Part shown: positions 1-59,944 of the stretch, piece after piece
Layout: the number at the start of each line of letters is the position of its first letter
Position numbering within the stretch: position 1 is the first letter of the stretch
Origin: Duodenibacillus sp.
GTDB taxonomy: Bacteria > Pseudomonadota > Gammaproteobacteria > Burkholderiales > Burkholderiaceae_F
Length of the DNA: 59,944 nt
Assembly: GCA_017628205.1 (NCBI GenBank)
Contig: JAGBZO010000021.1
Location: 1-59,944, forward strand
Direction of reading: 5' to 3'
Program-made: the position numbers and the translations under genes
Notes under the pieces: model-generated
The model's input: only the letters and a program-made list of their open reading frames with translations
Databases searched by the model: none
What the model was told of the DNA's origin: nothing

Positions 1-75
1 ATAGAGGTTGTTCTGTGTTTCTGAGATTCCGTCCATATTAACAGCTAGATCAATGCAAACCGCATAGGAAAAACA

Positions 76-97
76 GAGATAGGGTAAACCCTATCTC
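76..97. promoter_or_regulatory. Perfect inverted repeat upstream of nosZ (candidate operator)
   Basis: Two exact 10-base arms (GAGATAGGGT and ACCCTATCTC) flank a central AA, 110 bases upstream of the nosZ start. An AT-rich stretch just downstream (around 98-110) could hold the -10 region. The symmetry suggests a dimeric regulator. The response regulator at the end of the operon is the obvious candidate, but this is inference. No FNR-type site was seen here. Confidence 0.55.
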
Positions 98-206
98 GTA
101 TATATCGTATGGTGCAAACGCTATGCTTGGAGTGTAATTCAACTTGGGAGGGCTGTTTTTTCCCAGAACTCGACAAGCTCAACACGTCCTTAGTCAAGGA
201 GGTTAT

Positions 207-2798
207 ATGCATATGAGACAGTTGTTAAAGCTCGTGCCAGTGGGTGCGCTGCTTTCAACCCTGTGCTTCGGCGTTTACGCGTCCAGTGATCTCGAAGCGA
301 TCATGAAGGCACGCAACCTGTCCGAAAAAGACATTTTGGCAGCGGCCAAGACTTACCAGCCGTCCGGTCGACGCGACGACTACATGGTCTTCTCGTCCGG
401 CGGTCAGTCTGGTCAAGTCATCGTTTACGGCGTGCCGTCGATGCGCATTTACAAGTACATCGCCGTCTTTACGCCCGAACCCTGGCAGGGTTACGGGTAT
501 GATGAAGAATCCAAGAAGGTGCTCGACGGCGGCAAGATCAACGGACGTCCCATCACGTGGGGCGATTCTCACCATCCGGCCTTTACCGAAAAGAACGGTG
601 AATACACCGGTGACTACCTCTTTATCAACGACAAGGCCAATCCGCGTATTGCCGTGGTCGATTTGAAGAGTTTTGAAACCGTTCAGATTGTCAGCAACCC
701 CGTCATCAAGAGTGAACACGGCGGGGCGTTCGTCACGCCCAACAGCGAATACGTGATTGAGGCTAGTCAGTACGCCGCCCCGTTGGCAAACGAATACCAT
801 CCGATCGAAGCGTACGAAAGTCAGTACCGCGGAGCCGTGACCATGTGGAAGTTCGACATGGAAAAGGGCCGTATCGATGAAAAGAAATCCTTTACGCTCG
901 AATTGCCGCCTTACATGCAGGACTTGAGCGACGCCGGTAAGTTCGTCTCCGACGGTTGGGCCTTCATTAACTCCTTCAACTCCGAAATGTACACGGGCGG
1001 TATCGAAGCGGGGCTGCCGCCGAACGAAGCCGGTATGAGCCGCAACGACCACGACTACCTGCACGTGTTCAATTGGAAGATCATCGAAAAGCTCGCTCAA
1101 GATGACAAGAACGTTCGCATCGTCAACAACCATCGCGTAGTGCCGATGGACGTGGCCGTCAAGGCCGGTGCTTTGTTCCTAATTCCCGAACCGAAGTCGC
1201 CGCACGGTGTGGACGTCAGTCCCGACGGTCGTTACATCATTGTCGGCGGTAAGCTCGACACGCACGCCTCCGTTTACGACTTTGAAAAGATCAAAAAGCT
1301 GATCGATGCCAAGCAGTTTGCCGGTACCGATCCGTTCGGCATTCCCATCCTCGACATGAAGGAATGTATGCACGGTCAAGTTGAATTGGGGCTTGGTCCG
1401 CTGCACTCGGCCTTTGACTCCAAGGACGGCATTATTTACACGTCGCTGTACGTTGACAGTCAGGTCGTTCGTTGGGACTACAAGAATCTCAAGGTCCTCG
1501 ATCGTGTGAACGTTCACTACAACATCGGACATTTGGATTCGATGGAAGGCAAGTCCGCCAAACCCAAGGGCGATTGGATCTTGGCATTGGATAAGCTCTC
1601 GATCGACCGCTTTAACCCGGTCGGCCCGTTGCATCCGCAAAACCATCAGTTGATCGACATCAACGGTCCGAAGATGGAACTGACCTATGACATGCCGATT
1701 CCGCTCGGTGAACCGCATGACGTCGTGTCCATCGCCGCCGACAAGTTGACGCCCAAGGTCGCATATGACATCGGTACCGACAGCCGTACCGAAAAGCCCA
1801 GTCCTTACGCTACGCTCGCAGGTCAGGAACGTATCGTACGTGACGGCAACAAGGTCACGGTCTACGCCACGATGGTTCGTTCGCACATCAATCCCGAACG
1901 CATCACGGTCAACAAGGGTGACATCGTGACGATCCACCTCTCGAGTTTGGAACGCGCACAGGACGAAACGCATGGCTTTGCCGTTGACAGCCTGAACGTA
2001 CACGCTTCGCTCGAACCGGGTAAGACCGCCACCGTCACGTTCGAAGCCACCGAAGAAGGCGTGTTCCCCTACTACTGCACGGAATTTTGCAGCGCATTGC
2101 ACCTTGAAATGATGGGTTACCTCATGGTCAAGGATCCGAATAAGAAGTACGAAACGACGATCGAAAAGTCCATGTCCACTCTGACCAAGGAGCAGCTCCA
2201 GGCTCAGTACAAGAAGGTCGTGGAAACGAACGAAGCGACCGACGCCGTCATCCAGACGGTCGTGAAGTACCTCAAGGAAAAGGGCTACGAAAAGTATCCG
2301 AGCATCAAGGCGCTTGTCGTTGACGCCCTCGATCAGTACAGCAAGATTCCTGATGTCAAGAAGAAGGCTGACAAGGCCTTGGCCGATGGCAACATCAATC
2401 AGGCCGTCCTGTGGGAAAACCAGATTTGGCAGTACATGGTCAAGACGGCTGACGTCGGGTTGCGCGCCAAGGCTCGCCTTGCTCGCGAATTGGCAACGCC
2501 CATGAGCGCGGCTGCCAGTCGCGGTGAAAAGGCCTACTTGCGCGGCGGCTGTAACGGTTGTCACGTGATCGGTCAGGTTTCGAGCGGTCCGGACTTGACG
2601 GGTGCTCTGGCTCGACGCGGTGAAAAGTGGACGTATGAATTTACGATGGATCCGGAATCTAAGTTCAATGAACCTTACACCAAGGCGATGATCCAGTACT
2701 TCAACTTGCGTATGCCCAACCAGCATATGACGAGTGAAGAAACCAAGGATATTATCGAGTACATGAAGTGGATTGACGCCAACGCCGATCTCTTCTAA
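207..2798 (+). CDS. nosZ: Nitrous-oxide reductase NosZ, clade II with C-terminal cytochrome c domain
   Basis: Periplasmic copper enzyme that reduces N2O to N2. The start at 207 is chosen for the AAGGAGG site at 196-202; it gives 863 residues. The N-terminus is a Sec-type signal (MHMRQLLKLVPVGALL) with no twin-arginine motif, as in clade II enzymes. A seven-bladed propeller region fills the centre. The CuA motif CTEFCSALHLEM is at residues 624-635, and a heme c site CNGCH is at 782-786 in a C-terminal monoheme domain, which clade I enzymes lack. It is the first gene of the nos operon. A strong hairpin after the stop may raise its transcript level over the rest. The family call is secure. Confidence 0.97.
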   Translation: MHMRQLLKLVPVGALLSTLCFGVYASSDLEAIMKARNLSEKDILAAAKTYQPSGRRDDYMVFSSGGQSGQVIVYGVPSMRIYKYIAVFTPEPWQGYGYDEESKKVLDGGKINGRPITWGDSHHPAFTEKNGEYTGDYLFINDKANPRIAVVDLKSFETVQIVSNPVIKSEHGGAFVTPNSEYVIEASQYAAPLANEYHPIEAYESQYRGAVTMWKFDMEKGRIDEKKSFTLELPPYMQDLSDAGKFVSDGWAFINSFNSEMYTGGIEAGLPPNEAGMSRNDHDYLHVFNWKIIEKLAQDDKNVRIVNNHRVVPMDVAVKAGALFLIPEPKSPHGVDVSPDGRYIIVGGKLDTHASVYDFEKIKKLIDAKQFAGTDPFGIPILDMKECMHGQVELGLGPLHSAFDSKDGIIYTSLYVDSQVVRWDYKNLKVLDRVNVHYNIGHLDSMEGKSAKPKGDWILALDKLSIDRFNPVGPLHPQNHQLIDINGPKMELTYDMPIPLGEPHDVVSIAADKLTPKVAYDIGTDSRTEKPSPYATLAGQERIVRDGNKVTVYATMVRSHINPERITVNKGDIVTIHLSSLERAQDETHGFAVDSLNVHASLEPGKTATVTFEATEEGVFPYYCTEFCSALHLEMMGYLMVKDPNKKYETTIEKSMSTLTKEQLQAQYKKVVETNEATDAVIQTVVKYLKEKGYEKYPSIKALVVDALDQYSKIPDVKKKADKALADGNINQAVLWENQIWQYMVKTADVGLRAKARLARELATPMSAAASRGEKAYLRGGCNGCHVIGQVSSGPDLTGALARRGEKWTYEFTMDPESKFNEPYTKAMIQYFNLRMPNQHMTSEETKDIIEYMKWIDANADLF

Positions 2799-2808
2799 TC
2801 GATAGAGT

Positions 2809-2838
2809 TCAGGAAGAGGGCGTTCGTCCTCTTCCTGA
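2809..2838 (+). other. Intercistronic hairpin between nosZ and nosB
   Basis: An 11-base perfect stem (TCAGGAAGAGG / CCTCTTCCTGA) with an 8-base loop follows the nosZ stop. There is no T-run, so it is more likely a 3'-end stabiliser or processing site than a terminator. It would let nosZ be made in excess of the assembly genes; this is inference. Confidence 0.6.
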
Positions 2839-2879
2839 CGTGATCCGCACGAATTCACGAGAACTCAATGGAGGTAAAA

Positions 2880-3662
2880 GTGAAGAAGCTGCACAAATCT
2901 ACCATTTACGCGATTTTGGCTTTATTTTTGATCGTGGTGGGTTTTACTTTTCCCTCCATTGTGTTTTACAAAGTCCCGCAAAAGATCGCTACAGGGCAAA
3001 CCCAAAGTATTCCCTCGTATGTTTATCCGTTGTGGAATGCCTACCAGACGGGCCGTTACGTCAGCCCCTACACGCCTAAAGGAGCCGAGCGCGACCTGAA
3101 GAAAATGATTGAACGCAAGGGTGAAGTCGGCATGATGTCGTTGCCCATTTGGTACGTTTCGCTCGAAGCGCCCAATTATCCAAAAACCGCGTTCCCCGAA
3201 GGTATTCCCGTGTGGTTTCATGTGGATGGCTTCTCCGGCGATATTCATGAAATGAACACGATCAATCACTATGTCGGGATGCATCCGTTGGAAGCGGGCG
3301 CACGCCTGGAACGAGCCGCCGGTCCCTTCATCATGCTCGGCATATCCTTCCTGATGATCGCCTTCATTGCGATCCGAACACCTTGGTCTGTATGGCTGAT
3401 GTTGCCGAGCGCGCTGTTTCCACCGGGCTTTTTCATCTTTTTCGCCAGTTGGATGTACTGGTTCGGTCATAACATGCAGGAGTGGGGCGCGTTCAAGATC
3501 AAAGCGTTTACGCCGACCGCTCTGGGCGTGGGCCACGTGGCGCACTTCACGACCAAGAGTTTCCCTTCCATCGGTTTTTGGGTGTTGGTCGCGATTGCCG
3601 TTCTGAGCGTGTTGGCCATGTTGGCCAGACGCAAGGAGTTAAGGAGTGAAGCGTTGCGCTGA
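2880..3662 (+). CDS. nosB: NosB-like membrane protein of clade II nos operons
   Basis: Integral membrane protein of about 260 residues. The GTG at 2880 is preferred because GGAGG sits 5 bases before it. An N-terminal anchor (AILALFLIVVGF) is followed by an extracytoplasmic stretch of roughly 110 residues, then further membrane segments around residues 145-190 and at the C-terminus (VLVAIAVLSVLAMLA). Position between nosZ and nosD matches the Wolinella order nosZ-B-D. Its biochemical role is not established in the family. The C-terminus overlaps the start of nosD by 17 bases. The identification rests mainly on gene order and topology. Confidence 0.78.
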   Translation: MKKLHKSTIYAILALFLIVVGFTFPSIVFYKVPQKIATGQTQSIPSYVYPLWNAYQTGRYVSPYTPKGAERDLKKMIERKGEVGMMSLPIWYVSLEAPNYPKTAFPEGIPVWFHVDGFSGDIHEMNTINHYVGMHPLEAGARLERAAGPFIMLGISFLMIAFIAIRTPWSVWLMLPSALFPPGFFIFFASWMYWFGHNMQEWGAFKIKAFTPTALGVGHVAHFTTKSFPSIGFWVLVAIAVLSVLAMLARRKELRSEALR

Positions 3663-4923
3663 CATGATGAGGGCATTTATGGTCGGACGATTTCGGTACG
3701 CATTGATGGGGCTGACGGCTTGGGTTCTTTCGAGCTCGGTTCAGTCCTCCGTGCTTCAAAAAGCGATCGATTCGGCGCCCGAGGGAGCGACCGTTGAATT
3801 GGGGGCGGGGCTCTATGAAGGCAATCTGATCATCAACAAGCCCTTGACATTGAGGGCGTCGGAACCCGGCGCCGTTATCCGTGGCGACGGCAAGGGCAGC
3901 GTCATCACCGTGACATCGCCTTTTGTCACGATCGAAGGTCTGACAATCGAAAGAAGCGGTGGCGAACACCAGACGGTCGATGCTGGAGTGACGGTAAAAC
4001 AGGCGCACGTCGTCAAGATTCGCAACAACCGAATTCGCGATTGCCTCTTTGGCGTGAATTTCGAACAAACGAACCAGTCTTTGATCGAAGGCAACGAGAT
4101 TTCGTCCAAGCCCGTCTCGCTCGGGTTACGGGGGGACGGCATTCGACTCTGGTACAGCCATTCGAACCACATCACGCTCAACACCACGTATGACATTCGA
4201 GACAACGTGTTTTGGTATTCGAGCGCCAACCGGATCACGCAAAACGTCGGTCGAGATTCGCGGTATTCGTTGCACTTCATGTACGCCGATCGCAATGTCG
4301 TCTCGCAAAACCGTTATCAAAACAACTCGGTCGGGATCTTTTTGATGTTCAGTCAGGGTGCGACTGTGCAGCGCAACGTCGTTTCTTATGCCACGGGGCC
4401 TTTCGGGATCGGTTTGGGAATGAAGGAAGCAAGCGATATCAAGGTCGAAAACAACGAGGTGCTTTATAACGCACGCGGGTTCTATCTCGATTCGTCGCCC
4501 TATCAGCCGGGCACGCAAAACGTTTTCCTCAACAACAAGATCAATTTCAATTCGATTGCCTTCTTGTTGCACGGAACGCTCTTGCCCAGTCGATTCGAAG
4601 GGAACGAATTCAAGGGCAATATCGACGACGTGGTCAACGATACGCCAGAAAGCAAGTTGGAGCTCAATGTTTGGTCGGGCAACTATTGGGACAACTATCA
4701 GGGGTTCGATCGTGACGGTGACGGCATCGGCGACATCGCACACGAACAGTGGATGTTCGCCGACAGAGTATGGAATTATCAGCCGGCTACGCGTCTGTTC
4801 TACGCGTCGCCGATTTTGGACATCATGAATTTCTTGTGGCGACTAATGCCGTTTTCCGAGCCCGAATTGTTGGCTCGAGACGAGCGGCCGTTGGTCCGCC
4901 CTAAATCGGGGGACAAGCCATGA
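3646..4923 (+). CDS. nosD: NosD, periplasmic copper-site assembly protein
   Basis: Predicted periplasmic right-handed beta-helix protein needed to build the CuZ centre of NosZ together with the NosFY transporter. An N-terminal signal (RYALMGLTAWVLSSSVQSS) is followed by CASH/NosD repeats, seen as recurrent N-x-I/V-x-x-N turns such as IRNNRIRDC, LIEGNEIS and VENNEVLYN. The C-terminal part has the family-typical NYWDNYQGFDRDGDGIGD calcium-like loop. GTG at 3646 has AAGGAG seven bases upstream; an ATG at 3664 is the alternative. About 425 residues is the usual length. It overlaps nosB and its stop overlaps nosG. Confidence 0.93.
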   Translation: MKRCADMMRAFMVGRFRYALMGLTAWVLSSSVQSSVLQKAIDSAPEGATVELGAGLYEGNLIINKPLTLRASEPGAVIRGDGKGSVITVTSPFVTIEGLTIERSGGEHQTVDAGVTVKQAHVVKIRNNRIRDCLFGVNFEQTNQSLIEGNEISSKPVSLGLRGDGIRLWYSHSNHITLNTTYDIRDNVFWYSSANRITQNVGRDSRYSLHFMYADRNVVSQNRYQNNSVGIFLMFSQGATVQRNVVSYATGPFGIGLGMKEASDIKVENNEVLYNARGFYLDSSPYQPGTQNVFLNNKINFNSIAFLLHGTLLPSRFEGNEFKGNIDDVVNDTPESKLELNVWSGNYWDNYQGFDRDGDGIGDIAHEQWMFADRVWNYQPATRLFYASPILDIMNFLWRLMPFSEPELLARDERPLVRPKSGDKP

Positions 4924-5624
4924 AAAAATGGGATCGTCGAGATGTCTTGTTGGGTGGCTCCGCCGTGGCCGTGGCGGGGGCTTGCGGTTTTTCAATCTCG
5001 ATGCTCGCGCGCCGGTCGGAAGCCAAAGGGTTGTTGAGGCCGCCCGGCGCCCTGGAAGAAAAAGCGTTTTTGGCCTCTTGCATCAAATGCGGTCAGTGCA
5101 TTCAAGTGTGCCCATATCATGCCCTCAATCTCTTGGATTTGACGTCGGGCATCGACATGGGGACCCCTATGATCGATCCTCGTCGTCGAGGTTGTTATCT
5201 GTGCGATTTGTTCCCTTGCGTGCTCTGTTGTCCTTCGGGAGCATTGGACTCTCGGGTTCAGTCGATCGATCAGGTCCGAATGGGGACGGCATACGTCAAT
5301 AAGCCCGATCGCTGTTGGGCGCGCGACGGGCGAGCGGTGCCCGAGGATTGGATCGAGACTCTGATCGGTCACGGCAACGCTACGGAACTTGAAAAAGGGC
5401 TCAACGTTAGGTTGCGTCGCCAAATGGGGACGAGTTGTCGCTTGTGTGTCGAGGTCTGTCCGGTTCCCGAACGTGACGGTGCCATTCGTTTGGTCGACGG
5501 CAAGCCCGAAATCGGCTCCAAGTGCGTCGGTTGCGGCGCTTGCGTCGAAGTCTGTCCCGACAATTTGATCGAGGTTCGTGTCAGACAATCGTATGAAGAC
5601 GTTTACGCAAAGGACAAATCATGA
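4920..5624 (+). CDS. nosG: NosG, NapG-type 4x[4Fe-4S] ferredoxin
   Basis: Electron-transfer protein thought to work with NosH to pass electrons from menaquinol toward the periplasmic cytochromes and NosZ. An N-terminal signal/anchor region contains WDRRDVLLGGSAVAVAGACG, whose RRDVLLGG resembles a twin-arginine motif, as in NapG. Cysteine clusters CIKCGQCIQVCP, CYLCDLFPCVLCC, CRLCVEVCP and CVGCGACVEVCP supply four [4Fe-4S] sites. The ATG overlaps the nosD stop as ATGA, so translation is coupled. It is named NosG rather than NapG because it lies in a nos operon. Confidence 0.92.
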   Translation: MKKWDRRDVLLGGSAVAVAGACGFSISMLARRSEAKGLLRPPGALEEKAFLASCIKCGQCIQVCPYHALNLLDLTSGIDMGTPMIDPRRRGCYLCDLFPCVLCCPSGALDSRVQSIDQVRMGTAYVNKPDRCWARDGRAVPEDWIETLIGHGNATELEKGLNVRLRRQMGTSCRLCVEVCPVPERDGAIRLVDGKPEIGSKCVGCGACVEVCPDNLIEVRVRQSYEDVYAKDKS

Positions 5625-6223
5625 AAACACGTGTCAGCCTATACGGCGTTTTGATGATGTTCACCGTGGCGATCGCCGGTTGTGACGGGAATGTCGAATC
5701 GGCCCGCCCGAAAGCCGATGTCGCCAAGTCCGTGCAACCCGTGTCCGCTGCACCAGGCTCCATCAAGGTGATTTCCGCACAAGCACCCGTTTCGACAGCC
5801 GGCGGTGATAGGTTCCGTACCTACGACGTTCGAGGTCAGTCCCAGATTCAGTACGCGCCCAAAGGGCAGGAAATTACGGACGCAGTCAAGAACGTTCAAG
5901 TGGTGGTGGCGGCTCGAAACACGCCCTATGCAAGCATTCACGCCAATTTGCTCGCCAAGCGGTTGAGCAAACAATTCATCGTGTTTTGTTCGGCTTGTCA
6001 TGACGACTATGGCAACGGTGTGATCGGCCCGGCGTTGATTGGAAAAAATGCGCAGGAAGTGCGCAAGATGATGGATAAGTACTCGAGAGATCCGAATGCC
6101 AACGTGTTGATGACCGATCTCATGCACAACATGAAGCCCGCGGAAATCGACTTCATCTGCGAAGACATTGCGCGGTTTAATCGTGAAATTCAAGCCGAAA
6201 CCGGATCGGCACAAATGAGGTGA
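5621..6223 (+). CDS. nosC1: NosC1, monoheme cytochrome c lipoprotein
   Basis: About 200 residues. The N-terminus ends in a lipobox (AIAGC), so the protein is probably a lipid-anchored periplasmic cytochrome. One heme c site, CSACH, lies near residue 126, followed by GNGVIGPALIGK, a class I cytochrome fold signature; Met residues further on (DLMHNMKP) could give the distal ligand. Clade II nos operons carry two such small cytochromes, proposed to carry electrons from NosGH to NosZ. The ATG overlaps the nosG stop (ATGA). The C1 name is given by operon position. Confidence 0.88.
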   Translation: MKTRVSLYGVLMMFTVAIAGCDGNVESARPKADVAKSVQPVSAAPGSIKVISAQAPVSTAGGDRFRTYDVRGQSQIQYAPKGQEITDAVKNVQVVVAARNTPYASIHANLLAKRLSKQFIVFCSACHDDYGNGVIGPALIGKNAQEVRKMMDKYSRDPNANVLMTDLMHNMKPAEIDFICEDIARFNREIQAETGSAQMR

Positions 6224-6228
6224 CGGAT

Positions 6229-6696
6229 ATGGCAGTCAATAAAGCGTTATTGGTCGGAGCAATGGTCGGGACCGCCGTTCTGGTCGGATGGATGATGATG
6301 CAATCGTCATCGGTAGTCGAGCCTCCCGCTCCCGTCGCGCGGCATACGCCGCCGGCTCATATGAAAGCGGACAAACCCAAAGCAACCCCCGTACGGAGCG
6401 AGGCGGTTGATGCGACCCAATTGCGCCATGGCGAGCGCAAGGACATTCACTTGGTCGTGCCGCAGGAAAACCTCTCGCTTCTTTACATCGTCAAGTGTTC
6501 GGCCTGTCACGGACGTGACGGCAAGGGCCCCGTCGGTCCATCGATTGCTGGCAAGTCTTACGAAGAAAATCTGAAATTGTTGCGCCGTTACAAAGCCGAC
6601 GAAGTGCCCAACACCATGATGCTCGATCTGTTGACGCGCACGAGTGAAGACGAGCTTAAGATGCTCAGCCGCGAAATTTCGGCGTTCAAGGAGTAA
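6229..6696 (+). CDS. nosC2: NosC2, membrane-anchored monoheme cytochrome c
   Basis: About 155 residues with an uncleaved-looking N-terminal anchor (ALLVGAMVGTAVLVGWMMM), a proline- and lysine-rich linker, and one heme site CSACHGRDGKGPVGPS. The start at ATG 6229 is preferred since GAGG lies 8 bases upstream; the upstream GTG at 6220 would overlap the nosC1 stop. Its sequence around the heme resembles NosC1, so the two are likely paralogues. Predicted role is electron relay between the quinol side and NosZ. Confidence 0.88.
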   Translation: MAVNKALLVGAMVGTAVLVGWMMMQSSSVVEPPAPVARHTPPAHMKADKPKATPVRSEAVDATQLRHGERKDIHLVVPQENLSLLYIVKCSACHGRDGKGPVGPSIAGKSYEENLKLLRRYKADEVPNTMMLDLLTRTSEDELKMLSREISAFKE

Positions 6697-6708
6697 AGGA
6701 GGCGCTTT

Positions 6709-7575
6709 ATGTCCAAACAGCTACCGTCCGGTCAGTCTTTTTGGATACGCAAGGACATTGACGGCAGCACGCACGTCAAAGTTCGTCCGATCCGCTGGTG
6801 CGTGGCCTTCATTTTGGCGGCCGCTTTCGTGTTGTCCTACGGTTTGGACGTTCAGGTGCTCGAAGGTTCCATGGTTGCAAGCCGTCTGATGGGCTTTCAC
6901 CTGGTGGATTTGTACGGCGGGCTTGAAGTGATTGCCGCGCACGGCGCCATCGCCACGAATCTCGGTTTAGGGATGATTTTCGTTGCCGTCGTGTACTGGA
7001 TGGCGGGCGGACGCAGTTTTTGCGCCTGGGCCTGCCCGTTCGGGTTGCTGTCCGAGTGGGGTGAATGCCTTCACCGACACCTGCTCAAACGCGGTCTCAT
7101 TGCCAAGCGCAAAAAGATCACCACGCGTGTGAAGTACGTGTTTGCCGTGTCGTTTTTGGCGGCCAGTTTCGCCACGGGCTACCTTGTTTTCGGCCAGATC
7201 AATGTTGTCGGAATGCTTTCGCGCCTGTTGATTTACGGCTTGCTCGAGTCCGCTCTGGTCATCGCGTTCGTTTTAATCGTTGAGGTGTTCTTTTGGCGAC
7301 GCCTGTGGTGTCGCGCCGTGTGCCCTTCGGGGGCCGTTTACGGCCTCATGAATCCGGTGGCCGTCATTCGTATCGAAGCGGACCGCTCGCGTTGCGATAA
7401 GTGTGGGGTGTGCGTTCCCGAATGCCACGTGCCGGAAGCCTTGAGCGCCGTTTTTGCGCAGAAAAACGGCTCAGTTTTCTTGAATTCCACGGATTGCACG
7501 ATGTGCGGCAAATGCATGGATGCGTGTACGCGCGGGGTGTTTAGTTTCAGTCATCGACTCAAAAAGATGGTGTGA
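6709..7575 (+). CDS. nosH: NosH, NapH-type membrane ferredoxin/quinol dehydrogenase subunit
   Basis: Polytopic membrane protein of 288 residues with about four transmembrane segments and two CX3CP motifs (CAWACP near residue 105 and CRAVCP near 203), the hallmark of NapH/NosR-type proteins. Two C-terminal [4Fe-4S] motifs (CDKCGVCVPEC and CTMCGKCMDAC) face the cytoplasm. With NosG it likely oxidises menaquinol. It takes the place of the flavin-bearing NosR of clade I operons, which is absent here. A strong AAAGGAGG precedes the start. Confidence 0.93.
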   Translation: MSKQLPSGQSFWIRKDIDGSTHVKVRPIRWCVAFILAAAFVLSYGLDVQVLEGSMVASRLMGFHLVDLYGGLEVIAAHGAIATNLGLGMIFVAVVYWMAGGRSFCAWACPFGLLSEWGECLHRHLLKRGLIAKRKKITTRVKYVFAVSFLAASFATGYLVFGQINVVGMLSRLLIYGLLESALVIAFVLIVEVFFWRRLWCRAVCPSGAVYGLMNPVAVIRIEADRSRCDKCGVCVPECHVPEALSAVFAQKNGSVFLNSTDCTMCGKCMDACTRGVFSFSHRLKKMV

Positions 7576-7577
7576 AT

Positions 7578-8222
7578 ATGCAAATACAGTTGCGTCAAGT
7601 CGTCAAGCGTTTCGGAGCGCAAACAGTGCTCGACGGCGTCACCTTCGACGTTGACACGGCCGAACGCGTCATTATTCTCGGCCAAAACGGCGCCGGGAAA
7701 ACGACGTTGTTGCGTTGTCTCTTGGGGCATTACCGATTGGACGAGGGCGAAGTGCGTTTGGCTGGCTTTGATCCCGTGCGAAAGCGCCGTCAGGCGCTCT
7801 CGGAGGTTGCCTTCATTCCGCAATTGCCACCGCCTTTGCCCGTGAGCATTGAAGCGTTGATCCGTTACGCACACGAAACCACGGGGACGAATCCCCGATT
7901 GGTCAAGGACTACGCCGCGCGCTTCGGATTGGATGTGGAGCGACATCTGGCCAAGCCCTTCAATCAGCTGTCGGGCGGGATGAAGCAAAAATTTCTCGCT
8001 AGTCTTGCGTTTGCCCGAGGTGCACGCATTATGTTGTTCGACGAACCCACGGCCAATCTGGATCCCGAAGGGCGAGAGGCGTTTCGAACGATTCTGCAGG
8101 AAGATCCGTTCCGCGAAACGACGATGATTTTTATCAGTCACCGTATTGAGGAGCTCAATACAATTTTGAACCGAGCCGTATGGCTTGATTTAGGAAAGGT
8201 GGTTAACGATGAGCGTTTGTAA
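7578..8222 (+). CDS. nosF: NosF, ABC transporter ATPase for NosZ maturation
   Basis: Cytoplasmic ATPase of about 214 residues that pairs with NosY to energise export of a sulfur or other factor needed by NosD for CuZ assembly. Walker A is GQNGAGKTT (near residue 38), the signature is LSGGMKQK, Walker B is IMLFDEP, and a switch histidine follows in ISHR. ATG 7578 is used; a GTG at 7572 overlaps the nosH stop and cannot be excluded. The last codons overlap nosL. Confidence 0.95.
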   Translation: MQIQLRQVVKRFGAQTVLDGVTFDVDTAERVIILGQNGAGKTTLLRCLLGHYRLDEGEVRLAGFDPVRKRRQALSEVAFIPQLPPPLPVSIEALIRYAHETTGTNPRLVKDYAARFGLDVERHLAKPFNQLSGGMKQKFLASLAFARGARIMLFDEPTANLDPEGREAFRTILQEDPFRETTMIFISHRIEELNTILNRAVWLDLGKVVNDERL

Positions 8223-8691
8223 CTGGAAATCCTTTGCACTGTTGTTGTCGACCGTCACTTTGTTCGGTTGCGGTCCAAAAATCAATCTCGAACCGGAAAA
8301 TCCGACTTGGGATCGCACCGTCTGCGAACGTTGTCGGATGATGGTGACCGACCGCCAATACTCCGCTCAAGTCGTCAACCCGAAAAACGGCAAACATTTT
8401 TACTTCGACGATTTTGGTTGTGCCGTCAATTGGCTTGAAGAAGCCAAACCGGAATGGGCGGGAGAGGCGATCATCTACGTGACCTCGGCCAAGGACGGCA
8501 CCTGGCTCGACGTCAAAAAGGCGGTGATCGCCAAACCCTTTATCACGCCGATGTCCTACGGTTACGGGGTTGTCGCCAAGGCCGATCAAGTGCCCGAGGG
8601 TAAGACGGTCGTGACGTGGGAGGCGGCACGAGAGGATTTGATGCGGCTCAAGCTCGAGAAAATGAAGAATCGCGCACACGTGCATCACTAA
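8209..8691 (+). CDS. nosL: NosL, copper-binding lipoprotein
   Basis: Outer- or inner-membrane lipoprotein that delivers Cu(I) to NosZ. The signal ends in the lipobox LFGC. The family motif CERCRMMVTDRQYSAQ, with the Cu-binding Cys and Met residues, follows near residue 40, and GKHFYFDDFGCAVNW is also typical. Length (160 residues) is normal. It starts 14 bases inside nosF, implying coupling. In the Wolinella operon the usual order is F-Y-L; here nosL precedes nosY. Confidence 0.93.
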   Translation: MSVCNWKSFALLLSTVTLFGCGPKINLEPENPTWDRTVCERCRMMVTDRQYSAQVVNPKNGKHFYFDDFGCAVNWLEEAKPEWAGEAIIYVTSAKDGTWLDVKKAVIAKPFITPMSYGYGVVAKADQVPEGKTVVTWEAAREDLMRLKLEKMKNRAHVHH

Positions 8692-8701
8692 GGAATCGAC
8701 T

Positions 8702-9529
8702 ATGTCCAATTTGGCCTTGATTTTCCGAATGGACGTCGAGAGCGCCGTCCGTTCGAAATGGTATTGGGCCTATGTTCTCATCGTACTGACGTCGATCGGA
8801 AGCATTTTTGCGGCCGGCGTTGCCGACAGTCGTGTCATGGGATTTACGGGGCTCACGCGCACGCTCCTGATCTTCATTCAGGCTTGCAATCTCATTTTGC
8901 CGATTGTGATTTTGGTCAGCACCGTGAGAACGCTCGTCAAAGAAAAAGAAACGAACGTGTTCGAGTATTTGCTCTCGTACCCGATCAGTTTGGGAGAGTA
9001 CTACTGGGGCAAGGCGTTGTCGCGTCTTGTCATCGTGGCGATGCCTCTGATTTTCGGCATGGCGTTTGCCGTGGCGTTTTCCCTCATCAAAACAAAAGCT
9101 GTGCCCTGGGAGTTGATCGGACTGTATACGGCGTTGCTTGTGGCCAACACCGTTTATTTCGTCGGCTTGAGCTTCTTGCTTAGTTCCGTCGTGAAAACTC
9201 AGGAAATGGGATTGGGGCTGGCCTTGGCGATTTGGCTTGTCGTGATAGCGCTCATTGACGTCGTGCTGCTTGGGATGATGATCAAGGCGCTCGTTCCAGA
9301 AGAGGTCATTTATGCGATCGCGTTGGTCAATCCCATTCAAGTGTTCAAGATGGCGGCCGTGTCGCTGTTTGACCCCGTGTTGTCGGTGATCGGTCCGGCC
9401 GCGTACTTCATTCTGGATCTGTTTGGCAACCGTGCTTTCATTGTCTATTCTTTGTGTTATCTGATCGCTTCGGGGCTCGGCTTCTTCGCGGTCGGGTTCT
9501 GGCGTTTTTGTCGCAAAGATTTGCTTTGA
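8702..9529 (+). CDS. nosY: NosY, ABC transporter permease
   Basis: Integral membrane protein of 275 residues with six predicted transmembrane segments, partner of NosF. The pattern of an N-terminal cytoplasmic region (FRMDVESAVRSKWYWAY), a conserved VRTLVKEKETNVFEYLLSYP loop and a C-terminal hydrophobic pair matches the NosY branch of ABC-2 permeases. AAGGAATC precedes the start. It ends the structural nos operon, and the sensor kinase gene starts 6 bases later, so both may be on one transcript. Confidence 0.93.
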   Translation: MSNLALIFRMDVESAVRSKWYWAYVLIVLTSIGSIFAAGVADSRVMGFTGLTRTLLIFIQACNLILPIVILVSTVRTLVKEKETNVFEYLLSYPISLGEYYWGKALSRLVIVAMPLIFGMAFAVAFSLIKTKAVPWELIGLYTALLVANTVYFVGLSFLLSSVVKTQEMGLGLALAIWLVVIALIDVVLLGMMIKALVPEEVIYAIALVNPIQVFKMAAVSLFDPVLSVIGPAAYFILDLFGNRAFIVYSLCYLIASGLGFFAVGFWRFCRKDLL

Positions 9530-9534
9530 TCGCG

Positions 9535-11322
9535 ATGTTTTTTTTGAAGTGGTGCATTTGTCTGGTGTTGGCGTTTGTCGGGACAATCCGAGAAGTGCCG
9601 GCAACCGTTTGGGGAAAAACGAGCGAACCGGCGGTTCGAATCGCCGCGCTCGACGTCCCGGATTTGGAGGAAATTTCTTCTCAACAAGCCATTTTGCTCG
9701 ACCGTTTGCGTCGTGATTTGCACCCGCGACAGATCGTTTTGAAGTATTACTCGGCCGACGATCTGATTCGCGTCGTTCGACAAGGCGGGGTCGAGTTCGT
9801 GATTGCCGACGCGCTCTTTTTTGCCAGCATCGAACATGAACTAAGTTTTCGCTATTTGGCCGGACTGGTCTATCCCGAAGCAGTGGACGCCGATCACATG
9901 ACGGCCTCGACCGTCTTTGTCAAACGCTCCGCCAAGCGTCTTTCCTGGGACGACATCAAAGGAAAAAAAGCCTGGCTCTTGGATGCCAATTCGTTCGGCG
10001 GTTGGGTGGCGTTGCGGGCGTATTTGGGTCGCCGAGGCCTGCCACAAGGAGTGTTTGACGCACAACCGGTTGAAGGTAGAGATGCATGGAGCCTCATTAA
10101 AGAAGTCCAGCGAAGCGACGACGTCGTCGGTATTTTGCCCGCCTGTTCGTTGGAGCGTTTGGGAGAACAGGGACTTGTCGACTTGCAGGCTTTGACCGTC
10201 ATCGACGAGAAAAAGGGGGCGGGGCTTGATTGTCGACGCACGACCGACATGTACCCCGGGTGGATTTTGGCCTCGATGCCCGCAACCGACATTCAGCTCG
10301 TGAGGCGTATCACGTCGACCGCCCTGATAAGCAATTCGACCGGCGAGTTGCAATGGAGTTTTCCTCCGAGCGATTTGAGGAAAGTCCATGACGTCCTGCT
10401 CGATCTCAATCTGGAGCCCTATGCCAAAAATCAGGAGCGTTTTTGGCAGCAGTTTTTCGATCGCTTCAAATGGTGGATTTTGTTGGGTGTGTTGATCGTG
10501 ATCGCATTGGTGTTTCACAGCTTTATCGTGGCCTGTCTGGTTCGGTCGCGCACGCGCGATTTGCACAACGCCATGATCGAGCGCCAACGCATGACCGAAG
10601 AGATGATTCAAGCACGAGCACGTTTGCAGCGAATGGAAAAGATTCAGGCCGTCAGCTTGCTTTCGACCATCATTGCGCACGAGCTTAAGCAACCCTTGGG
10701 GGCAATTCGCAATTTTTCGCTTGGTCTGATGCGTCGCTCCGAGCAAAACGAGCTCGACCCCCGCACGTTGCAACTCGTGACGAACAAGATCATAGATTTG
10801 ACGGACAACGCGTCCAAAATCGTGACGATGGTGCGCAGTTATGCCAAGAGCGGACAGATCGAGCGTACGGTGGAAAATTTGGGTGACGTGGTGCGAACCG
10901 CGTTGCAAACGCATGCGACGACCCAGGAAAAAGGACCGGCCATTTCACTTGTGATGCCGGACGAGCTCATTCGCATCGAAATTTGCGTTCGCGAAATCGA
11001 ATTGTCGTTGTTGAATTTGCTCAAAAACGCCGTGGAAGCCACACGAGAAGAACCCAAGCCAAAGATAGTCGTGACCGTGCGCCGGGTCGAGCATCACGCG
11101 ATCATCAGTGTGACCGATAACGGCAAGGGGATTCGAGCGGAATCCCTCGAGGCCGTCTTCAAGCCATTGCACTCGTCCAATCCCGCACGATTGGGTTTGG
11201 GGCTGGCGATCGTACAAAGCGTCGCCGAAAGCCACGGCGGTCGCATCAACGCCGTTCCCAACGCCGACAAGGGCGTGACGATGGAGATGGTGTTGCCTTT
11301 ACTCAAGGACAAAAAGGAATGA
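9535..11322 (+). CDS. TtrS-like sensor histidine kinase with PhnD-type periplasmic domain
   Basis: A 595-residue two-component sensor. A signal/anchor (LKWCICLVLAFVGTI) is followed by a periplasmic solute-binding domain of the phosphonate-binding (PhnD-like) type over about residues 35-270, a membrane span (WWILLGVLIVIALVFHSFI), then a coiled linker. The H-box is AHELKQPLGAIRNF, with the N-box LLNLLKNAVEAT and G-boxes DNGKGI and GLGLAIV. This is the architecture of TtrS, the tetrathionate sensor. The ligand here is unknown. Its place at the end of the nos operon suggests control of N2O respiration or a linked electron acceptor. ATG 9535 is chosen because it follows the nosY stop. Confidence 0.85.
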   Translation: MFFLKWCICLVLAFVGTIREVPATVWGKTSEPAVRIAALDVPDLEEISSQQAILLDRLRRDLHPRQIVLKYYSADDLIRVVRQGGVEFVIADALFFASIEHELSFRYLAGLVYPEAVDADHMTASTVFVKRSAKRLSWDDIKGKKAWLLDANSFGGWVALRAYLGRRGLPQGVFDAQPVEGRDAWSLIKEVQRSDDVVGILPACSLERLGEQGLVDLQALTVIDEKKGAGLDCRRTTDMYPGWILASMPATDIQLVRRITSTALISNSTGELQWSFPPSDLRKVHDVLLDLNLEPYAKNQERFWQQFFDRFKWWILLGVLIVIALVFHSFIVACLVRSRTRDLHNAMIERQRMTEEMIQARARLQRMEKIQAVSLLSTIIAHELKQPLGAIRNFSLGLMRRSEQNELDPRTLQLVTNKIIDLTDNASKIVTMVRSYAKSGQIERTVENLGDVVRTALQTHATTQEKGPAISLVMPDELIRIEICVREIELSLLNLLKNAVEATREEPKPKIVVTVRRVEHHAIISVTDNGKGIRAESLEAVFKPLHSSNPARLGLGLAIVQSVAESHGGRINAVPNADKGVTMEMVLPLLKDKKE

Positions 11323-11936
11323 CAGAGAAACAGGAACCCGTAATTCGCATCGTGGATGACGACGAGATGATGTGTAGCTCGTGGGTGTTTTTGCTCGAGG
11401 GCGAACATTGGAAAGTCCGAGCCTATCGGGATGCCGTCGAGTTTTTGGAAAATGACGATTTTGCTGATCCTGGATGCTTGCTGCTCGACGTGCGCATGCC
11501 GAAGATGTCCGGACTCGAATTGCAGGAGCTCATGAGCATTCGCGAGATTGAGTTGCCGATTGTGTTTGTTTCCGGACACGGTAAGATTGATATGGTCGTG
11601 CACGCCTTGAAGCATGGCGCGTGCGATTTTCTGGAAAAGCCGGTTGACGAGGTCAAACTCTTGGTGGCGTTGAATTCGGCCGTTGAAAAGGATCAGGAAA
11701 ACCGTCACAAGGCTCTACAGATCAAAACCAATGCCGACAAGTACGCGTTGTTGACAGTGCGCGAAAAAGAAGTGGTGCAGCTCGTTGCGATCGGGTTGAT
11801 GAACAAGGTCATTGCGGATCGGTTGGGAATCAGTGAACGAACCGTGCAGATTCATCGAGGTGTTGCATGTAGAAAACTAGGGGTGCGATCGAGTGTTGAC
11901 TTAGTCAAATTTTTACAAACACTAGAGATAGTTTGA
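11319..11936 (+). CDS. TtrR/FixJ-family response regulator
   Basis: A 205-residue regulator with an N-terminal receiver (acidic pair DDDE near residue 13, phospho-acceptor Asp in LLLDVRMPKMSG, conserved Lys in FLEKPVDE) and a C-terminal LuxR-type helix-turn-helix (LTVREKEVVQLVAIGLMNKVIADRLGIS begins near residue 140). It overlaps the kinase stop by 4 bases (ATGA), the usual mark of a cognate pair. FixJ-family members bind inverted repeats, so the palindrome at 76-97 is a plausible target. Confidence 0.92.
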   Translation: MTEKQEPVIRIVDDDEMMCSSWVFLLEGEHWKVRAYRDAVEFLENDDFADPGCLLLDVRMPKMSGLELQELMSIREIELPIVFVSGHGKIDMVVHALKHGACDFLEKPVDEVKLLVALNSAVEKDQENRHKALQIKTNADKYALLTVREKEVVQLVAIGLMNKVIADRLGISERTVQIHRGVACRKLGVRSSVDLVKFLQTLEIV

Positions 11937-12060
11937 ATCCACGTGTTTTAAAGAGTGGTCAAAATAAATCGATAAGTCTCCACCACCGATATGGATAATC
12001 GCACCTTTCGCCTTGGGGGGTATGAGGACAAAAAGTTGGAGAGTGTTTAAATAGAGTACC
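11937..12060. other. Intergenic stretch with no gene
   Basis: No coding potential was seen. It includes the imperfect symmetric sequence TAGAGTACCCTA near 12052-12063, loosely like the core of the nosZ palindrome, and an A+T-rich stretch. Together with 12061-12382 this forms a 446-base gap without an intact gene. Confidence 0.4.
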
Positions 12061-12280
12061 CTAGAATTTTTCTATAATTCGCCGGGCCCCTGACATGATC
12101 GTGTCAGCCCACGTCTGCATCAAACCACGCCGTTGCTCAAGCATATCCTCACGCAAATAAGCCTGAGTAACGTTGCTACCCCATTTGTGTCTGAGTGCCT
12201 TTTCTGCTGCGGGAGGTGGTTCGGTGGCGTTGACGGCGCATCAGTCATGGAATGTAGTGCCGGACGAAGAAGCGGCTCTC
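12061..12280 (-). pseudogene. Degenerate C-terminal remnant of a tyrosine integrase
   Basis: Reading the minus strand gives the tail of a phage-type integrase: AAEKALRHKWGSNVTQAYLR, then a predicted C-terminal helix region EDMLEQRRGLMQTWADTIMS, ending at TAG 12061-12063. The Tyr in TQAYLR is the expected catalytic residue. Upstream, TTFHD followed by TGA (12241-12243) lines up with TFRDW in the neighbouring integrase, so a Trp codon became a stop. Homology fades beyond about 12280. It is a second copy rather than the missing end of the neighbour, because the CAxN...AEKAL segment occurs in both. Confidence 0.8.
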
Positions 12281-12321
12281 AGTCTCATTTATAGAGCTAA
12301 GTCGGAGAATTTAAGAACAAC

Positions 12322-12366
12322 AAAAAAGCCTCCGTATGCTGACATGTTAGTGCGGCTTACGGAGGC
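12322..12366 (-). terminator. Rho-independent terminator
   Basis: On the minus strand a 9-base stem (GCCTCCGTA / TACGGAGGC) is followed by TTTTTT. It lies 17 bases after the stop of the chimeric integrase-flavoprotein frame and was probably the original terminator of the flavocytochrome gene. Confidence 0.8.
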
Positions 12367-12382
12367 GATAGCAGTTAATTAT

Positions 12383-13609
12383 TTAATTTTTACTGGCAGA
12401 GCGAGCCGCAATGCGACCGAATGCCATGGCCTTACCCCAAGCGGTACCGGTCATGTAGGCGGCACCGTGTACGCCGCCGGTGATTTCGCCGGCTGCATAC
12501 AACTGCTTGATCGGTTCGCCGAACACGTCGATGACCTGCGCCTGATCGTTGATCTTGACACCGCAATAGGTGGCGATCAAGACGGCGGTCGCCGGCATGA
12601 TGTAGAACGGCCCCTTTTCAATCTTGATCAGGGCCTTTTCGGCAAGTGCATGGTCAATACCATTAATGGCACACCAGTCACGGAAGGTGGAGCGGCATCC
12701 GTGCATCGTGACCTTGCGACCCAAGATAGCAATCAACTTCAGACGCGGAGAATCGGATGCAATGATGCGACCGTTGGCCACGAAGAGCGGGCCTTCGGCA
12801 GCAGCCATTTCCAGGGCTTTTTTGGCTAAGGATGAAAGCGGGACACGGTGGAGGAGCGGGTGACCATCCTTGCGTCGTTCCGGCGGCACCAACCACACGT
12901 CTCCATCGATTTCCTCACGAGTCGCCAATCGGAACTCATTGACACGACTGGCAGTGGCGATTCCAAAGAGAATGGCTGCGCTGACGGGAGACGGATGCGA
13001 CAAGCAGTAGGAAACCACTTTGCGCGCTTCATCGAGCGTCAGGGCTTCGTGATGCTCAACGGTTTGTACTTTCCCCTTGCTCGGAAGATCGAATTCCAAA
13101 TTAGCCTTCCAGACGGCCGGATTGGCGTCCGTACGGTAGCCATGATGGATGGCCCAGGAGAGGATGGCCCCGAGACGCATACGCAAGCGAGAAGCCGTCT
13201 CGTTCTTCGTAAACCAGATAGGCTTGATGACGGCCGGGATGTCGGCTCGAGTGATGTCAGAGAGCGCCAAAGGGCCCAAGAGAGGCAAAGCGTAGTCTCT
13301 GAGGGTTTGCTCCCACTGAAGGTGAGATTTCTCGTTACGCCACTGTTTGATCTCGGCGATGTCGTTTAGCGCCATGGGAAGAGCATCGGCAAAACACAGG
13401 CTCTCGGTTCCCGGGCGTTTCTCCGTTTCATCGAAACCGACCATGACACGCGCCGGACTGCGTTTGGCTTCACGTAAAGAAATCGTGTCGGCATTGTCCC
13501 GGCTGTGTTCAATTTGTTTGCCGTTACTCTTAAAGCGAGCAATGGAATAACGGGAGCCGTTGGCTTTCGTCAGCAGATAGAGATTGGGGGTGATGCATTC
13601 CTTTGCCAT
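12383..13609 (-). pseudogene. Chimeric integrase fused to flavocytochrome c/fumarate reductase tail
   Basis: The frame can be read from 13633, but ATG 13609 (MAKECITP) looks like the natural start. Counting from 13633, residues up to about 335 are a tyrosine integrase with catalytic Arg in TASRVNEF (R230) and the HGCR box (H311, R314). After AEKAL (335, near base 12629) the sequence changes to KIEKGPFY and GVKIND, then LYAAGEITGGVHGA and GRIAA, the C-terminal FAD-binding end of fumarate reductase-type flavocytochromes. The catalytic Tyr is missing, so recombinase activity is unlikely. Its position beside tRNA-Ser marks an old island that suffered a deletion. Confidence 0.88.
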
Positions 13610-13785
13610 ACGTTCCACACCCCAAACGTTCATCTAGATTGAGGGGGTGGAACATTTCACACATGTTCCCCGACAAAAATCGATTTGAAAAAGGCTGTCG
13701 TGGCAAAAAACCGACTCATATCGGTCGGTGATGAAGCGGGTGGAAAAAACTTGAAATTCAAGGAATTGAGGCGAAAGACCAATGC

Positions 13786-13814
13786 AAAAAGGCTTCCACA
13801 TCGGGAAGCCTTTT
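13786..13814 (-). terminator. Terminator downstream of tRNA-Ser
   Basis: The sequence AAAAGGCTTCC / GGAAGCCTTTTT forms a strong hairpin with a T-run on the minus strand, about 20 bases after the 3' end of the tRNA. Confidence 0.85.
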
Positions 13815-13834
13815 ACAACGCATCGACAAGTCGA

Positions 13835-13924
13835 TGGCGGAAGGGGAGGGATTCGAACCCTCGGTGCCCTGATGGACACGCCGCCTTTCCAGGGCGGTAC
13901 ATTCAACCACTCTGCCACCCTTCC
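13835..13924 (-). tRNA. tRNA-Ser, anticodon GGA
   Basis: A 90-base class II tRNA on the minus strand. The acceptor arms GGAAGGG and CCCTTCC pair, the anticodon stem CCGCC/GGCGG holds the loop CTGGAAA (anticodon GGA, reading UCC and UCU), a long variable arm follows, and the T-loop is GTTCGAATC. The CCA end is encoded. The integrase pseudogene begins about 225 bases downstream, the usual arrangement for an island inserted at a tRNA 3' end. No second copy of the tRNA 3' end was seen in the window. Confidence 0.97.
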
Positions 13925-14009
13925 AAGGTGTCTAAAGCGAATTGTTTAGAGACCGAAATTATATGTCAAATCAAATTTTCCTGTCAAGACTATTTTGGTC
14001 TCTTTTGCA

Positions 14010-14711
14010 TCACAACTTGCGAAGAGCGTCAACGAGAGCCGTCTTGGCTTCGGTCTTTGCGTCCTTCATCTTGATGACACGGGCGGGATTGCCGACAACG
14101 ACGGCGTTGGGCGGCACATCTTCGATAACGATGGAGCCGGCGCCGACGACGGCGTTGGCACCGATGCGAACGCCTTCGATCACGACGGCGTTGGCGCCGA
14201 TCATGACGTTGTCTTCAACGATGACGGGGGTGGCAGAAGCGGGTTCAACCACGCCGGCCAACACGGTCCCGGCACCGATGTGGCAGTTGTTGCCGACCAT
14301 GGCGCGGCCGCCGAGTACGGCACCCATGTCGATCATGGTGCCCTTGCCGATCACGGCGCCGATGTTGATGACGGCTCCCATCATGATGACGGCGCCTTCG
14401 CCGATTTCAACCTTTTCTCGGATGACGGCGCCCGGTTCGATACGGGCCTTGATGTTCTTGAGGTCGAGCATCGGCACGCCCGAGTTGCGACGATCGTTTT
14501 CCACGACCATGTCAGCGATACGATCGGCATTGGCGGCCAAGACGGGCTCGACTTCGGCCCAGTCGCCAAAAACGACGACGCTCATGCCCTCGCCGAAGAC
14601 CTTGGCGGAGGTGGAGGAAAAGTCGATGCGATCCCTCAAATTCAGATAGACCTTGACGGGAGTCTTCTTGACGGAGTTGCTGATGTAATCGATGATTTCT
14701 TGTGCGTTCAT
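14010..14711 (-). CDS. dapH: Tetrahydrodipicolinate N-acetyltransferase DapH
   Basis: Acetylates tetrahydrodipicolinate in the acetylase branch of diaminopimelate/lysine synthesis. The 233 residues have an N-terminal domain ([13 protein letters not shown], then a [14 protein letters not shown] segment) and a left-handed beta-helix of hexapeptide repeats from about residue 90 ([41 protein letters not shown]), ending in [10 protein letters not shown]. Length and the N-terminal domain fit DapH, not the longer succinyl-transferring DapD usual in Betaproteobacteria. It is last in the dapA-dapB-dapH operon. Confidence 0.93.
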
Positions 14712-14728
14712 GTGTTTAAAGTAATGAA

Positions 14729-15448
14729 TTAGGCGTTAAACAAAAGCGAGTCCATGGTTACGAGGCCGTTGGTACGACCGACCATTTTGCGTGCGGCGGC
14801 CAGCGCACCGTTGACGAAAATGCGGCGACTGGCTGCGCGGTGGGTAAATTCCAGTTCTTCATCCGGCCCGAAGAAGTGGACGGTGTGAGTTCCGGCAACC
14901 GTACCGCCTCGCAAGGCGTGGATGCCGATCTCGTTGGGCGTGCGCTTGCCGCAATCGCCTGCACGGCCGTAAACGGGAGTCAATTCTTGTCGGCTGTCCA
15001 ACGCCTGAACCAAGAGTTTGGCCGTGCCGCTCGGAGCGTCGACCTTTTGGTTGTGATGAATTTCGGTTAATTCAACGTCAAAGCCCGGGCGCAAAACGCC
15101 CGCAACCAAGGCAAGAGCCTTGGCCAAGACGGCGACGCCCAAAGAGTAGTTGGCGCTCCAAAGCACGGGCGCCTGTTCGCCGAGCGATGCGAGGCGATCC
15201 TTTTGCTCTTGGGTGTAACCGGTCGTTCCCGAAACGAGAGCGGTCCCGGTACGGCGAACGTACGCCGCGACGGCGTCAAGCCCTTCGGGGCGGGAGAAAT
15301 CAATGACGACGTCCGCTTGCAAATCGCTTTCGGGCAATGCGGCGATTGTGGTTTCGTCAAAAATACCGACGACGCTGTCACCGGCCGCTACGGCCGTTTC
15401 TTCAATCAGTCGTCCCATCTTTCCGTAGCCGACAAGAATAATGCGCAC
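14729..15448 (-). CDS. dapB: 4-hydroxy-tetrahydrodipicolinate reductase
   Basis: NAD(P)H-dependent second step after DapA in diaminopimelate synthesis. The nucleotide-binding motif GYGKMGRLI is at the N-terminus; the catalytic segment [18 protein letters not shown] (His-His and Lys) lies near residue 145. The C-terminal domain has the [11 protein letters not shown] motif. It begins with GTG, preceded by AAGGAG. About 239 residues is slightly short of the 265-270 seen in E. coli but normal for many bacteria. It lies 12 bases after dapA and 17 before dapH. Confidence 0.95.
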
Positions 15449-15460
15449 GGTGTTTTCTCC

Positions 15461-16348
15461 TTACAGCAAGTCCGCGCGTTCCATGGACGCACGTAGGGTC
15501 GCAGCGTTGTTGTCGGCCATTTCACACAACGGCAGGCGGCAGGGACCGACGTTCAAGCCTTGCATGTTCATGGCCGTCTTCACGGGAATCGGATTGACTT
15601 CGATGAAGAGGTTGTTGATCACTTCGAGCCACTGAATCTGTTGTTGAGCGGCTTCGGCATGGCGACCGGCCAAGTAGTCGGCGCACATCTTCTGACATTG
15701 GGCCGGCGCGACGTTGGCGAATACGGAAATGACGCCACTGCCGCCGATGGACATCAAAGGAATAATGATGTCGTCGTTGCCGGACCAGATCTGGAAATCC
15801 GGGCCGATGCAGTGAGCGATTTGCATGGCGTAACTCATGTTGCCCGAAGCTTCCTTAATGCCGCAAATGTTCGGGTGAGAGGCCAAACGTTCGACGACGG
15901 AAACCGGGATGGAGCAACCGGTGCGGCCGGGGACGTTGTACAAAATGCACGGAATGTTGACGGCGTCGGCCGTGAGCTTGAAGTGGCGATACATCCCTTC
16001 CGTATTGGCCTTGTTGTAGTAGGGCGCGATGATAAGGAGGGCGTCGGCGCCCATTTGTTCATAACGACGGCTCATTTCGATCTGGGTGGCCGTACAGTTC
16101 GAGCCCGAACCCACGATGACGGGAACGCGACCGGCAACGACCGTGATCGTGTGACGAACAACGGCGGCGTCTTCTTCATGCGTCATGGTGGGGTATTCGC
16201 CCGTGGTGCCGAGCGTCAGGATGGCGGCGGTGCCGCCGGCGATTTGGCGTTCGATCAACTCCGTCAAAACGTTGAAATTGACGGTGCCGTCTTCATTGAA
16301 GGGGGTGATCATCGCGACGATGGAACCCTCGATATGGTCGAACTTCAT
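15461..16348 (-). CDS. dapA: 4-hydroxy-tetrahydrodipicolinate synthase
   Basis: Condenses pyruvate with aspartate semialdehyde, the entry step to lysine and diaminopimelate. The TIM-barrel of 295 residues shows GSIVAMITPF at the start, the substrate motif TLGTTGEYPTM, YYNK, YNVPGRTG with the catalytic Tyr, and the Schiff-base Lys in GIKEASG. The gene is preceded by a lysine riboswitch and terminator (16384-16631), so it should be repressed by lysine. Confidence 0.97.
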   Translation of the reverse strand: MKFDHIEGSIVAMITPFNEDGTVNFNVLTELIERQIAGGTAAILTLGTTGEYPTMTHEEDAAVVRHTITVVAGRVPVIVGSGSNCTATQIEMSRRYEQMGADALLIIAPYYNKANTEGMYRHFKLTADAVNIPCILYNVPGRTGCSIPVSVVERLASHPNICGIKEASGNMSYAMQIAHCIGPDFQIWSGNDDIIIPLMSIGGSGVISVFANVAPAQCQKMCADYLAGRHAEAAQQQIQWLEVINNLFIEVNPIPVKTAMNMQGLNVGPCRLPLCEMADNNAATLRASMERADLL

Positions 16349-16383
16349 ACTGTGTCCTCGCTTTTTTCAGGAAATTGGATAAC

Positions 16384-16416
16384 AAAAAAAGTCGGGAGAG
16401 ACACGCCTCTGCCGAC
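16384..16416 (-). terminator. Riboswitch-controlled terminator before dapA
   Basis: On the minus strand GTCGG...CCGAC with an inner AGAG/CTCT stem is followed by seven T. It lies between the riboswitch aptamer and dapA, so it should form when lysine is bound. Confidence 0.85.
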
Positions 16417-16464
16417 AGTTGATGCATCCGTTTCCCCGTCAACGGGGTGAAGTGCGACTGCTGG

Positions 16465-16631
16465 CGGATAGCGCTCCCGTTGCTTGATGCCAAGTCAACG
16501 GACAGTGAGCCGCGTCTTTCGCGGTACACCACCGAAACGACGTGCCCGACGCTTCAGTTCGGCGAAATTGCCTTGCTTGTTTTCATCGCCCGCCGGCTCG
16601 AACAAGCTCATCGCTTTCGCACCTCTATCTT
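16465..16631 (-). promoter_or_regulatory. Lysine riboswitch (L box) aptamer
   Basis: The minus-strand leader of dapA contains the conserved L-box blocks in order: GATAGAGGTGCGAA, then GATGAAAAC, AAGGCAATTTCGCCGAA, then ACTGTCC and GGGAGCGCTATC. GATAG at the 5' end pairs with CTATC at the 3' end to close P1. A rho-independent terminator follows. A TATAGT -10-like box lies just upstream near 16645-16650. The block order and the match to the Rfam Lysine consensus as I know it are strong; a covariance search would settle it. Confidence 0.92.
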
Positions 16632-16820
16632 CCACGCTACGACTATACCAAGATTTCTTCTTTTCACGCGGTTAATTGGTCGACTTTGTATTTGACACAA
16701 TTGGACTACGACACATTGCCTAACTGCGGCCTTCAAATCGGCGTTTGGCTCACGAAAGTGACGTGGTAAGCTAATCGGACCCCGAAATCGAATACTACGT
16801 CTTTTATTCAAGGAGTTTTC

Positions 16821-17936
16821 ATGTCCGATACGGTCGTACAGCATCGCCGCACTTTGCATCGCATTCCGGAACTCGACGATCAGTTGCCGAAAACGGTCGC
16901 CTACGTCCGCAGCGTGCTCGAACCGTTGGGCGCAAAAGTCTTTTCGCCGATTCCGGGCAGCGTCTGCGCCTATTTTGATTGCGGCCGGCAGACGACGTTG
17001 GCTTTGCGCGCCGACATGGATGCGTTGCCGATTCCCGAATGCACGGGCCTGCCTTATTGTTCCGAGCATCAGGGCAACATGCATGCTTGCGGGCATGACG
17101 GTCACACGGCCATCGAGTTGTCCGTGGCGCAGTGGGTGGCGAGGGAATTGGCCGAGGGGCGCGACTTTCCCCGAAACATCCTCTTTGTATTTCAACCGGC
17201 GGAAGAAACGACGGGTGGGGCGGGGCGTTTGTGCGCGACGGGCGTTTTGAACGCGCATCGTGTCGAGCGTCTCTTTGGGTTGCATTTGTGGCCCGGCGTT
17301 CCCGTCGGGCGCGTCATCACGCGACCGGGCCCCATGATGGCCCGCTCCAACGAGGTGACGCTCGAGGTCGTCGGTAAAAGTGTTCACGTTTCTCGCGCCC
17401 AAGAAGGGCTCGACGCTATGCGCGCCGCAACGACATGGATGGAGCGCGTGTACGCCTATGCGGACGGCTTGCCGCCCGAGGTGTTGCGGGTCGTTCAATT
17501 CGGACAGTTGACGGCCGGTACCGTACGCAATGCCGTTGCCGGTCAGGCGCGTCTTTTGGGGACGTTGCGCACGTACGAAACGAGCGTGACCTTGGCCATG
17601 CAAGCGCGCATGCGCGAACTGGCCGCTGAGGTCGCGACGCAAACGGGATGTACGTTGCAATTGCATTTCAGTTCGGGCTATCCGGCCGTCTGGAATCACG
17701 AAGGTTTGTATGAATCGGTGCGCGAGGCGCTGGGCGAGGATGTCGTGGGACGCTTGGACGCCCCCGTTTTGGCTGCCGAGGACTTTTCGTTCTACCAAGA
17801 AGCGGTTCCCGCCGTCTTTTTCTTCCTCGGAGTCGGTCAGACCGAGGAGTTGCACTCGCCCAAGTTCGTGTGGGACGACGAAACGGTCTTGCCCGCGGGC
17901 GTCGAGTTTGTCAAGCGGTTGACTCGATTGCCCTAA
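16821..17936 (+). CDS. M20-family amidohydrolase, probable N-acetyl-diaminopimelate deacetylase
   Basis: Zinc peptidase-family hydrolase of 371 residues. The metal motifs are MHACGHDGH (near residue 91) and QPAEETTGGAG, with the C-terminal His in ELHSPKF. These fit the M20D group (IAA-amino acid, hippurate and N-acetyl-DAP hydrolases). Its place facing dapA-dapB-dapH, where DapH makes an acetylated intermediate, supports the deacetylase role. No aminotransferase for the middle step is in the window. AAGGAG precedes the ATG. Hippurate hydrolase is the main alternative. Confidence 0.85.
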   Translation: MSDTVVQHRRTLHRIPELDDQLPKTVAYVRSVLEPLGAKVFSPIPGSVCAYFDCGRQTTLALRADMDALPIPECTGLPYCSEHQGNMHACGHDGHTAIELSVAQWVARELAEGRDFPRNILFVFQPAEETTGGAGRLCATGVLNAHRVERLFGLHLWPGVPVGRVITRPGPMMARSNEVTLEVVGKSVHVSRAQEGLDAMRAATTWMERVYAYADGLPPEVLRVVQFGQLTAGTVRNAVAGQARLLGTLRTYETSVTLAMQARMRELAAEVATQTGCTLQLHFSSGYPAVWNHEGLYESVREALGEDVVGRLDAPVLAAEDFSFYQEAVPAVFFFLGVGQTEELHSPKFVWDDETVLPAGVEFVKRLTRLP

Positions 17937-18004
17937 AACACGCAAATGCAAATGAGCAAATCCCAGCTCGAGGCCTCGAGACGGGGGCGTGTCGGACGGC
18001 GCAA

Positions 18005-19936
18005 TCAGTTCGGCGCGAAACCGACGGTCATTTCGCAAGCCTTGCAATCGAAGCGGGCGATCAGGCGGCGACCTTTCGGATCGATGAGCGTCAGGGGCTC
18101 GGGCTTGAGGTGACCGCCGTTGCGTGCCTTGAAGGCTTCTTTGAGAGCGGGATCCCCCTTGACCGTTTTGGGGCAGAGTTTGAGCGTGTGACGAATGCAG
18201 TGACGGCAATGCATCAACGCGTCGAGCCGGTGAGCGTCGGGATCGAGTTCAAAGGCTTGATCGGCGATGACGACGCCGTGTTCGGTCCAGAAGGTGCGGG
18301 CCAGGGCGTTGGCAACGTTGCCGCGGCAATCAAGAGTGTCGACGTCGTACGAGCAGGGTGTCGGAGCCAAACGCGTACGCTCGATCGGCGTTGTCGCAAT
18401 GACATCGGCCAAGCGTTCAAGAACGTCGCGACGCAAGCGATTGGCGAGCGATGCGGGAACGAACGGCGCTCTAAGGCTTTCATCGTTGGCCGCCACGTCG
18501 AGCGAGGCAAAGGAAAAGATGGTTTCGCCCGTCTTCATCAAGTTCGTCGTCAGATTGGCCAAGGCCGCTTCGGGATTTTTGGCGGCCGACACGACAAACG
18601 ACTCCGTCACTTCGGCCGTGAACCGATCGGCGCGGGCGACGAGCGTCAAGGCGTCGGCACGAGCGTGCAACGTGAAATCGACGGGAATCAAGCGCGAAGC
18701 GGAGTCGCCCGCCAATTCTTTTTGGAACAGTCGGTCCTTGTTACGGTTTAGCGTGGTGCCGACGGCCAGGTCCGGGTGGCGCATCAAGCTTTCGCGAGGG
18801 AATAAGCGCAACCGCTTGTCATCGAGCACGTCGACGCGATTGATCGCCAACCCCACCAACTCGTCGTGACTGTCGCGATAAACGAGGCCGTCGCCGTTGG
18901 CCACGGGGACGCGATGGCGGATGTCGATGCTGTGAGGCGGACGACGATTCAGACCGATGACGGTGCCGACGGTCTCGCCGGTACTCTTGGGCGTATCCAA
19001 TTGGGCGATCATCGGACGGCGGCCGTTGACAAAGTAATCGGTTGCCGAGCGATGAAAGGTTTTCTCGGGATTGGGTTCGAACGCAAACGACGTTCGACCG
19101 AGACTGGCGTGTTCCCAGCCGTCGCAGGCGCGCTTTTCCAATAACGCGTCGATACGTCGGCGGTAATAAGCCGTGATGTTTTTAACGTAAGAGGCGTCTT
19201 TGAGACGGCCTTCGATCTTGAAACTGGTAACGCCGGCTTCGACAAGGCGTTCGAGGTTGGCGCTTTGATCGTTGTCCTTGAGACTTAAGACGTGTTTGTC
19301 GCGGGCCAGTTCCCGACCGGTGAAGTCCAGGACCGTGTACGGCAAACGACAAGGCTGTGCGCATTCGCCGCGGTTGGCACTGCGACCGCACTCGGCACAC
19401 GACAAATAGCAACGCCCGGAGTATGAGACGCAAAGAGCGCCGTGCACGAAAAATTCGATGCGCGACCGGGGCATGGCGGCGCGGCAGGCCCGAATCTCGT
19501 CAAGCGTGAGTTCGCGGGCCAACACGACCTGAGAAAAGCCGCAGGCATCGAGAAAGGCCGCTTTTTCGGGCGTACGAACGTCGCATTGGGTGGAGGCGTG
19601 CAATTCGATGGGCGGCAGATCGGTTTGCAACAGTCCCATATCCTGCAAAATCAGCGCGTCGACGCCGGCTTCGTAAGCCTGCCAGGCCAAGCGCTGAGCC
19701 GCTTCGATCTCATCGTCGAACAACAAGGTGTTGAGCGTCAAGTAAACGCGGGCGCGGTAACGTCGCGCGTGGCGAGCCAAGCGTTCGATGTCGGCGAGCG
19801 AGTTGCCGGCTGCGGCGCGAGCCCCAAAACCGGGGCCTCCGATATACACGGCGTCCGCACCGTGATCGATGGCGGCCATGCCGACGGCAACGTCACGAGC
19901 GGGAGCCAACAACTCCAAGGGGGCGAATGCGGTCAT
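18005..19936 (-). CDS. rlhA: U32-family protein, RlhA-type 23S rRNA hydroxylase
   Basis: Probable 23S rRNA C2501 hydroxylase (formerly YdcP). The 643 residues begin with LELLAPARDVAVGMAAI and ADAVYIGG, and carry the U32 signature: FFVHGALCVSYSGRCYLS followed by GRSANRGECAQPCRLPY, with the clustered Cys residues around 170-200. A long C-terminal extension (to 643) matches RlhA rather than short TrhP-type members. A DxG FKIEGRLKD motif follows. It is separated from the M20 gene by 68 bases, tail to tail. Confidence 0.9.
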   Translation of the reverse strand: MTAFAPLELLAPARDVAVGMAAIDHGADAVYIGGPGFGARAAAGNSLADIERLARHARRYRARVYLTLNTLLFDDEIEAAQRLAWQAYEAGVDALILQDMGLLQTDLPPIELHASTQCDVRTPEKAAFLDACGFSQVVLARELTLDEIRACRAAMPRSRIEFFVHGALCVSYSGRCYLSCAECGRSANRGECAQPCRLPYTVLDFTGRELARDKHVLSLKDNDQSANLERLVEAGVTSFKIEGRLKDASYVKNITAYYRRRIDALLEKRACDGWEHASLGRTSFAFEPNPEKTFHRSATDYFVNGRRPMIAQLDTPKSTGETVGTVIGLNRRPPHSIDIRHRVPVANGDGLVYRDSHDELVGLAINRVDVLDDKRLRLFPRESLMRHPDLAVGTTLNRNKDRLFQKELAGDSASRLIPVDFTLHARADALTLVARADRFTAEVTESFVVSAAKNPEAALANLTTNLMKTGETIFSFASLDVAANDESLRAPFVPASLANRLRRDVLERLADVIATTPIERTRLAPTPCSYDVDTLDCRGNVANALARTFWTEHGVVIADQAFELDPDAHRLDALMHCRHCIRHTLKLCPKTVKGDPALKEAFKARNGGHLKPEPLTLIDPKGRRLIARFDCKACEMTVGFAPN

Positions 19937-19941
19937 AGGCG

Positions 19942-20700
19942 TCAGTGTTGCTTGCTCTTGAGATACTTGGCGACTTTTTCAGGCGAGGCGCAGGCGGGAA
20001 CGGCCAAATAGTCCGCCAGTTCAAGATCCCCCGCCTTGCGTGCGGCATCGGCCGGGGATTGGTTTTGGTCGTTGCAAATGTCGCGCAAAGCGCCGGCGCG
20101 CATCAGCAGCAACACCGCGTCGCGCGAGGGTTTCCGCGCGGCCATGTACAAGGGCGTGATCCCCGATGCGGTTCGGGCGTTGACATCGGCGCCCTTGGAC
20201 AACAGAAGGCGCATGAGCCCGACGTGCCCGTTGGTGGCGGCATAATGCAACGCCGTCCAACCGCTCGGGGATTGAACGGGGGCGCCGCGCTTGAGTAAAT
20301 CGACGACCAAGGGCTCGTTCCCCTTGAAGGCGGCCAACATCAAGGCGTCTTCCCCGAGTTCGGAGCGCATGGCGACGTCCAGATCCTTGGCTTGCATCAA
20401 CACGAACACGACGTCCCAGTTTTCCAGACGAATGGCGCGCACCAAAGCCGGATCGCCTTGATTGACGAACAGGTTGGGCGTGACGCCTTCTTTAAGCAAG
20501 TCCGACACCACGTCGGCTCGGTTGCGCTCGACGGCGCCGGAAAACAACGCCCAGGTGGCTTCGGGGCCGCGTTGGGTCTGAGGTTGGGGTTCGAGCGGGA
20601 CGTCGGACGGCGATTCGGACACGGTTTGACAAGCACTCAGGCCGATGCTCATCAAGGCGACGGCGGTCGCTCGGATCAGGGGACGACTCAAAAACGACAT
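19942..20700 (-). CDS. Ankyrin-repeat lipoprotein
   Basis: About 252 residues. The ATG at 20700 is chosen because it directly begins a signal peptide (MSFLSRPLIRATAVALMS) with lipobox LSAC. Four or more ankyrin repeats follow, including GWTALHYAATNGHVGLMRLL and ASGITPLYMAARKPSRDAVL. Such proteins usually act in protein-protein contacts at the cell envelope. The partner is unknown. It lies six bases upstream of rlhA, so the two may be cotranscribed. Confidence 0.85.
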   Translation of the reverse strand: MSFLSRPLIRATAVALMSIGLSACQTVSESPSDVPLEPQPQTQRGPEATWALFSGAVERNRADVVSDLLKEGVTPNLFVNQGDPALVRAIRLENWDVVFVLMQAKDLDVAMRSELGEDALMLAAFKGNEPLVVDLLKRGAPVQSPSGWTALHYAATNGHVGLMRLLLSKGADVNARTASGITPLYMAARKPSRDAVLLLMRAGALRDICNDQNQSPADAARKAGDLELADYLAVPACASPEKVAKYLKSKQH

Positions 20701-20759
20701 GTGGTTACGTATGCGCAAAAAAGGTGACGGACAGTGTGACACCGATTATAAAGGCAACG

Positions 20760-21107
20760 TCACACGGACTCGGTCGTGCAACGATCGGATACAAACGGAT
20801 CGGTTCGCTCGGACGATGCGTCTTGTGCCGAAACCGAATTGCGCAGATGCGCTTGATAAAACGCACTCAAGCGCTCGAGCATGTCGTCTCTGACGCGACG
20901 CCATCGCTCGAGTCCGTCATCCTCGTCGTCAGAACCAACGGAAGGGTCTCAAAAGGCGATAAGCCCGGAGATGAGAGACCGAACCGAGAAAGCTCGGACG
21001 GGCGGCGTCGGCCAACGGACGGTCAGGTTCGGGGCGCGGTGTTCTAAAACGGCTTGCGCCATTTGACTGCGACAACCGGTGGTCGTGCATAAACTCAAGA
21101 CGTTCAT
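20760..21107 (-). pseudogene. arsC: Broken arsenate reductase (LMW phosphatase-type ArsC)
   Basis: The ATG at 21107 overlaps the permease stop. MNVLSLCTTTGCRSQMAQAV has the CX5R active-site loop (Cys7 to Arg13) of thioredoxin-linked arsenate reductases. After about 52 codons an in-frame TGA occurs, and the same frame then continues as DPSVGS and WRRVRDDMLERLSAFYQAH, the usual C-terminal helix, to a TGA at 20760-20762. In the family a Trp precedes the DP, so TGG to TGA is likely. The middle of the protein also seems shortened. It is therefore probably not functional. Confidence 0.72.
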
Positions 21108-22072
21108 AGAAGCCCATTGAAAAGCCAACCGGAGACGATGATCAACACGGTCACCACGCCGAAGAAAATCCCGATCAAGCGCCATGTCATGACTTTCTTG
21201 AGCATCAACGCCTCGGGCAGCGACAGACCGATCACGGCCATCATGAATGCGATGGCCGTTCCCAAGGCGATGCCTTTGTCGACGAAAACTTCCACGATGG
21301 GGACGATGCCCGCCGCATTGGCGTAGACGGGGGCGGCCGCAAGCACCGCCAAGGGAACGCTCCACCAACGATTGGCCGCAAGGTGTCGCTCAAAGAACGC
21401 CTCGGGTACGTAGCCGTGCATGGCCGCACCGATGCCGATGCCGATGAGTACGTAGGGCAAGACCCCGCGCACGACCCCAGAAGCCTCGCGCGCAATGTCC
21501 GGTAGGCGATGAACAAGCGAGACGTCCGTCCCGTCCCAAGCCTTGGTTTGGCGCGTCGATTGCGCCAAAGCGGCCTTGGCCCAGTCGCTCAAATACGCGT
21601 GAAGTCGCATGCGGCTCAAGATCCAACCGGCCGCCATCGACAGCACCGTTCCGCTGACGACGTAAAGGAGGGTGACTTTGAGCCCGAAAGTGCCCAGAAA
21701 CATCGCTACGGCCACTTCGCTGATCAAAGGCGAAGCGATCAGAAAGGTGAACGTAACCCCCAGAGGGATCCCGCCCGCCACGAAACCGATGAAAAGCGGA
21801 ACCGAAGAGCACGAGCAAAAAGGCGTGACCGCACCGAAGAGCGCGGCCAAAAAATAGTCCAACCCATAGAGTCGACGCCGTGTCAACGCATGACGAACCC
21901 GGTCGATCGGGAACGTGGCATTGACAACGCCCATCACGAAGCTGATGACAAAGAGCAACAAAACGATCTTGATCGTGTCATACACGAAAAAGTGAACGGC
22001 CGCACCCAAGGCCGAGTCGGAGCTCAATCCCAAGAGCTCGAAAACGAGTCGGTCGGCAAACGTTTCGATCAT
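21104..22072 (-). CDS. YraQ/ArsP-type permease
   Basis: Polytopic membrane protein of 322 residues with about eight transmembrane segments. The signature TPFCSCSSVPLFIGFV with its Cys pair (near residue 90) and GVTFTFLIASPLISEVA are typical of the DUF318 permease family, which includes the organoarsenical exporter ArsP. A second inverted half has AAAPVYANAAGIVPIVE. Its setting (arsR, thioredoxin-like, arsC remnant) supports metalloid export, but the substrate is not shown by sequence. It overlaps the thioredoxin-like gene by 4 bases. Confidence 0.88.
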   Translation of the reverse strand: MIETFADRLVFELLGLSSDSALGAAVHFFVYDTIKIVLLLFVISFVMGVVNATFPIDRVRHALTRRRLYGLDYFLAALFGAVTPFCSCSSVPLFIGFVAGGIPLGVTFTFLIASPLISEVAVAMFLGTFGLKVTLLYVVSGTVLSMAAGWILSRMRLHAYLSDWAKAALAQSTRQTKAWDGTDVSLVHRLPDIAREASGVVRGVLPYVLIGIGIGAAMHGYVPEAFFERHLAANRWWSVPLAVLAAAPVYANAAGIVPIVEVFVDKGIALGTAIAFMMAVIGLSLPEALMLKKVMTWRLIGIFFGVVTVLIIVSGWLFNGLL

Positions 22073-22305
22073 GCGTTCAGGCTCCTTTCCAGTTCGGCTT
22101 CACTCGGTACGCGACCGGCAAACTTGACCTCGCCGTCGACGACGATGGTGGGTGTCGCTAGAACGTTCAAGCGCAGCATTTCCAACATGTCGTCGACTTT
22201 GCGCACGTCGGCCTCAAAGCCGAGGCGATCGACGACGCGAAGGACAAGCTCGTAGGCTTGTTGACAACGGCCGCATCCCGGCCCGAATACGCGAATGTCT
22301 TTCAT
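22069..22305 (-). CDS. Small thioredoxin-like redox protein
   Basis: About 78 residues of the 'redox-active disulfide protein 2' (MTH895-like) family. The CxxC motif is GPGCGRCQQAYEL near residue 10, and the cis-Pro segment is LATPTIVVDGE. The start MKDIRVF at 22305 is chosen for the GGAGGAA on the minus strand just upstream. It lies between arsR and the permease and overlaps the latter. In such clusters it may pass electrons to the metalloid system; this is inference. Confidence 0.88.
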   Translation of the reverse strand: MKDIRVFGPGCGRCQQAYELVLRVVDRLGFEADVRKVDDMLEMLRLNVLATPTIVVDGEVKFAGRVPSEAELERSLNA

Positions 22306-22408
22306 GGCTTCCTCCTTGTGGACGAATGGCTCTAGGATCGAACCGTTGTTCGTTGTTCGTAGAATAACGAACAATTGGGCAAAAAGCAAACGCCGCATGC
22401 ACGAGGCA

Positions 22409-22735
22409 TCAGCGGCAGCAAGACGCTCGGTTGTCGAGACAGGCGTCGGCGAAACGATCGAAGAGTGCGCGCGCTAGACGCCAATTGTCGACATTGAGGC
22501 AATATTTGACGCGTGGCGCTTCGATTTCGCCTTGGATGAGTCCCGCGTCTTTGAGTTCCTTGAGGTGTTGGGAGACCGTTGCCTTGGCGATGGGAAGCTC
22601 TTCGTGAATGTCGCCGAAATAGCAACTCGAGCGTTGCGCCAGAAACGCGAGAATGGCCAATCGCGTCGGGTGGCCCATGGCTTTGGCAAAGCGGGCCAAC
22701 CGTTCCAAGTCGATGTCGTTTCGTTCGTCAGTCAT
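22409..22735 (-). CDS. ArsR/SmtB-family repressor
   Basis: About 108 residues with a winged helix-turn-helix: MGHPTRLAILAFL, then ATVSQHLKELKDAGLIQGE. The start at 22735 (MTDERND) is chosen for domain fit. Cysteines are present in SSCYFGDIH and in the C-terminal RASCCR, which could bind arsenite-type ligands. It lies about 100 bases upstream of the thioredoxin-like gene and probably represses that operon. Confidence 0.9.
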   Translation of the reverse strand: MTDERNDIDLERLARFAKAMGHPTRLAILAFLAQRSSCYFGDIHEELPIAKATVSQHLKELKDAGLIQGEIEAPRVKYCLNVDNWRLARALFDRFADACLDNRASCCR

Positions 22736-22760
22736 AAGCGTGTCGCGTCCTTGGCGAGAT

Positions 22761-23540
22761 TCAGGCCGGGTGACGGAAAAAGCGCAGGGCGGTTTGCGTC
22801 GTGACCTCGGCCACGTGTTCGTAATCGAGTTCCTTAAGTTCGGCGATCTTGCGAGCCACATGCTCGACGTAAGCGGGTTCGTTGCGTTTGCCTCGCAACG
22901 GGACGGGCGCCATATAAGGACAATCGGTTTCGACCATCAAACTCTCGAGAGGAATGGCGCGGGCGATTTCCTGCAAGGCCTCGGACTTTTTAAATGTGAC
23001 GACGCCCGTCAAGGAGATCAGCCCTCCCGCATCGACGCAACGACGGGCCGTTTCAAGATCGCCCCCGTAGCAGTGCATGACAAAGCCGACGTCGCTCGCG
23101 CGGTGACGGATCAAGATGTCCAAGGCGTCCGGTTCGGCTTCGCGGGCATGAATGATGAGCGGCTTGCCCAGATTTTTGGCGGCCGCGATGTGGCGCACGA
23201 AGCGTTCTTTTTGCCAGGTCAAATCGCCTTTGCACCAATAGTAATCAAGGCCGGTTTCGCCGACGGCATGAAACTCGGGTTGTGAGCAAATCGCCTCGAT
23301 CTCCTCGACGGAAGGCTCTCGACGGTCCTCGTATTCGGGATGCAAGGCCCAGGCGCCGACGAGAAAGTTCGGATGGGCGCGTACCAGGTCGCGAACGAGC
23401 CGGTCTTCTTCCCAGTCGCAAGCAACGACCATGGCGCCGAGCAATCCGGCCGAACGCATCCGTTCGACGACGGCCTCGCGGTCGTCGTCAAATTGGGATG
23501 CGTTGATATGGGAGTGCGAATCAAAGAGTGGCGCGGTCAT
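22761..23540 (-). CDS. TatD-family metal-dependent hydrolase
   Basis: Metal-dependent DNase/hydrolase of 259 residues. Metal ligands are visible in FDSHSHIN (HxH), VGETGLDYY (Glu), IIHAREA (His), FVMHCYGGD (His) and VETDCPYMAP (Asp). The protein belongs to the YcfH/TatD group, usually linked to DNA repair or quality control. It sits between arsR and the acyl-CoA synthetase gene, which starts 5 bases upstream of it on the same strand, so both are likely in one transcript. Confidence 0.93.
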   Translation of the reverse strand: MTAPLFDSHSHINASQFDDDREAVVERMRSAGLLGAMVVACDWEEDRLVRDLVRAHPNFLVGAWALHPEYEDRREPSVEEIEAICSQPEFHAVGETGLDYYWCKGDLTWQKERFVRHIAAAKNLGKPLIIHAREAEPDALDILIRHRASDVGFVMHCYGGDLETARRCVDAGGLISLTGVVTFKKSEALQEIARAIPLESLMVETDCPYMAPVPLRGKRNEPAYVEHVARKIAELKELDYEHVAEVTTQTALRFFRHPA

Positions 23541-23544
23541 GTCG

Positions 23545-25365
23545 TCAAGCGCTGTGACCGGTGTAGAGTTCTTCGATTTCGGCTTCGAAGCGTTCCGTGA
23601 TTTGCTTGCGACGCAGTTTCATCGTCGTGGTCAACAGACCGTTCTCGACGGTCCAGGCTTCGGGCACGATGGCCACGTTGCGGGGTTGGCCGTAACGCGG
23701 GAAGTCCTTGGTGGCGTGACGAATGCGCTTTAAGACGGCCACGCGAACGTCGCGCAATCCCATGGTGGCGGGATCGTACGGATCGTGTTGCAGATCTCGG
23801 CACAGCGCTTCCCAGCGTTCCTTGTTGGGAACGACGATGCAAGCGACGTACGGACGGTTTTCACCGACGACCAGGACTTGGTCGAAGAGGTGATCTTCCT
23901 GAATGGCGAACTCCAGATCGACCGGGCTGATCTTTTCACCGACACTCGTGACGATGATTTCCTTGATGCGTCCCTTGATACGGATGCGACCGCCGTCGGA
24001 GAGATCGGCCTGATCGCCCGTACGCAACCAACCGTCTTCGGTAAAGGCGCGGGCCGTGTCTTCGGGACGACCCCAGTAGCCCTTCATCACTTGCGGGCCG
24101 CGAACCTGCAGCTCGTCCATCTCGCCCAAACGCGCTTCGATGTTTTTCAAGGGACGACCGACCGTTTCGGGATGGTTGCCCTTGTGTTCGCCGATCGCGA
24201 TGATGGGCGAGCTTTCCGTCAGACCGTACCCTTGACGAACGGGCACGCCCATGGCGCAAAGGAACTTGGAAATGGAGTAGTTGAGTGCCGCACCGCCCAC
24301 GATCATGCGACGCATGCGCGTGCCGAAGAGATTGCGCACGGGCTGCGCCATTTTTCGGTCGAGATAACCGCGCACGAACGGATCGAGAAATTCGCGGGCG
24401 GAGTGTTCGACGGCGATGTCGTGCTCGCGACAATACGTACGCCAACCGACTTCCTGAGCCCAGTCAAAGAAGTAGGCCATCTTCGAAGGCATCTTGCGAC
24501 GCATGGCCATCACGCGCGAGTAAATGCGTTCGATCACGCGAGGAACCGAGCAAAGGATGGTCGGATTGATTTCAACGAGATCGTCGGCAATCGTGTTGAC
24601 GTTGCGCACGAAGGTCAGGTTGGCGCCGCAGGCAACGCCGCAGTAGTAGCTGGCGGTGCGTTCGAACGAATGCGACAGCGGAAGGTACGACAAGTAAACG
24701 TCGTTTTCGGTCAGCTGCAGGTTGTCGGCGGTTTGTTGCACGTTGCTCACGACGTTGCGGTGCGTGAGCATGACCCCCTTGGGGCGTCCCGTCGTGCCGG
24801 ACGTGTAAACGAAGGCGGCCAAATCGTCGGGCGAGGGGCCTGCGGGCAATTCGGTCACGTCGTTGCCGCGGGCGAGCCATTCTTCCATGCCGCAATAGGG
24901 AATGCGTCCCTGGCTTACGCCCGTGTCGCTTTCATTGGTCAAAACGACCTGTTCGAGATAGTTGAGCTCGACGCCGGCTTCGGCGAGGTTGTTCCAACGC
25001 GCATAGCCGACGGTAACGAGAAAGCGGGCCTGAGAGTCGTTGAGGATGTAGCAGCTCGAGCCGGCCGTGTCGATCGCATGCAGGGGAACCGGCACGAGAC
25101 CGTTGGCCAGAGCGGCTTGGTCGAACGTCAAGGCGTCGACGTTGTTCGGCAACAACATGGCGACGCGATCGCCGTGCTTGAGGCCCATTTTGACGAAGGC
25201 CTTTCGCCAACGACGGACGCGTTCGGAGAATTCGCGCCAGGACAGCGTCACCCACGTGTTGGTGCGATTGTCGTACCAACGATAGGCGGGACGGTCGGGC
25301 CAAATACGGGCCGTTCTCACCAAAAATTCGGGGATCGTTTTAAATTCGTCGATAAAACGGGACAA
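23545..25365 (-). CDS. Long-chain acyl-CoA synthetase (AMP-forming)
   Basis: Activates fatty acids to acyl-CoA with ATP. About 606 residues in the bacterial FadD15/eukaryote-like long-chain group. AMP-binding motifs: YTSGTTGRPKGVMLTHRN (P-loop), QGYGLTESSPI and GWLRTGDQAD, with the catalytic Lys region GRIKEIIVTSVGEKISP. A TTG start at 25365 is favoured since GGAG lies 7 bases upstream; no ATG fits. A palindromic TetR-like site lies 228 bases upstream in the shared divergent region. Confidence 0.92.
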   Translation of the reverse strand: MSRFIDEFKTIPEFLVRTARIWPDRPAYRWYDNRTNTWVTLSWREFSERVRRWRKAFVKMGLKHGDRVAMLLPNNVDALTFDQAALANGLVPVPLHAIDTAGSSCYILNDSQARFLVTVGYARWNNLAEAGVELNYLEQVVLTNESDTGVSQGRIPYCGMEEWLARGNDVTELPAGPSPDDLAAFVYTSGTTGRPKGVMLTHRNVVSNVQQTADNLQLTENDVYLSYLPLSHSFERTASYYCGVACGANLTFVRNVNTIADDLVEINPTILCSVPRVIERIYSRVMAMRRKMPSKMAYFFDWAQEVGWRTYCREHDIAVEHSAREFLDPFVRGYLDRKMAQPVRNLFGTRMRRMIVGGAALNYSISKFLCAMGVPVRQGYGLTESSPIIAIGEHKGNHPETVGRPLKNIEARLGEMDELQVRGPQVMKGYWGRPEDTARAFTEDGWLRTGDQADLSDGGRIRIKGRIKEIIVTSVGEKISPVDLEFAIQEDHLFDQVLVVGENRPYVACIVVPNKERWEALCRDLQHDPYDPATMGLRDVRVAVLKRIRHATKDFPRYGQPRNVAIVPEAWTVENGLLTTTMKLRRKQITERFEAEIEELYTGHSA

Positions 25366-25570
25366 GATGACACTCCAGGCGCACACACTATGAAACCATC
25401 CCATTTTAAAGGAGAAGATCGCGATGTGAACGTCCCGTAACGAAGCGAACTGTTAATTTTTTTACAAATGAGCCCGTGGTTCGAGCTTGACTTCCCGCCC
25501 CGATCTTCTGCGCCCGGCATGGCGTTAAAAGCTAAGACACAAGGCGGACTTGTCCTTAAGTAACATTTTG

Positions 25571-25610
25571 TATAAAATACGATCGTTTTCAAACTGAATG
25601 CTCATTCAGT
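25571..25610 (+). promoter_or_regulatory. Promoter with overlapping TetR-like palindrome
   Basis: TTGTCC near 25550 and TAAAAT near 25573 are spaced by 17 bases and form a plausible promoter for the membrane protein gene. Just downstream, ACTGAATG-CT-CATTCAGT (25593-25610) is a perfect inverted repeat around the expected transcript start. Repeats of the TGAATG/CATTCA form are common TetR-family operators, including some that control fatty acid genes. Confidence 0.55.
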
Positions 25611-25635
25611 ATTTCCCTAGTAGTTGGAGGGTTAA

Positions 25636-26265
25636 ATGCATTTGTCGCCTATGCAGCGTGAAAAGTTGGTGACGATCGTACGTCGCGGCGTGATGGCCGT
25701 CGTCTATTGCGGGCTGTTCTTTGCCTCGGCCATCGGCGTCATGATCATCAGTCGGAGTTTCCCGTTGCCGATCGAGAATTGGATCGAGATCTATCAGGAG
25801 ATCTTGTTGCTCGTCTGCGCCGGCGTTTTTTTCGGCTTGGCTCGCGGTATCGAATCGGAGCGGGGCGGGTTGTTGTTGATCGGCGGTTTTTTCGCTTCTT
25901 TGTTGATTCGTGAGATGGACGCGGTGTTCGACGTCGTTCATCACAGCTTTTGGCAGGTGATCCTCTTGGCGTTTTGGGCAATGCTCGCCGTCGGGGTTCG
26001 ACGCGCCGGCCTGTCCTCGAGCATCGAAGGCGTCCATCGCTTCGTTGCCGCCCATCAATTTTTACTGATGTGCGTGGGTGTGGCCATGGTTCTCGTGTTC
26101 TCGCGCATGTTCGGAGCGCATTGGCTCTGGAGCTTGTACGTCGATCACTCTCCGTCTTTCCATACGGCCAAGCGCCTGGCCGAAGAAGCGCTTGAATTGC
26201 TCGGCTATCTGTTGTGCGTGACGGCGGCGATCGGTTATACGTTCGAGCGACGCGACGACAACTGA
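25636..26265 (+). CDS. Unknown integral membrane protein
   Basis: Not recognised as a named family. The 209 residues have about six hydrophobic segments: VMAVVYCGLFFASAIGVMII, IYQEILLLVCAGVFFGLA, GGLLLIGGFFASLLI, FWQVILLAFWAMLAVGV, FLLMCVGVAMVLVFS and LELLGYLLCVTAAIGYTF. The acidic loop REMDAVFDVVHH and the C-terminal HTAKRLAEEALE helix hold charged residues that could be functional. GGAGG precedes the start. It is divergent from the acyl-CoA synthetase, with a palindrome in between. Confidence 0.8.
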   Translation: MHLSPMQREKLVTIVRRGVMAVVYCGLFFASAIGVMIISRSFPLPIENWIEIYQEILLLVCAGVFFGLARGIESERGGLLLIGGFFASLLIREMDAVFDVVHHSFWQVILLAFWAMLAVGVRRAGLSSSIEGVHRFVAAHQFLLMCVGVAMVLVFSRMFGAHWLWSLYVDHSPSFHTAKRLAEEALELLGYLLCVTAAIGYTFERRDDN

Positions 26266-26347
26266 GAATCCGACGACGCAAAGACAACATAACGGGCGGT
26301 TGAGGAACACTCAATCGCCCGTTGTGTCTTCGATCGGTTCGCCCGCG

Positions 26348-27133
26348 TCAAGCCATGACGACGACCGGTTCGTTTTGAGAGTTGAACGTCACCCATCCCT
26401 TTTTGGGATAAACGACGCCGTCGATTTCCCAGTCGGGGATCACGGTACGAACGATCGAACCGTGTTTGTGCGTGGCGGGTCGGTGCGTGTGGCCGTGAAT
26501 GACGTAGCGGCAACCGTAACGCGCACAGTCCGATTCCACCGCCGCGTCGACGACGTCCATCATGGCGCGCGTTTTTTCCGTTTTACCCGCGGTCGATTGG
26601 CTGCGGGCGTTCTTCGCCCACTCGATGCGCTCGGGTACCGTCATAGCCAACGCTTTTTTCTGAAAATCCAGGTCGCGCAACATGGCGCGAAACTGCTGAT
26701 AGTCCTCGTCCAGCGTGCACCACTCGTCGCCGTGCGACAGAAGCACGCGCGTGCCATTGACATCGATAACCGCCGGCGTCGCGAGCAACGTGGCCCCGCA
26801 ACTGGCGGCAAAGTCTTCGCCCAACATCACGTCGCGGTTGCCCTGCATGATGTAGACGCGATGCCCCTTGTCGACGTAGGCTTTGACGGCTTTGACAAAC
26901 GGCTTGGCCGGAGCGGCCGCATCGTCGCCGATCCAATACTCGAAAATGTCGCCGACCAGGAATAGCTCGTCGTACTGCAACGCCGTCGTTTTCAAAAATC
27001 GCAAAAAAGCCAGCACGGTGCGCCATTTTTTCCCGGTCAGATGAATGTCCGAGACAAAAATAGGCCGACGAACAGGGGGGATCTCGCGAACCCCGCTGAT
27101 CGTCGGCGGCTTAAGCTGAAGCGTCTGAGACAA
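26348..27133 (-). CDS. lpxH: UDP-2,3-diacylglucosamine diphosphatase LpxH
   Basis: Cleaves UDP-diacylglucosamine to lipid X in lipid A synthesis, at the inner membrane surface. The calcineurin-like metal motifs are all present: FVSDIHL, VGDIFEYWIGDD, QGNRDVML, LSHGDEWCTLD and VIHGHTHRP. At 261 residues it is close to the usual 240-260. It is evidence for a Gram-negative envelope. The gene starts close behind ppiB in the same direction, so a shared transcript is likely. Confidence 0.93.
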   Translation of the reverse strand: MSQTLQLKPPTISGVREIPPVRRPIFVSDIHLTGKKWRTVLAFLRFLKTTALQYDELFLVGDIFEYWIGDDAAAPAKPFVKAVKAYVDKGHRVYIMQGNRDVMLGEDFAASCGATLLATPAVIDVNGTRVLLSHGDEWCTLDEDYQQFRAMLRDLDFQKKALAMTVPERIEWAKNARSQSTAGKTEKTRAMMDVVDAAVESDCARYGCRYVIHGHTHRPATHKHGSIVRTVIPDWEIDGVVYPKKGWVTFNSQNEPVVVMA

Positions 27134-27144
27134 CTTCGTCGTCC

Positions 27145-27636
27145 TTATACCAGTTCGACCGTTTCCATAACGACGTCCTCGACGGGAACGTCACCGTAGA
27201 AATTGCGAGTGGCGGTGCGCACCTTGGCGATCGCGTCGATGACTTCGGTACCGGAGACGACACGACCGAACACGGCGTAACCCCAACCCTGAGCGGTGGG
27301 AGCCGTATGGTTCAAGAAGTCGTTGTCGGCCACGTTGATGAAGAACTGGCTCGTGGCGGAGTGCGGATCGGAGGTGCGAGCCATGGCGATCGTGTACTTG
27401 TCGTTCTTCAAACCGTTGCCGGCTTCGTTTTCGATCGGCTTGTGGGTTTCCTTCTGAACGAGGCCCGGTTCGAAACCGCCGCCCTGGATCATGAAACCGC
27501 GAATGACACGGTGAAAGATCGTGCCGTTGAAAAAGCCTTCCTTGACGTACTTTTCGAAGTTGGCGGCCGTCTTGGGAGCGGCGGTATGGTCCAACTCAAC
27601 TTCAAAAACGCCGAGCGTGGTCGTAAAACGAATCAT
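27145..27636 (-). CDS. ppiB: Cytoplasmic peptidyl-prolyl isomerase (cyclophilin B type)
   Basis: Cyclophilin of 163 residues without a signal peptide. Active-site residues appear in FHRVIRGFMIQGG (Arg, Phe, Gln) and ATSQFFINVADNDFL, and GYAVFGRV is the family's closing motif. It accelerates proline isomerisation during folding in the cytoplasm. It follows a periplasmic paralogue and precedes lpxH, a common neighbourhood in Betaproteobacteria. Confidence 0.95.
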   Translation of the reverse strand: MIRFTTTLGVFEVELDHTAAPKTAANFEKYVKEGFFNGTIFHRVIRGFMIQGGGFEPGLVQKETHKPIENEAGNGLKNDKYTIAMARTSDPHSATSQFFINVADNDFLNHTAPTAQGWGYAVFGRVVSGTEVIDAIAKVRTATRNFYGDVPVEDVVMETVELV

Positions 27637-27684
27637 TTTGAATCCTTTTATTTGTTAAAGCGCTGACAGTGTACCCGAAATCGG

Positions 27685-28275
27685 TCAAGGCATTACGGTC
27701 ACGGATTGAATTTTTACGGTCTCGACGGGTACGTCGCGATGGCCGCTTTTGATGGTCGTCTGTACGGCGCCGATTTTGTCAACCACGTTCATGCCCTTGA
27801 CAACGCGACCGAAAACCGCGTAACCCCAACCGTCTCGCGCATTCTTGGCATCGAGAAAATCGTTGTCCACCAAATTGATGAAGAACTGGCTCGAAGCCGA
27901 ATGCGGTTCGGAAGTGCGGGCCATGGCAATGGTGCCTCGGCGATTGGACAGACCGTTGCGAGCTTCGTTCACAATGGGAGCTTGGGCGTCCTTTTGGCGC
28001 ATGTTTTCGTCAAAACCGCCGCCCTGAATCATGAAGCCGTCGATGACGCGGTGGAAAATCAGATTGTCGAAAAAGCCGCTCTTGGCGTACTTGACGAAGT
28101 TGGCGACCGTAACGGGCGCCGCTTTGGCGTCCAAACGCAATTGAATGTCGCCGTGAGAGGTTTTCATCAAGACGTTGACGTCGTTGATGGACGCGGCAAG
28201 GGCGGAGCCGGCGCCCAAAGTGACGGCGGCGACGCCTGCGAGCACACCCAAACGAATGCGGGAAGAAAAGTTCAT
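27685..28275 (-). CDS. ppiA: Periplasmic peptidyl-prolyl isomerase (cyclophilin A type)
   Basis: Cyclophilin of 196 residues with a cleavable signal peptide ([20 protein letters not shown], then SINDVN). The catalytic segment [14 protein letters not shown] and [16 protein letters not shown] are intact. It is the exported paralogue of the neighbouring ppiB. The shared sequence and tandem order suggest duplication. The gene lies 15 bases after the TPR protein gene, implying one transcript. Confidence 0.94.
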
Positions 28276-28290
28276 GTCGGAGCCTTTGCG

Positions 28291-28836
28291 TTACTGTTTC
28301 AAAAGACGATTGACGGCGTCAAGCTTGGGTTCGACCGAAGCGGCGCCGTAGCGTTTGGCGTTCTGGTAGGCCTGCTTGGCGCGTACCAAATAAAGGTTGC
28401 CCATGTTGGCCCAGGCAACGGCGAAGTCGGGGCGAATGGAGAGCGCTCGAGAGAGCATGTCGTGGGCTTTTTCCAACTCGCCCTGAGAGGAATAGATGAC
28501 GGCCAAATTGTTGTAGGGTTCCGCTATTTCGGGATAGCGGGCGACAAACGCCTCGAAAGCGGCCTGAGCGCGAGCGGTTTCACCGAGCCCCTCGTAAATG
28601 ACGGCGCGTTGAAAAAGCATTTGAACGGACAGGGGATTGCGCTTGAGGCCTTCTTCAACGATGCGTCGGGCCTTGATGAAATCCTGATCGGCGATCGCTT
28701 TGTCGATCAAATCGGGGAACTTGTCGTGGGTGATGGCGACGTTGGGCTCTTTCGGGTCGACGATATCTTGAGCCCATACGGGGGCCGCACACACGGCGAC
28801 GAGGGCAGAGCCCAGAGCAATAAGCGTTTTTTTCAT
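28291..28836 (-). CDS. Exported TPR-repeat protein
   Basis: About 181 residues with a signal peptide (IALGSALVAVCAAPVWA) and three or so tetratricopeptide repeats: NPLSVQMLFQRAVIYEGLGE, EIAEPYNNLAVIYSSQGELE and DFAVAWANMGNLYLVRAKQA. Betaproteobacterial genomes often carry this gene next to ppiA and cysS. It probably acts as a periplasmic scaffold, but its partners are unknown. Confidence 0.87.
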   Translation of the reverse strand: MKKTLIALGSALVAVCAAPVWAQDIVDPKEPNVAITHDKFPDLIDKAIADQDFIKARRIVEEGLKRNPLSVQMLFQRAVIYEGLGETARAQAAFEAFVARYPEIAEPYNNLAVIYSSQGELEKAHDMLSRALSIRPDFAVAWANMGNLYLVRAKQAYQNAKRYGAASVEPKLDAVNRLLKQ

Positions 28837-29007
28837 GAGTGGTCGAGCGTACGAAACGAATGCGATGAAGCGGACGGGGGCTTTTGCCGCGACGCAGCGG
28901 ATGAACGCGGCTTAGTCCGCTATACTTTCGGGACTATTGTAAAGAGTTTTGCCGCATTCGACGGACAAACGTCTCAAATCGAAACATTTACTTAGCTAAG
29001 AATCACC

Positions 29008-30414
29008 ATGACGCTTTCGATTTATTCGACTTTCAGTAAAGAACAAAAGCCCTTCGTGCCGGTGCATCCGGGCGAGGTTCGCATGTACGTGTGCGGCGTG
29101 ACGGTTTACGACTACACGCACATCGGTCACGGCCGCACGTTCGTCGCCTTTGACGTCGTGCGTCGCTGGCTCGAAGCGAGCGGTTACAAGGTAACGTTCG
29201 TGCGCAACGTCACCGACGTGGACGACAAGATCATTCGTCGCGCGGCCGAGCGCAACGTCTCGACGACCGATTTGACCAATGAGTTCACGCGCGCCATGCA
29301 AGAAGACATGATCAGTCTCGGTTGCCTGGCTCCGACGCACGAACCGCGCGCCACCGAGTTCATCCCGCAGATGCTCGATTTGGTCTCCATGCTTGAAGAA
29401 AAGGGCTTGGCTTACAAGACGGCCGACGGCGACGTCGATTACAGCGTTCGCTCTTTCAAGCCCTACGGCAAGCTCTCCGGTCGCAGTATCGACGAATTGC
29501 AGTCGGGCGCTCGCATCGGCGTGAACGATTCCAAGCGCGATCCGCTCGACTTCGTACTGTGGAAGCACGCCAAGCCGGGCGAGCCGCAGTGGGATTCGAA
29601 GTGGGGCCCCGGTCGTCCCGGTTGGCACATCGAATGCTCGGCCATGAGCCGCCACTATTTGGGCGACACCTTCGACATTCACGGCGGCGGTCCGGACTTG
29701 ATTTTCCCGCATCACGAAAATGAAATCGCGCAAAGCGAAGGCGCCACCGGCAAGACGTTTGCCAATGTTTGGATGCATTCGGGACCCTTGCGCGTACGCA
29801 ACGCCGACGGTACGGAAGAAAAGATGAGCAAGTCGCTCGGCAACTTCTGGACGATTCGCGATGCTTTGAAGCAGACCAACGCCGAATACGGCGAGGGCAA
29901 CGGCAACGAATCGCTGCGCTTCTTCATGTTGCGCAGCCAGTACCGCAGTCCGATCAGCTTTAACGCCGGGCTCATCGAAGACGCTCACAAGGGGTTGATG
30001 CGCATGTATGCGGCGCTCGACGAAGTGGAGCCCTCCGACGTCGTCATCGACTGGTCCGAGGGCTACGCCAAGCGCTTCAAGGAGGCGATGGACGACGACT
30101 TCAATACGCCGCAGGCCGTGAGCGTGCTTTTTGAATTGGTCGGTGAAATCAATCGCACGAAGGACGCCAATACCGCCGGTCTTTTGAAAGCGTTGGGCGG
30201 CATTCTCAATTTGTTGCAACGCGATCCCAAGACGTTCCTCAAGGGCGCTCCGGTCGGCATGGACGAAGCGGCGATTGAAGAAAAGATCGCGCGTCGCGCC
30301 CAGGCCAAGAAAGAGCGCGATTGGGGTACGGCCGATGCGATTCGCAAGGAATTGCTCGAGGCGGGCATCGAACTGCTCGACGGCCCTCAGGGCACGACGT
30401 GGCGACGCGCGTAA
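29008..30414 (+). CDS. cysS: Cysteinyl-tRNA synthetase
   Basis: Class I aminoacyl-tRNA synthetase of 468 residues. The HIGH motif appears as [13 protein letters not shown], zinc ligands as CGVTVYDY and the WHIECSAMS segment, and the KMSKS loop as [12 protein letters not shown]. Full length, so functional. The gene opens the cysS, glycosylase, accA, tilS run. Its last codons overlap the probable GTG start of the glycosylase gene. Confidence 0.97.
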
Positions 30415-31016
30415 GTTGGTGGAACCATGCCCTCGCGCATCTTGCAAACGATGCGCGATGGGTCGACTTGACGACGGCGTATGCCGACGAAGGGCTTGAC
30501 ATCGCCGACGATTTGATGACGTGTTACGTCAATGTCGTTGCCGGCCAGCAAGTCAGCGTCGTGTCGGGACGGCGTTTGGCCGACCGACTTCTCGACGCTC
30601 TGAACAAAGCGCAAGGTCTCGATCTTGCGCTTTGCCTCATCAACATGGATGAGGGCGGTCTGCGAGAATTCGGGTTTTCCCGATCAAAAGCCCTAGCCCT
30701 CAAAGGGCTTGCGCAAGGGTATGCTCAAGGCTTTGCGACGCGCGAGGCGCTTGACGACCTGTCCGACGAAGCGATTGCCGATCGACTCACCCGCATCAAA
30801 GGGATCGGTCCGTGGAGCGTTCGGATGATTTTGCTGTTCGGCCTCGGTCGTCCCGACGTCTTTCCCTCGGACGACTTGGGCGTGCGGCGCGGCATGCAAC
30901 GGCGCTTTGGTCCGGACTGTGACATGGAAGCCACAGCTCGGACATGCAGTCCCTATCGCAGTGCCGTGACGTGGTTGCTCTGGCGCACGCAAACACAAAC
31001 TCCTGTACAGTATTAA
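30399..31016 (+). CDS. DNA-3-methyladenine glycosylase II-like (AlkA-type, HhH-GPD)
   Basis: Base-excision repair enzyme for alkylated bases. From the GTG at 30399 it is about 205 residues, shorter than E. coli AlkA because the N-terminal TBP-like domain is absent. The helix-hairpin-helix [18 protein letters not shown] and the catalytic Asp in [12 protein letters not shown] are present. The start overlaps cysS by 16 bases and has only a weak ribosome-binding site; an upstream start at 30321 in this frame would lie deep inside cysS and is less likely. Confidence 0.85.
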
Positions 31017-31045
31017 GACTATCTTGAATCGAAAGGCATACGCAT

Positions 31046-32134
31046 ATGGCCAAAGCGGTTTTTCTTGAATTTGAAAAAGAACTCGGCGAGATCGCCGGCA
31101 AGATCGACGCACTCGAAACGGTGGCTCTCGAAACGGGCACCAATCCTCGCAGCGAAATCGCGCGTTTGGAGCGCGAATTGGTGCAACGAACGGCCGAACT
31201 CTATGCCGAACTGACGCCTTGGCAGTGCTCGTTGGTGGCACGCCATCCCAACCGTCCGTACACGATGGACTACATCAACTCGATCTTCGAAGACTTCACC
31301 GAATTGCACGGCGATCGAGTGTATGCGGACGACGAATCGATCGTCGGCGGCTTGGCTCGCTTGGGACAGTACTCGGTCATGGTGATCGGTCATCAAAAAG
31401 GCCGCGACACGCGCGAACGCACCCGTCGCAATTTCGGCATGAGCCGTCCTGAGGGCTATCGCAAGGCGTTGCGCCTGATGAAACTTGCCGAAAAATTCAA
31501 TCTGCCCGTCTTTACGTTCGTCGATACGCCCGGGGCCTATCCCGGTATCGGCGCCGAAGAGCGCAACCAGTCCGAAGCCATCGGCCGCAATTTGTTTGAA
31601 CTGAGCAAGTTGCGCGTTCCCGTGATCAGCACGATCATCGGCGAAGGCGGTTCGGGCGGCGCTTTGGCCATTGCCGTTGCCGACGTCGTGATGATGTTGC
31701 AGTATTCGACCTATTCGGTCATCAGTCCCGAAGGCTGCGCCTCCATTTTGTGGAAGGACGCCGGCAAGGCGAGCACGGCCGCCGAAGCGCTTGGTTTGAC
31801 GGCCGACACGCTGTTGCAGCTGGGATTGGTCGACAAAGTGGTGTCCGAACCCTTGGGCGGGGCCCACCGCGATCCCCGTCTGATGGCTTCCACCCTCAAG
31901 AAGGCTTTGATCGACCAGTTGCGCGCCATGCTCGCGCTGCCCGTCGACGAGTTGCTCGAACGCCGTTTGAGCCGCTTGATGAATTACGGTCGTTACGCCA
32001 TTGACGAAAATCTCGTCAAACAGCCCGAGCCCGCCCCCGCGCCGGCCATTGAAGACGCCGCCATCGTGAGCGAAAACGCGGAGCCGGAAACGATCGACGA
32101 AAAGGCCGAACCCAAGAGCGAGGACAAAGTCTGA
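31046..32134 (+). CDS. accA: Acetyl-CoA carboxylase carboxyltransferase subunit alpha
   Basis: Forms malonyl-CoA with AccD in fatty acid synthesis. The carboxyltransferase core is seen in [34 protein letters not shown] and [12 protein letters not shown]. At 362 residues it exceeds the usual 315-320 by a C-terminal tail rich in Pro, Ala and Glu ([14 protein letters not shown]). The tail is probably disordered. Gene order before tilS is typical of Burkholderiales. Confidence 0.97.
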
Positions 32135-32152
32135 TCCTTGTAAAGGAGCATC

Positions 32153-33655
32153 ATGAGCTCGTCCGATCCCCAACGTACCGCCAAACCGCGTCGCCCGAAC
32201 AAAACGGCCGAATTAACGGCCTGCGTCTCGCACGTGGTCGAATTGATTGCCGAACGTCGGGCGGCCAACCCGTCCGACGTCTTCGTGCTCGAACCGGTCA
32301 ATCCCGTGCGCATTATCGTGGCGTACTCGGGAGGTCGCGACTCGACCGCGTTGGTCGATATTTTGGCAAAACTCTTTCACAAGCGACATCAAACCGCGAT
32401 CGACGAGATCACCGTGGTGCATGTCAATCACGGTCTGTCGAAAAACGCCGAAAGTTGGGTCGAGCACGCTCGTCTCATGTGTGAAAAATGGCGCCTGCCG
32501 CTGGTGGTGGAAAAGGTCTACGTCAACAAAAATGCGGGGCAGGGGATTGAAGCGGCCGCTCGAGAAGCGCGCTACAAGGCGCTGGTCAAAGTCGCCAAAG
32601 CCCAAAAAGCCGACGTCATTATGACGGGGCATCACCAGGACGATCGCCTCGAGACGTTCTTGATTCAGTGGATGCGAGGCGCCGGTCCCGAAGGGCTGGC
32701 CGCCATGAGCCCGGTTCGTCCGATGGAAACGGCGCCCTTGTCCAGTCGCCTGGTGTTGGCTCGTCCTTGGATCGACGTGCCCCGCGGTTGGATCGAAGCC
32801 TACGCCGAGCGAGCCAAACTGGCGTGGATCGAAGACGAATCGAACGCCGACACGCGGTTTTTGCGCAATTTGATTCGCAACGACATCCTTCCGAAGCTCG
32901 ATGAAACGCGTCCCGGCTGGCGTCAGGCGGCGGCGCGTTCCATCGGTCTCGTGGCCCAAAGCGCCGACATCATGCGCAGTGTCGGGGGTGAAGACGTGGA
33001 AAGTTGTCGTGCGGACATCCCTCACGCGTTGATCATCGCCAAACTCTTGATGTTGCCTCTCGTGCGTCAAGCGCTTTGTCTTCGCAGCTGGTTGCAAAGC
33101 GAAGGCGTTCGCGCGCCGAGCAAAGCGCGTTTGCTCGATTGTTTGCGTCAGGTTCGAGAAACGCATACGGACTCGCGTCTGTCGATACGTATTGACGGTC
33201 GCGAAATTCGCCGTTGGGGCGCCAATCTCGTGTTGCGCGATGTCGAGCCGGCCGCTCGGGATCATCCTCGCGACATGACGATCGTTTGGGATGGTTCCCC
33301 GGAAATCGGACTGGGTCTTTGGGGCGGCGTTCTCAAGTTCGTTCCGTGCCAACCCGAGGAAGACGGTTTTGACGCGGCCAAGGTGCGTTCCGGCGTATTG
33401 CAGGTCAAGGCCCGAAAAGGGGGAGAAAAAATCAAACTGTATCGGTTGCGTCCGAGCCGCAATCTAAAACACTTGTATCAAGCGGCCAATATCCCCTCGT
33501 TCGAGCGCAGTGCGTTGCCGCTCGTATGGCTTGACGGCGAACTTATCTTTGCCGCCGGACTCGGGGCGGAGGTGAGGGCTCTTGCCGACAAGGATTTGGT
33601 GCCCGAACGCGTCAAATTGATGTGGGTTCCGGACAAGCCGTTGTTGGGACTTTGA
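32153..33655 (+). CDS. tilS: tRNA(Ile)-lysidine synthetase TilS
   Basis: Modifies C34 of tRNA-Ile(CAU) to lysidine so that it reads AUA. The PP-loop ATPase motif VAYSGGRDSTALVD lies near residue 55, with VHVNHGLSKNAESW and TGHHQDDRLETFL downstream. About 500 residues with the C-terminal substrate domains. AAGGAGC precedes the ATG. A terminator follows. Confidence 0.95.
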   Translation: MSSSDPQRTAKPRRPNKTAELTACVSHVVELIAERRAANPSDVFVLEPVNPVRIIVAYSGGRDSTALVDILAKLFHKRHQTAIDEITVVHVNHGLSKNAESWVEHARLMCEKWRLPLVVEKVYVNKNAGQGIEAAAREARYKALVKVAKAQKADVIMTGHHQDDRLETFLIQWMRGAGPEGLAAMSPVRPMETAPLSSRLVLARPWIDVPRGWIEAYAERAKLAWIEDESNADTRFLRNLIRNDILPKLDETRPGWRQAAARSIGLVAQSADIMRSVGGEDVESCRADIPHALIIAKLLMLPLVRQALCLRSWLQSEGVRAPSKARLLDCLRQVRETHTDSRLSIRIDGREIRRWGANLVLRDVEPAARDHPRDMTIVWDGSPEIGLGLWGGVLKFVPCQPEEDGFDAAKVRSGVLQVKARKGGEKIKLYRLRPSRNLKHLYQAANIPSFERSALPLVWLDGELIFAAGLGAEVRALADKDLVPERVKLMWVPDKPLLGL

Positions 33656-33670
33656 GTGAAAAGTGAACCG

Positions 33671-33699
33671 AAAGGCGTCGAGCGATCGACGCCTTTTTT
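33671..33699 (+). terminator. Terminator after tilS
   Basis: AGGCGTCGA...TCGACGCCT hairpin followed by TTTTTT, 16 bases after the tilS stop. Confidence 0.9.
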
Positions 33700-33842
33700 G
33701 CTTTCTAAGTAATCGGTTGTAGGGAGTCAGTCCTAGTGCAGTCAACCATAGTCAGGGGTTGATGAGATTTACGGGATTACACCTGATTTTTTCCCTAAAA
33801 CTGAGGGAGAATACCGTGACTAAAAAAAACAGGAGATCCCTC

Positions 33843-35213
33843 ATGCAGGAGTTAACTTCGATCGTCTCGTCCATTAACAGCGTTTTGTGGGGGCCGTATT
33901 GCCTCATTCCGTTGTTGGTGGGCTCCGGTCTTTATTTCTCTATCCGCCTGAAGTTCGTTCAGGTCAAACGCTTTGTCATGGCGTTCCGTTACGTGCTTGA
34001 AACCATTAGCCTCGCGGGCAAGAAGGCCGACCATACCGGGATGAGTTCCTTCCAGTCGTTGGCCACCGCCGTCGCCGCTCAGGTGGGTACCGGTAACTTG
34101 GCCGGCGTCGCAACCGCCATCGCCATGGGTGGTCCGGGCGCCATCTTCTGGATGTGGATCGCCGCGCTCTTCGGTATGGCCACGATCTTCGTGGAAGCCG
34201 TTTTGGCTCAGTTGTATCGCACCCAGGACAAGAAGGGGCACGTCACGGGCGGTCCGGCCTACTACATTCAGAACGGTCTCAAGAGCAAGGGCTTGGCCGT
34301 ATTCTTCGCCGTCGCCATCATCATCGCCTTGGGTTTCATCGGCAACATGGTTCAGTCGAACTCCATCGCCGCCGCTTTTGACAAGGCATGGGGCATTCCC
34401 GCTCCCGTCGTCGGTATCGTGATGGCCGCTTTGGCCGGCTTCGTTTTCATCGGCGGTATCGGTCGCATCGCTTCGACCACTGAAAAACTCGTTCCGTTGA
34501 TGGCCGTGTTCTATCTGGTCGGCGGTTTGATCGTTTGCATCAGCTACTGGGACGGCATTCTCCCCGCATTCAAGATGATCTTCGTCGGCGCGTTCGACCC
34601 GGCAGCCGCCACCGGCGGTGTGGTTGGCGCCAGCATTAAGGAAGCCATTCGCTATGGTGTCGCTCGCGGTTTGTTCTCGAATGAAGCCGGTATGGGGTCC
34701 ACCCCGCACGCTCATGCCATGGCTCGCGTCAAGTACCCCGCACAGCAAGGTTTCGTGGCGATGGTCGGCGTCTTCTTCGACACCTTCATCGTGTTGAACA
34801 TGACCGCCATGGTGATCCTGGCGACGGGCGCCTTGGACGGCACTCGTACGGGTATCGAACTGACGCAGTATGCGTTCGAACTCGGCTTCGGTACCTTGGG
34901 TCTGAGTTTCGTCGCGATTTGCTTGTTCTTCTTCGCGTTCTCCACCATCATCGGTTGGTACTTCTTTGCCGAACAGAACGTCAAGTACCTCTTCGGTAAC
35001 CGCGCCGTCCTGCCGTATCAGCTCATCGTCGTATTGTTCGTCTTCCTCGGTTCTCTGTTGCAGGTGAACTTGGTTTGGGAATTGGCCGACATGTTCAACG
35101 GCTTGATGGTATTGCCCAACTTGATCGCTCTTCTGGCTTTGTATAAGTTGGCCGGCAAGGCGCTCGAAGACTACGAGGGCATCTATGACGCCAAGCACGG
35201 TCATCACTTTTAA
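33843..35213 (+). CDS. Sodium:alanine/glycine symporter (AGCS family), copy 1
   Basis: Inner-membrane amino acid carrier of about 456 residues and roughly ten to eleven transmembrane segments. AGCS motifs include MSSFQSLATAVAAQVGTGNL and GGPGAIFWMWIAALFGMATI, with RYGVARGLFSNEAGMGSTP near residue 280. The ATG at 33843 has AGGAG upstream; the frame is open further 5' but without a site. It is followed by a close paralogue. The substrate (alanine, glycine or other) is not decided by sequence. Confidence 0.94.
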   Translation: MQELTSIVSSINSVLWGPYCLIPLLVGSGLYFSIRLKFVQVKRFVMAFRYVLETISLAGKKADHTGMSSFQSLATAVAAQVGTGNLAGVATAIAMGGPGAIFWMWIAALFGMATIFVEAVLAQLYRTQDKKGHVTGGPAYYIQNGLKSKGLAVFFAVAIIIALGFIGNMVQSNSIAAAFDKAWGIPAPVVGIVMAALAGFVFIGGIGRIASTTEKLVPLMAVFYLVGGLIVCISYWDGILPAFKMIFVGAFDPAAATGGVVGASIKEAIRYGVARGLFSNEAGMGSTPHAHAMARVKYPAQQGFVAMVGVFFDTFIVLNMTAMVILATGALDGTRTGIELTQYAFELGFGTLGLSFVAICLFFFAFSTIIGWYFFAEQNVKYLFGNRAVLPYQLIVVLFVFLGSLLQVNLVWELADMFNGLMVLPNLIALLALYKLAGKALEDYEGIYDAKHGHHF

Positions 35214-35268
35214 ATTTTGAATTTTGAACCGTGTCGGACGGACGCCGAGAAGTCCGTCCCCAACCAAT

Positions 35269-35308
35269 CGATCCCGTCGACCATCGGTGCGACGGGATCG
35301 TTTTTTTT
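35269..35308 (+). terminator. Terminator between the two AGCS genes
   Basis: An 11-base stem (CGATCCCGTCG / CGACGGGATCG) is followed by eight T. A second small hairpin (GGACGGAC / GTCCGTCC) lies just before it. Confidence 0.92.
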
Positions 35309-35451
35309 GAGCTCGATCGATCGGAAGGAAAACGAAAAGGTGACGAAAGCGCGTTTTTTTCAGTCTCTTTTTGAATGTCTACTGGAAAACTTCATGCGTT
35401 TTGTTGCAAAATAACGGACTTTATTTTCGTATCCGTCATTGGGGTTTATTC

Positions 35452-36816
35452 GTGGAAGAATTGACTGCGCTCGTCTCGTCGATCAACAGTGTACTGTGGG
35501 GGCCGTATTGCTTGATTCCGTTGTTGGTCGGCGCCGGTCTGTATTTCAGCGTTCGGTTGAAATTCGTTCAAGTGCGTCGCTTTGCCCGAGCCTGCAAATT
35601 CTTTCTGACGCCCGACAGCATGAGCGGGGAAAAGGCCAGCGCCTCCAAGGGGATGAGCTCGTTTCAATCGCTGGCCACGGCTGTCGCCGCTCAGGTCGGC
35701 ACGGGCAGTTTGGCCGGCGTGGCAACGGCGTTGGCCATGGGCGGTCCGGGTGCCATCTTTTGGATGTGGATCGCCGCCTTTTTCGGGATGGCCACGATTT
35801 TCGTCGAAGCCGTTCTGGCTCAGTTGTACAAATCGACCGATTTCCGCGAACAAGTGACGGGGGGGCCCGCCTTTTACATTGCCAACGGCCTCAAGTCCAA
35901 ACCGTTGGCGGTATTTTTTGCCGTGACGATCATTTTGGCGCTCGGTCTGATCGGTAACATGGTGCAAGCCAACTCCATTGCCGACGCGTTCCGTACGGCC
36001 TTCGGTCTGCCTGTCGGAGCGGTGGGCGTTGCCGTCGCGTTTTTGTCGGGCTTCATTTTTATCGGTGGGATCCGTCGCATTGCGTCGACGACTGAAAAGA
36101 TGGTACCGATGATGGCGATCATGTACCTGATCGGCGGCGCTTTCGTGTTGGTTTTGCATTATGACAATGTGATTCCCGCCTTCAAAATGATTTTTGTCGG
36201 CGCCTTCGATCCGGTGGCCGCCACGGGCGGCGCGATCGGCGCGACCGTGCAGGAAGCCATTCGTTACGGCGTGGCTCGCGGGCTCTTTTCCAATGAGGCC
36301 GGCATGGGTTCGACGCCGCACGCTCACGCCATCGCACGCGTGAAATACCCGGCCGAACAGGGGTTCGTGGCCATCATCGGCGTTTTCGTGACCACGTTCG
36401 TCGTCGTGACGATGACGGCCATGGTGATTTTGACGACGGGCGTGCTCGATGGAAAAACCACGGGGATTTTGCTCACGCAACGCGCCTTTGAAACGGGCTT
36501 GGGCGAAGTCGGCCTGATGTTCGTGGCCGTGTGCTTGTTCTTCTTTGCCTTCTCGACGATTATCGGCTGGTACTTCTTTGCCGAACAAAACGTCAAGTAT
36601 CTGTTCGGCGCCCGCGGGGTGTTGCCGTATCGGTTTTTGGTGGTTTGCTTCGTGTTCTGCGGTTCGCTCCTGCACGTCGACCTCGTCTGGGAGTTGGCCG
36701 ACTTGTTCAACGGCTTGATGGTCCTGCCCAACCTGATCGCTCTGGTCGCCTTGTGCGGTCTGGTGGTCAAAGCCTTGAAGGTGTATGAAGACAGTCTCGA
36801 AGGGCGCATGAAATAA
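35452..36816 (+). CDS. Sodium:alanine/glycine symporter (AGCS family), copy 2
   Basis: Paralogue of the preceding carrier, about 454 residues. GTG at 35452 aligns with the copy 1 start (VEELTALVSSINSVLWGP), and GGGG lies 7 bases upstream; upstream ATGs have no site. It keeps the AGCS motifs MSSFQSLATAVAAQVGTGSL and RYGVARGLFSNEAGMGSTP. Copies differ most in loops, for example LTPDSMSGEKASASKG here. A terminator separates them, so each may be expressed on its own. Confidence 0.93.
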   Translation: MEELTALVSSINSVLWGPYCLIPLLVGAGLYFSVRLKFVQVRRFARACKFFLTPDSMSGEKASASKGMSSFQSLATAVAAQVGTGSLAGVATALAMGGPGAIFWMWIAAFFGMATIFVEAVLAQLYKSTDFREQVTGGPAFYIANGLKSKPLAVFFAVTIILALGLIGNMVQANSIADAFRTAFGLPVGAVGVAVAFLSGFIFIGGIRRIASTTEKMVPMMAIMYLIGGAFVLVLHYDNVIPAFKMIFVGAFDPVAATGGAIGATVQEAIRYGVARGLFSNEAGMGSTPHAHAIARVKYPAEQGFVAIIGVFVTTFVVVTMTAMVILTTGVLDGKTTGILLTQRAFETGLGEVGLMFVAVCLFFFAFSTIIGWYFFAEQNVKYLFGARGVLPYRFLVVCFVFCGSLLHVDLVWELADLFNGLMVLPNLIALVALCGLVVKALKVYEDSLEGRMK

Positions 36817-36831
36817 GGCGTCTCGACGTGT

Positions 36832-36868
36832 AAAACCGATCCTTTGGACACAAAGGGTCGGTTTTTTT
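36832..36868 (+). terminator. Terminator after AGCS copy 2
   Basis: AAACCGATCCTTTG pairs with CAAAGGGTCGGTTT across a GACA loop and runs into seven T. Confidence 0.88.
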
Positions 36869-36898
36869 CGATCGCTCGACTCCGAGACGATGCCTCGG

Positions 36899-36926
36899 TT
36901 GCAGGGTCAAGCCAAATTCCTATAAA
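36899..36926 (+). promoter_or_regulatory. Sigma-70-type promoter for rnhB
   Basis: TTGCAG at 36899-36904 and TATAAA at 36921-36926 are spaced by 16 bases, about 40 bases upstream of the rnhB start. Confidence 0.6.
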
Positions 36927-36964
36927 CTGATCCGTTATTGTTTGACCGTTCGATTGGACACGCC

Positions 36965-37627
36965 ATGGCACGCCGACGCCCCGATAAACACACGAAAGAT
37001 CTTTTCAACGACATGTTGCTCGCCGATTCGGGCGACGTGATCGCCGGGGTGGACGAGGCGGGGCGCGGTCCGCTCGCCGGTCCCGTCGTGGCGGCGGCCG
37101 TCATTCTCGATCCGGATCGGCCGATCGAAGGGTTGCGCGACAGTAAAAAACTTACGCCCGAACGCCGCGATCGGTTGGCCGAAGAAATCAAGCTTAAGGC
37201 TCGCGCCTGGTGTGTGGCCGAGGCCGACGTGCGCGAGATTGAAGAGCTCAATATTTTGCAAGCCACCATGCTCGCCATGCACCGTGCCATCTCGGGGCTG
37301 AGCATCGAGCCTCGGCTCGTCCTGGTCGACGGCAATCGCGTGCCCGAATGGTCCGCTTGTCCGATCAACGCGATCGTCAAAGGAGACGACAAGATCGCCG
37401 CCATTTCGGCCGCTTCGATTTTGGCGAAAACGACGCGGGACCATTGGCTCGAGACGCTCGATGCCAAGTATCCGGGATACGGCTTTGCCAAACACAAAGG
37501 CTATTGCGTTCCCGAACACGTGGAGGCCATTCGGCGCTTGGGTATTTTGCCCATTCATCGTCGCACCTTCGAACCCATTGCTTCGATGCTCGGCACCGAT
37601 GAGCCCGATCTCGATTCCGGTCGTTGA
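36965..37627 (+). CDS. rnhB: Ribonuclease HII
   Basis: Removes ribonucleotides from DNA and RNA-DNA hybrids. About 220 residues. Catalytic residues lie in [17 protein letters not shown] (Asp, Glu), LVDGNRVP (Asp) and the [11 protein letters not shown] segment; the [13 protein letters not shown] motif is intact. The ATG at 36965 is chosen; a promoter lies just upstream. ispDF follows 11 bases later. Confidence 0.95.
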
Positions 37628-37638
37628 AGGAGGCCGCG

Positions 37639-38826
37639 ATGACTGAAAGAGCGCCGTTGATCGCCGTCGTGCCGGCCGCGGGTGTCGGTTCCCGCATGAA
37701 AGCCGATCGTCCGAAGCAATACCTTCCTTTAACCGAGGGCGGCGAGCCCATGCTCGTTTTAACGGTGCGCGCACTGTTTTCGCATCCGCTCGTCGATCGC
37801 GTGTACGTGGCCGTCAGTCCCGAGGATCCCTATGCGGACGCTCTCGATTTGGGCGATGCCGTCGTGTTGCGTACGGGAGGCGCCACGCGTGCCGACACGG
37901 TGTTGAATACGTTGCGTGCCGTCGAGAACGACTGGCCTGAAACGACCCTCGCCATGGTGCACGATGCGGCTCGCCCCTTGTTGTCGCACGAGGATCTGGA
38001 CAGTCTCGTCGCCACGGTCGATCGCGTGTTGCGCGAGGGTACGGCCGAAGGCGCCGTTTTGGCCATGCCGGTTGCCGACACCGTCAAACGCGCCGATGAG
38101 CACGGATTGATCGCCGAGGATGTCAGTCGGGACCGTTTATGGCGCATCGCCACGCCGCAGCTCTTTGCGTTGCGTCAACTGGCACGCGCCATTGCCGATA
38201 CGCCCGACGTGACGGACGAATCGAGCGCGATTCGCGCTCAAGGCGGACGCGTGGCGTTGGTGCCGTGCGCTCCGCTCACATTTAAAATCACCGAGCCCGC
38301 CGATCGGGCGTTGGCTCGTCAACTGTTGCAACGAAAGGATACGACAATGGATCTTCGTGTCGGTTTGGGATACGACTCGCATCGATTGGTTGAAGGTCGT
38401 CCGCTGATCATGGGCGGCATTCGCATCGAACACACGCTGGGGCTCGACGGACACAGCGACGCCGACGTCTTGTTGCATGCGATTACCGACGCCCTGCTCG
38501 GGGCGGCGAACATGGGCAATATCGGACTGCTGTTCCCCGATACGGCCGCCGAATTCAAAGACGCCGACAGCGCCGTTTTGTTGCGCGAAGCGTGGTCTCG
38601 CATTGCGGCAAAGGGGTGGCAAATCAACAATCTCGATTGCGTTATTGTTGCCGAACGTCCCAAGCTCAATCCGCACTTGCCCGCGATGACCGCTCGCATC
38701 GCCGAGATTCTCGGCATCGATGTCGATCGCGTCAGCGTCAAGCCCAAAACCAATGAAAAATTGGGCTTTGAGGGGGAACAAAAGGGGATCAGCGCTCGTG
38801 TCGTCGCTTTGTTGACGCGGGATTGA
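37639..38826 (+). CDS. ispDF: Bifunctional IspD-IspF (MEP pathway)
   Basis: Fused enzyme of 395 residues for isoprenoid precursor synthesis. The N-terminal IspD half (about 1-230) has VPAAGVGSRMKADRPKQYLP, TGGATRADTVLN, VHDAARPL and a TPQLF segment. The C-terminal IspF half (about 238-395) starts at MDLRVGLGYDSHRLVEGRPL and has LGLDGHSDADVLLHAI and NIGLLFPDT. The two are joined by a short LLQRKDTTMD linker whose Met may mark the old ispF start. IspE is not in the window. Confidence 0.95.
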   Translation: MTERAPLIAVVPAAGVGSRMKADRPKQYLPLTEGGEPMLVLTVRALFSHPLVDRVYVAVSPEDPYADALDLGDAVVLRTGGATRADTVLNTLRAVENDWPETTLAMVHDAARPLLSHEDLDSLVATVDRVLREGTAEGAVLAMPVADTVKRADEHGLIAEDVSRDRLWRIATPQLFALRQLARAIADTPDVTDESSAIRAQGGRVALVPCAPLTFKITEPADRALARQLLQRKDTTMDLRVGLGYDSHRLVEGRPLIMGGIRIEHTLGLDGHSDADVLLHAITDALLGAANMGNIGLLFPDTAAEFKDADSAVLLREAWSRIAAKGWQINNLDCVIVAERPKLNPHLPAMTARIAEILGIDVDRVSVKPKTNEKLGFEGEQKGISARVVALLTRD

Positions 38827-38847
38827 TCTATCCAAACGGAGAATTCA

Positions 38848-39273
38848 ATGCATTACGAAAACAAAAAAGCGGCTCGTTCGGCCGCCCGCCGTTTTGAGTC
38901 GGAAACGACCGAGGCGCTTCTGGCGCGTTGGGCCGCTCCCATGACGCGAAGCGAAGCCACCGCCGTCGAACGTGTTTTGCGCGCGCGGCAAGCCACGATT
39001 CCCGCCGAACACGGGCCGATTTCGGATGATGAAGCGGCCACCAACGTCATTCGCATCGAAGATTTGGCCGACATGCCCGTTCAAAAAGAAACGCAAAACG
39101 CCGGCATGGGGTTTGTCGAAGGCATTTCCGTTGCGGTCGGCGTTCTGTTGACGGTCATGTTGTGGCGCTCGCAGGCTTGGTTGGCGTTGTTCTACGGCTT
39201 TGCCGTTTCGTTGGCCCTTTATGCCGGGCTCGGTTATTTGCGACGCTTCTGGAAGGAAATGGGACGCGAGTGA
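38848..39273 (+). CDS. Small membrane protein, unknown function
   Basis: About 141 residues, not recognised. The N-terminal 85 residues are charged and probably cytoplasmic (YENKKAARSAARRFESETTE); two hydrophobic segments follow (GFVEGISVAVGVLLTVML and AWLALFYGFAVSLALYAGLG). The ribosome site GGAGAATTC lies before the ATG. It follows ispDF by 21 bases and is closed by a terminator, so it is likely the last gene of that operon. Confidence 0.75.
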   Translation: MHYENKKAARSAARRFESETTEALLARWAAPMTRSEATAVERVLRARQATIPAEHGPISDDEAATNVIRIEDLADMPVQKETQNAGMGFVEGISVAVGVLLTVMLWRSQAWLALFYGFAVSLALYAGLGYLRRFWKEMGRE

Positions 39274-39295
39274 TCGCGTTTGGCATCGAAAAGCC

Positions 39296-39337
39296 AAAAG
39301 CCCGTTAGGCGAGTTTCATCGCTTGACGGGCTTTTTT
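39296..39337. terminator. Terminator between convergent genes
   Basis: AAAAGCCCGT and ACGGGCTTTTTT pair around a loop containing a second short stem (GGCGA/TCGCT). A- and T-runs on both sides let it act in both directions for the two convergent genes. Confidence 0.85.
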
Positions 39338-39354
39338 GTCGGTACGTCGGGACG

Positions 39355-40014
39355 TTAAACAACAGGATTGACGGTGTGGAGCGTCAACGCCGAAACGGCG
39401 GCCGAGACGACCGTGAGGTAGGTGTCGGGTGCCGGACGCTCGTGGCGGTGAGGCAGTCGGACGCCCTCGGCAACGACGTGCACGTCGGTAGCGCTCGTCA
39501 CGAAGGTTGCCTTCAACTTGACGGCGCATTCGTAAAGGCCCCAATAGCGGTAAAACGCGTCCGTGCGTTCCTCGTCCGGCGTATTGTCCCAGAGCGCGCG
39601 ATTGAGAACGCGCATCCAAATCGGTTCGATCGAGCGTCCGGGTTTCGGGCATTCGACGTCGATGGCCACGGGGTGCGAAGCGAGAGCCACCGCCACGACG
39701 TTGCGGGTGTGAGAAATTGAACAAAAGAGCGGCGAGCTCGCGTGAACGACGGGCGAGTAGGGCGGTTGCTCCTGAAGGCGTGCGTGCGGATCCGTTTGAG
39801 CCAAAAGACGGCCGAGCAACCAGCGGTTCCATAAAAAGTCGCAACGGCGTTTGAGACTTTGAAAGCCCTCGGCACGAAGCAAGGCGTCCGAACCGATGCA
39901 AGCGAGCAGTTCGGCGGAAGGCAGAACGTCTTGGCGCGGTAGCAGAGCCACACGACAAAAGGGCGTTGTAGTCACGGTGTTGAAACAAGCTGGAGTGAAC
40001 GACGCCGTCATTGT
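39355..40014 (-). CDS. 4'-phosphopantetheinyl transferase (Sfp/AcpT type)
   Basis: Transfers phosphopantetheine from CoA to carrier proteins. About 219 residues. Family motifs: PLFCSISHTRNVVAVAL, VAIDVECPKPGRSIEP (Mg2+-binding DxE) and FYRYWGLYECAVKLKA, in place of the usual WTxKEA. The family position of Glu/Lys is therefore WGLYECAVK. The start is uncertain: ATG 40014 is used, GTG 39981 is possible, and no clear ribosome site is seen. The carrier protein it serves is not in the window. Confidence 0.82.
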   Translation of the reverse strand, partial: TMTASFTPACFNTVTTTPFCRVALLPRQDVLPSAELLACIGSDALLRAEGFQSLKRRCDFLWNRWLLGRLLAQTDPHARLQEQPPYSPVVHASSPLFCSISHTRNVVAVALASHPVAIDVECPKPGRSIEPIWMRVLNRALWDNTPDEERTDAFYRYWGLYECAVKLKATFVTSATDVHVVAEGVRLPHRHERPAPDTYLTVVSAAVSALTLHTVNPVV

Positions 40015-40044
40015 AGCCTCAATCGTGCGCCGACACGACGATAC

Positions 40045-40113
40045 GGTTCGTGCATTCGGTTCGTGCGCACCAAATACGGGCGCGCACCAAAATGATGCAC
40101 GCAAATGGTGCAT
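40045..40113 (+). promoter_or_regulatory. Repeat cluster upstream of sigma-54 promoter (candidate enhancer)
   Basis: GGTTCGTGC occurs twice at a 13-base interval (40045, 40058), GCGCACCAAA twice at a 17-base interval (40065, 40082), and an inverted relative ATGGTGCA near 40105. The cluster is about 130-195 bases upstream of the sigma-54 site, the distance expected for an enhancer-binding activator. Confidence 0.45.
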
Positions 40114-40239
40114 GGATAAAACTTAAAAATCGTCGCTTGCGCTTTGCTTGTGCAATCACTTTAAAAAAAAGATGGAAAATCACCTAACAATTTGAAAATA
40201 AAGGAGAAAAGCGAATTACGACGTTGTGCTTATAAAAAC

Positions 40240-40255
40240 TGGCACGGTTTTTGCA
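40240..40255 (+). promoter_or_regulatory. Sigma-54 (RpoN) promoter of TAXI-TRAP operon
   Basis: TGGCACG-GTTT-TTGCA matches the -24/-12 consensus TGGCACG-N4-TTGCA with no mismatch. The start of transcription should fall near 40267, about 90 bases before the solute-binding protein gene. No comparable -10 for sigma-70 is required. Confidence 0.88.
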
Positions 40256-40357
40256 TGTATAAAAGCAGAGAGTCGGAACCAATACCTGACGTTTTGATCG
40301 ACTCGAAACACAAATCAAACGCCATAACAAACATTTCACATTGTGGAGGATAAAGCC

Positions 40358-41329
40358 ATGTTCAAGAAACTCATGCCGGTTGCCGTTGCTGCTACGATGC
40401 TCTTTGCCGGTTCTCAAGCGATGGCTGCCAAGCCTTCCTTTGTGACCATCGGTACCGGTGGTATTACGGGTGTGTATTACCCGACGGGTGGGGCTATCGC
40501 CAAGATCATCAACGCAAAGAAGAAGGAATACAACATCCGCGCTTCCGTTGAGTCCACGGGCGGCAGCAAGTTCAACATCAACGCCATTCACGCACGTGAC
40601 ATGGACTTCGGTATCGCTCAGGCCGACACGCAGTATTTGGCCTACAACGGCAAGGGCCCCTGGGAAGGCAAGCCCGTGAGCAAGTTGCGTGCCGTCTTTG
40701 CCTTGGCTCCCGAGGCCGTGACCTTCGTTGCCGCCGCCGACTCCGGCATCAAGTCCGTCAACGACATCAAGGGCAAGATCATCAATTTGGGCGATCCGGG
40801 TTCCGGCAACCGCGTCAACGCATTGGATATTTGCAAGACGTTGGGCATCGAACCGGGCAAGGACTTCCGTGACGAAAAGTTGAAGCCCGCCGACGCTCCT
40901 CGCGTGTTGCAGGACGGCCGCATCGACGGTTTCTTCTACACGGTCGGTCACCCGAACGGCAACATCAAGGAATCCACGGCCGGCGGTCGTAAGGTTCGCA
41001 TCGTTCCGATCACCGGTTTGGACAAGCTCTTGGCCGACGCACCGTACTACGCCATGACCAAGATCCCGATGGATCAGTATCCCGATGCCGTGAACGCCAA
41101 GGACGAAGTGCAGACGCTGGGCATGCTCGCCACGCTCGTAACGCACGAAGACACGCCTGAAGACGTTGTTTACGCCATCACCAAGGAAGTGATGACCAAT
41201 CTCGACGAATTCCGCAAGTTGCACCCCGCATTGGCCAACATCACGAAGGAATCCATGCTCCAGGGGTTGACGGCTCCGATCCACGCCGGCGCCATGAAGT
41301 ACTACAAGGAAGCCGGTCTCATCAAGTAA
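40358..41329 (+). CDS. TRAP transporter solute-binding protein, TAXI family
   Basis: Periplasmic binding protein of about 323 residues. The ATG at 40358 has GGAGG 9 bases upstream and opens a signal peptide (LMPVAVAATMLFAGSQAMAA). TAXI family traits: FVTIGTGGITGVYYPTGGAI at the N-terminus, RDMDFGIAQADTQ, and the ISLGDPGSG-like segment INLGDPGSGNRVNA. Members bind glutamate or other carboxylates, but this ligand is unknown. It pairs with the fused permease downstream and is driven by the sigma-54 promoter. Confidence 0.95.
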   Translation: MFKKLMPVAVAATMLFAGSQAMAAKPSFVTIGTGGITGVYYPTGGAIAKIINAKKKEYNIRASVESTGGSKFNINAIHARDMDFGIAQADTQYLAYNGKGPWEGKPVSKLRAVFALAPEAVTFVAAADSGIKSVNDIKGKIINLGDPGSGNRVNALDICKTLGIEPGKDFRDEKLKPADAPRVLQDGRIDGFFYTVGHPNGNIKESTAGGRKVRIVPITGLDKLLADAPYYAMTKIPMDQYPDAVNAKDEVQTLGMLATLVTHEDTPEDVVYAITKEVMTNLDEFRKLHPALANITKESMLQGLTAPIHAGAMKYYKEAGLIK

Positions 41330-41347
41330 TCCGCCTTTAATCCACGT

Positions 41348-41397
41348 CGTCTTCCGATCCCGATCGTCCGACTACGCTCGGGCGGAAGACGTTTTTT
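41348..41397 (+). terminator. Hairpin with T-run between TRAP genes (attenuator)
   Basis: CGTCTTCCG and CGGAAGACG pair across about 26 bases and are followed by TTTTTT. Between a binding-protein gene and its permease gene it may terminate part of the transcripts and keep the binding protein in excess. Confidence 0.75.
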
Positions 41398-41437
41398 ATA
41401 AAAGAGAACGATAAAAAATCTCTGAGGATGCCTTTTT

Positions 41438-43570
41438 ATGTCGGAAAACACGAATAAGATCCTTCTGCCCGATACGGCGATTACCGAAGCCGCCGCGGGT
41501 GAAGCCGACCGTATCGGCGAGTACCGTGAGAACGTCACCCATGGTGACCATGGTGTCGTCGGGGACAAGACGGGGTTGACCAAGAAAATCACCTTCGTCG
41601 TCGCCTTGGCCTGGGCATTGTTCCAATTGTCGACCGCGAGCTGGTTGTTGCTCGACTCGTTGGTCGTCAAGGCCTTCCACCTGGCGTTTGCCTTGATGCT
41701 CATCTTCCTGAATCTGCCCACGTTGAAGGGCGGCATCAACTCGCGCTGGGACTTGCGTATTTTGCTCGCCATGCAGCGCGTCAACTGGTTTGACTGGGTG
41801 CTTGGCGTGGTTGCCGCCGGCGCCGCGTTGTACATCGTGATCGATTACGCCGGCATTGCCGAACGTCCGGGGCAGCCCATCGGGCGCGACCTCATCGCCG
41901 GCGTCCTTTTGATCGCGCTTATGCTCGAAGCCACCCGTCGCGTGTTGGGGCCCGCGCTGCCCATGATCGCCGGCGGTTTCATGGCTTACGTTTTCTTGGG
42001 ACCGTATCTGCCCGATTGGCTTGCCTTCAAGGGCGCCACGTTGTCCCGTTTCATCAGTCAGATCACGATGGACACGCAGGGCGTCTACGGTGTCCCGTTG
42101 CACGTTTCGGCCACCGTCGTATTCCTTTTCGTTTTGTTCGGTACGATGCTCGATCGCGCCGGCGGCGGTGCGTTCTTTACCCGCGTCGCCATTTCCGGTT
42201 TGGGTCAGTATCGCGGTGGCGCCGCCAAAGCGGCCGTCGTGAGCTCGGCTTTGTCCGGCATGGTTTCGGGCTCGTCCATCGCCAACGTCGTGACGACCGG
42301 TACGTTCACCATCCCGCTCATGAAGCGTTTGGGCTATCCCTCGACCAAGGCCGCCGCCATTGAAGTGGCCTCGAGCGTCAACGGTCAGCTCGCGCCTCCT
42401 GTCATGGGGGCCGCCGCCTTCATCATGGCCGAGTACGTCAACGTGCCTTACGTCGAAGTGGCCAAGGCCGCCGCGATTCCCGCGTTCGCCGCTTATGTCG
42501 CGCTGTTCTGGATCACGCATGTCGAAGCGTGCAAGCTCGGTTTGCGCGGCTTGCCCAAGAACGAATTGCCGCGTTTCCTCGTTGAAATGCGCAACGGCGC
42601 TCACTATCTGTTGCCCTTGGCCATGTTGATCTACGAATTGGTCTTCATGCAGCACTCGGCTGAAATGAGCGTGTTCCGCGCCATCATGGTTTTGGCCGTC
42701 ATCATGGTTCTGCAGCCGGTCATGATCGCCCGCGTCCACGGCAAGCCGTTGATGCCCGCCTTCAAGAAGGGCGTCTACGAAACGCTCGAAGCGATGAGTG
42801 CCGGCGCCTACAACATGGCCGGCGTTGCCTTGGCGACGGCCGCTGCCGGCATCATCGTCGGTTGCGTCTCCCTGGGGCTCGGTCAGCAGATCACCTACTT
42901 CGTCGAAGTGCTCTCGGGCGGCAACATCTTCTTGTTGTTGTTGATTACCGCCGTCGCCAGTTTGTTGCTCGGCATGGGTTTGCCCACAACGGCCAATTAC
43001 ATCATCATGGCCTCCTTGACGGCGCCCGTCATCGTCGAATTGGCCACCGGTTTGCAAATGCACGGCACCGACATTGCGATTCCGTTGATTGCCGCACACT
43101 TGTTCTGCTTCTACTTCGGTATCTTGGCCGACGACACGCCGCCCGTGGGGCTTGCCGCCTATGCCGGCGCGGCCATCGCCAAGGCCAACCCGATTGCCGT
43201 CGGCGTACAGGGGTTCATTTACGACATTCGTACGGCCATTTTGCCGATGTTCTTCCTGTTCAATCACGACATTCTCTTGAAGGATATCGACAGCGTTTGG
43301 CTCGGTTGCTTCATTTTCGCGATGACGAGTCTCGGTATGGTGGCCTTTACGTCGGCCATTCAGGGTTGGCTCTACAACAAGACGAACATCATCGAACGCC
43401 TCTTGTTGATGGCCGCCACCGTCGTTCTGATGTATCCGCATATGCTCACCGGCTACTTCCTGCCTTACGAGCAGCGTTGGTGGGGTTATGCCATCGGCGT
43501 CGGCATCTTCCTGTTGCCGCTGATCATGCAAAAGTTGCGTTACAAGACGGGAGAAATCGCAGCCGCTTGA
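41438..43570 (+). CDS. TRAP transporter permease, fused 4TM/12TM type
   Basis: Inner-membrane carrier of 710 residues in which the small (DctQ-like) and large (DctM-like) subunits are fused, usual for TAXI systems. The N-terminal third has four hydrophobic segments; the DctM part shows VVSSALSGMVSGSSIANVVT (near residue 270), APPVMGAAAFIMAEYV and LGMGLPTTANYIIMA. It works with the preceding binding protein, using a sodium or proton gradient. A terminator follows at 43599. Confidence 0.95.
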   Translation: MSENTNKILLPDTAITEAAAGEADRIGEYRENVTHGDHGVVGDKTGLTKKITFVVALAWALFQLSTASWLLLDSLVVKAFHLAFALMLIFLNLPTLKGGINSRWDLRILLAMQRVNWFDWVLGVVAAGAALYIVIDYAGIAERPGQPIGRDLIAGVLLIALMLEATRRVLGPALPMIAGGFMAYVFLGPYLPDWLAFKGATLSRFISQITMDTQGVYGVPLHVSATVVFLFVLFGTMLDRAGGGAFFTRVAISGLGQYRGGAAKAAVVSSALSGMVSGSSIANVVTTGTFTIPLMKRLGYPSTKAAAIEVASSVNGQLAPPVMGAAAFIMAEYVNVPYVEVAKAAAIPAFAAYVALFWITHVEACKLGLRGLPKNELPRFLVEMRNGAHYLLPLAMLIYELVFMQHSAEMSVFRAIMVLAVIMVLQPVMIARVHGKPLMPAFKKGVYETLEAMSAGAYNMAGVALATAAAGIIVGCVSLGLGQQITYFVEVLSGGNIFLLLLITAVASLLLGMGLPTTANYIIMASLTAPVIVELATGLQMHGTDIAIPLIAAHLFCFYFGILADDTPPVGLAAYAGAAIAKANPIAVGVQGFIYDIRTAILPMFFLFNHDILLKDIDSVWLGCFIFAMTSLGMVAFTSAIQGWLYNKTNIIERLLLMAATVVLMYPHMLTGYFLPYEQRWWGYAIGVGIFLLPLIMQKLRYKTGEIAAA

Positions 43571-43598
43571 TCCCGACAAGCTAATAAACATCCTCTTT

Positions 43599-43636
43599 GG
43601 GCTTGGTCTGTTGCAAAACGGAACAAGCCCTTTTTT
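43599..43636 (+). terminator. Terminator after TRAP operon
   Basis: GGGCTTG and CAAGCCC pair and are followed by six T; it separates the transporter from the hydrogenase operon. Confidence 0.8.
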
Positions 43637-43723
43637 CATTTGCTCGTCAGATTCCAGCTACAACTGCGAGGGAGTGTAGAATGGAAAACGGCATGACTTT
43701 AATTCCTCTGAAGCAATGGGCCG

Positions 43724-45742
43724 ATGATGCGAAAACTTGTGTATGGTGTTTGGAAGGGTGTGAAATACGACAACACCCTCGGCGGCCATGCGGCGCCGAC
43801 CGACTTTGATTTGACGTCGTTGAACAACTTCAATCCGGGCAATCCGATCGACGCCTTTGTCGGCAACTTCGGTTTCTTGGTGTTCGACAAGAACGTGTCG
43901 CTGGCCGGCGTGCTCGCACGCTATTACACCCGCGTGCGTGAAGTCTCGTGCGGTCGTTGCACGCCGTGCCGTACGGGCGCTTTTTTGCTTGAGCTGGCGT
44001 TGAAGGACGTCGTCGAAGGGCGGGGCGGGCAAGTCGATTGGGATCACATTTACGATTCGGCGTTGCAAATGCGCGAGACGAGCCTGTGCGGGATCGGTCG
44101 CACGACTCCCGTGGCGTTGCTCGGAGCGCTCAAGTACTTCAAGGATCGGCTCGTCGAGTCGGCTCGCGCCTTGACCGGCGACATGTACACGACCGTCACG
44201 GCCAAGTGCATCGAAGCCTGTCCGGCGCACGTCAACGTGCCGCGTTATATCGATTACGTTCGCGACGGTCATCCGGATTTGGCCGCGGGCGTGCTGTTGC
44301 ATCACTATCCGTTGGTCGGTACCTGCGGACGCGTGTGCGTGCGTCCTTGTGAAACCGCTTGCCGCCGCGGCGACATCGACAAGCCCATCGCCATCAAAGA
44401 CATCAAGCGTTACGTGGCCGATCATGCCGGCGCCTCCATCGGCACGCTCTTTAAGGGCATGGATCCGATGACGGACTTCACCAAGGCGCGCGTGGCCGTG
44501 GTCGGGGCGGGGCCGGCCGGTTTGAACTGCGCTTATCATTTGTTGATGAAGGGGTATCCCGTCGACATCTACGACAAAGACGACAAACCCGGCGGCATGG
44601 CGTTGCGCGGCATTCCGCCGTATCGTTTGCCCAAAGGCTTGTTGCACGGCGAAACCGAGGCCATCACAGAGTTGGGCGGCGAATGGCATTTCGGTCAGCG
44701 TTTCGGCCGCGACATCAACATTTCGAGTTTGTTCGAAGACGGTTACGGAGCCATTTTCTTGGGCATCGGCTGTGCCGAAGGCGCTTATTTGGGATTGCCC
44801 GGTGAGGATCGGTCGTTGGCCGGCTATCAAAACGGGATCGATTTCTTGCTTCAAATCGAACGCGCCGTCGCCGAAGGCTGGCCGCCTCAGATTCACGGCG
44901 ACGTTGTTGTCGTCGGTTGCGGCAACGTGGCCATGGACTGCTGTCGTACGGCCAAACGCATCGCCACGGGGCAAGTGCATATCGTTTACCGTCGCACGGA
45001 AAATGAAGCGAGCGCCGATCCGGAAGAAATCGAAGCGGCCATGGCCGAAGGCGTTCAATTCCATTACTTGACCAATCCGACGCAAATCCTGAGCGAAAAC
45101 GGTCATGTCGTCGGCGTGGAAGTCACCGAAATGGAATTGACGCAAAAAGACGCTCGCGGCCGTCGCGGCGTGCGTCCCGTCGAGGGCAGCAACTACCGAT
45201 TGCCGTGCACCATGATCATTGCGGCCATCGGTCAGAAGATGGAACGCAACGTCTTTAACGACGCCGACGGCGTGTTGCTCGATCGTTGGGGCAATATTGC
45301 GGTCAATTCGGCGTTGGCCACGTCCCGTCCCGGTGTGTTCGCGGGCGGCGACTGCGCGACGGGGCCCACGACCCTGATCGGCGGTCTGGCGCAGGGCGAA
45401 CGCGCCGCCAATTCGATCGACGAATATTTGTCTCGCGGCTCGGTGGGCTTTACGCCCCGCACCCGCATGGGCGAAATCATCCACGACTGTCATTTGCTTG
45501 AAGACGGCACGCCCGATCGACTCGAAGTCAAGAAACCGCGCGCCAAGTTGCAGCAAATTCCGGTTGAGGAACGCGAATGCAATTTCCGTGAGGTCGATCT
45601 CACGCTTTCGCCCGAGCAGGCACGACGCGAAGCCGACCGTTGCATGCGCTGTTATCGCTTGTACGCCGTCGCCACGCCACGTCCCATTCCCGGCAACATC
45701 GAAGCCGAACGCGCTCGAGATGCCGCCCTGTTGGAGCGTTAA
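43724..45742 (+). CDS. NuoF-tail/GltD-like FAD oxidoreductase, hydrogenase partner
   Basis: A 672-residue iron-sulfur flavoprotein. About 1-60 resembles the end of an SLBB domain, and 61-140 is the NADH_4Fe-4S region (EVSCGRCTPCRTGAFLLE). A GltD-type domain follows with CIEACPAHVNVPRYID, CGRVCVRPCETACRRGD, the FAD motif VVGAGPAGLNCAYHL, and the NAD(P) motif VVVGCGNVAMDCCRTAKR. The FMN- and NADH-binding part of NuoF is absent. It likely moves electrons between NAD(P)H and the hydrogenase encoded downstream. The 5' end is uncertain: a strong ribosome site at 43668-43674 serves an ATG at 43681 in another frame. Confidence 0.85.
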   Translation: MMRKLVYGVWKGVKYDNTLGGHAAPTDFDLTSLNNFNPGNPIDAFVGNFGFLVFDKNVSLAGVLARYYTRVREVSCGRCTPCRTGAFLLELALKDVVEGRGGQVDWDHIYDSALQMRETSLCGIGRTTPVALLGALKYFKDRLVESARALTGDMYTTVTAKCIEACPAHVNVPRYIDYVRDGHPDLAAGVLLHHYPLVGTCGRVCVRPCETACRRGDIDKPIAIKDIKRYVADHAGASIGTLFKGMDPMTDFTKARVAVVGAGPAGLNCAYHLLMKGYPVDIYDKDDKPGGMALRGIPPYRLPKGLLHGETEAITELGGEWHFGQRFGRDINISSLFEDGYGAIFLGIGCAEGAYLGLPGEDRSLAGYQNGIDFLLQIERAVAEGWPPQIHGDVVVVGCGNVAMDCCRTAKRIATGQVHIVYRRTENEASADPEEIEAAMAEGVQFHYLTNPTQILSENGHVVGVEVTEMELTQKDARGRRGVRPVEGSNYRLPCTMIIAAIGQKMERNVFNDADGVLLDRWGNIAVNSALATSRPGVFAGGDCATGPTTLIGGLAQGERAANSIDEYLSRGSVGFTPRTRMGEIIHDCHLLEDGTPDRLEVKKPRAKLQQIPVEERECNFREVDLTLSPEQARREADRCMRCYRLYAVATPRPIPGNIEAERARDAALLER

Positions 45743-45744
45743 TC

Positions 45745-47541
45745 ATGCAAATTCGTATCAATGATCAGCTCGTCGAATGCCAAGAGGGCGATACCATTTT
45801 GACCGCCGCCAAGCGAGCCGACATCTTCATTCCGACGTTGTGCGCTTATCTGCCGTTGAATCACACCCCCGGCACCTGTCGCGTGTGTCTCGTCGAGATC
45901 GTTCATCCGGTCACGGGTGAAGCGACCGTCGTCACGTCGTGCAATACGCCCGTTTCCGACGGTTTGATCGTTCAAACGCGAACGGCTCGCGTGCGTAAGA
46001 TGCAACGACAGCAAGTGGCCTGGCTTTTTGCCGACCATAACCAGGACTGCGCCAGTTGCGTGCGCCACGGCAATTGCGAACTGCAAACCGTCGCGATGTA
46101 CACCGGTTTGATCAACAACAGTTGTTCGGGACGCTTCACCGCCAAGCGTCCGATCGACACGTCGAGCCCGAGTCTTTTCCGCGAGGCCAACAAGTGCATT
46201 CGTTGCGGCCGTTGCGTGGAAGTGTGTCGCACCATCCAAGGCCTCGGTTGTTTGACGATGGACAACATCGGTACCGAGTGCGGCGTGGGCATTGCCGGTG
46301 CCGATCAATGGGCTGACAGCACCAAGTGCGTCAACTGCGGTCAATGCACGTTGGTGTGCCCGACCGGCGCCCTGGGTTTGAAGAACCAAACCGAAACGGC
46401 CATCGAATGGATGGAAGATCCCGAGATCACGACGGTCGTGGCCTTCGCGCCCGCGGTACGCGTGACGATGGGCGACTATTTCCGTCTGCCGCCGGGAACG
46501 GACGTTGAAAAGCGCATCGTCACGGCCTTGAAACATATCGGCGCCGATTACGTCTGCGACATCAACTGGGCGGCTGACGTGACGATTATGGAAGAAGGCA
46601 CGGAATTGCTCCATCGCCTCGAAGAGGGCGGCACCTTGCCGATGATGACGAGTTGCTGTCCCGGTTGGGTCAATTTCGTCGAAAAGATTCATCCCGAATT
46701 GATCGCTCACTTGTCGACGACCCGCTCGCCGCAGGCCATTTTCGGGGCCTTGGCCAAGACGTGGTTCGCTCGCGAACACGGCATCGATCCCAAGAAGTTG
46801 CGCTTTATCTCGATCATGCCGTGCACGGCCAAAAAGGACGAAGCGCAACGCGATCAGCTCGCTCGGGACGGTATGCCCGACACCGATTTGGTGTTGACCG
46901 TGCGCGAGTTCGGTGATTTGTTGCGCCGTAATGGCGTGCACCTCGGGCATCTGCCCGACGGAGAGTTCGATTCGCCCTTCATGACTCAAAACACGGGCGC
47001 GAGCGTGATTTTCGGCGTGACGGGCGGCGTGATGGAAGCGGCCGTTCGTACGGTTTATGCCGTCTTGACCGGCAAGGAGCTCGCTCCGATCGAATTCCAG
47101 CCCGTGCGCGGACAGGATTGGGTCAAGGAGGCCACGGTCGATTTGGGCGACAAGGGCACGATCAAGCTTGCCGTCGTGCATACGTTGGCGCATGCCGAAA
47201 AGCTGTGTCAGCTAGTCAAACAAGGCAAGGCCGACTACCACTTCGTCGAAGTGATGGCTTGTCCGGGCGGTTGCATCAATGGGGGCGGCACCGTGCGCCG
47301 CAAGAACCGTTACATGGAGTTCAACGAACAACGCGCCGCGGCGATCTACGCGATCGATGAAAAGCGTCCGTTGCGTCAGAGTCACAAAAACCCCGACGTC
47401 GTGCGTTTGTACGAAGAATTCTTGGGCGAACCCTGCGGTCACGCTTCTCACGACCTCTTGCACACGCACTACAAGATGCGCAAACGCAATCCCAAGCCGC
47501 AATCGATCACGGATATTTGGAAGAAAGTCCAGCTCGGTTAA
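45745..47541 (+). CDS. [FeFe]-hydrogenase large subunit, NuoG-type (group A)
   Basis: Interconverts protons and H2, here probably with NAD(P)H through the upstream flavoprotein. The 598 residues have an N-terminal [2Fe-2S] domain (CAYLPLNHTPGTCRVC), a His-ligated cluster (HNQDCASCVRHGNCEL), two [4Fe-4S] sites (CIRCGRCVEVC and CVNCGQCTLVCPTG) and the H-cluster. L1 is TSCCPGW, L2 MPCTAKKDE and L3 MACPGGCINGGG. Residue Cys replaces Ser in the usual TSCSPGW, which occurs in some group A members. The maturases HydE, HydF and HydG are not in the window. Confidence 0.94.
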   Translation: MQIRINDQLVECQEGDTILTAAKRADIFIPTLCAYLPLNHTPGTCRVCLVEIVHPVTGEATVVTSCNTPVSDGLIVQTRTARVRKMQRQQVAWLFADHNQDCASCVRHGNCELQTVAMYTGLINNSCSGRFTAKRPIDTSSPSLFREANKCIRCGRCVEVCRTIQGLGCLTMDNIGTECGVGIAGADQWADSTKCVNCGQCTLVCPTGALGLKNQTETAIEWMEDPEITTVVAFAPAVRVTMGDYFRLPPGTDVEKRIVTALKHIGADYVCDINWAADVTIMEEGTELLHRLEEGGTLPMMTSCCPGWVNFVEKIHPELIAHLSTTRSPQAIFGALAKTWFAREHGIDPKKLRFISIMPCTAKKDEAQRDQLARDGMPDTDLVLTVREFGDLLRRNGVHLGHLPDGEFDSPFMTQNTGASVIFGVTGGVMEAAVRTVYAVLTGKELAPIEFQPVRGQDWVKEATVDLGDKGTIKLAVVHTLAHAEKLCQLVKQGKADYHFVEVMACPGGCINGGGTVRRKNRYMEFNEQRAAAIYAIDEKRPLRQSHKNPDVVRLYEEFLGEPCGHASHDLLHTHYKMRKRNPKPQSITDIWKKVQLG

Positions 47542-47562
47542 GGACTGAGAACCGTCGCGAAA

Positions 47563-47591
47563 AAGGGCGTTTCCTTTCGGGAAACGCCCTT
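47563..47591. terminator. Bidirectional terminator after the hydrogenase gene
   Basis: AAGGGCGTTTCC and GGAAACGCCCTT form a perfect 12-base stem with a short loop between convergent genes. The T-run is short, so strength is uncertain. Confidence 0.65.
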
Positions 47592-47626
47592 GTTCATTCG
47601 GCGGCGCGCTTTTGTCGATCGGCCGA

Positions 47627-48412
47627 TCAACGCGCGGCCGGCGCCTCTTTACGCCACTTAAGCATGTTCTTTTCAGTGACGTCGAACAATTCGCGCACTT
47701 CGGCAAAGGTGGTGTCGGGGTGATTGTTCCAGTCCATCAGGCGGTGCTTGTCAAAGCGACCTTTGCCCATGGTGTTGAGCGTTTCGCGAAACGCTTGCAT
47801 GGCGGGCTGGCGATAATGCACGTTGCCTTTGCCGAGCACGTTTTCCTGCGCCTTCATCATGGCGCAGAAAATGCTGTAGGTCTTGTCCTCGTTCGAGCAC
47901 TTGCGCGTGCATCGACGATTCCAATCGGATTCTTTGGCCAAAAGTCGCTTGGCTTCCCGAACGATCAAGAGATCGGCATCGGTCGGCGGCGTTTGGCGCG
48001 AGGCGTCGAAGGCGACGCTCAACGTCTTGTCGGTGACGACGGCTTGACGCACGTTGAACCAACCGTAAGGCAACTTGCCGTAAATCGGCGCGCCCTTGTC
48101 ATTGAGAACCAATTCAAAGAGCGTGGGATCTTCGACTTTTCGTCCTTGCATGGCGCCAACCCAGACCGATTTGTCGCTCGGCTTGATGCGGGTGTTCACG
48201 CGACGATCGGGCGCGTAGGGTTTGGCGTATTGGGGGTTGAGGCCCGCGAAGTTGACGGCCAAATCGTTGACCTGATTGGGAACGTAACAATCGCCTTCGT
48301 AATAGGTCGACGTCTTTTTGAGATTGCAGATGATCGTGTCGTTGTAAAGGTCGGCATGCGCCGTTGAAACGGCCAACATCGACACCAAGAATAACCACGG
48401 TTTCGCCTTCAT
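47627..48412 (-). CDS. Secreted protein of unknown function
   Basis: Not recognised. The 261 residues start with a signal peptide (WLFLVSMLAVSTAHA). Six Cys remain in the mature part (IICNLK, GDCYVPN, RRCTRKCSN and SIFCAMM), so disulfides are likely in the periplasm. The C-terminal region is basic and rich in aromatic residues (LMDWNNHPDTTFAEVRELFD). It ends against the hydrogenase terminator and has no operon partner. Confidence 0.8.
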   Translation of the reverse strand: MKAKPWLFLVSMLAVSTAHADLYNDTIICNLKKTSTYYEGDCYVPNQVNDLAVNFAGLNPQYAKPYAPDRRVNTRIKPSDKSVWVGAMQGRKVEDPTLFELVLNDKGAPIYGKLPYGWFNVRQAVVTDKTLSVAFDASRQTPPTDADLLIVREAKRLLAKESDWNRRCTRKCSNEDKTYSIFCAMMKAQENVLGKGNVHYRQPAMQAFRETLNTMGKGRFDKHRLMDWNNHPDTTFAEVRELFDVTEKNMLKWRKEAPAAR

Positions 48413-48592
48413 ACGGATTCTCCTTCGAAGCGGGAACGTTGTAGCCGTTCGGTCGCTCGCGTAAGGGCGAACCGAATCGGAAGCACGAATCGATTATAAG
48501 GATAGTCTCGTTTTTGCAACATGCGCACAATCCCCCGATCGCCGGGCGAATCGGGGGTCCGATGAATGAAAAGAAAGGCGCCCTACGGACCG

Positions 48593-49009
48593 TCAAATCT
48601 GTTCGACGGTCAGCCCGGCGTTACGCAGGAATTTGATGCCGGCGTCGTCTCGATAGACTTCGTGGTAGTACACGTTGCGAATGCCGCAAGCACGAATCAA
48701 CAAGGCGCAGTTGATGCAGGGGCTGTGCGAAATGAAGATGCTCGCGCCGTCCGAGGAGTAACCGTTGTAGGCGAGTTTGGCGATGGCGTTGAGCTCGGCA
48801 TGTTGCACTTCGGGGCGGGTGACGAGCTTGCCGTCGACTTCGTATTCGCAGCAATTGTCGTAACCGGTGGGCATGCCGTTCCAACCGAATGAAATGATCG
48901 AATTGTTCTTGACGATGACGCAACCGACCTGAAGGCGTTTGGCGTAGCTACGCTTGGCGGTCAGAAGGGCGATTTGCATGTACATTTCGTGGTCTTTTTT
49001 GATATCCAT
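48593..49009 (-). CDS. dCMP deaminase-family protein (ComEB-like)
   Basis: Zinc deaminase of about 138 residues, likely converting dCMP to dUMP for thymidylate synthesis. The zinc motifs are VQHAELNAIAKLA (HAE) and SHSPCINCALLI (PCxxC). MDIKKDHEM at 49009 is chosen as start from alignment with family N-termini. Gram-negative cells often lack this enzyme and use dCTP deaminase, so it may be an alternative route. Confidence 0.9.
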   Translation of the reverse strand: MDIKKDHEMYMQIALLTAKRSYAKRLQVGCVIVKNNSIISFGWNGMPTGYDNCCEYEVDGKLVTRPEVQHAELNAIAKLAYNGYSSDGASIFISHSPCINCALLIRACGIRNVYYHEVYRDDAGIKFLRNAGLTVEQI

Positions 49010-49143
49010 CGATAGGCCTTTTTCGGTGTTCTTTTTCGGATACGAGTCGATTGACGATAGTGCGGATAGCCTATCGGGTTTAGGGAGACGATGCAAATTT
49101 CATCTACCGTTTTCGGGCTATACTCGTCGCGGGTGAAGGCTTT

Positions 49144-50232
49144 ATGCAAATGAAAAGCACAACAATCGCTGATCCGCTCGCACGGGTTTTTCAAAATACG
49201 GTGGCGCCGTACAAGTTTCTTTGGCTTCTAAGTCTTCTCGAACTCGTTGTTCGAGAAGGCCGTACCGTCATGCACGTTGATGAGCTGACAGCGCGCATGG
49301 TGGCCAAGGCGTGGTATCCGAAAATGTTTTTCCGTCTCAGTTACGGTCGATGCGAGGCGATTACCCGGTGCATCGAAGCGCTCGGGAGTCATCACGGATG
49401 GACGCACGATACGAGCGAGAAGCGGATCGTCGACACGCTTTTGGGTGATTCAAGATCCTCCGTTCATCAAGTGACGTTTAAGTTGCTGCGTGACGAGGTG
49501 CCGTATCGATTTTTGACGCCTTGGATTCGTGAAAGCGACAACGCTCGGATGCAACGGCGCTCGGAGACCTTTGAAAACAACTGTTTTTACGCGTTGCGAA
49601 AAGGGTGCGAGGGTCTTTTCGTACACATGCATCTGCAATGGGCGGATTACCTGCGCGAACACTACGTTCTGGTTCGAGACTTCACTTATTGGCATTGGTC
49701 CCGTTTTTTGCAGGCACGCAACCCGAATGTTCCCAATATCGTCAATAAACTCGAACGTTCGAGCCAACGCTCGTCTTTGGAACCCCAGCGTACGTATTGG
49801 CGTCGTGCGATCCGCCGGATGGAGCGGTTGCCGAACGTTTATCGACCCGCAGCCTATTTCGACTGCGACACGCCGTTTGCCTTGGATCATTTTTTGCCGT
49901 GGCGCTTCGTTGCGCACGATCGATTGTGGAATTTAATGCCGATCGACGCGTCGCTTAACAGTGCCAAAAGCGATCGTCTGCCCGACGTCGAAGCGCTGTT
50001 GCCGCGCTTTGCGCTCACGCACCGGGACGCGTTGCGTATCAGTTTGCATCATGGTGACGATACGGCCTGTCAGCACGATTACGAGGATTTGGGTTATGCC
50101 TTGTCCGACATCGCCGCCATGGGTGACGAGGCTGTGATCGAGACTTTCCGAAAAACCTATGTTCCCTTGACGCTCATCGCCCGCAACATGGGCTTTGAGA
50201 CCTGGGACTACACTTGCACCGAACCGTCATGA
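49144..50232 (+). CDS. HNH-endonuclease domain protein, coupled to HIT gene
   Basis: 362 residues, function unknown. The N-terminal helical part (PYKFLWLLSLLELVVREG and RMVAKAWYPKMFFRLSYG) resembles the front of an uncharacterised HNH family; the middle is unlike anything I can name. The HNH core is at about 246-280: ALDHFLPW (His249), DRLWNLMP (Asn263) and LNSAKSDRLP (Asn and Lys), so the nuclease residues are intact. Its stop overlaps the ATG of a HIT-family gene (ATGA). A nucleic-acid cleaving role, perhaps in defence, is inference. Confidence 0.8.
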   Translation: MQMKSTTIADPLARVFQNTVAPYKFLWLLSLLELVVREGRTVMHVDELTARMVAKAWYPKMFFRLSYGRCEAITRCIEALGSHHGWTHDTSEKRIVDTLLGDSRSSVHQVTFKLLRDEVPYRFLTPWIRESDNARMQRRSETFENNCFYALRKGCEGLFVHMHLQWADYLREHYVLVRDFTYWHWSRFLQARNPNVPNIVNKLERSSQRSSLEPQRTYWRRAIRRMERLPNVYRPAAYFDCDTPFALDHFLPWRFVAHDRLWNLMPIDASLNSAKSDRLPDVEALLPRFALTHRDALRISLHHGDDTACQHDYEDLGYALSDIAAMGDEAVIETFRKTYVPLTLIARNMGFETWDYTCTEPS

Positions 50233-50603
50233 CCGATTGTCCGTTTTGCCAACTTGAAGAGCCGCTCGAAATCATTGCCCAAACGTCGCTGTGTCTGGCC
50301 TTTTACGATCGCTTTCCTGTCAATCCCGGGCACGCTTTGATCATCCCGCGCCGACACGTGGCGTCGTATTTCGATTTGACCTCGGAAGAAATCGAGCAAA
50401 TGCAAAGCCTCTTGCAAGAGGTGCGCCGAATCGTCGAAGAGCGCTTCAAACCCGACGGCTTTAATGTCGGCGTCAATGTCGGAGAGGCGGCCGGGCAGTC
50501 TGTTTTTCACGTGCACATGCACTTGATTCCACGGTATCGCGGCGACGTCGCCAATCCGCGCGGCGGCGTCAGAGGTGTCATTCCGGCGCGACAAAATTAC
50601 TGA
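50229..50603 (+). CDS. HIT-family nucleotide hydrolase/transferase
   Basis: Histidine-triad protein of about 124 residues. The zinc-like N-terminal CPFCQLEE, the FPVNPGHALIIPRRH segment and the active site SVFHVHMHLIPRY (HxHxH) are complete. HIT proteins hydrolyse dinucleoside polyphosphates or nucleoside phosphoramidates. The start MTDCPFC at 50229 overlaps the HNH gene stop, so the two are probably made together. Confidence 0.9.
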   Translation: MTDCPFCQLEEPLEIIAQTSLCLAFYDRFPVNPGHALIIPRRHVASYFDLTSEEIEQMQSLLQEVRRIVEERFKPDGFNVGVNVGEAAGQSVFHVHMHLIPRYRGDVANPRGGVRGVIPARQNY

Positions 50604-50654
50604 TCGAGGCCTGACTCGGCGTAGAATCGACTTCGTAACAGACGGAGTTGCCCG

Positions 50655-51887
50655 ATGTCGACAGACGCCAAAACATTTTCCCGCGCCCACGACCTTGAAG
50701 CCATCGCTTTGGTGTCGTCGGCGCACGCCGCCAGCCACTTTTACCACCTCGTGATCCCGAGCCTGTTTCCGTGGCTCATGCCGCATTTCGGTTTGAGTTA
50801 CACGCAGGCGGGGGCTTTGATGACGGCCTTTTTTGTCACGAGCGCCTTCGGGCAAGCGGCAAGCGGCTTTTTGGTGGACAAGATCGGTCCCAAGCGCGGG
50901 CTTTATTTGGGGTTGCTCCTACTGGCTTCGTCCGCCTTTGTGGTCGGGGCGTCGACGCATTACGGCATGCTGTTTGTCGGGGCGATTTTGGCCGGGCTCG
51001 GCAATTGCGTGTTTCATCCGGTCGACTACAGCCTCATGAACATGAACATCTCCGAGTCGCGTTTGGGACACGCCTTTGCATGGCATCAAATCACGGGCAA
51101 CGTCGGTTGGGCGCTCTGTCCTCCGTTCATGGTCGGCTTGGCGTCGCTTTGGGGGTGGCGCGTCGCCGCCATGGCCGCCGCGTGCGTAGCGTTGGCGGTA
51201 CTGGCCACCGTATTGTGGCGTCGACGCACGTTCGCTTTCGATCGATTCCAAAAGAAGGGCGGGGCGCAAGGCGAGGGTAAACAAAGCGCGATCGCCTTTT
51301 TGAAGGTGCCCGCCGTGTGGCTGTGTTTCTTCTTCTTTTTCTTCACCTCGGGCGCTTTCGGGGTGCTGCAAAGCTACGGCCCGGGCATTTTTGACAAGGC
51401 CTACGGACTTAATCTCGCTGAAGCGTCGGGCGCCTTGACGGCCTTCCTGATTTCGGCGGGCGTTGGCGGTCTGGCGGGCGGTTTTTGCGCTCAGTATCTC
51501 AAGGTCGGATCCGATCGCATCGTCGCCGTTGCGTTCGGGATGGCGGCTCTCATGTCGATCGTGCTTGCCACGCAGTGGTTGGACGGCTTTTGGGTTCCGG
51601 TGCTCATGGCGCTGATGGGGTTTGGCGTCGGTATCGCCGGTCCCAACCGAGACCTGATGATTCGCAAGGCTACGGTGTCGAAATTGGGGGTGGGGCAGAT
51701 CGCCCGCATTTACGGTTTCGTCTATTGCGGGATGGATTGCGGCCAGTCGCTCGCGCCGCTCGTGTTCGGTCCCTTGCTCGATGCGGGGCACTTCACGATG
51801 GCGTTGATCGGGGTGGCGGTGTTGCAGACCCTAGGGATTTTTACAGCCGTCAATGTAGGAAATCGCGAACGTCCAAAAGAAAAATAA
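50655..51887 (+). CDS. Major facilitator superfamily transporter
   Basis: Twelve-helix carrier of 410 residues. The A-like motif GFLVDKIGPKRGLYLG lies in the loop after helix 2, and HPVDYSLMNMNI and GHAFAWHQITGNVGWAL follow. The N-terminal HAASHFYHLVIPSLFPWLMP resembles fosmidomycin-resistance-type and related exporters. The substrate is unknown. It is about 50 bases downstream of the HIT gene and may have its own promoter. Confidence 0.88.
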   Translation: MSTDAKTFSRAHDLEAIALVSSAHAASHFYHLVIPSLFPWLMPHFGLSYTQAGALMTAFFVTSAFGQAASGFLVDKIGPKRGLYLGLLLLASSAFVVGASTHYGMLFVGAILAGLGNCVFHPVDYSLMNMNISESRLGHAFAWHQITGNVGWALCPPFMVGLASLWGWRVAAMAAACVALAVLATVLWRRRTFAFDRFQKKGGAQGEGKQSAIAFLKVPAVWLCFFFFFFTSGAFGVLQSYGPGIFDKAYGLNLAEASGALTAFLISAGVGGLAGGFCAQYLKVGSDRIVAVAFGMAALMSIVLATQWLDGFWVPVLMALMGFGVGIAGPNRDLMIRKATVSKLGVGQIARIYGFVYCGMDCGQSLAPLVFGPLLDAGHFTMALIGVAVLQTLGIFTAVNVGNRERPKEK

Positions 51888-52067
51888 CCAATAAAATCAA
51901 TGGTCAAATAGCCGTTCTTGTTATATTTCGTTACAGAGCGATTTGTATTTCTTATGACTCCGGTTGACTCTCTCAATAGGGGGTTGCTAAGACTCGCTTA
52001 AAGTTGATAGTATTCGTTTTACCAAAAACCCTACCATATTACTTCTTCCCCTAAAGAGGTCCCCCCT

Positions 52068-53069
52068 ATGAAAAAGTTGGTTGTTGCAGTCAGCATGGTT
52101 TGCGTATCGATGGGCGTCGCCGCTCAGCCGACCAAGTACGAACCGATCAAGCCCGTGGCTCCCGTAAAGGTTGAAAACCCGGCTTTGGTTGAACTCGGTA
52201 CGAAGCTCTTCTTCGATCCCCGTCTGTCTCGCTCCGGCTTCATCTCCTGCAACTCCTGCCACAACCTGGCTACCGGTGGTGTCGACAACCTCAAGACCAG
52301 CGTCGGCGACTATTGGGCTCAGGGTCCGATCAACTCCCCGACGGTGTTGAACTCCTTCGGTCAGGTCGCTCAGTTCTGGGACGGCCGTGCCAAGACGCTG
52401 GAAGAACAGGCCGCCGGCCCGATCGCCAACCCCTTGGAAATGGCTTCCACGCATGAATTGGCCGTCGAAGTGATTTCTTCCATCCCCGGTTACCGTGCAG
52501 AATTCAAGAAGGTCTTCGGCGACGACAAGGTTGACATCAAGCGCATCACCGACGCCATCGCCGCGTTCGAAATGACGCTCGTCACCCCGAACAGCCGCTT
52601 TGACCAGTGGTTGAAGGGCGACTCCAAGGCTTTGACCGCCGAAGAAAAGGCCGGTTACCAGCTCTTTAAGAGCTCCGGTTGCACGATGTGCCACGCCGGT
52701 GAAAAGTTGGGCGGCGACAAGTTCATGAAGATGGGTCTCGTCAAGCCTTACAAGACCACTAACACCGCGACCGGCGTACACGCTTTGAGCGGCAAGGATC
52801 AGGATCGCATGACCTTCAAGGTTCCGATGCTGCGTAACGTTGAACTCACCTATCCGTACTTCCACGACGGTGAAGCTCAGACCCTCGAAGAAGCAACCCG
52901 CTTGATGGGCGACCTGCAGCTCGGCAAGCGCTACACCGACAAGGAAGTCGCTCAGATCGTCGCCTTCCTGAAGACGTTGACCGGCGAACAGCCCAAGATC
53001 GCTTACCCGATCCTGCCGCCGTCCTCCAACGCCACCCCGATCTTCGATCCCTGGGCCAAGAAGAAGTAA
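52068..53069 (+). CDS. ccpA: Diheme cytochrome c peroxidase
   Basis: Periplasmic enzyme that reduces H2O2 using small cytochromes. The 333 residues start with a signal peptide (KLVVAVSMVCVSMGVAAQ). Two heme sites are CNSCHN (near residue 62) and CTMCHAGEK (near 206), with RNVELTYPYFHDG typical of the family. It would protect N2O and hydrogen enzymes from oxidants; this is inference. The start follows GAGG. Confidence 0.95.
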   Translation: MKKLVVAVSMVCVSMGVAAQPTKYEPIKPVAPVKVENPALVELGTKLFFDPRLSRSGFISCNSCHNLATGGVDNLKTSVGDYWAQGPINSPTVLNSFGQVAQFWDGRAKTLEEQAAGPIANPLEMASTHELAVEVISSIPGYRAEFKKVFGDDKVDIKRITDAIAAFEMTLVTPNSRFDQWLKGDSKALTAEEKAGYQLFKSSGCTMCHAGEKLGGDKFMKMGLVKPYKTTNTATGVHALSGKDQDRMTFKVPMLRNVELTYPYFHDGEAQTLEEATRLMGDLQLGKRYTDKEVAQIVAFLKTLTGEQPKIAYPILPPSSNATPIFDPWAKKK

Positions 53070-53092
53070 TCGCTTCTTAGGATGATCTCCGC

Positions 53093-53121
53093 AAAGGCTG
53101 CCGAATTTCGGCAGCCTTTTT
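53093..53121 (+). terminator. Terminator after ccpA
   Basis: AAAGGCTGCCGAA and TTCGGCAGCCTTTTT form a strong hairpin with a T-run. Confidence 0.9.
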
Positions 53122-53214
53122 GCGTTCCTCGGTTGCATTGGTCCGTTACCCGACGGATCTCGACCGATAGCGTCGCTGTTTACATTAACGAACCAAACGC
53201 GATATCATTGCCGT

Positions 53215-53233
53215 GCAAATGAGAATGATTATC
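53215..53233. promoter_or_regulatory. Fur-box-like site upstream of the copper ATPase gene
   Basis: GCAAATGAGAATGATTATC matches 15 of 19 positions of the classic Fur box. It lies 130 bases before the copA start. No CueR-type site was recognised, but the copper control site has not been excluded. Confidence 0.5.
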
Positions 53234-53362
53234 GAGTAAGAAGCTTTCTCGAAAGCGGGTATCCGGCTCGTTCACGACTCGAGATTGCTTTACACTTGAC
53301 GATCGACAAAGCGTGGCGATGCGGTGTCGCCGCCCAACGGTACGACGGAGCGCAAGACGTCG

Positions 53363-55927
53363 ATGAACACAACGAAAAAACAAACGTATCGTGTGACGGG
53401 GATGACCTGTTCGGCTTGTTCGGCACGCGTGGAAAAAGCCGTCGGTTCCGTTCCCGGAATCGACTCGGCAGGTGTCAACCTTTTGAAAAACACCCTCAGC
53501 GTTACCTACGATCCGGCCGTGTTTGACGAGGCGGGGCTGATGAAGGCCGTTGCGGGTGCCGGTTACGGCATCGCTTCCGAAACGAATTCCCAAACGTCGC
53601 AGGGGGTGACGTCTATCGATCCCGCTCAAACCGCCCGCTCGGAGACCGAGCGTCTCAAGCGCCGTCTCGGTTGGTCCGTCTTTTTTTGTTCCGTTTTAAT
53701 GTACGTGGCGATGGCGCCGATGTTCGGTTGGCCCGTGCCTGCGTATTTTTCCGATCCCGCTCATGCGCCGGCTCTGGCACTCACGCAATTTCTCTTGAGT
53801 TTGCCCGTCATTGCGCTTAACGTCGCGTTTTTCCGTAACGGTTGTTCGGCGCTGCTCAAAGGTGCTCCCAACATGGATTCGTTGGTGGCGATCGGTTCGG
53901 GCGCCTCGGCCGTTTTCGGTTTGCTCGCCTTGTATATGATGCTCGATGCGCAGGCAGCCGGCAACGTGACGGCCGTCGCGCATTACGCCCACAATTTGTA
54001 CTTCGATTCGTCCGCCATGATTTTGACCCTCATTACCGTGGGTAAAGTCTTTGAAGCGCGGGCCAAGGGTAAAACCACCGACGCCATCAGTCGTTTGGTC
54101 GCTCTGGTACCGACGCAATGCACCGTCCGGCGTGACGGTATCGAGGTGACCGTCAATGTCGATGCGTTACGCGTAGGCGATGTGGTACTCATTCGTACGG
54201 GTGAGCGTGTCCCTGTTGACGGTACGATCCTTGACGGCTGGGGAAGTGTTGACGAGTCGAGTCTCACGGGCGAGTCCGTGCCGATCGACAAAACGTCGGG
54301 CGACGAGGTTGCCGCCGGCGCCTTGCTGACTTCCGGCTTTATTCATGTGCGCACGACCCGCGTCGGAACCGATACCGCTTTGGCTCGTATTATCGCTCTG
54401 GTGGACGAAGCCACGGGCTCGAAAGCGCCGATCGCCCGTCTGGCCGATCGAGTGAGCGGCATTTTCGTTCCCTGTGTGATCGGTATCGCTCTCGTGACGA
54501 CGCTCGTTTGGCTGTGGCTTGGCGACGGTTGGGAACAGGCCGTTATGGCGGGGATCTCGGTTCTTGTGATCTCCTGTCCCTGTGCTCTGGGGTTGGCGAC
54601 GCCGACCGCCGTTATGGTCGGGATGGGCAAGGGAGCCGAGCACGGCATTTTGTTTAAAAACGCCGCGGTGCTCGAAGCGGTACAGGCGTGCGATGTCGTG
54701 GTGCTTGACAAGACAGGCACGCTGACGCAAGGCCGTCCCGTCGTGACCGACTTTGTTTTGGCCGATAACGTCGATGCTCGGGCCGTGCTGAGCGACATCA
54801 TTAGCGTTGAAGCGTGCTCCGAGCATCCTTTGGCACGTGCGATTGTCGCGTTCGGTCGCCATAACGGCGTCAATCCCGCATTGGCAAACGCGTTTGAGCA
54901 GCGTCCGGGTTCCGTGGCCGCTACGGTGGATGATCGACGCGTTAGCATCGGACGCCCGGATGGCCTCAATGGTGCGGCGACGAATCTGACACGTGCGATC
55001 GACGCGCTTGCCGACGATGGTAAGACCGTCCTCGTTTATTGGCGTGACGAAGTTCCCTTAGCCGTCATGGGGTTGGCCGATGCCGTCAAGGCGGACAGTG
55101 CCGAAGCGGTGGCCGCTCTCAAAGCGGACGGAAAGACCGTTTGGATGCTGACGGGCGACAATGCCGCGACGGCACGAGCCGTGGCGCAAGCAGTCGGTAT
55201 CGAACACGTCGTGGCGGGTGTTATGCCTGAAGACAAGCAACGGCATGTGCGACGCCTTCAATCCGCAGGTCATCGCGTCGTGATGGTCGGCGACGGGATC
55301 AACGACGCGCCGGCCCTGGTGGCAGCCGACGTCGGCATTGCCCTCGGTACCGGAACGGACGTGGCCGTCGCTTCGGCCGACGTCGTGCTGATGAAAGGCC
55401 GTCTGACTGATGTGGTTGCCGCCCTATGTTTGTCACGCTACGTTTTGACCAATATTCGTCAAAATCTCTTTTGGGCCTTCTTTTACAATACGGTGGGAAT
55501 CCCCTTGGCTGCCGGCGTCTTTTCCGTATGGCTCGGCTGGAGCTTGTCGCCCATGTTTGCGGCGGCCGCCATGAGCCTGAGTTCCTTCTGCGTCGTGACC
55601 AACGCGTTGCGCTTACGAGGCGTTCGATTGCCGCAGGCCGAAGGCACGACCGAGGTTGCCGACGAACCGTTACACGTTTCCTTGCCCGCACCGACGCTTC
55701 CCGAAGCGACCGTCGTGATGGAAATTCACGGCATGATGTGCTCGCATTGCACTGCCGACGTGCATCGGGCCTTGTCGGGCGTTCCCGGCGTGAAAACGGT
55801 CGAGGTCAGTCTGGAAAACAAGTCGGCCGTGGTGACGGCGCTCGAGACCGTTGAACTCGAGGGCCTGAAACAGGCCGTTGTGGAGTTGGATTTGTTTGAA
55901 GTCGTCTCCGTCGAGCGGAGCGCGTGA
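53363..55927 (+). CDS. copA: Copper-transporting P1B-type ATPase with N- and C-terminal HMA domains
   Basis: Exports Cu(I) from the cytoplasm, or loads cuproproteins, using ATP. About 854 residues. N-terminal HMA domain with GMTCSACSARVEKAVG, then membrane helices, DESSLTGESVPI, the channel motif SCPCALGLATPTA, the phosphorylated Asp in VVLDKTGTLTQG, and VGDGINDAPALV. A second HMA (GMMCSHCTADVHRALSG) sits at the C-terminus, near residue 790. A CopZ-like gene follows. The ATG at 53363 is chosen at the first HMA. Confidence 0.95.
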   Translation: MNTTKKQTYRVTGMTCSACSARVEKAVGSVPGIDSAGVNLLKNTLSVTYDPAVFDEAGLMKAVAGAGYGIASETNSQTSQGVTSIDPAQTARSETERLKRRLGWSVFFCSVLMYVAMAPMFGWPVPAYFSDPAHAPALALTQFLLSLPVIALNVAFFRNGCSALLKGAPNMDSLVAIGSGASAVFGLLALYMMLDAQAAGNVTAVAHYAHNLYFDSSAMILTLITVGKVFEARAKGKTTDAISRLVALVPTQCTVRRDGIEVTVNVDALRVGDVVLIRTGERVPVDGTILDGWGSVDESSLTGESVPIDKTSGDEVAAGALLTSGFIHVRTTRVGTDTALARIIALVDEATGSKAPIARLADRVSGIFVPCVIGIALVTTLVWLWLGDGWEQAVMAGISVLVISCPCALGLATPTAVMVGMGKGAEHGILFKNAAVLEAVQACDVVVLDKTGTLTQGRPVVTDFVLADNVDARAVLSDIISVEACSEHPLARAIVAFGRHNGVNPALANAFEQRPGSVAATVDDRRVSIGRPDGLNGAATNLTRAIDALADDGKTVLVYWRDEVPLAVMGLADAVKADSAEAVAALKADGKTVWMLTGDNAATARAVAQAVGIEHVVAGVMPEDKQRHVRRLQSAGHRVVMVGDGINDAPALVAADVGIALGTGTDVAVASADVVLMKGRLTDVVAALCLSRYVLTNIRQNLFWAFFYNTVGIPLAAGVFSVWLGWSLSPMFAAAAMSLSSFCVVTNALRLRGVRLPQAEGTTEVADEPLHVSLPAPTLPEATVVMEIHGMMCSHCTADVHRALSGVPGVKTVEVSLENKSAVVTALETVELEGLKQAVVELDLFEVVSVERSA

Positions 55928-55949
55928 TCTTTTATAGGAGTCTTCTGTT

Positions 55950-56171
55950 ATGAGCAAAATCAAAGTGGACGGCATGCATTGCCCCAACTGCCAAAAGCGT
56001 GTTTTGAAAGTGATCTCGGCATTGCCCGGCGCTCAGGGAGTAGTCGTCGATTTAGAAAAAGGCGAAGCCTCGTGGGAAGCCATCGACGTACCCGTTGAAG
56101 AAGTGATCGCCGCCGTCAAAGCGTTGGGTTTTGAAGCAAAGACCGCGTGTTGCTGCGGTTGCGGGAAGTAA
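55950..56171 (+). CDS. CopZ-like heavy-metal chaperone
   Basis: HMA protein of 73 residues with the metal site GMHCPNCQKRV (CxxC) in the first loop. The C-terminus is cysteine-rich (TACCCGCGK), which is unlike normal CopZ. It follows copA by 22 bases with AGGAG before the start and probably delivers copper to the ATPase. A terminator follows. Confidence 0.92.
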   Translation: MSKIKVDGMHCPNCQKRVLKVISALPGAQGVVVDLEKGEASWEAIDVPVEEVIAAVKALGFEAKTACCCGCGK

Positions 56172-56206
56172 TTCAACGGCGTAAACAGCTTCGTCTATGA
56201 AGAAAG

Positions 56207-56235
56207 ACGCTCGGTAGTCATACCGAGCGTTTTTT
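56207..56235 (+). terminator. Terminator after copZ-like gene
   Basis: ACGCTCGGTA...TACCGAGCGT hairpin followed by TTTTTT. Confidence 0.9.
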
Positions 56236-56387
56236 GTATTGCATCATACGGTCCGTAACGTGTGTGTCTTTTTTTTCTCTTTTTAAAACGTCTCGGTCAC
56301 CCTGAATGTCGAAAACTTGACGAAATATTGCGGGGGGGTAGGGTAAATACCGTGATTTGTTCCCTTAATTCATTTGTGAGGCAAGAA

Positions 56388-59087
56388 ATGAATAAAGTAT
56401 TTAAGAAAGTGTTTAATGCTGCACGCGGCATGATGATGGTTGTCAATGAAACGACGTCCTCCGTACAGACCGGCAAGAAGGCAGCCGTAACCTTAGCTGC
56501 TGTAGTTTCAACTTTAGTGGCTGGCTCAGCTGTAGCCGGTGTCAATGAATACGTTGGAATGGGATCCTCTTCTGCATCTGGCGGTGCCGTCAGAGGTAAT
56601 GCAAGCTCTGATTTAATCTATGAAGGGACTCTATTTAAGCAAAATACAGCTTTTTTGGGCGGTGCGATTTATGCCGAAGGAAAGTTGACGATCGAGGATT
56701 CTTCTTTTATCGAAAATAGTGCAACCTGGTCCGGTGCTATCGATGCTTATGGAGATACGTTAATCGTGGGTAGCACATTCACTGGGAATTCTGCCGTTAA
56801 GCATGCCGGTGCTGTTTATAACAATAGCGGTGCAATGCTCTCGATTGCTGACGGTACGGCTTTTAATGGAAACAAAGCCGAGTTCGGTGGTGCGATCTCG
56901 AATGACTCCACGGCGAATATCATCGCCACGACCAACAATGCTATCTCATTTGAGGGCAACGAAGCCACCGACTCCGGCGGTGCAATCTTCAATAGTGGAA
57001 AGGGACAGTTGGCTCTTGAGAATGTAAAGTTCAGCGACAACACGGTGGGTGATGCTGGTGGTGCTATTTATAGCAATGGCGATATTACGGCTCAAGGTGG
57101 AGAATTCGTCGGCAATTCGGCAGTAGGTGCAGGTGGTGCCATTTTTAGTGCGGGTACGCTCGCTGTTACTCAAACAGCCTTTATCAAAAATACAACGGAA
57201 GACTATGGAGGCGCAGTCGCAACGCTTAACGGACTTGTTGCGGAAGGCGTGAAATTTAAGTCCAACAGTGCCTATTCCGGTGGTGCTATTGGGGATTTTG
57301 CAAACTCTATCGGCACCATTGAAGTCAAGGCGGACTCCGTCTTTTATCAAAATGCTGCCATTGACGAAGGTGGGGCCATTCTCGTCCATAATAAGCTTTC
57401 CGTTACTGATACAAAATTCGTTGAGAATTCTGTAGTGGGTGATGGTGGGGCCATTGCAATTGGTGCCAATGGTTTGGTTACTATCAAGACTTCGAATTTT
57501 ATTGGCAATCAAGCTAAGGAACGTGGCGGTGCCGTTATGACTCGCCATGGGGATGAAAGCTCGAATAATACTAAGGCTAAACTGATTATCTCGGGATCGT
57601 CTTTTGAAAAGAATTCCGCAGCAAAGGAAGGCGGAGCTCTGCACAATTCGTTGAAGGATACGATTGTTCAATTGTCAGTTTTCAACGCTAATGCCGCTGG
57701 TCAAGACGGGGGTGCCATCTACAGTCATAAGTATGCGGGTAAGGATACCGGGACGCGCGCATCGATGACGGTAGAGGATTCCGTCTTCACGAACAATACG
57801 GCCGGTTCGAAGGGCGGTGCTATTTATAACACCGCGACGTTGACGTTTAAGGGGACGAATACGTTCTCGGGGAATACGGCTGGCGGCAAGGCCAACGATA
57901 TCTACAACACTGGTACGATTAAATTCGCTGATGGCGCTGTTTTATCCTTGGCCGGTGGTATTAACGGTGAAGGCGGGGTGATTGAAGGTGTCGGTTCCCT
58001 CGTTATTACCGATGCCGCCGCCACGATTCAAGGGCAAACGGTTGCCGATACGATTACGGCATCTGCAACGGGCTATGTGAATGACCAGTTGGGTGGCAAC
58101 GTAGCCGCTCTCAAGGCCAATCTGGGTGGCATTGCGGTCACCGGCATGCAAGAAGGTGCCGTGATGGGAGCCGTGAGTATGGCTGCCGACGGCAGTATCG
58201 TTACTAAGATCAATCAAAAGACCGAAGCCTTGGCCGACAAGGTCACGCTGGCACCGCAGGTGATGACGCGCATCATGATGAACGACCTGCGCAAGCGTAT
58301 GGGTGACATCCGTGCCGGCGAAGGCACGAACGGCGTTTGGGCTCGTTACAACGGCGGCGAAATGGGCGGCAGCGGTGTTTCCGCCGACTTCCATATGATT
58401 CAAGTCGGTATCGATACGGTTCCGACGGCCAATGCTCCTCGTCTCGGCGTGGCCTTCAGCTACGCTCAGACGGATGCCGACGACGCCTACGGCACCACGG
58501 AGATGGACTCCTACAGCCTCGCCGTTTACGGTACGAAGATGTATGACAACGGCCTGTTCGTCGACGTGATCGGTCGTATCGCCACGATGGACACCGACAT
58601 GGTCAACGCCGGCATGCAAGCCAAGATGGATAACATGGCCCTGAGCCTGTCGGGCGAATTGGGTTGGCGCTTTGACGTCATGAAGTCCGTCTTTGTCGAA
58701 CCGTCCGCCGAAATCACGTACACCTACACTGACGCCGACACGTTCACGATGGGTCGCGGTACGTATGAACTGGAAGCCACCGACTCCGTCGTGGGTCGTA
58801 TCGGTGTCGCTGCCGGTTTGACCTGTCCGAACAACAAGGGCGAAGTGTATGTTCGCGCGGCCGCCGTTCATGAATTTATGGGCGACACCACGATGAACTC
58901 GCGTATCGGCAAGGTCTCCGCCGCTCCGATCGTGACGGACGGCAAGGACACGTGGTTCGAATACGCCATCGGCGCGCAATATAACGTCAACAAGAACACC
59001 TACGTCTACGCCGACATCGAACGCACCTCCGGTGCCGCGCTCGATGAAGATTGGCGTGCCAACGTTGGCGTTCGTTATTCCTTCTGA
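56388..59087 (+). CDS. Autotransporter adhesin with ESPR and GGA-repeat passenger
   Basis: Type V secreted surface protein of about 899 residues. ATG 56388 follows GTGAGGCAAGAA. An extended signal peptide region (MNKVFKKVFNAARGMMMVVN) precedes a hydrophobic core (AAVTLAAVVSTLVAGSAVA). The passenger is built of 20-25-residue beta-helix repeats with GGAI, NSA and FxxN motifs, for example GGAIYSNGDI and GGAVMTRHGD. The C-terminal autotransporter beta-barrel (about 640-899) ends in NVGVRYSF, with the terminal Phe. The passenger is visibly richer in A+T than the barrel. It may mediate adhesion. Confidence 0.93.
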   Translation: MNKVFKKVFNAARGMMMVVNETTSSVQTGKKAAVTLAAVVSTLVAGSAVAGVNEYVGMGSSSASGGAVRGNASSDLIYEGTLFKQNTAFLGGAIYAEGKLTIEDSSFIENSATWSGAIDAYGDTLIVGSTFTGNSAVKHAGAVYNNSGAMLSIADGTAFNGNKAEFGGAISNDSTANIIATTNNAISFEGNEATDSGGAIFNSGKGQLALENVKFSDNTVGDAGGAIYSNGDITAQGGEFVGNSAVGAGGAIFSAGTLAVTQTAFIKNTTEDYGGAVATLNGLVAEGVKFKSNSAYSGGAIGDFANSIGTIEVKADSVFYQNAAIDEGGAILVHNKLSVTDTKFVENSVVGDGGAIAIGANGLVTIKTSNFIGNQAKERGGAVMTRHGDESSNNTKAKLIISGSSFEKNSAAKEGGALHNSLKDTIVQLSVFNANAAGQDGGAIYSHKYAGKDTGTRASMTVEDSVFTNNTAGSKGGAIYNTATLTFKGTNTFSGNTAGGKANDIYNTGTIKFADGAVLSLAGGINGEGGVIEGVGSLVITDAAATIQGQTVADTITASATGYVNDQLGGNVAALKANLGGIAVTGMQEGAVMGAVSMAADGSIVTKINQKTEALADKVTLAPQVMTRIMMNDLRKRMGDIRAGEGTNGVWARYNGGEMGGSGVSADFHMIQVGIDTVPTANAPRLGVAFSYAQTDADDAYGTTEMDSYSLAVYGTKMYDNGLFVDVIGRIATMDTDMVNAGMQAKMDNMALSLSGELGWRFDVMKSVFVEPSAEITYTYTDADTFTMGRGTYELEATDSVVGRIGVAAGLTCPNNKGEVYVRAAAVHEFMGDTTMNSRIGKVSAAPIVTDGKDTWFEYAIGAQYNVNKNTYVYADIERTSGAALDEDWRANVGVRYSF

Positions 59088-59119
59088 TGTTCTTTGTGAC
59101 ACAGTCGGTTAAGTAGCCA

Positions 59120-59160
59120 AATCCCGGTTGTCTCGATAAAAGGGACAATCGGGATTTTTT
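59120..59160 (+). terminator. Terminator after the autotransporter gene
   Basis: ATCCCGGTTGTC pairs with GACAATCGGGAT across a short loop and runs into TTTTTT. Confidence 0.88.
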
Positions 59161-59236
59161 CATATAGACGCACAAACGCTTCGTTTATAACTCTTGGATA
59201 GAATAGGGTTGTTTTCAACGACTAAACGAGCCACAA

Positions 59237-59698
59237 ATGAACGTAGAAGCGGTCAAGGAATTTTTGAACCAAAAAGGCATGCTCGATCACTACTTGGAAT
59301 TTGAAGGATCGAGCGCAACGGTAACGCTTGCAGCCGAGCAATTGGGTTGCGAGCCCGACCGCATTGCCAAAACCATCGCCTGCCAAAAGAAGGACGGAGG
59401 TGCAATCGTCATCGTCGCCAAAGGCACCGCGCGCATCGACAACGGCAAATTCAAACGAACCTTTGCCGAGAAGCCGCATTTTGTTCCGGTTGACGAATTG
59501 CCCGAACGTGTGGGGCATCCGATGGGCGGCGTCTGTCCCTTTGTTTTGAAGCCCGGTTGCGAGGTGTATTTGGACGAAAGTCTCAAAGCATTTGATGTGG
59601 TATATCCGGCCGCGGGAGCCCATAACAATGCCGTGCGCGTGACGCTCGATGAGCTTGGCACGTTGACAACCGATCGGTGGGTTGACGTCACCAAATAA
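59237..59698 (+). CDS. YbaK/EbsC-family aminoacyl-tRNA deacylase
   Basis: About 153 residues, probably clearing mis-charged aminoacyl-tRNAs (ProX/YbaK superfamily). Family features: the substrate-binding lysine region IAKTIACQKKDGGAIVIVAKG and the GHPMGGVCPFVLKPG segment. The C-terminal half has the PAAGAHNNAVRV motif. It is intact and stands alone, with terminators before and after. The amino acid it edits is not decided by sequence. Confidence 0.9.
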   Translation: MNVEAVKEFLNQKGMLDHYLEFEGSSATVTLAAEQLGCEPDRIAKTIACQKKDGGAIVIVAKGTARIDNGKFKRTFAEKPHFVPVDELPERVGHPMGGVCPFVLKPGCEVYLDESLKAFDVVYPAAGAHNNAVRVTLDELGTLTTDRWVDVTK

Positions 59699-59726
59699 CT
59701 CCAACCGACGCGATCGGTTGTATTGA

Positions 59727-59761
59727 AAGCGGAGTCCTCGATTTGTAGGGCTCCGCTTTTT
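59727..59761 (+). terminator. Terminator after ybaK-like gene
   Basis: AAGCGGAG and CTCCGCTT pair and are followed by T-run. Beyond this, to the end of the window, no gene was seen; a TTGACA near 59836 could be the -35 of a gene outside it. Confidence 0.8.
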
Positions 59762-59944
59762 GTTTGAGCCGAAGAAAGCGACTTGGGAGGAGTCTCCCTA
59801 CAAGGTTGTCAGTACGGAGGTTTTATTTTTTTTGGTTGACATCTGCATTGCATAAACTGTTTCAGCTGACTTGCCTCAATAAAGAATTATTAACTCTGTG
59901 GCGTCCCTTTTTATAAGGAATAGCTGAAATAAGCAACATGTTTA

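What the first reader, a model, noticed from the sequence alone, without database searches (positions are those of the whole stretch)
207..11936. Clade II nos operon joined to a TtrS/TtrR-like two-component system
The operon has the Wolinella gene set (nosZ, B, D, G, C1, C2, H, F, Y, L) with a Sec-exported NosZ bearing a C-terminal heme, and no nosR or nosX. This type is best known from Epsilonproteobacteria and Bacteroidetes, yet the surroundings look betaproteobacterial. Only 6 bases after nosY comes a sensor kinase with a PhnD-like periplasmic domain, the architecture of the tetrathionate sensor TtrS, and no ttrABC is present. The sensor could read N2O, nitrite, a sulfur oxide or a metabolite.
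Basis: partly seen in the sequence, partly recalled or inferred. Interest (0 to 1): 0.72.

Follow-up and report, generated by a model that had tools for sequence, protein, structure and literature searches.

The report
N2O-reductase operon carrying a borrowed sensor
A bacterium of a gut-associated family carries the genes for destroying the greenhouse gas nitrous oxide together with a two-part sensor switch of a kind best known from sulfur respiration, and a short DNA element in front of the genes, identical in a distant relative, suggests that the switch has taken over their control.

Summary
A complete Wolinella-type clade II nos operon (Z-B-D-G-C1-C2-H-F-L-Y, heme-tailed Sec NosZ) ends in a PhnD-domain histidine kinase and a LuxR-type regulator (5-bp gap, then 4-bp overlap). 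The kinase has TtrS architecture but is not TtrS (180 bits, cut-off 750). The operon is of Campylobacterota type; the host is a Sutterellaceae relative. The nos-TCS join recurs in 2 of 2 nos-bearing genomes among 67 of the family (the other is a Turicimonas MAG) and was not found at 129 other nos loci, 73 of which show at least 2 kb beyond nosY. The two nos-linked kinases are sisters (100/100). A 20-bp block is identical upstream of both nosZ genes, occurs once per genome at up to 3 mismatches, and has no match under 3 mismatches in 106 other nos loci. The Crp/Fnr box, exact in 42 of 74 comparator upstreams, is exact in neither. Best reading: after horizontal transfer, nos came under one of the PhnD-type two-component systems that this family sets beside respiratory genes. 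Regulation is inferred; the ligand is unknown (a small anion is likelier than N2O). New variant of a known kind.

The parts
91..110 (+). 20-bp block CTATCTCGTATATATCGTAT (tandem TCTCGTAT/TATCGTAT, period 9), candidate operator of the linked regulator
   Evidence: identical 64 bp upstream of Turicimonas nosZ, 96 bp upstream here; single copy per genome at up to 3 mismatches
76..97 (.). inverted repeat GAGATAGGGTAAACCCTATCTC overlapping the 20-bp block; by eye only partly kept in Turicimonas
122..127 (+). -10-like TATGCT, 11 bases after the block (TAATAA, 10 bases after, in Turicimonas); picked by eye, not reported by the promoter scan
207..2798 (+). nosZ, clade II, Sec signal, C-terminal heme c
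   Evidence: TIGR04246 848 bits, Cytochrom_C 771-855
2868..3662 (+). nosB (membrane protein)
   Evidence: 81% to Turicimonas, 47-60% to other heme-tailed operons
3646..4923 (+). nosD
   Evidence: TIGR04247, PF05048
4920..5624 (+). nosG (NapG-like ferredoxin)
   Evidence: 4Fe-4S families; NapG models below cut-off; synteny
5621..6223 (+). nosC1 (mono-heme c)
   Evidence: CxxCH in sequence; synteny
6220..6696 (+). nosC2 (mono-heme c)
   Evidence: CxxCH in sequence; synteny
6709..7575 (+). nosH (NapH-like)
   Evidence: TIGR02163 213.8 bits, cut-off 213.05
7572..8222 (+). nosF (ABC ATPase)
   Evidence: PF00005
8209..8691 (+). nosL (lipoprotein, Cu chaperone-like by recall)
   Evidence: position; 30-47% tblastn matches at other nos loci
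8702..9529 (+). nosY (ABC permease)
   Evidence: PF12679
9535..11322 (+). sensor histidine kinase with PhnD-like periplasmic domain (open frame from GTG 9454; ATG 9535 precedes the signal peptide)
   Evidence: PF12974 44.3 bits, HATPase_c; NF040750 180 bits of 750
11319..11936 (+). response regulator, receiver + LuxR-type HTH
   Evidence: PF00072, PF00196

Best explanation
A clade II nos operon of Campylobacterota type was acquired by a betaproteobacterial lineage. In Sutterellaceae it came under new control: a PhnD-type two-component system, the sort this family sets beside respiratory reductase genes, became the last two genes of the operon, a new operator arose at the nosZ promoter, and the ancestral Crp/Fnr (Nss-type) control was probably lost. 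The kinase's periplasmic binding domain detects a small periplasmic ligand and phosphorylates the LuxR-type regulator, which binds the tandem CGTAT element near the -35 region and turns on nosZ-nosY together with its own genes (positive autoregulation). Shown here: anatomy, conserved synteny, kinase orthology, the conserved single-copy element, absence of an exact Crp/Fnr box. Inferred: that this regulator binds that element, that it activates, autoregulation, and loss of Crp/Fnr control. Not known: the ligand; I favour a small anion that announces N-oxide respiration (nitrite or nitrate; the genome has NapA and an NrfA-like protein) over N2O itself, which offers a phosphonate-type pocket little to hold.
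For: Gene packing: 5-bp gap nosY-kinase, 4-bp overlap kinase-regulator; 2-bp gap in Turicimonas. Synteny in 2 of 2 nos-bearing genomes of 67 in the family, two genera, although the operons have drifted far (nosZ DNA 71.6% identical, kinase 49.9%; nos G+C 54% against 41%). Kinase pair monophyletic 100/100 among 35 rows; their special likeness lies in the sensor half (33.3%; next best to the window 27.0%) and not in the kinase half (39.4%, orphan kinases up to 41.8%). The 20-bp block is the longest common word of the two upstreams (maximum 12 in 300 Markov pairs); 1 copy in each of the two genomes, 0 in 4 relatives without nos at up to 3 mismatches, reversed control 0. TTGA-N6-TCAA exact in 42 of 74 upstreams (shuffles 0.006 per locus) and in 1 of 2 g136 relatives, in neither Sutterellaceae upstream. 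Family habit: 17 of 26 fetched PhnD kinase-regulator pairs have a flavoprotein-like frame within 5.5 kb (motif count); one closes an Mcc/Sir-like operon with NosL-D-F-Y-type genes, one adjoins a molybdoenzyme.
Against: Only two genomes carry the join, both draft assemblies (one a named MAG). No binding or expression data. The upstream here is cut at 206 bp by the contig end. 32 of 74 comparator upstreams lack an exact Crp/Fnr box too, and at 2 mismatches the box is no commoner than in shuffles by much (2.7 against 2.0 per locus), so its absence here is weak evidence for replacement. A box with one mismatch lies upstream of Turicimonas nosZ (shuffles 0.18). The promoter scan reports no sigma-70 match at the block, and its total (8) is at the shuffled level (6.8). 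The regulator tree does not resolve the nos pair. With a 15-base core at 2 mismatches G064 has 3 hits against 4 in the reversed control. 9 of 26 pairs had no flavoprotein-like frame by the motif.
Confidence: 0.68

Rival explanations
1. The TCS is a hitch-hiking neighbour: it controls something else (for example a flavoprotein reductase, of which a C-terminal fragment lies just downstream) and moved with the nos operon.
For: A FAD_binding_2 C-terminal fragment fused to an integrase fragment begins 447 bp downstream of the regulator; 17 of 26 fetched PhnD-type pairs of this family have a flavoprotein-like frame nearby.
Against: The join is kept in a second genus whose next downstream frame is an IS66-type transposase, not a flavoprotein; 5-bp and 2-bp gaps suggest one transcript; a conserved element private to nosZ.
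Confidence: 0.12
2. The TCS regulates nos but the 20-bp block belongs to another factor (Crp/Fnr family, another regulator or an unusual sigma factor), or is itself a core promoter.
For: The block covers where a -35 would lie; part of it pairs into a hairpin here.
Against: It is unlike TTGA-N6-TCAA; the incomplete G000 shows one HTH_Crp_2 match, G064 five, three of them over the cut-off, so no count of such regulators explains it; single copy per genome.
Confidence: 0.17
3. The 20-bp block is a recombination or transposon boundary that came with the operon.
For: Integrase fragment and tRNA-Ser on the other flank here; a Phage_integrase protein, a type I methylase and an IS66-type transposase around the Turicimonas operon.
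Against: One copy per genome, so no second att site seen (G000 is incomplete); apart from words of 8 bases or fewer the stretches between block and nosZ (96 and 64 bp) share nothing, so it is not the edge of a homologous stretch; no second copy of the tRNA 3' end in the window.
Confidence: 0.06
4. The sensor reads a sulfur oxyanion (sulfite, thiosulfate, tetrathionate), so nos is switched by sulfur chemistry of the gut.
For: Known PhnD-type kinases read tetrathionate and thiosulfate (PMC5408782, passages and section 5); a Turicimonas PhnD pair closes an Mcc/Sir-like operon.
Against: That kinase lies outside the supported 14-row set that holds the nos pair; of 3 PF00384 proteins in the incomplete genome none is a TtrA or PhsA by its best model.
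Confidence: 0.2

Closest known systems
Wolinella succinogenes / Campylobacterota clade II nos operon with Nss (Crp/Fnr) control
   Same: gene set and order, heme-tailed Sec NosZ, NosGC1C2H electron module
   Different: betaproteobacterial host, two-component genes at the end, no exact Crp/Fnr box, private 20-bp element
TtrS/TtrR and ThsS/ThsR (PhnD-type two-component systems)
   Same: PF12974-HisKA-HATPase kinase, LuxR/FixJ-type regulator, beside a respiratory reductase
   Different: beside nosZ, no ttr genes found, 180 bits of the 750 needed for TtrS
Mcc/Sir-like (Tsr of PMC4257093) operon, here G064:C22
   Same: NosL-D-F-Y-type genes followed by a PhnD-type kinase and regulator
   Different: multiheme cytochrome and NrfCD-like module (by inspection) instead of nosZ; its kinase lies elsewhere in the tree
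TCS upstream of nosZ in some Campylobacterota (L018, L021, L032, L033, L078)
   Same: a two-component system beside clade II nosZ
   Different: no PhnD domain (PAS in 3 of 5 kinases scanned, PilJ in 1), different regulator, upstream of nosZ

Membership tests
clade II (Sec-dependent) NosZ | TIGR04246 over cut-off, TIGR04244 below | tested here: met
   848 of 625; 396 of 625
clade II (Sec-dependent) NosZ | groups with heme-tailed Campylobacterota NosZ | tested here: met
   12-row set 100/98 in a 48-row tree; no clade I rows were included
Wolinella-type nos operon | NosG-C1-C2-H module and NosB beside nosZ, no nosR/nosX in the operon | tested here: met
   nosR/nosX not sought genome-wide; gene names of Wolinella recalled
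TtrS (tetrathionate sensor, NF040750) | curated score | tested here: not met
   180 bits, cut-off 750; Turicimonas kinase 175
TtrS (tetrathionate sensor) | adjacent ttrABC | tested here: not met
   none in the operon; no TtrA among 3 PF00384 proteins of the incomplete genome
TtrS (tetrathionate sensor) | binds tetrathionate | not testable with these tools
   needs an assay
PhnD-type sensor kinases (PF12974-HisKA-HATPase_c, as in PMC5408782) | domain order with adjacent response regulator | tested here: met
   PF12974 44.3 (cut-off 27), HATPase_c 67.5 (26.4), HisKA 23.7 (26.9, slightly below), Response_reg-GerE next door
Nss/Crp-Fnr regulated nos promoter | TTGA-N6-TCAA upstream of nosZ | tested here: not met
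   0 at up to 2 mismatches in the 206 bp available; exact in 42 of 74 comparators

The most novel reading that the evidence does not exclude
A dedicated periplasmic binding-protein kinase that reads a signal of N-oxide respiration (N2O or another N-oxide ligand) and switches a clade II nos operon through a private operator, built by swapping out Crp/Fnr control after horizontal transfer.
Probability: 0.25. Interest if true: 0.82.

Novelty: new variant of a known kind. Interest (0 to 1): 0.6.

Why it matters
Clade II N2O reducers are an N2O sink, and what tells them to make the enzyme is known mainly for Nss-type Crp/Fnr regulators (PMC6682613, PMC11539149, passages). Here a candidate sensor, its regulator and a candidate operator sit in one operon of a host-associated lineage: a compact case of regulatory change after horizontal transfer and a ready-made reporter to ask what signal accompanies N2O in the gut.

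Tried and rejected
TtrS membership: rejected on score and absent ttr genes. Clade I NosZ: rejected. TCS descended from the Mcc/Sir-like operon's TCS: not supported by the kinase tree (the regulator tree has the mcc regulator next nearest by path, without support). Genomic island at tRNA-Ser: no second copy of the tRNA end in the window, and DapH gave no match at 1e-60 in 9 genus mates, so that flank could not be compared. Structure of the sensor domain: prediction switched off, so no pocket model and no fold search; the PDB sequence search matched only the kinase half.

Limits of samples and rows dropped. One search found 271 relatives of NosZ and kept the best 80; order, class and phylum scans were samples of 399, 369 and 398 genomes. 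Of the 79, 27 and 23 other nos loci, 35, 24 and 14 show nosY with 2 kb or more beyond it. Two short loci (L255, L256), four weak or partial NosZ hits and second copies in one genome were not fetched or examined. The NosZ tree used L010-L049 of the 80, of which five were dropped because the script did not recover the frame, and 9 of the 27 order loci. The kinase counts per genome stop at the 19 candidates scored, and matches at 1e-20 may include kinases without a PhnD domain. The first kinase batch was taken by best match, so orphans were over-represented; fragments, duplicates and all but 8 orphans were dropped before the 35-row tree. Five of 83 loci were left out of the Crp/Fnr-box count for short upstreams, and nosZ starts were chosen by rule.

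Papers: searches showed no report of a PhnD-type kinase linked to nos, and none with Turicimonas and nosZ; subscription papers are mostly not held, and longer lists were cut. The one paper holding TtrS, nosZ and two-component (PMC6704655) speaks of ttrS beside ttrABC and of nosZ apart from it (passages). Seen: PMC5408782 passages and section 5; PMC6682613, PMC4794192, PMC4257093, PMC11539149, PMC6704655 passages; the others search listings only.

Full report
What is there. The window is the first 59,944 bases of contig C2 of an unnamed 1.83-Mb genome (50 contigs, 85.7% complete). From 207 to 11936 twelve intact genes run on the + strand with no gap over 69 bases: nosZ, B, D, G, C1, C2, H, F, L, Y, then a sensor kinase and a response regulator. 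NosZ is the Sec-dependent clade II type with a C-terminal heme c. The kinase begins 5 bases after nosY, the regulator overlaps it by 4. The kinase carries PF12974 (phosphonate-binding) before the kinase core; the TtrS model gives 180 bits where 750 are needed.

Where the operon comes from. Among the 80 loci kept of 271, the nearest NosZ is in a Turicimonas MAG (86%), then Campylobacter showae and others (65-74%, nearly all titled Campylobacterota). That Turicimonas contig is G064:C4, so L009 and G064 are one genome. Two genomes of another Burkholderiales family, G317 and G426, have NosZ at 78% and the same gene order Z to Y without the TCS. In a 48-row NosZ tree the window and Turicimonas pair (100/100), join G317 and G426 (100/99), and lie with C. 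showae and other Campylobacterota-type rows, apart from the shorter NosZ (764-782 aa) of other Burkholderiales. Of 67 genomes in the family, 2 have TIGR04246. So the operon is of epsilon type, and the TCS was most simply added on the Sutterellaceae side. Each copy has the G+C of its own surroundings (nos 54% here, 41% in Turicimonas) and nosZ DNA is 71.6% identical, so the join is not recent.

The join is conserved. Turicimonas has all ten nos genes in the same order, followed after 2 bases by a kinase (37%) and regulator (58%). With 35 PhnD-type sensor halves as queries, 129 other nos loci gave no match at 1e-3 (79, 27 of the order, 23 of class and phylum), while the window, L009/L119 and the Mcc/Sir-like locus L225 rang as controls; 73 of the 129 extend at least 2 kb beyond nosY, so the absence is tested there and only partly elsewhere.

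The kinase belongs to a family expanded here: 58 of 67 genomes have a match at 1e-20, with up to 19 counted per genome, which is also the number of candidates scored. Three sorts appear among those fetched: kinase-regulator pairs, 17 of 26 with a flavoprotein-like frame nearby by a motif count (FAD_binding_2 met in the four such proteins given to Pfam); one pair closing an Mcc/Sir-like operon with a multiheme cytochrome (7 CxxCH) and NosL, D, F and Y-type genes (the cytochrome matched only Cytochrome_C7, so the name rests on operon content and on the Tsr operon of PMC4257093); and regulator-less orphans beside tig-clpP-clpX-lon-type genes (names by inspection). In the tree the two nos kinases are sisters at 100/100. 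Their likeness is special in the sensor half (33.3%, next best 27.0%), not in the kinase half (39.4%, orphans up to 41.8%), which fits a shared ligand.

The promoter. In the 206 bases before nosZ and 406 before Turicimonas nosZ the longest common word is 20 bases, CTATCTCGTATATATCGTAT; 300 random pairs reach 12 at most. It occurs once in G000 and once in G064, both before nosZ, and not in four relatives without nos, at up to 3 mismatches; the reversed pattern gives 0. A 15-base core at 2 mismatches adds one hit in G000 (control 0), two in G064 (three hits in all, control 4) and one in G426, so the shorter core is no longer specific. In 106 other nos loci the best match has at least 3 mismatches. 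The block holds a tandem repeat (TCTCGTAT, TATCGTAT) and is followed after 11 and 10 bases by -10-like hexamers (by eye). The Crp/Fnr box TTGA-N6-TCAA, sought for Nss-type regulators in PMC11539149 (passages), is exact in 42 of 74 upstreams and in G317, and absent here even at 2 mismatches; Turicimonas has one at 1 mismatch, near chance. Since 32 of 74 comparators also lack an exact box, this absence alone proves little.

How it likely works. The imported operon came under the family's own scheme, a PhnD-type system beside a respiratory operon. The sensor binds a periplasmic ligand, the regulator binds the block and activates nosZ-Y and itself. The genome has NapA, an NrfA-like protein (PF02335 over cut-off; the curated NrfA models not reached), a DmsA-type and an FdnG-type protein, so nitrate reduction to ammonium with N2O respiration is likely, and nitrite or nitrate are reasonable signals; sulfur oxyanions are the known ligands of such domains (PMC5408782). 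N2O itself is an unlikely ligand for a phosphonate-type pocket (inference). The invariant Cys177, Glu180, Cys206 and Trp247 of the 33 aligned sensors (numbering of the aligned piece) are family features and do not tell the ligand.

Limits. Two draft genomes carry the join; no expression, binding or structure data; upstream cut at 206 bp; the ligand is open.

Noticed in passing
L018, L021, L032, L033, L078 (upstream of nosZ): Campylobacterota nosZ genes with a different two-component system just upstream: of five kinases scanned, PAS in L021, L033, L078 and PilJ in L018, regulator of 228-249 aa; a few more loci show kinase or regulator matches there. A NarX-like nitrate sensor is suspected from recall.
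   Followed up: partly
12383-13633: Integrase fragment fused in frame to the C-terminal end of a FAD_binding_2 flavoprotein, next to tRNA-Ser 13835-13924: a recombination scar.
   Followed up: partly
L225/L246 (G064:C22): Mcc/Sir-like operon (7 CxxCH cytochrome, NosL-D-F-Y-like, CcmF) ending in its own PhnD-type kinase and regulator.
   Followed up: partly
L122 5551-7548 and most of L204-L215: Regulator-less PhnD-type kinases in recurring neighbourhoods (tig-clpP-clpX-lon-type genes by inspection in some), function unknown.
   Followed up: no
14010-14711: DapH-type gene with no match at 1e-60 in 9 genus mates.
   Followed up: no
45640-47541 and 53324-55927: [FeFe]-hydrogenase and a metal P-type ATPase with HMA domains in the same window; the latter could bear on copper for NosZ.
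   Followed up: no
L011, L012, L013: MAG records titled H. pylori PMSS1, Desulfosporosinus and H. cetorum carry closely related NosZ; some of these titles may be wrong.
   Followed up: no
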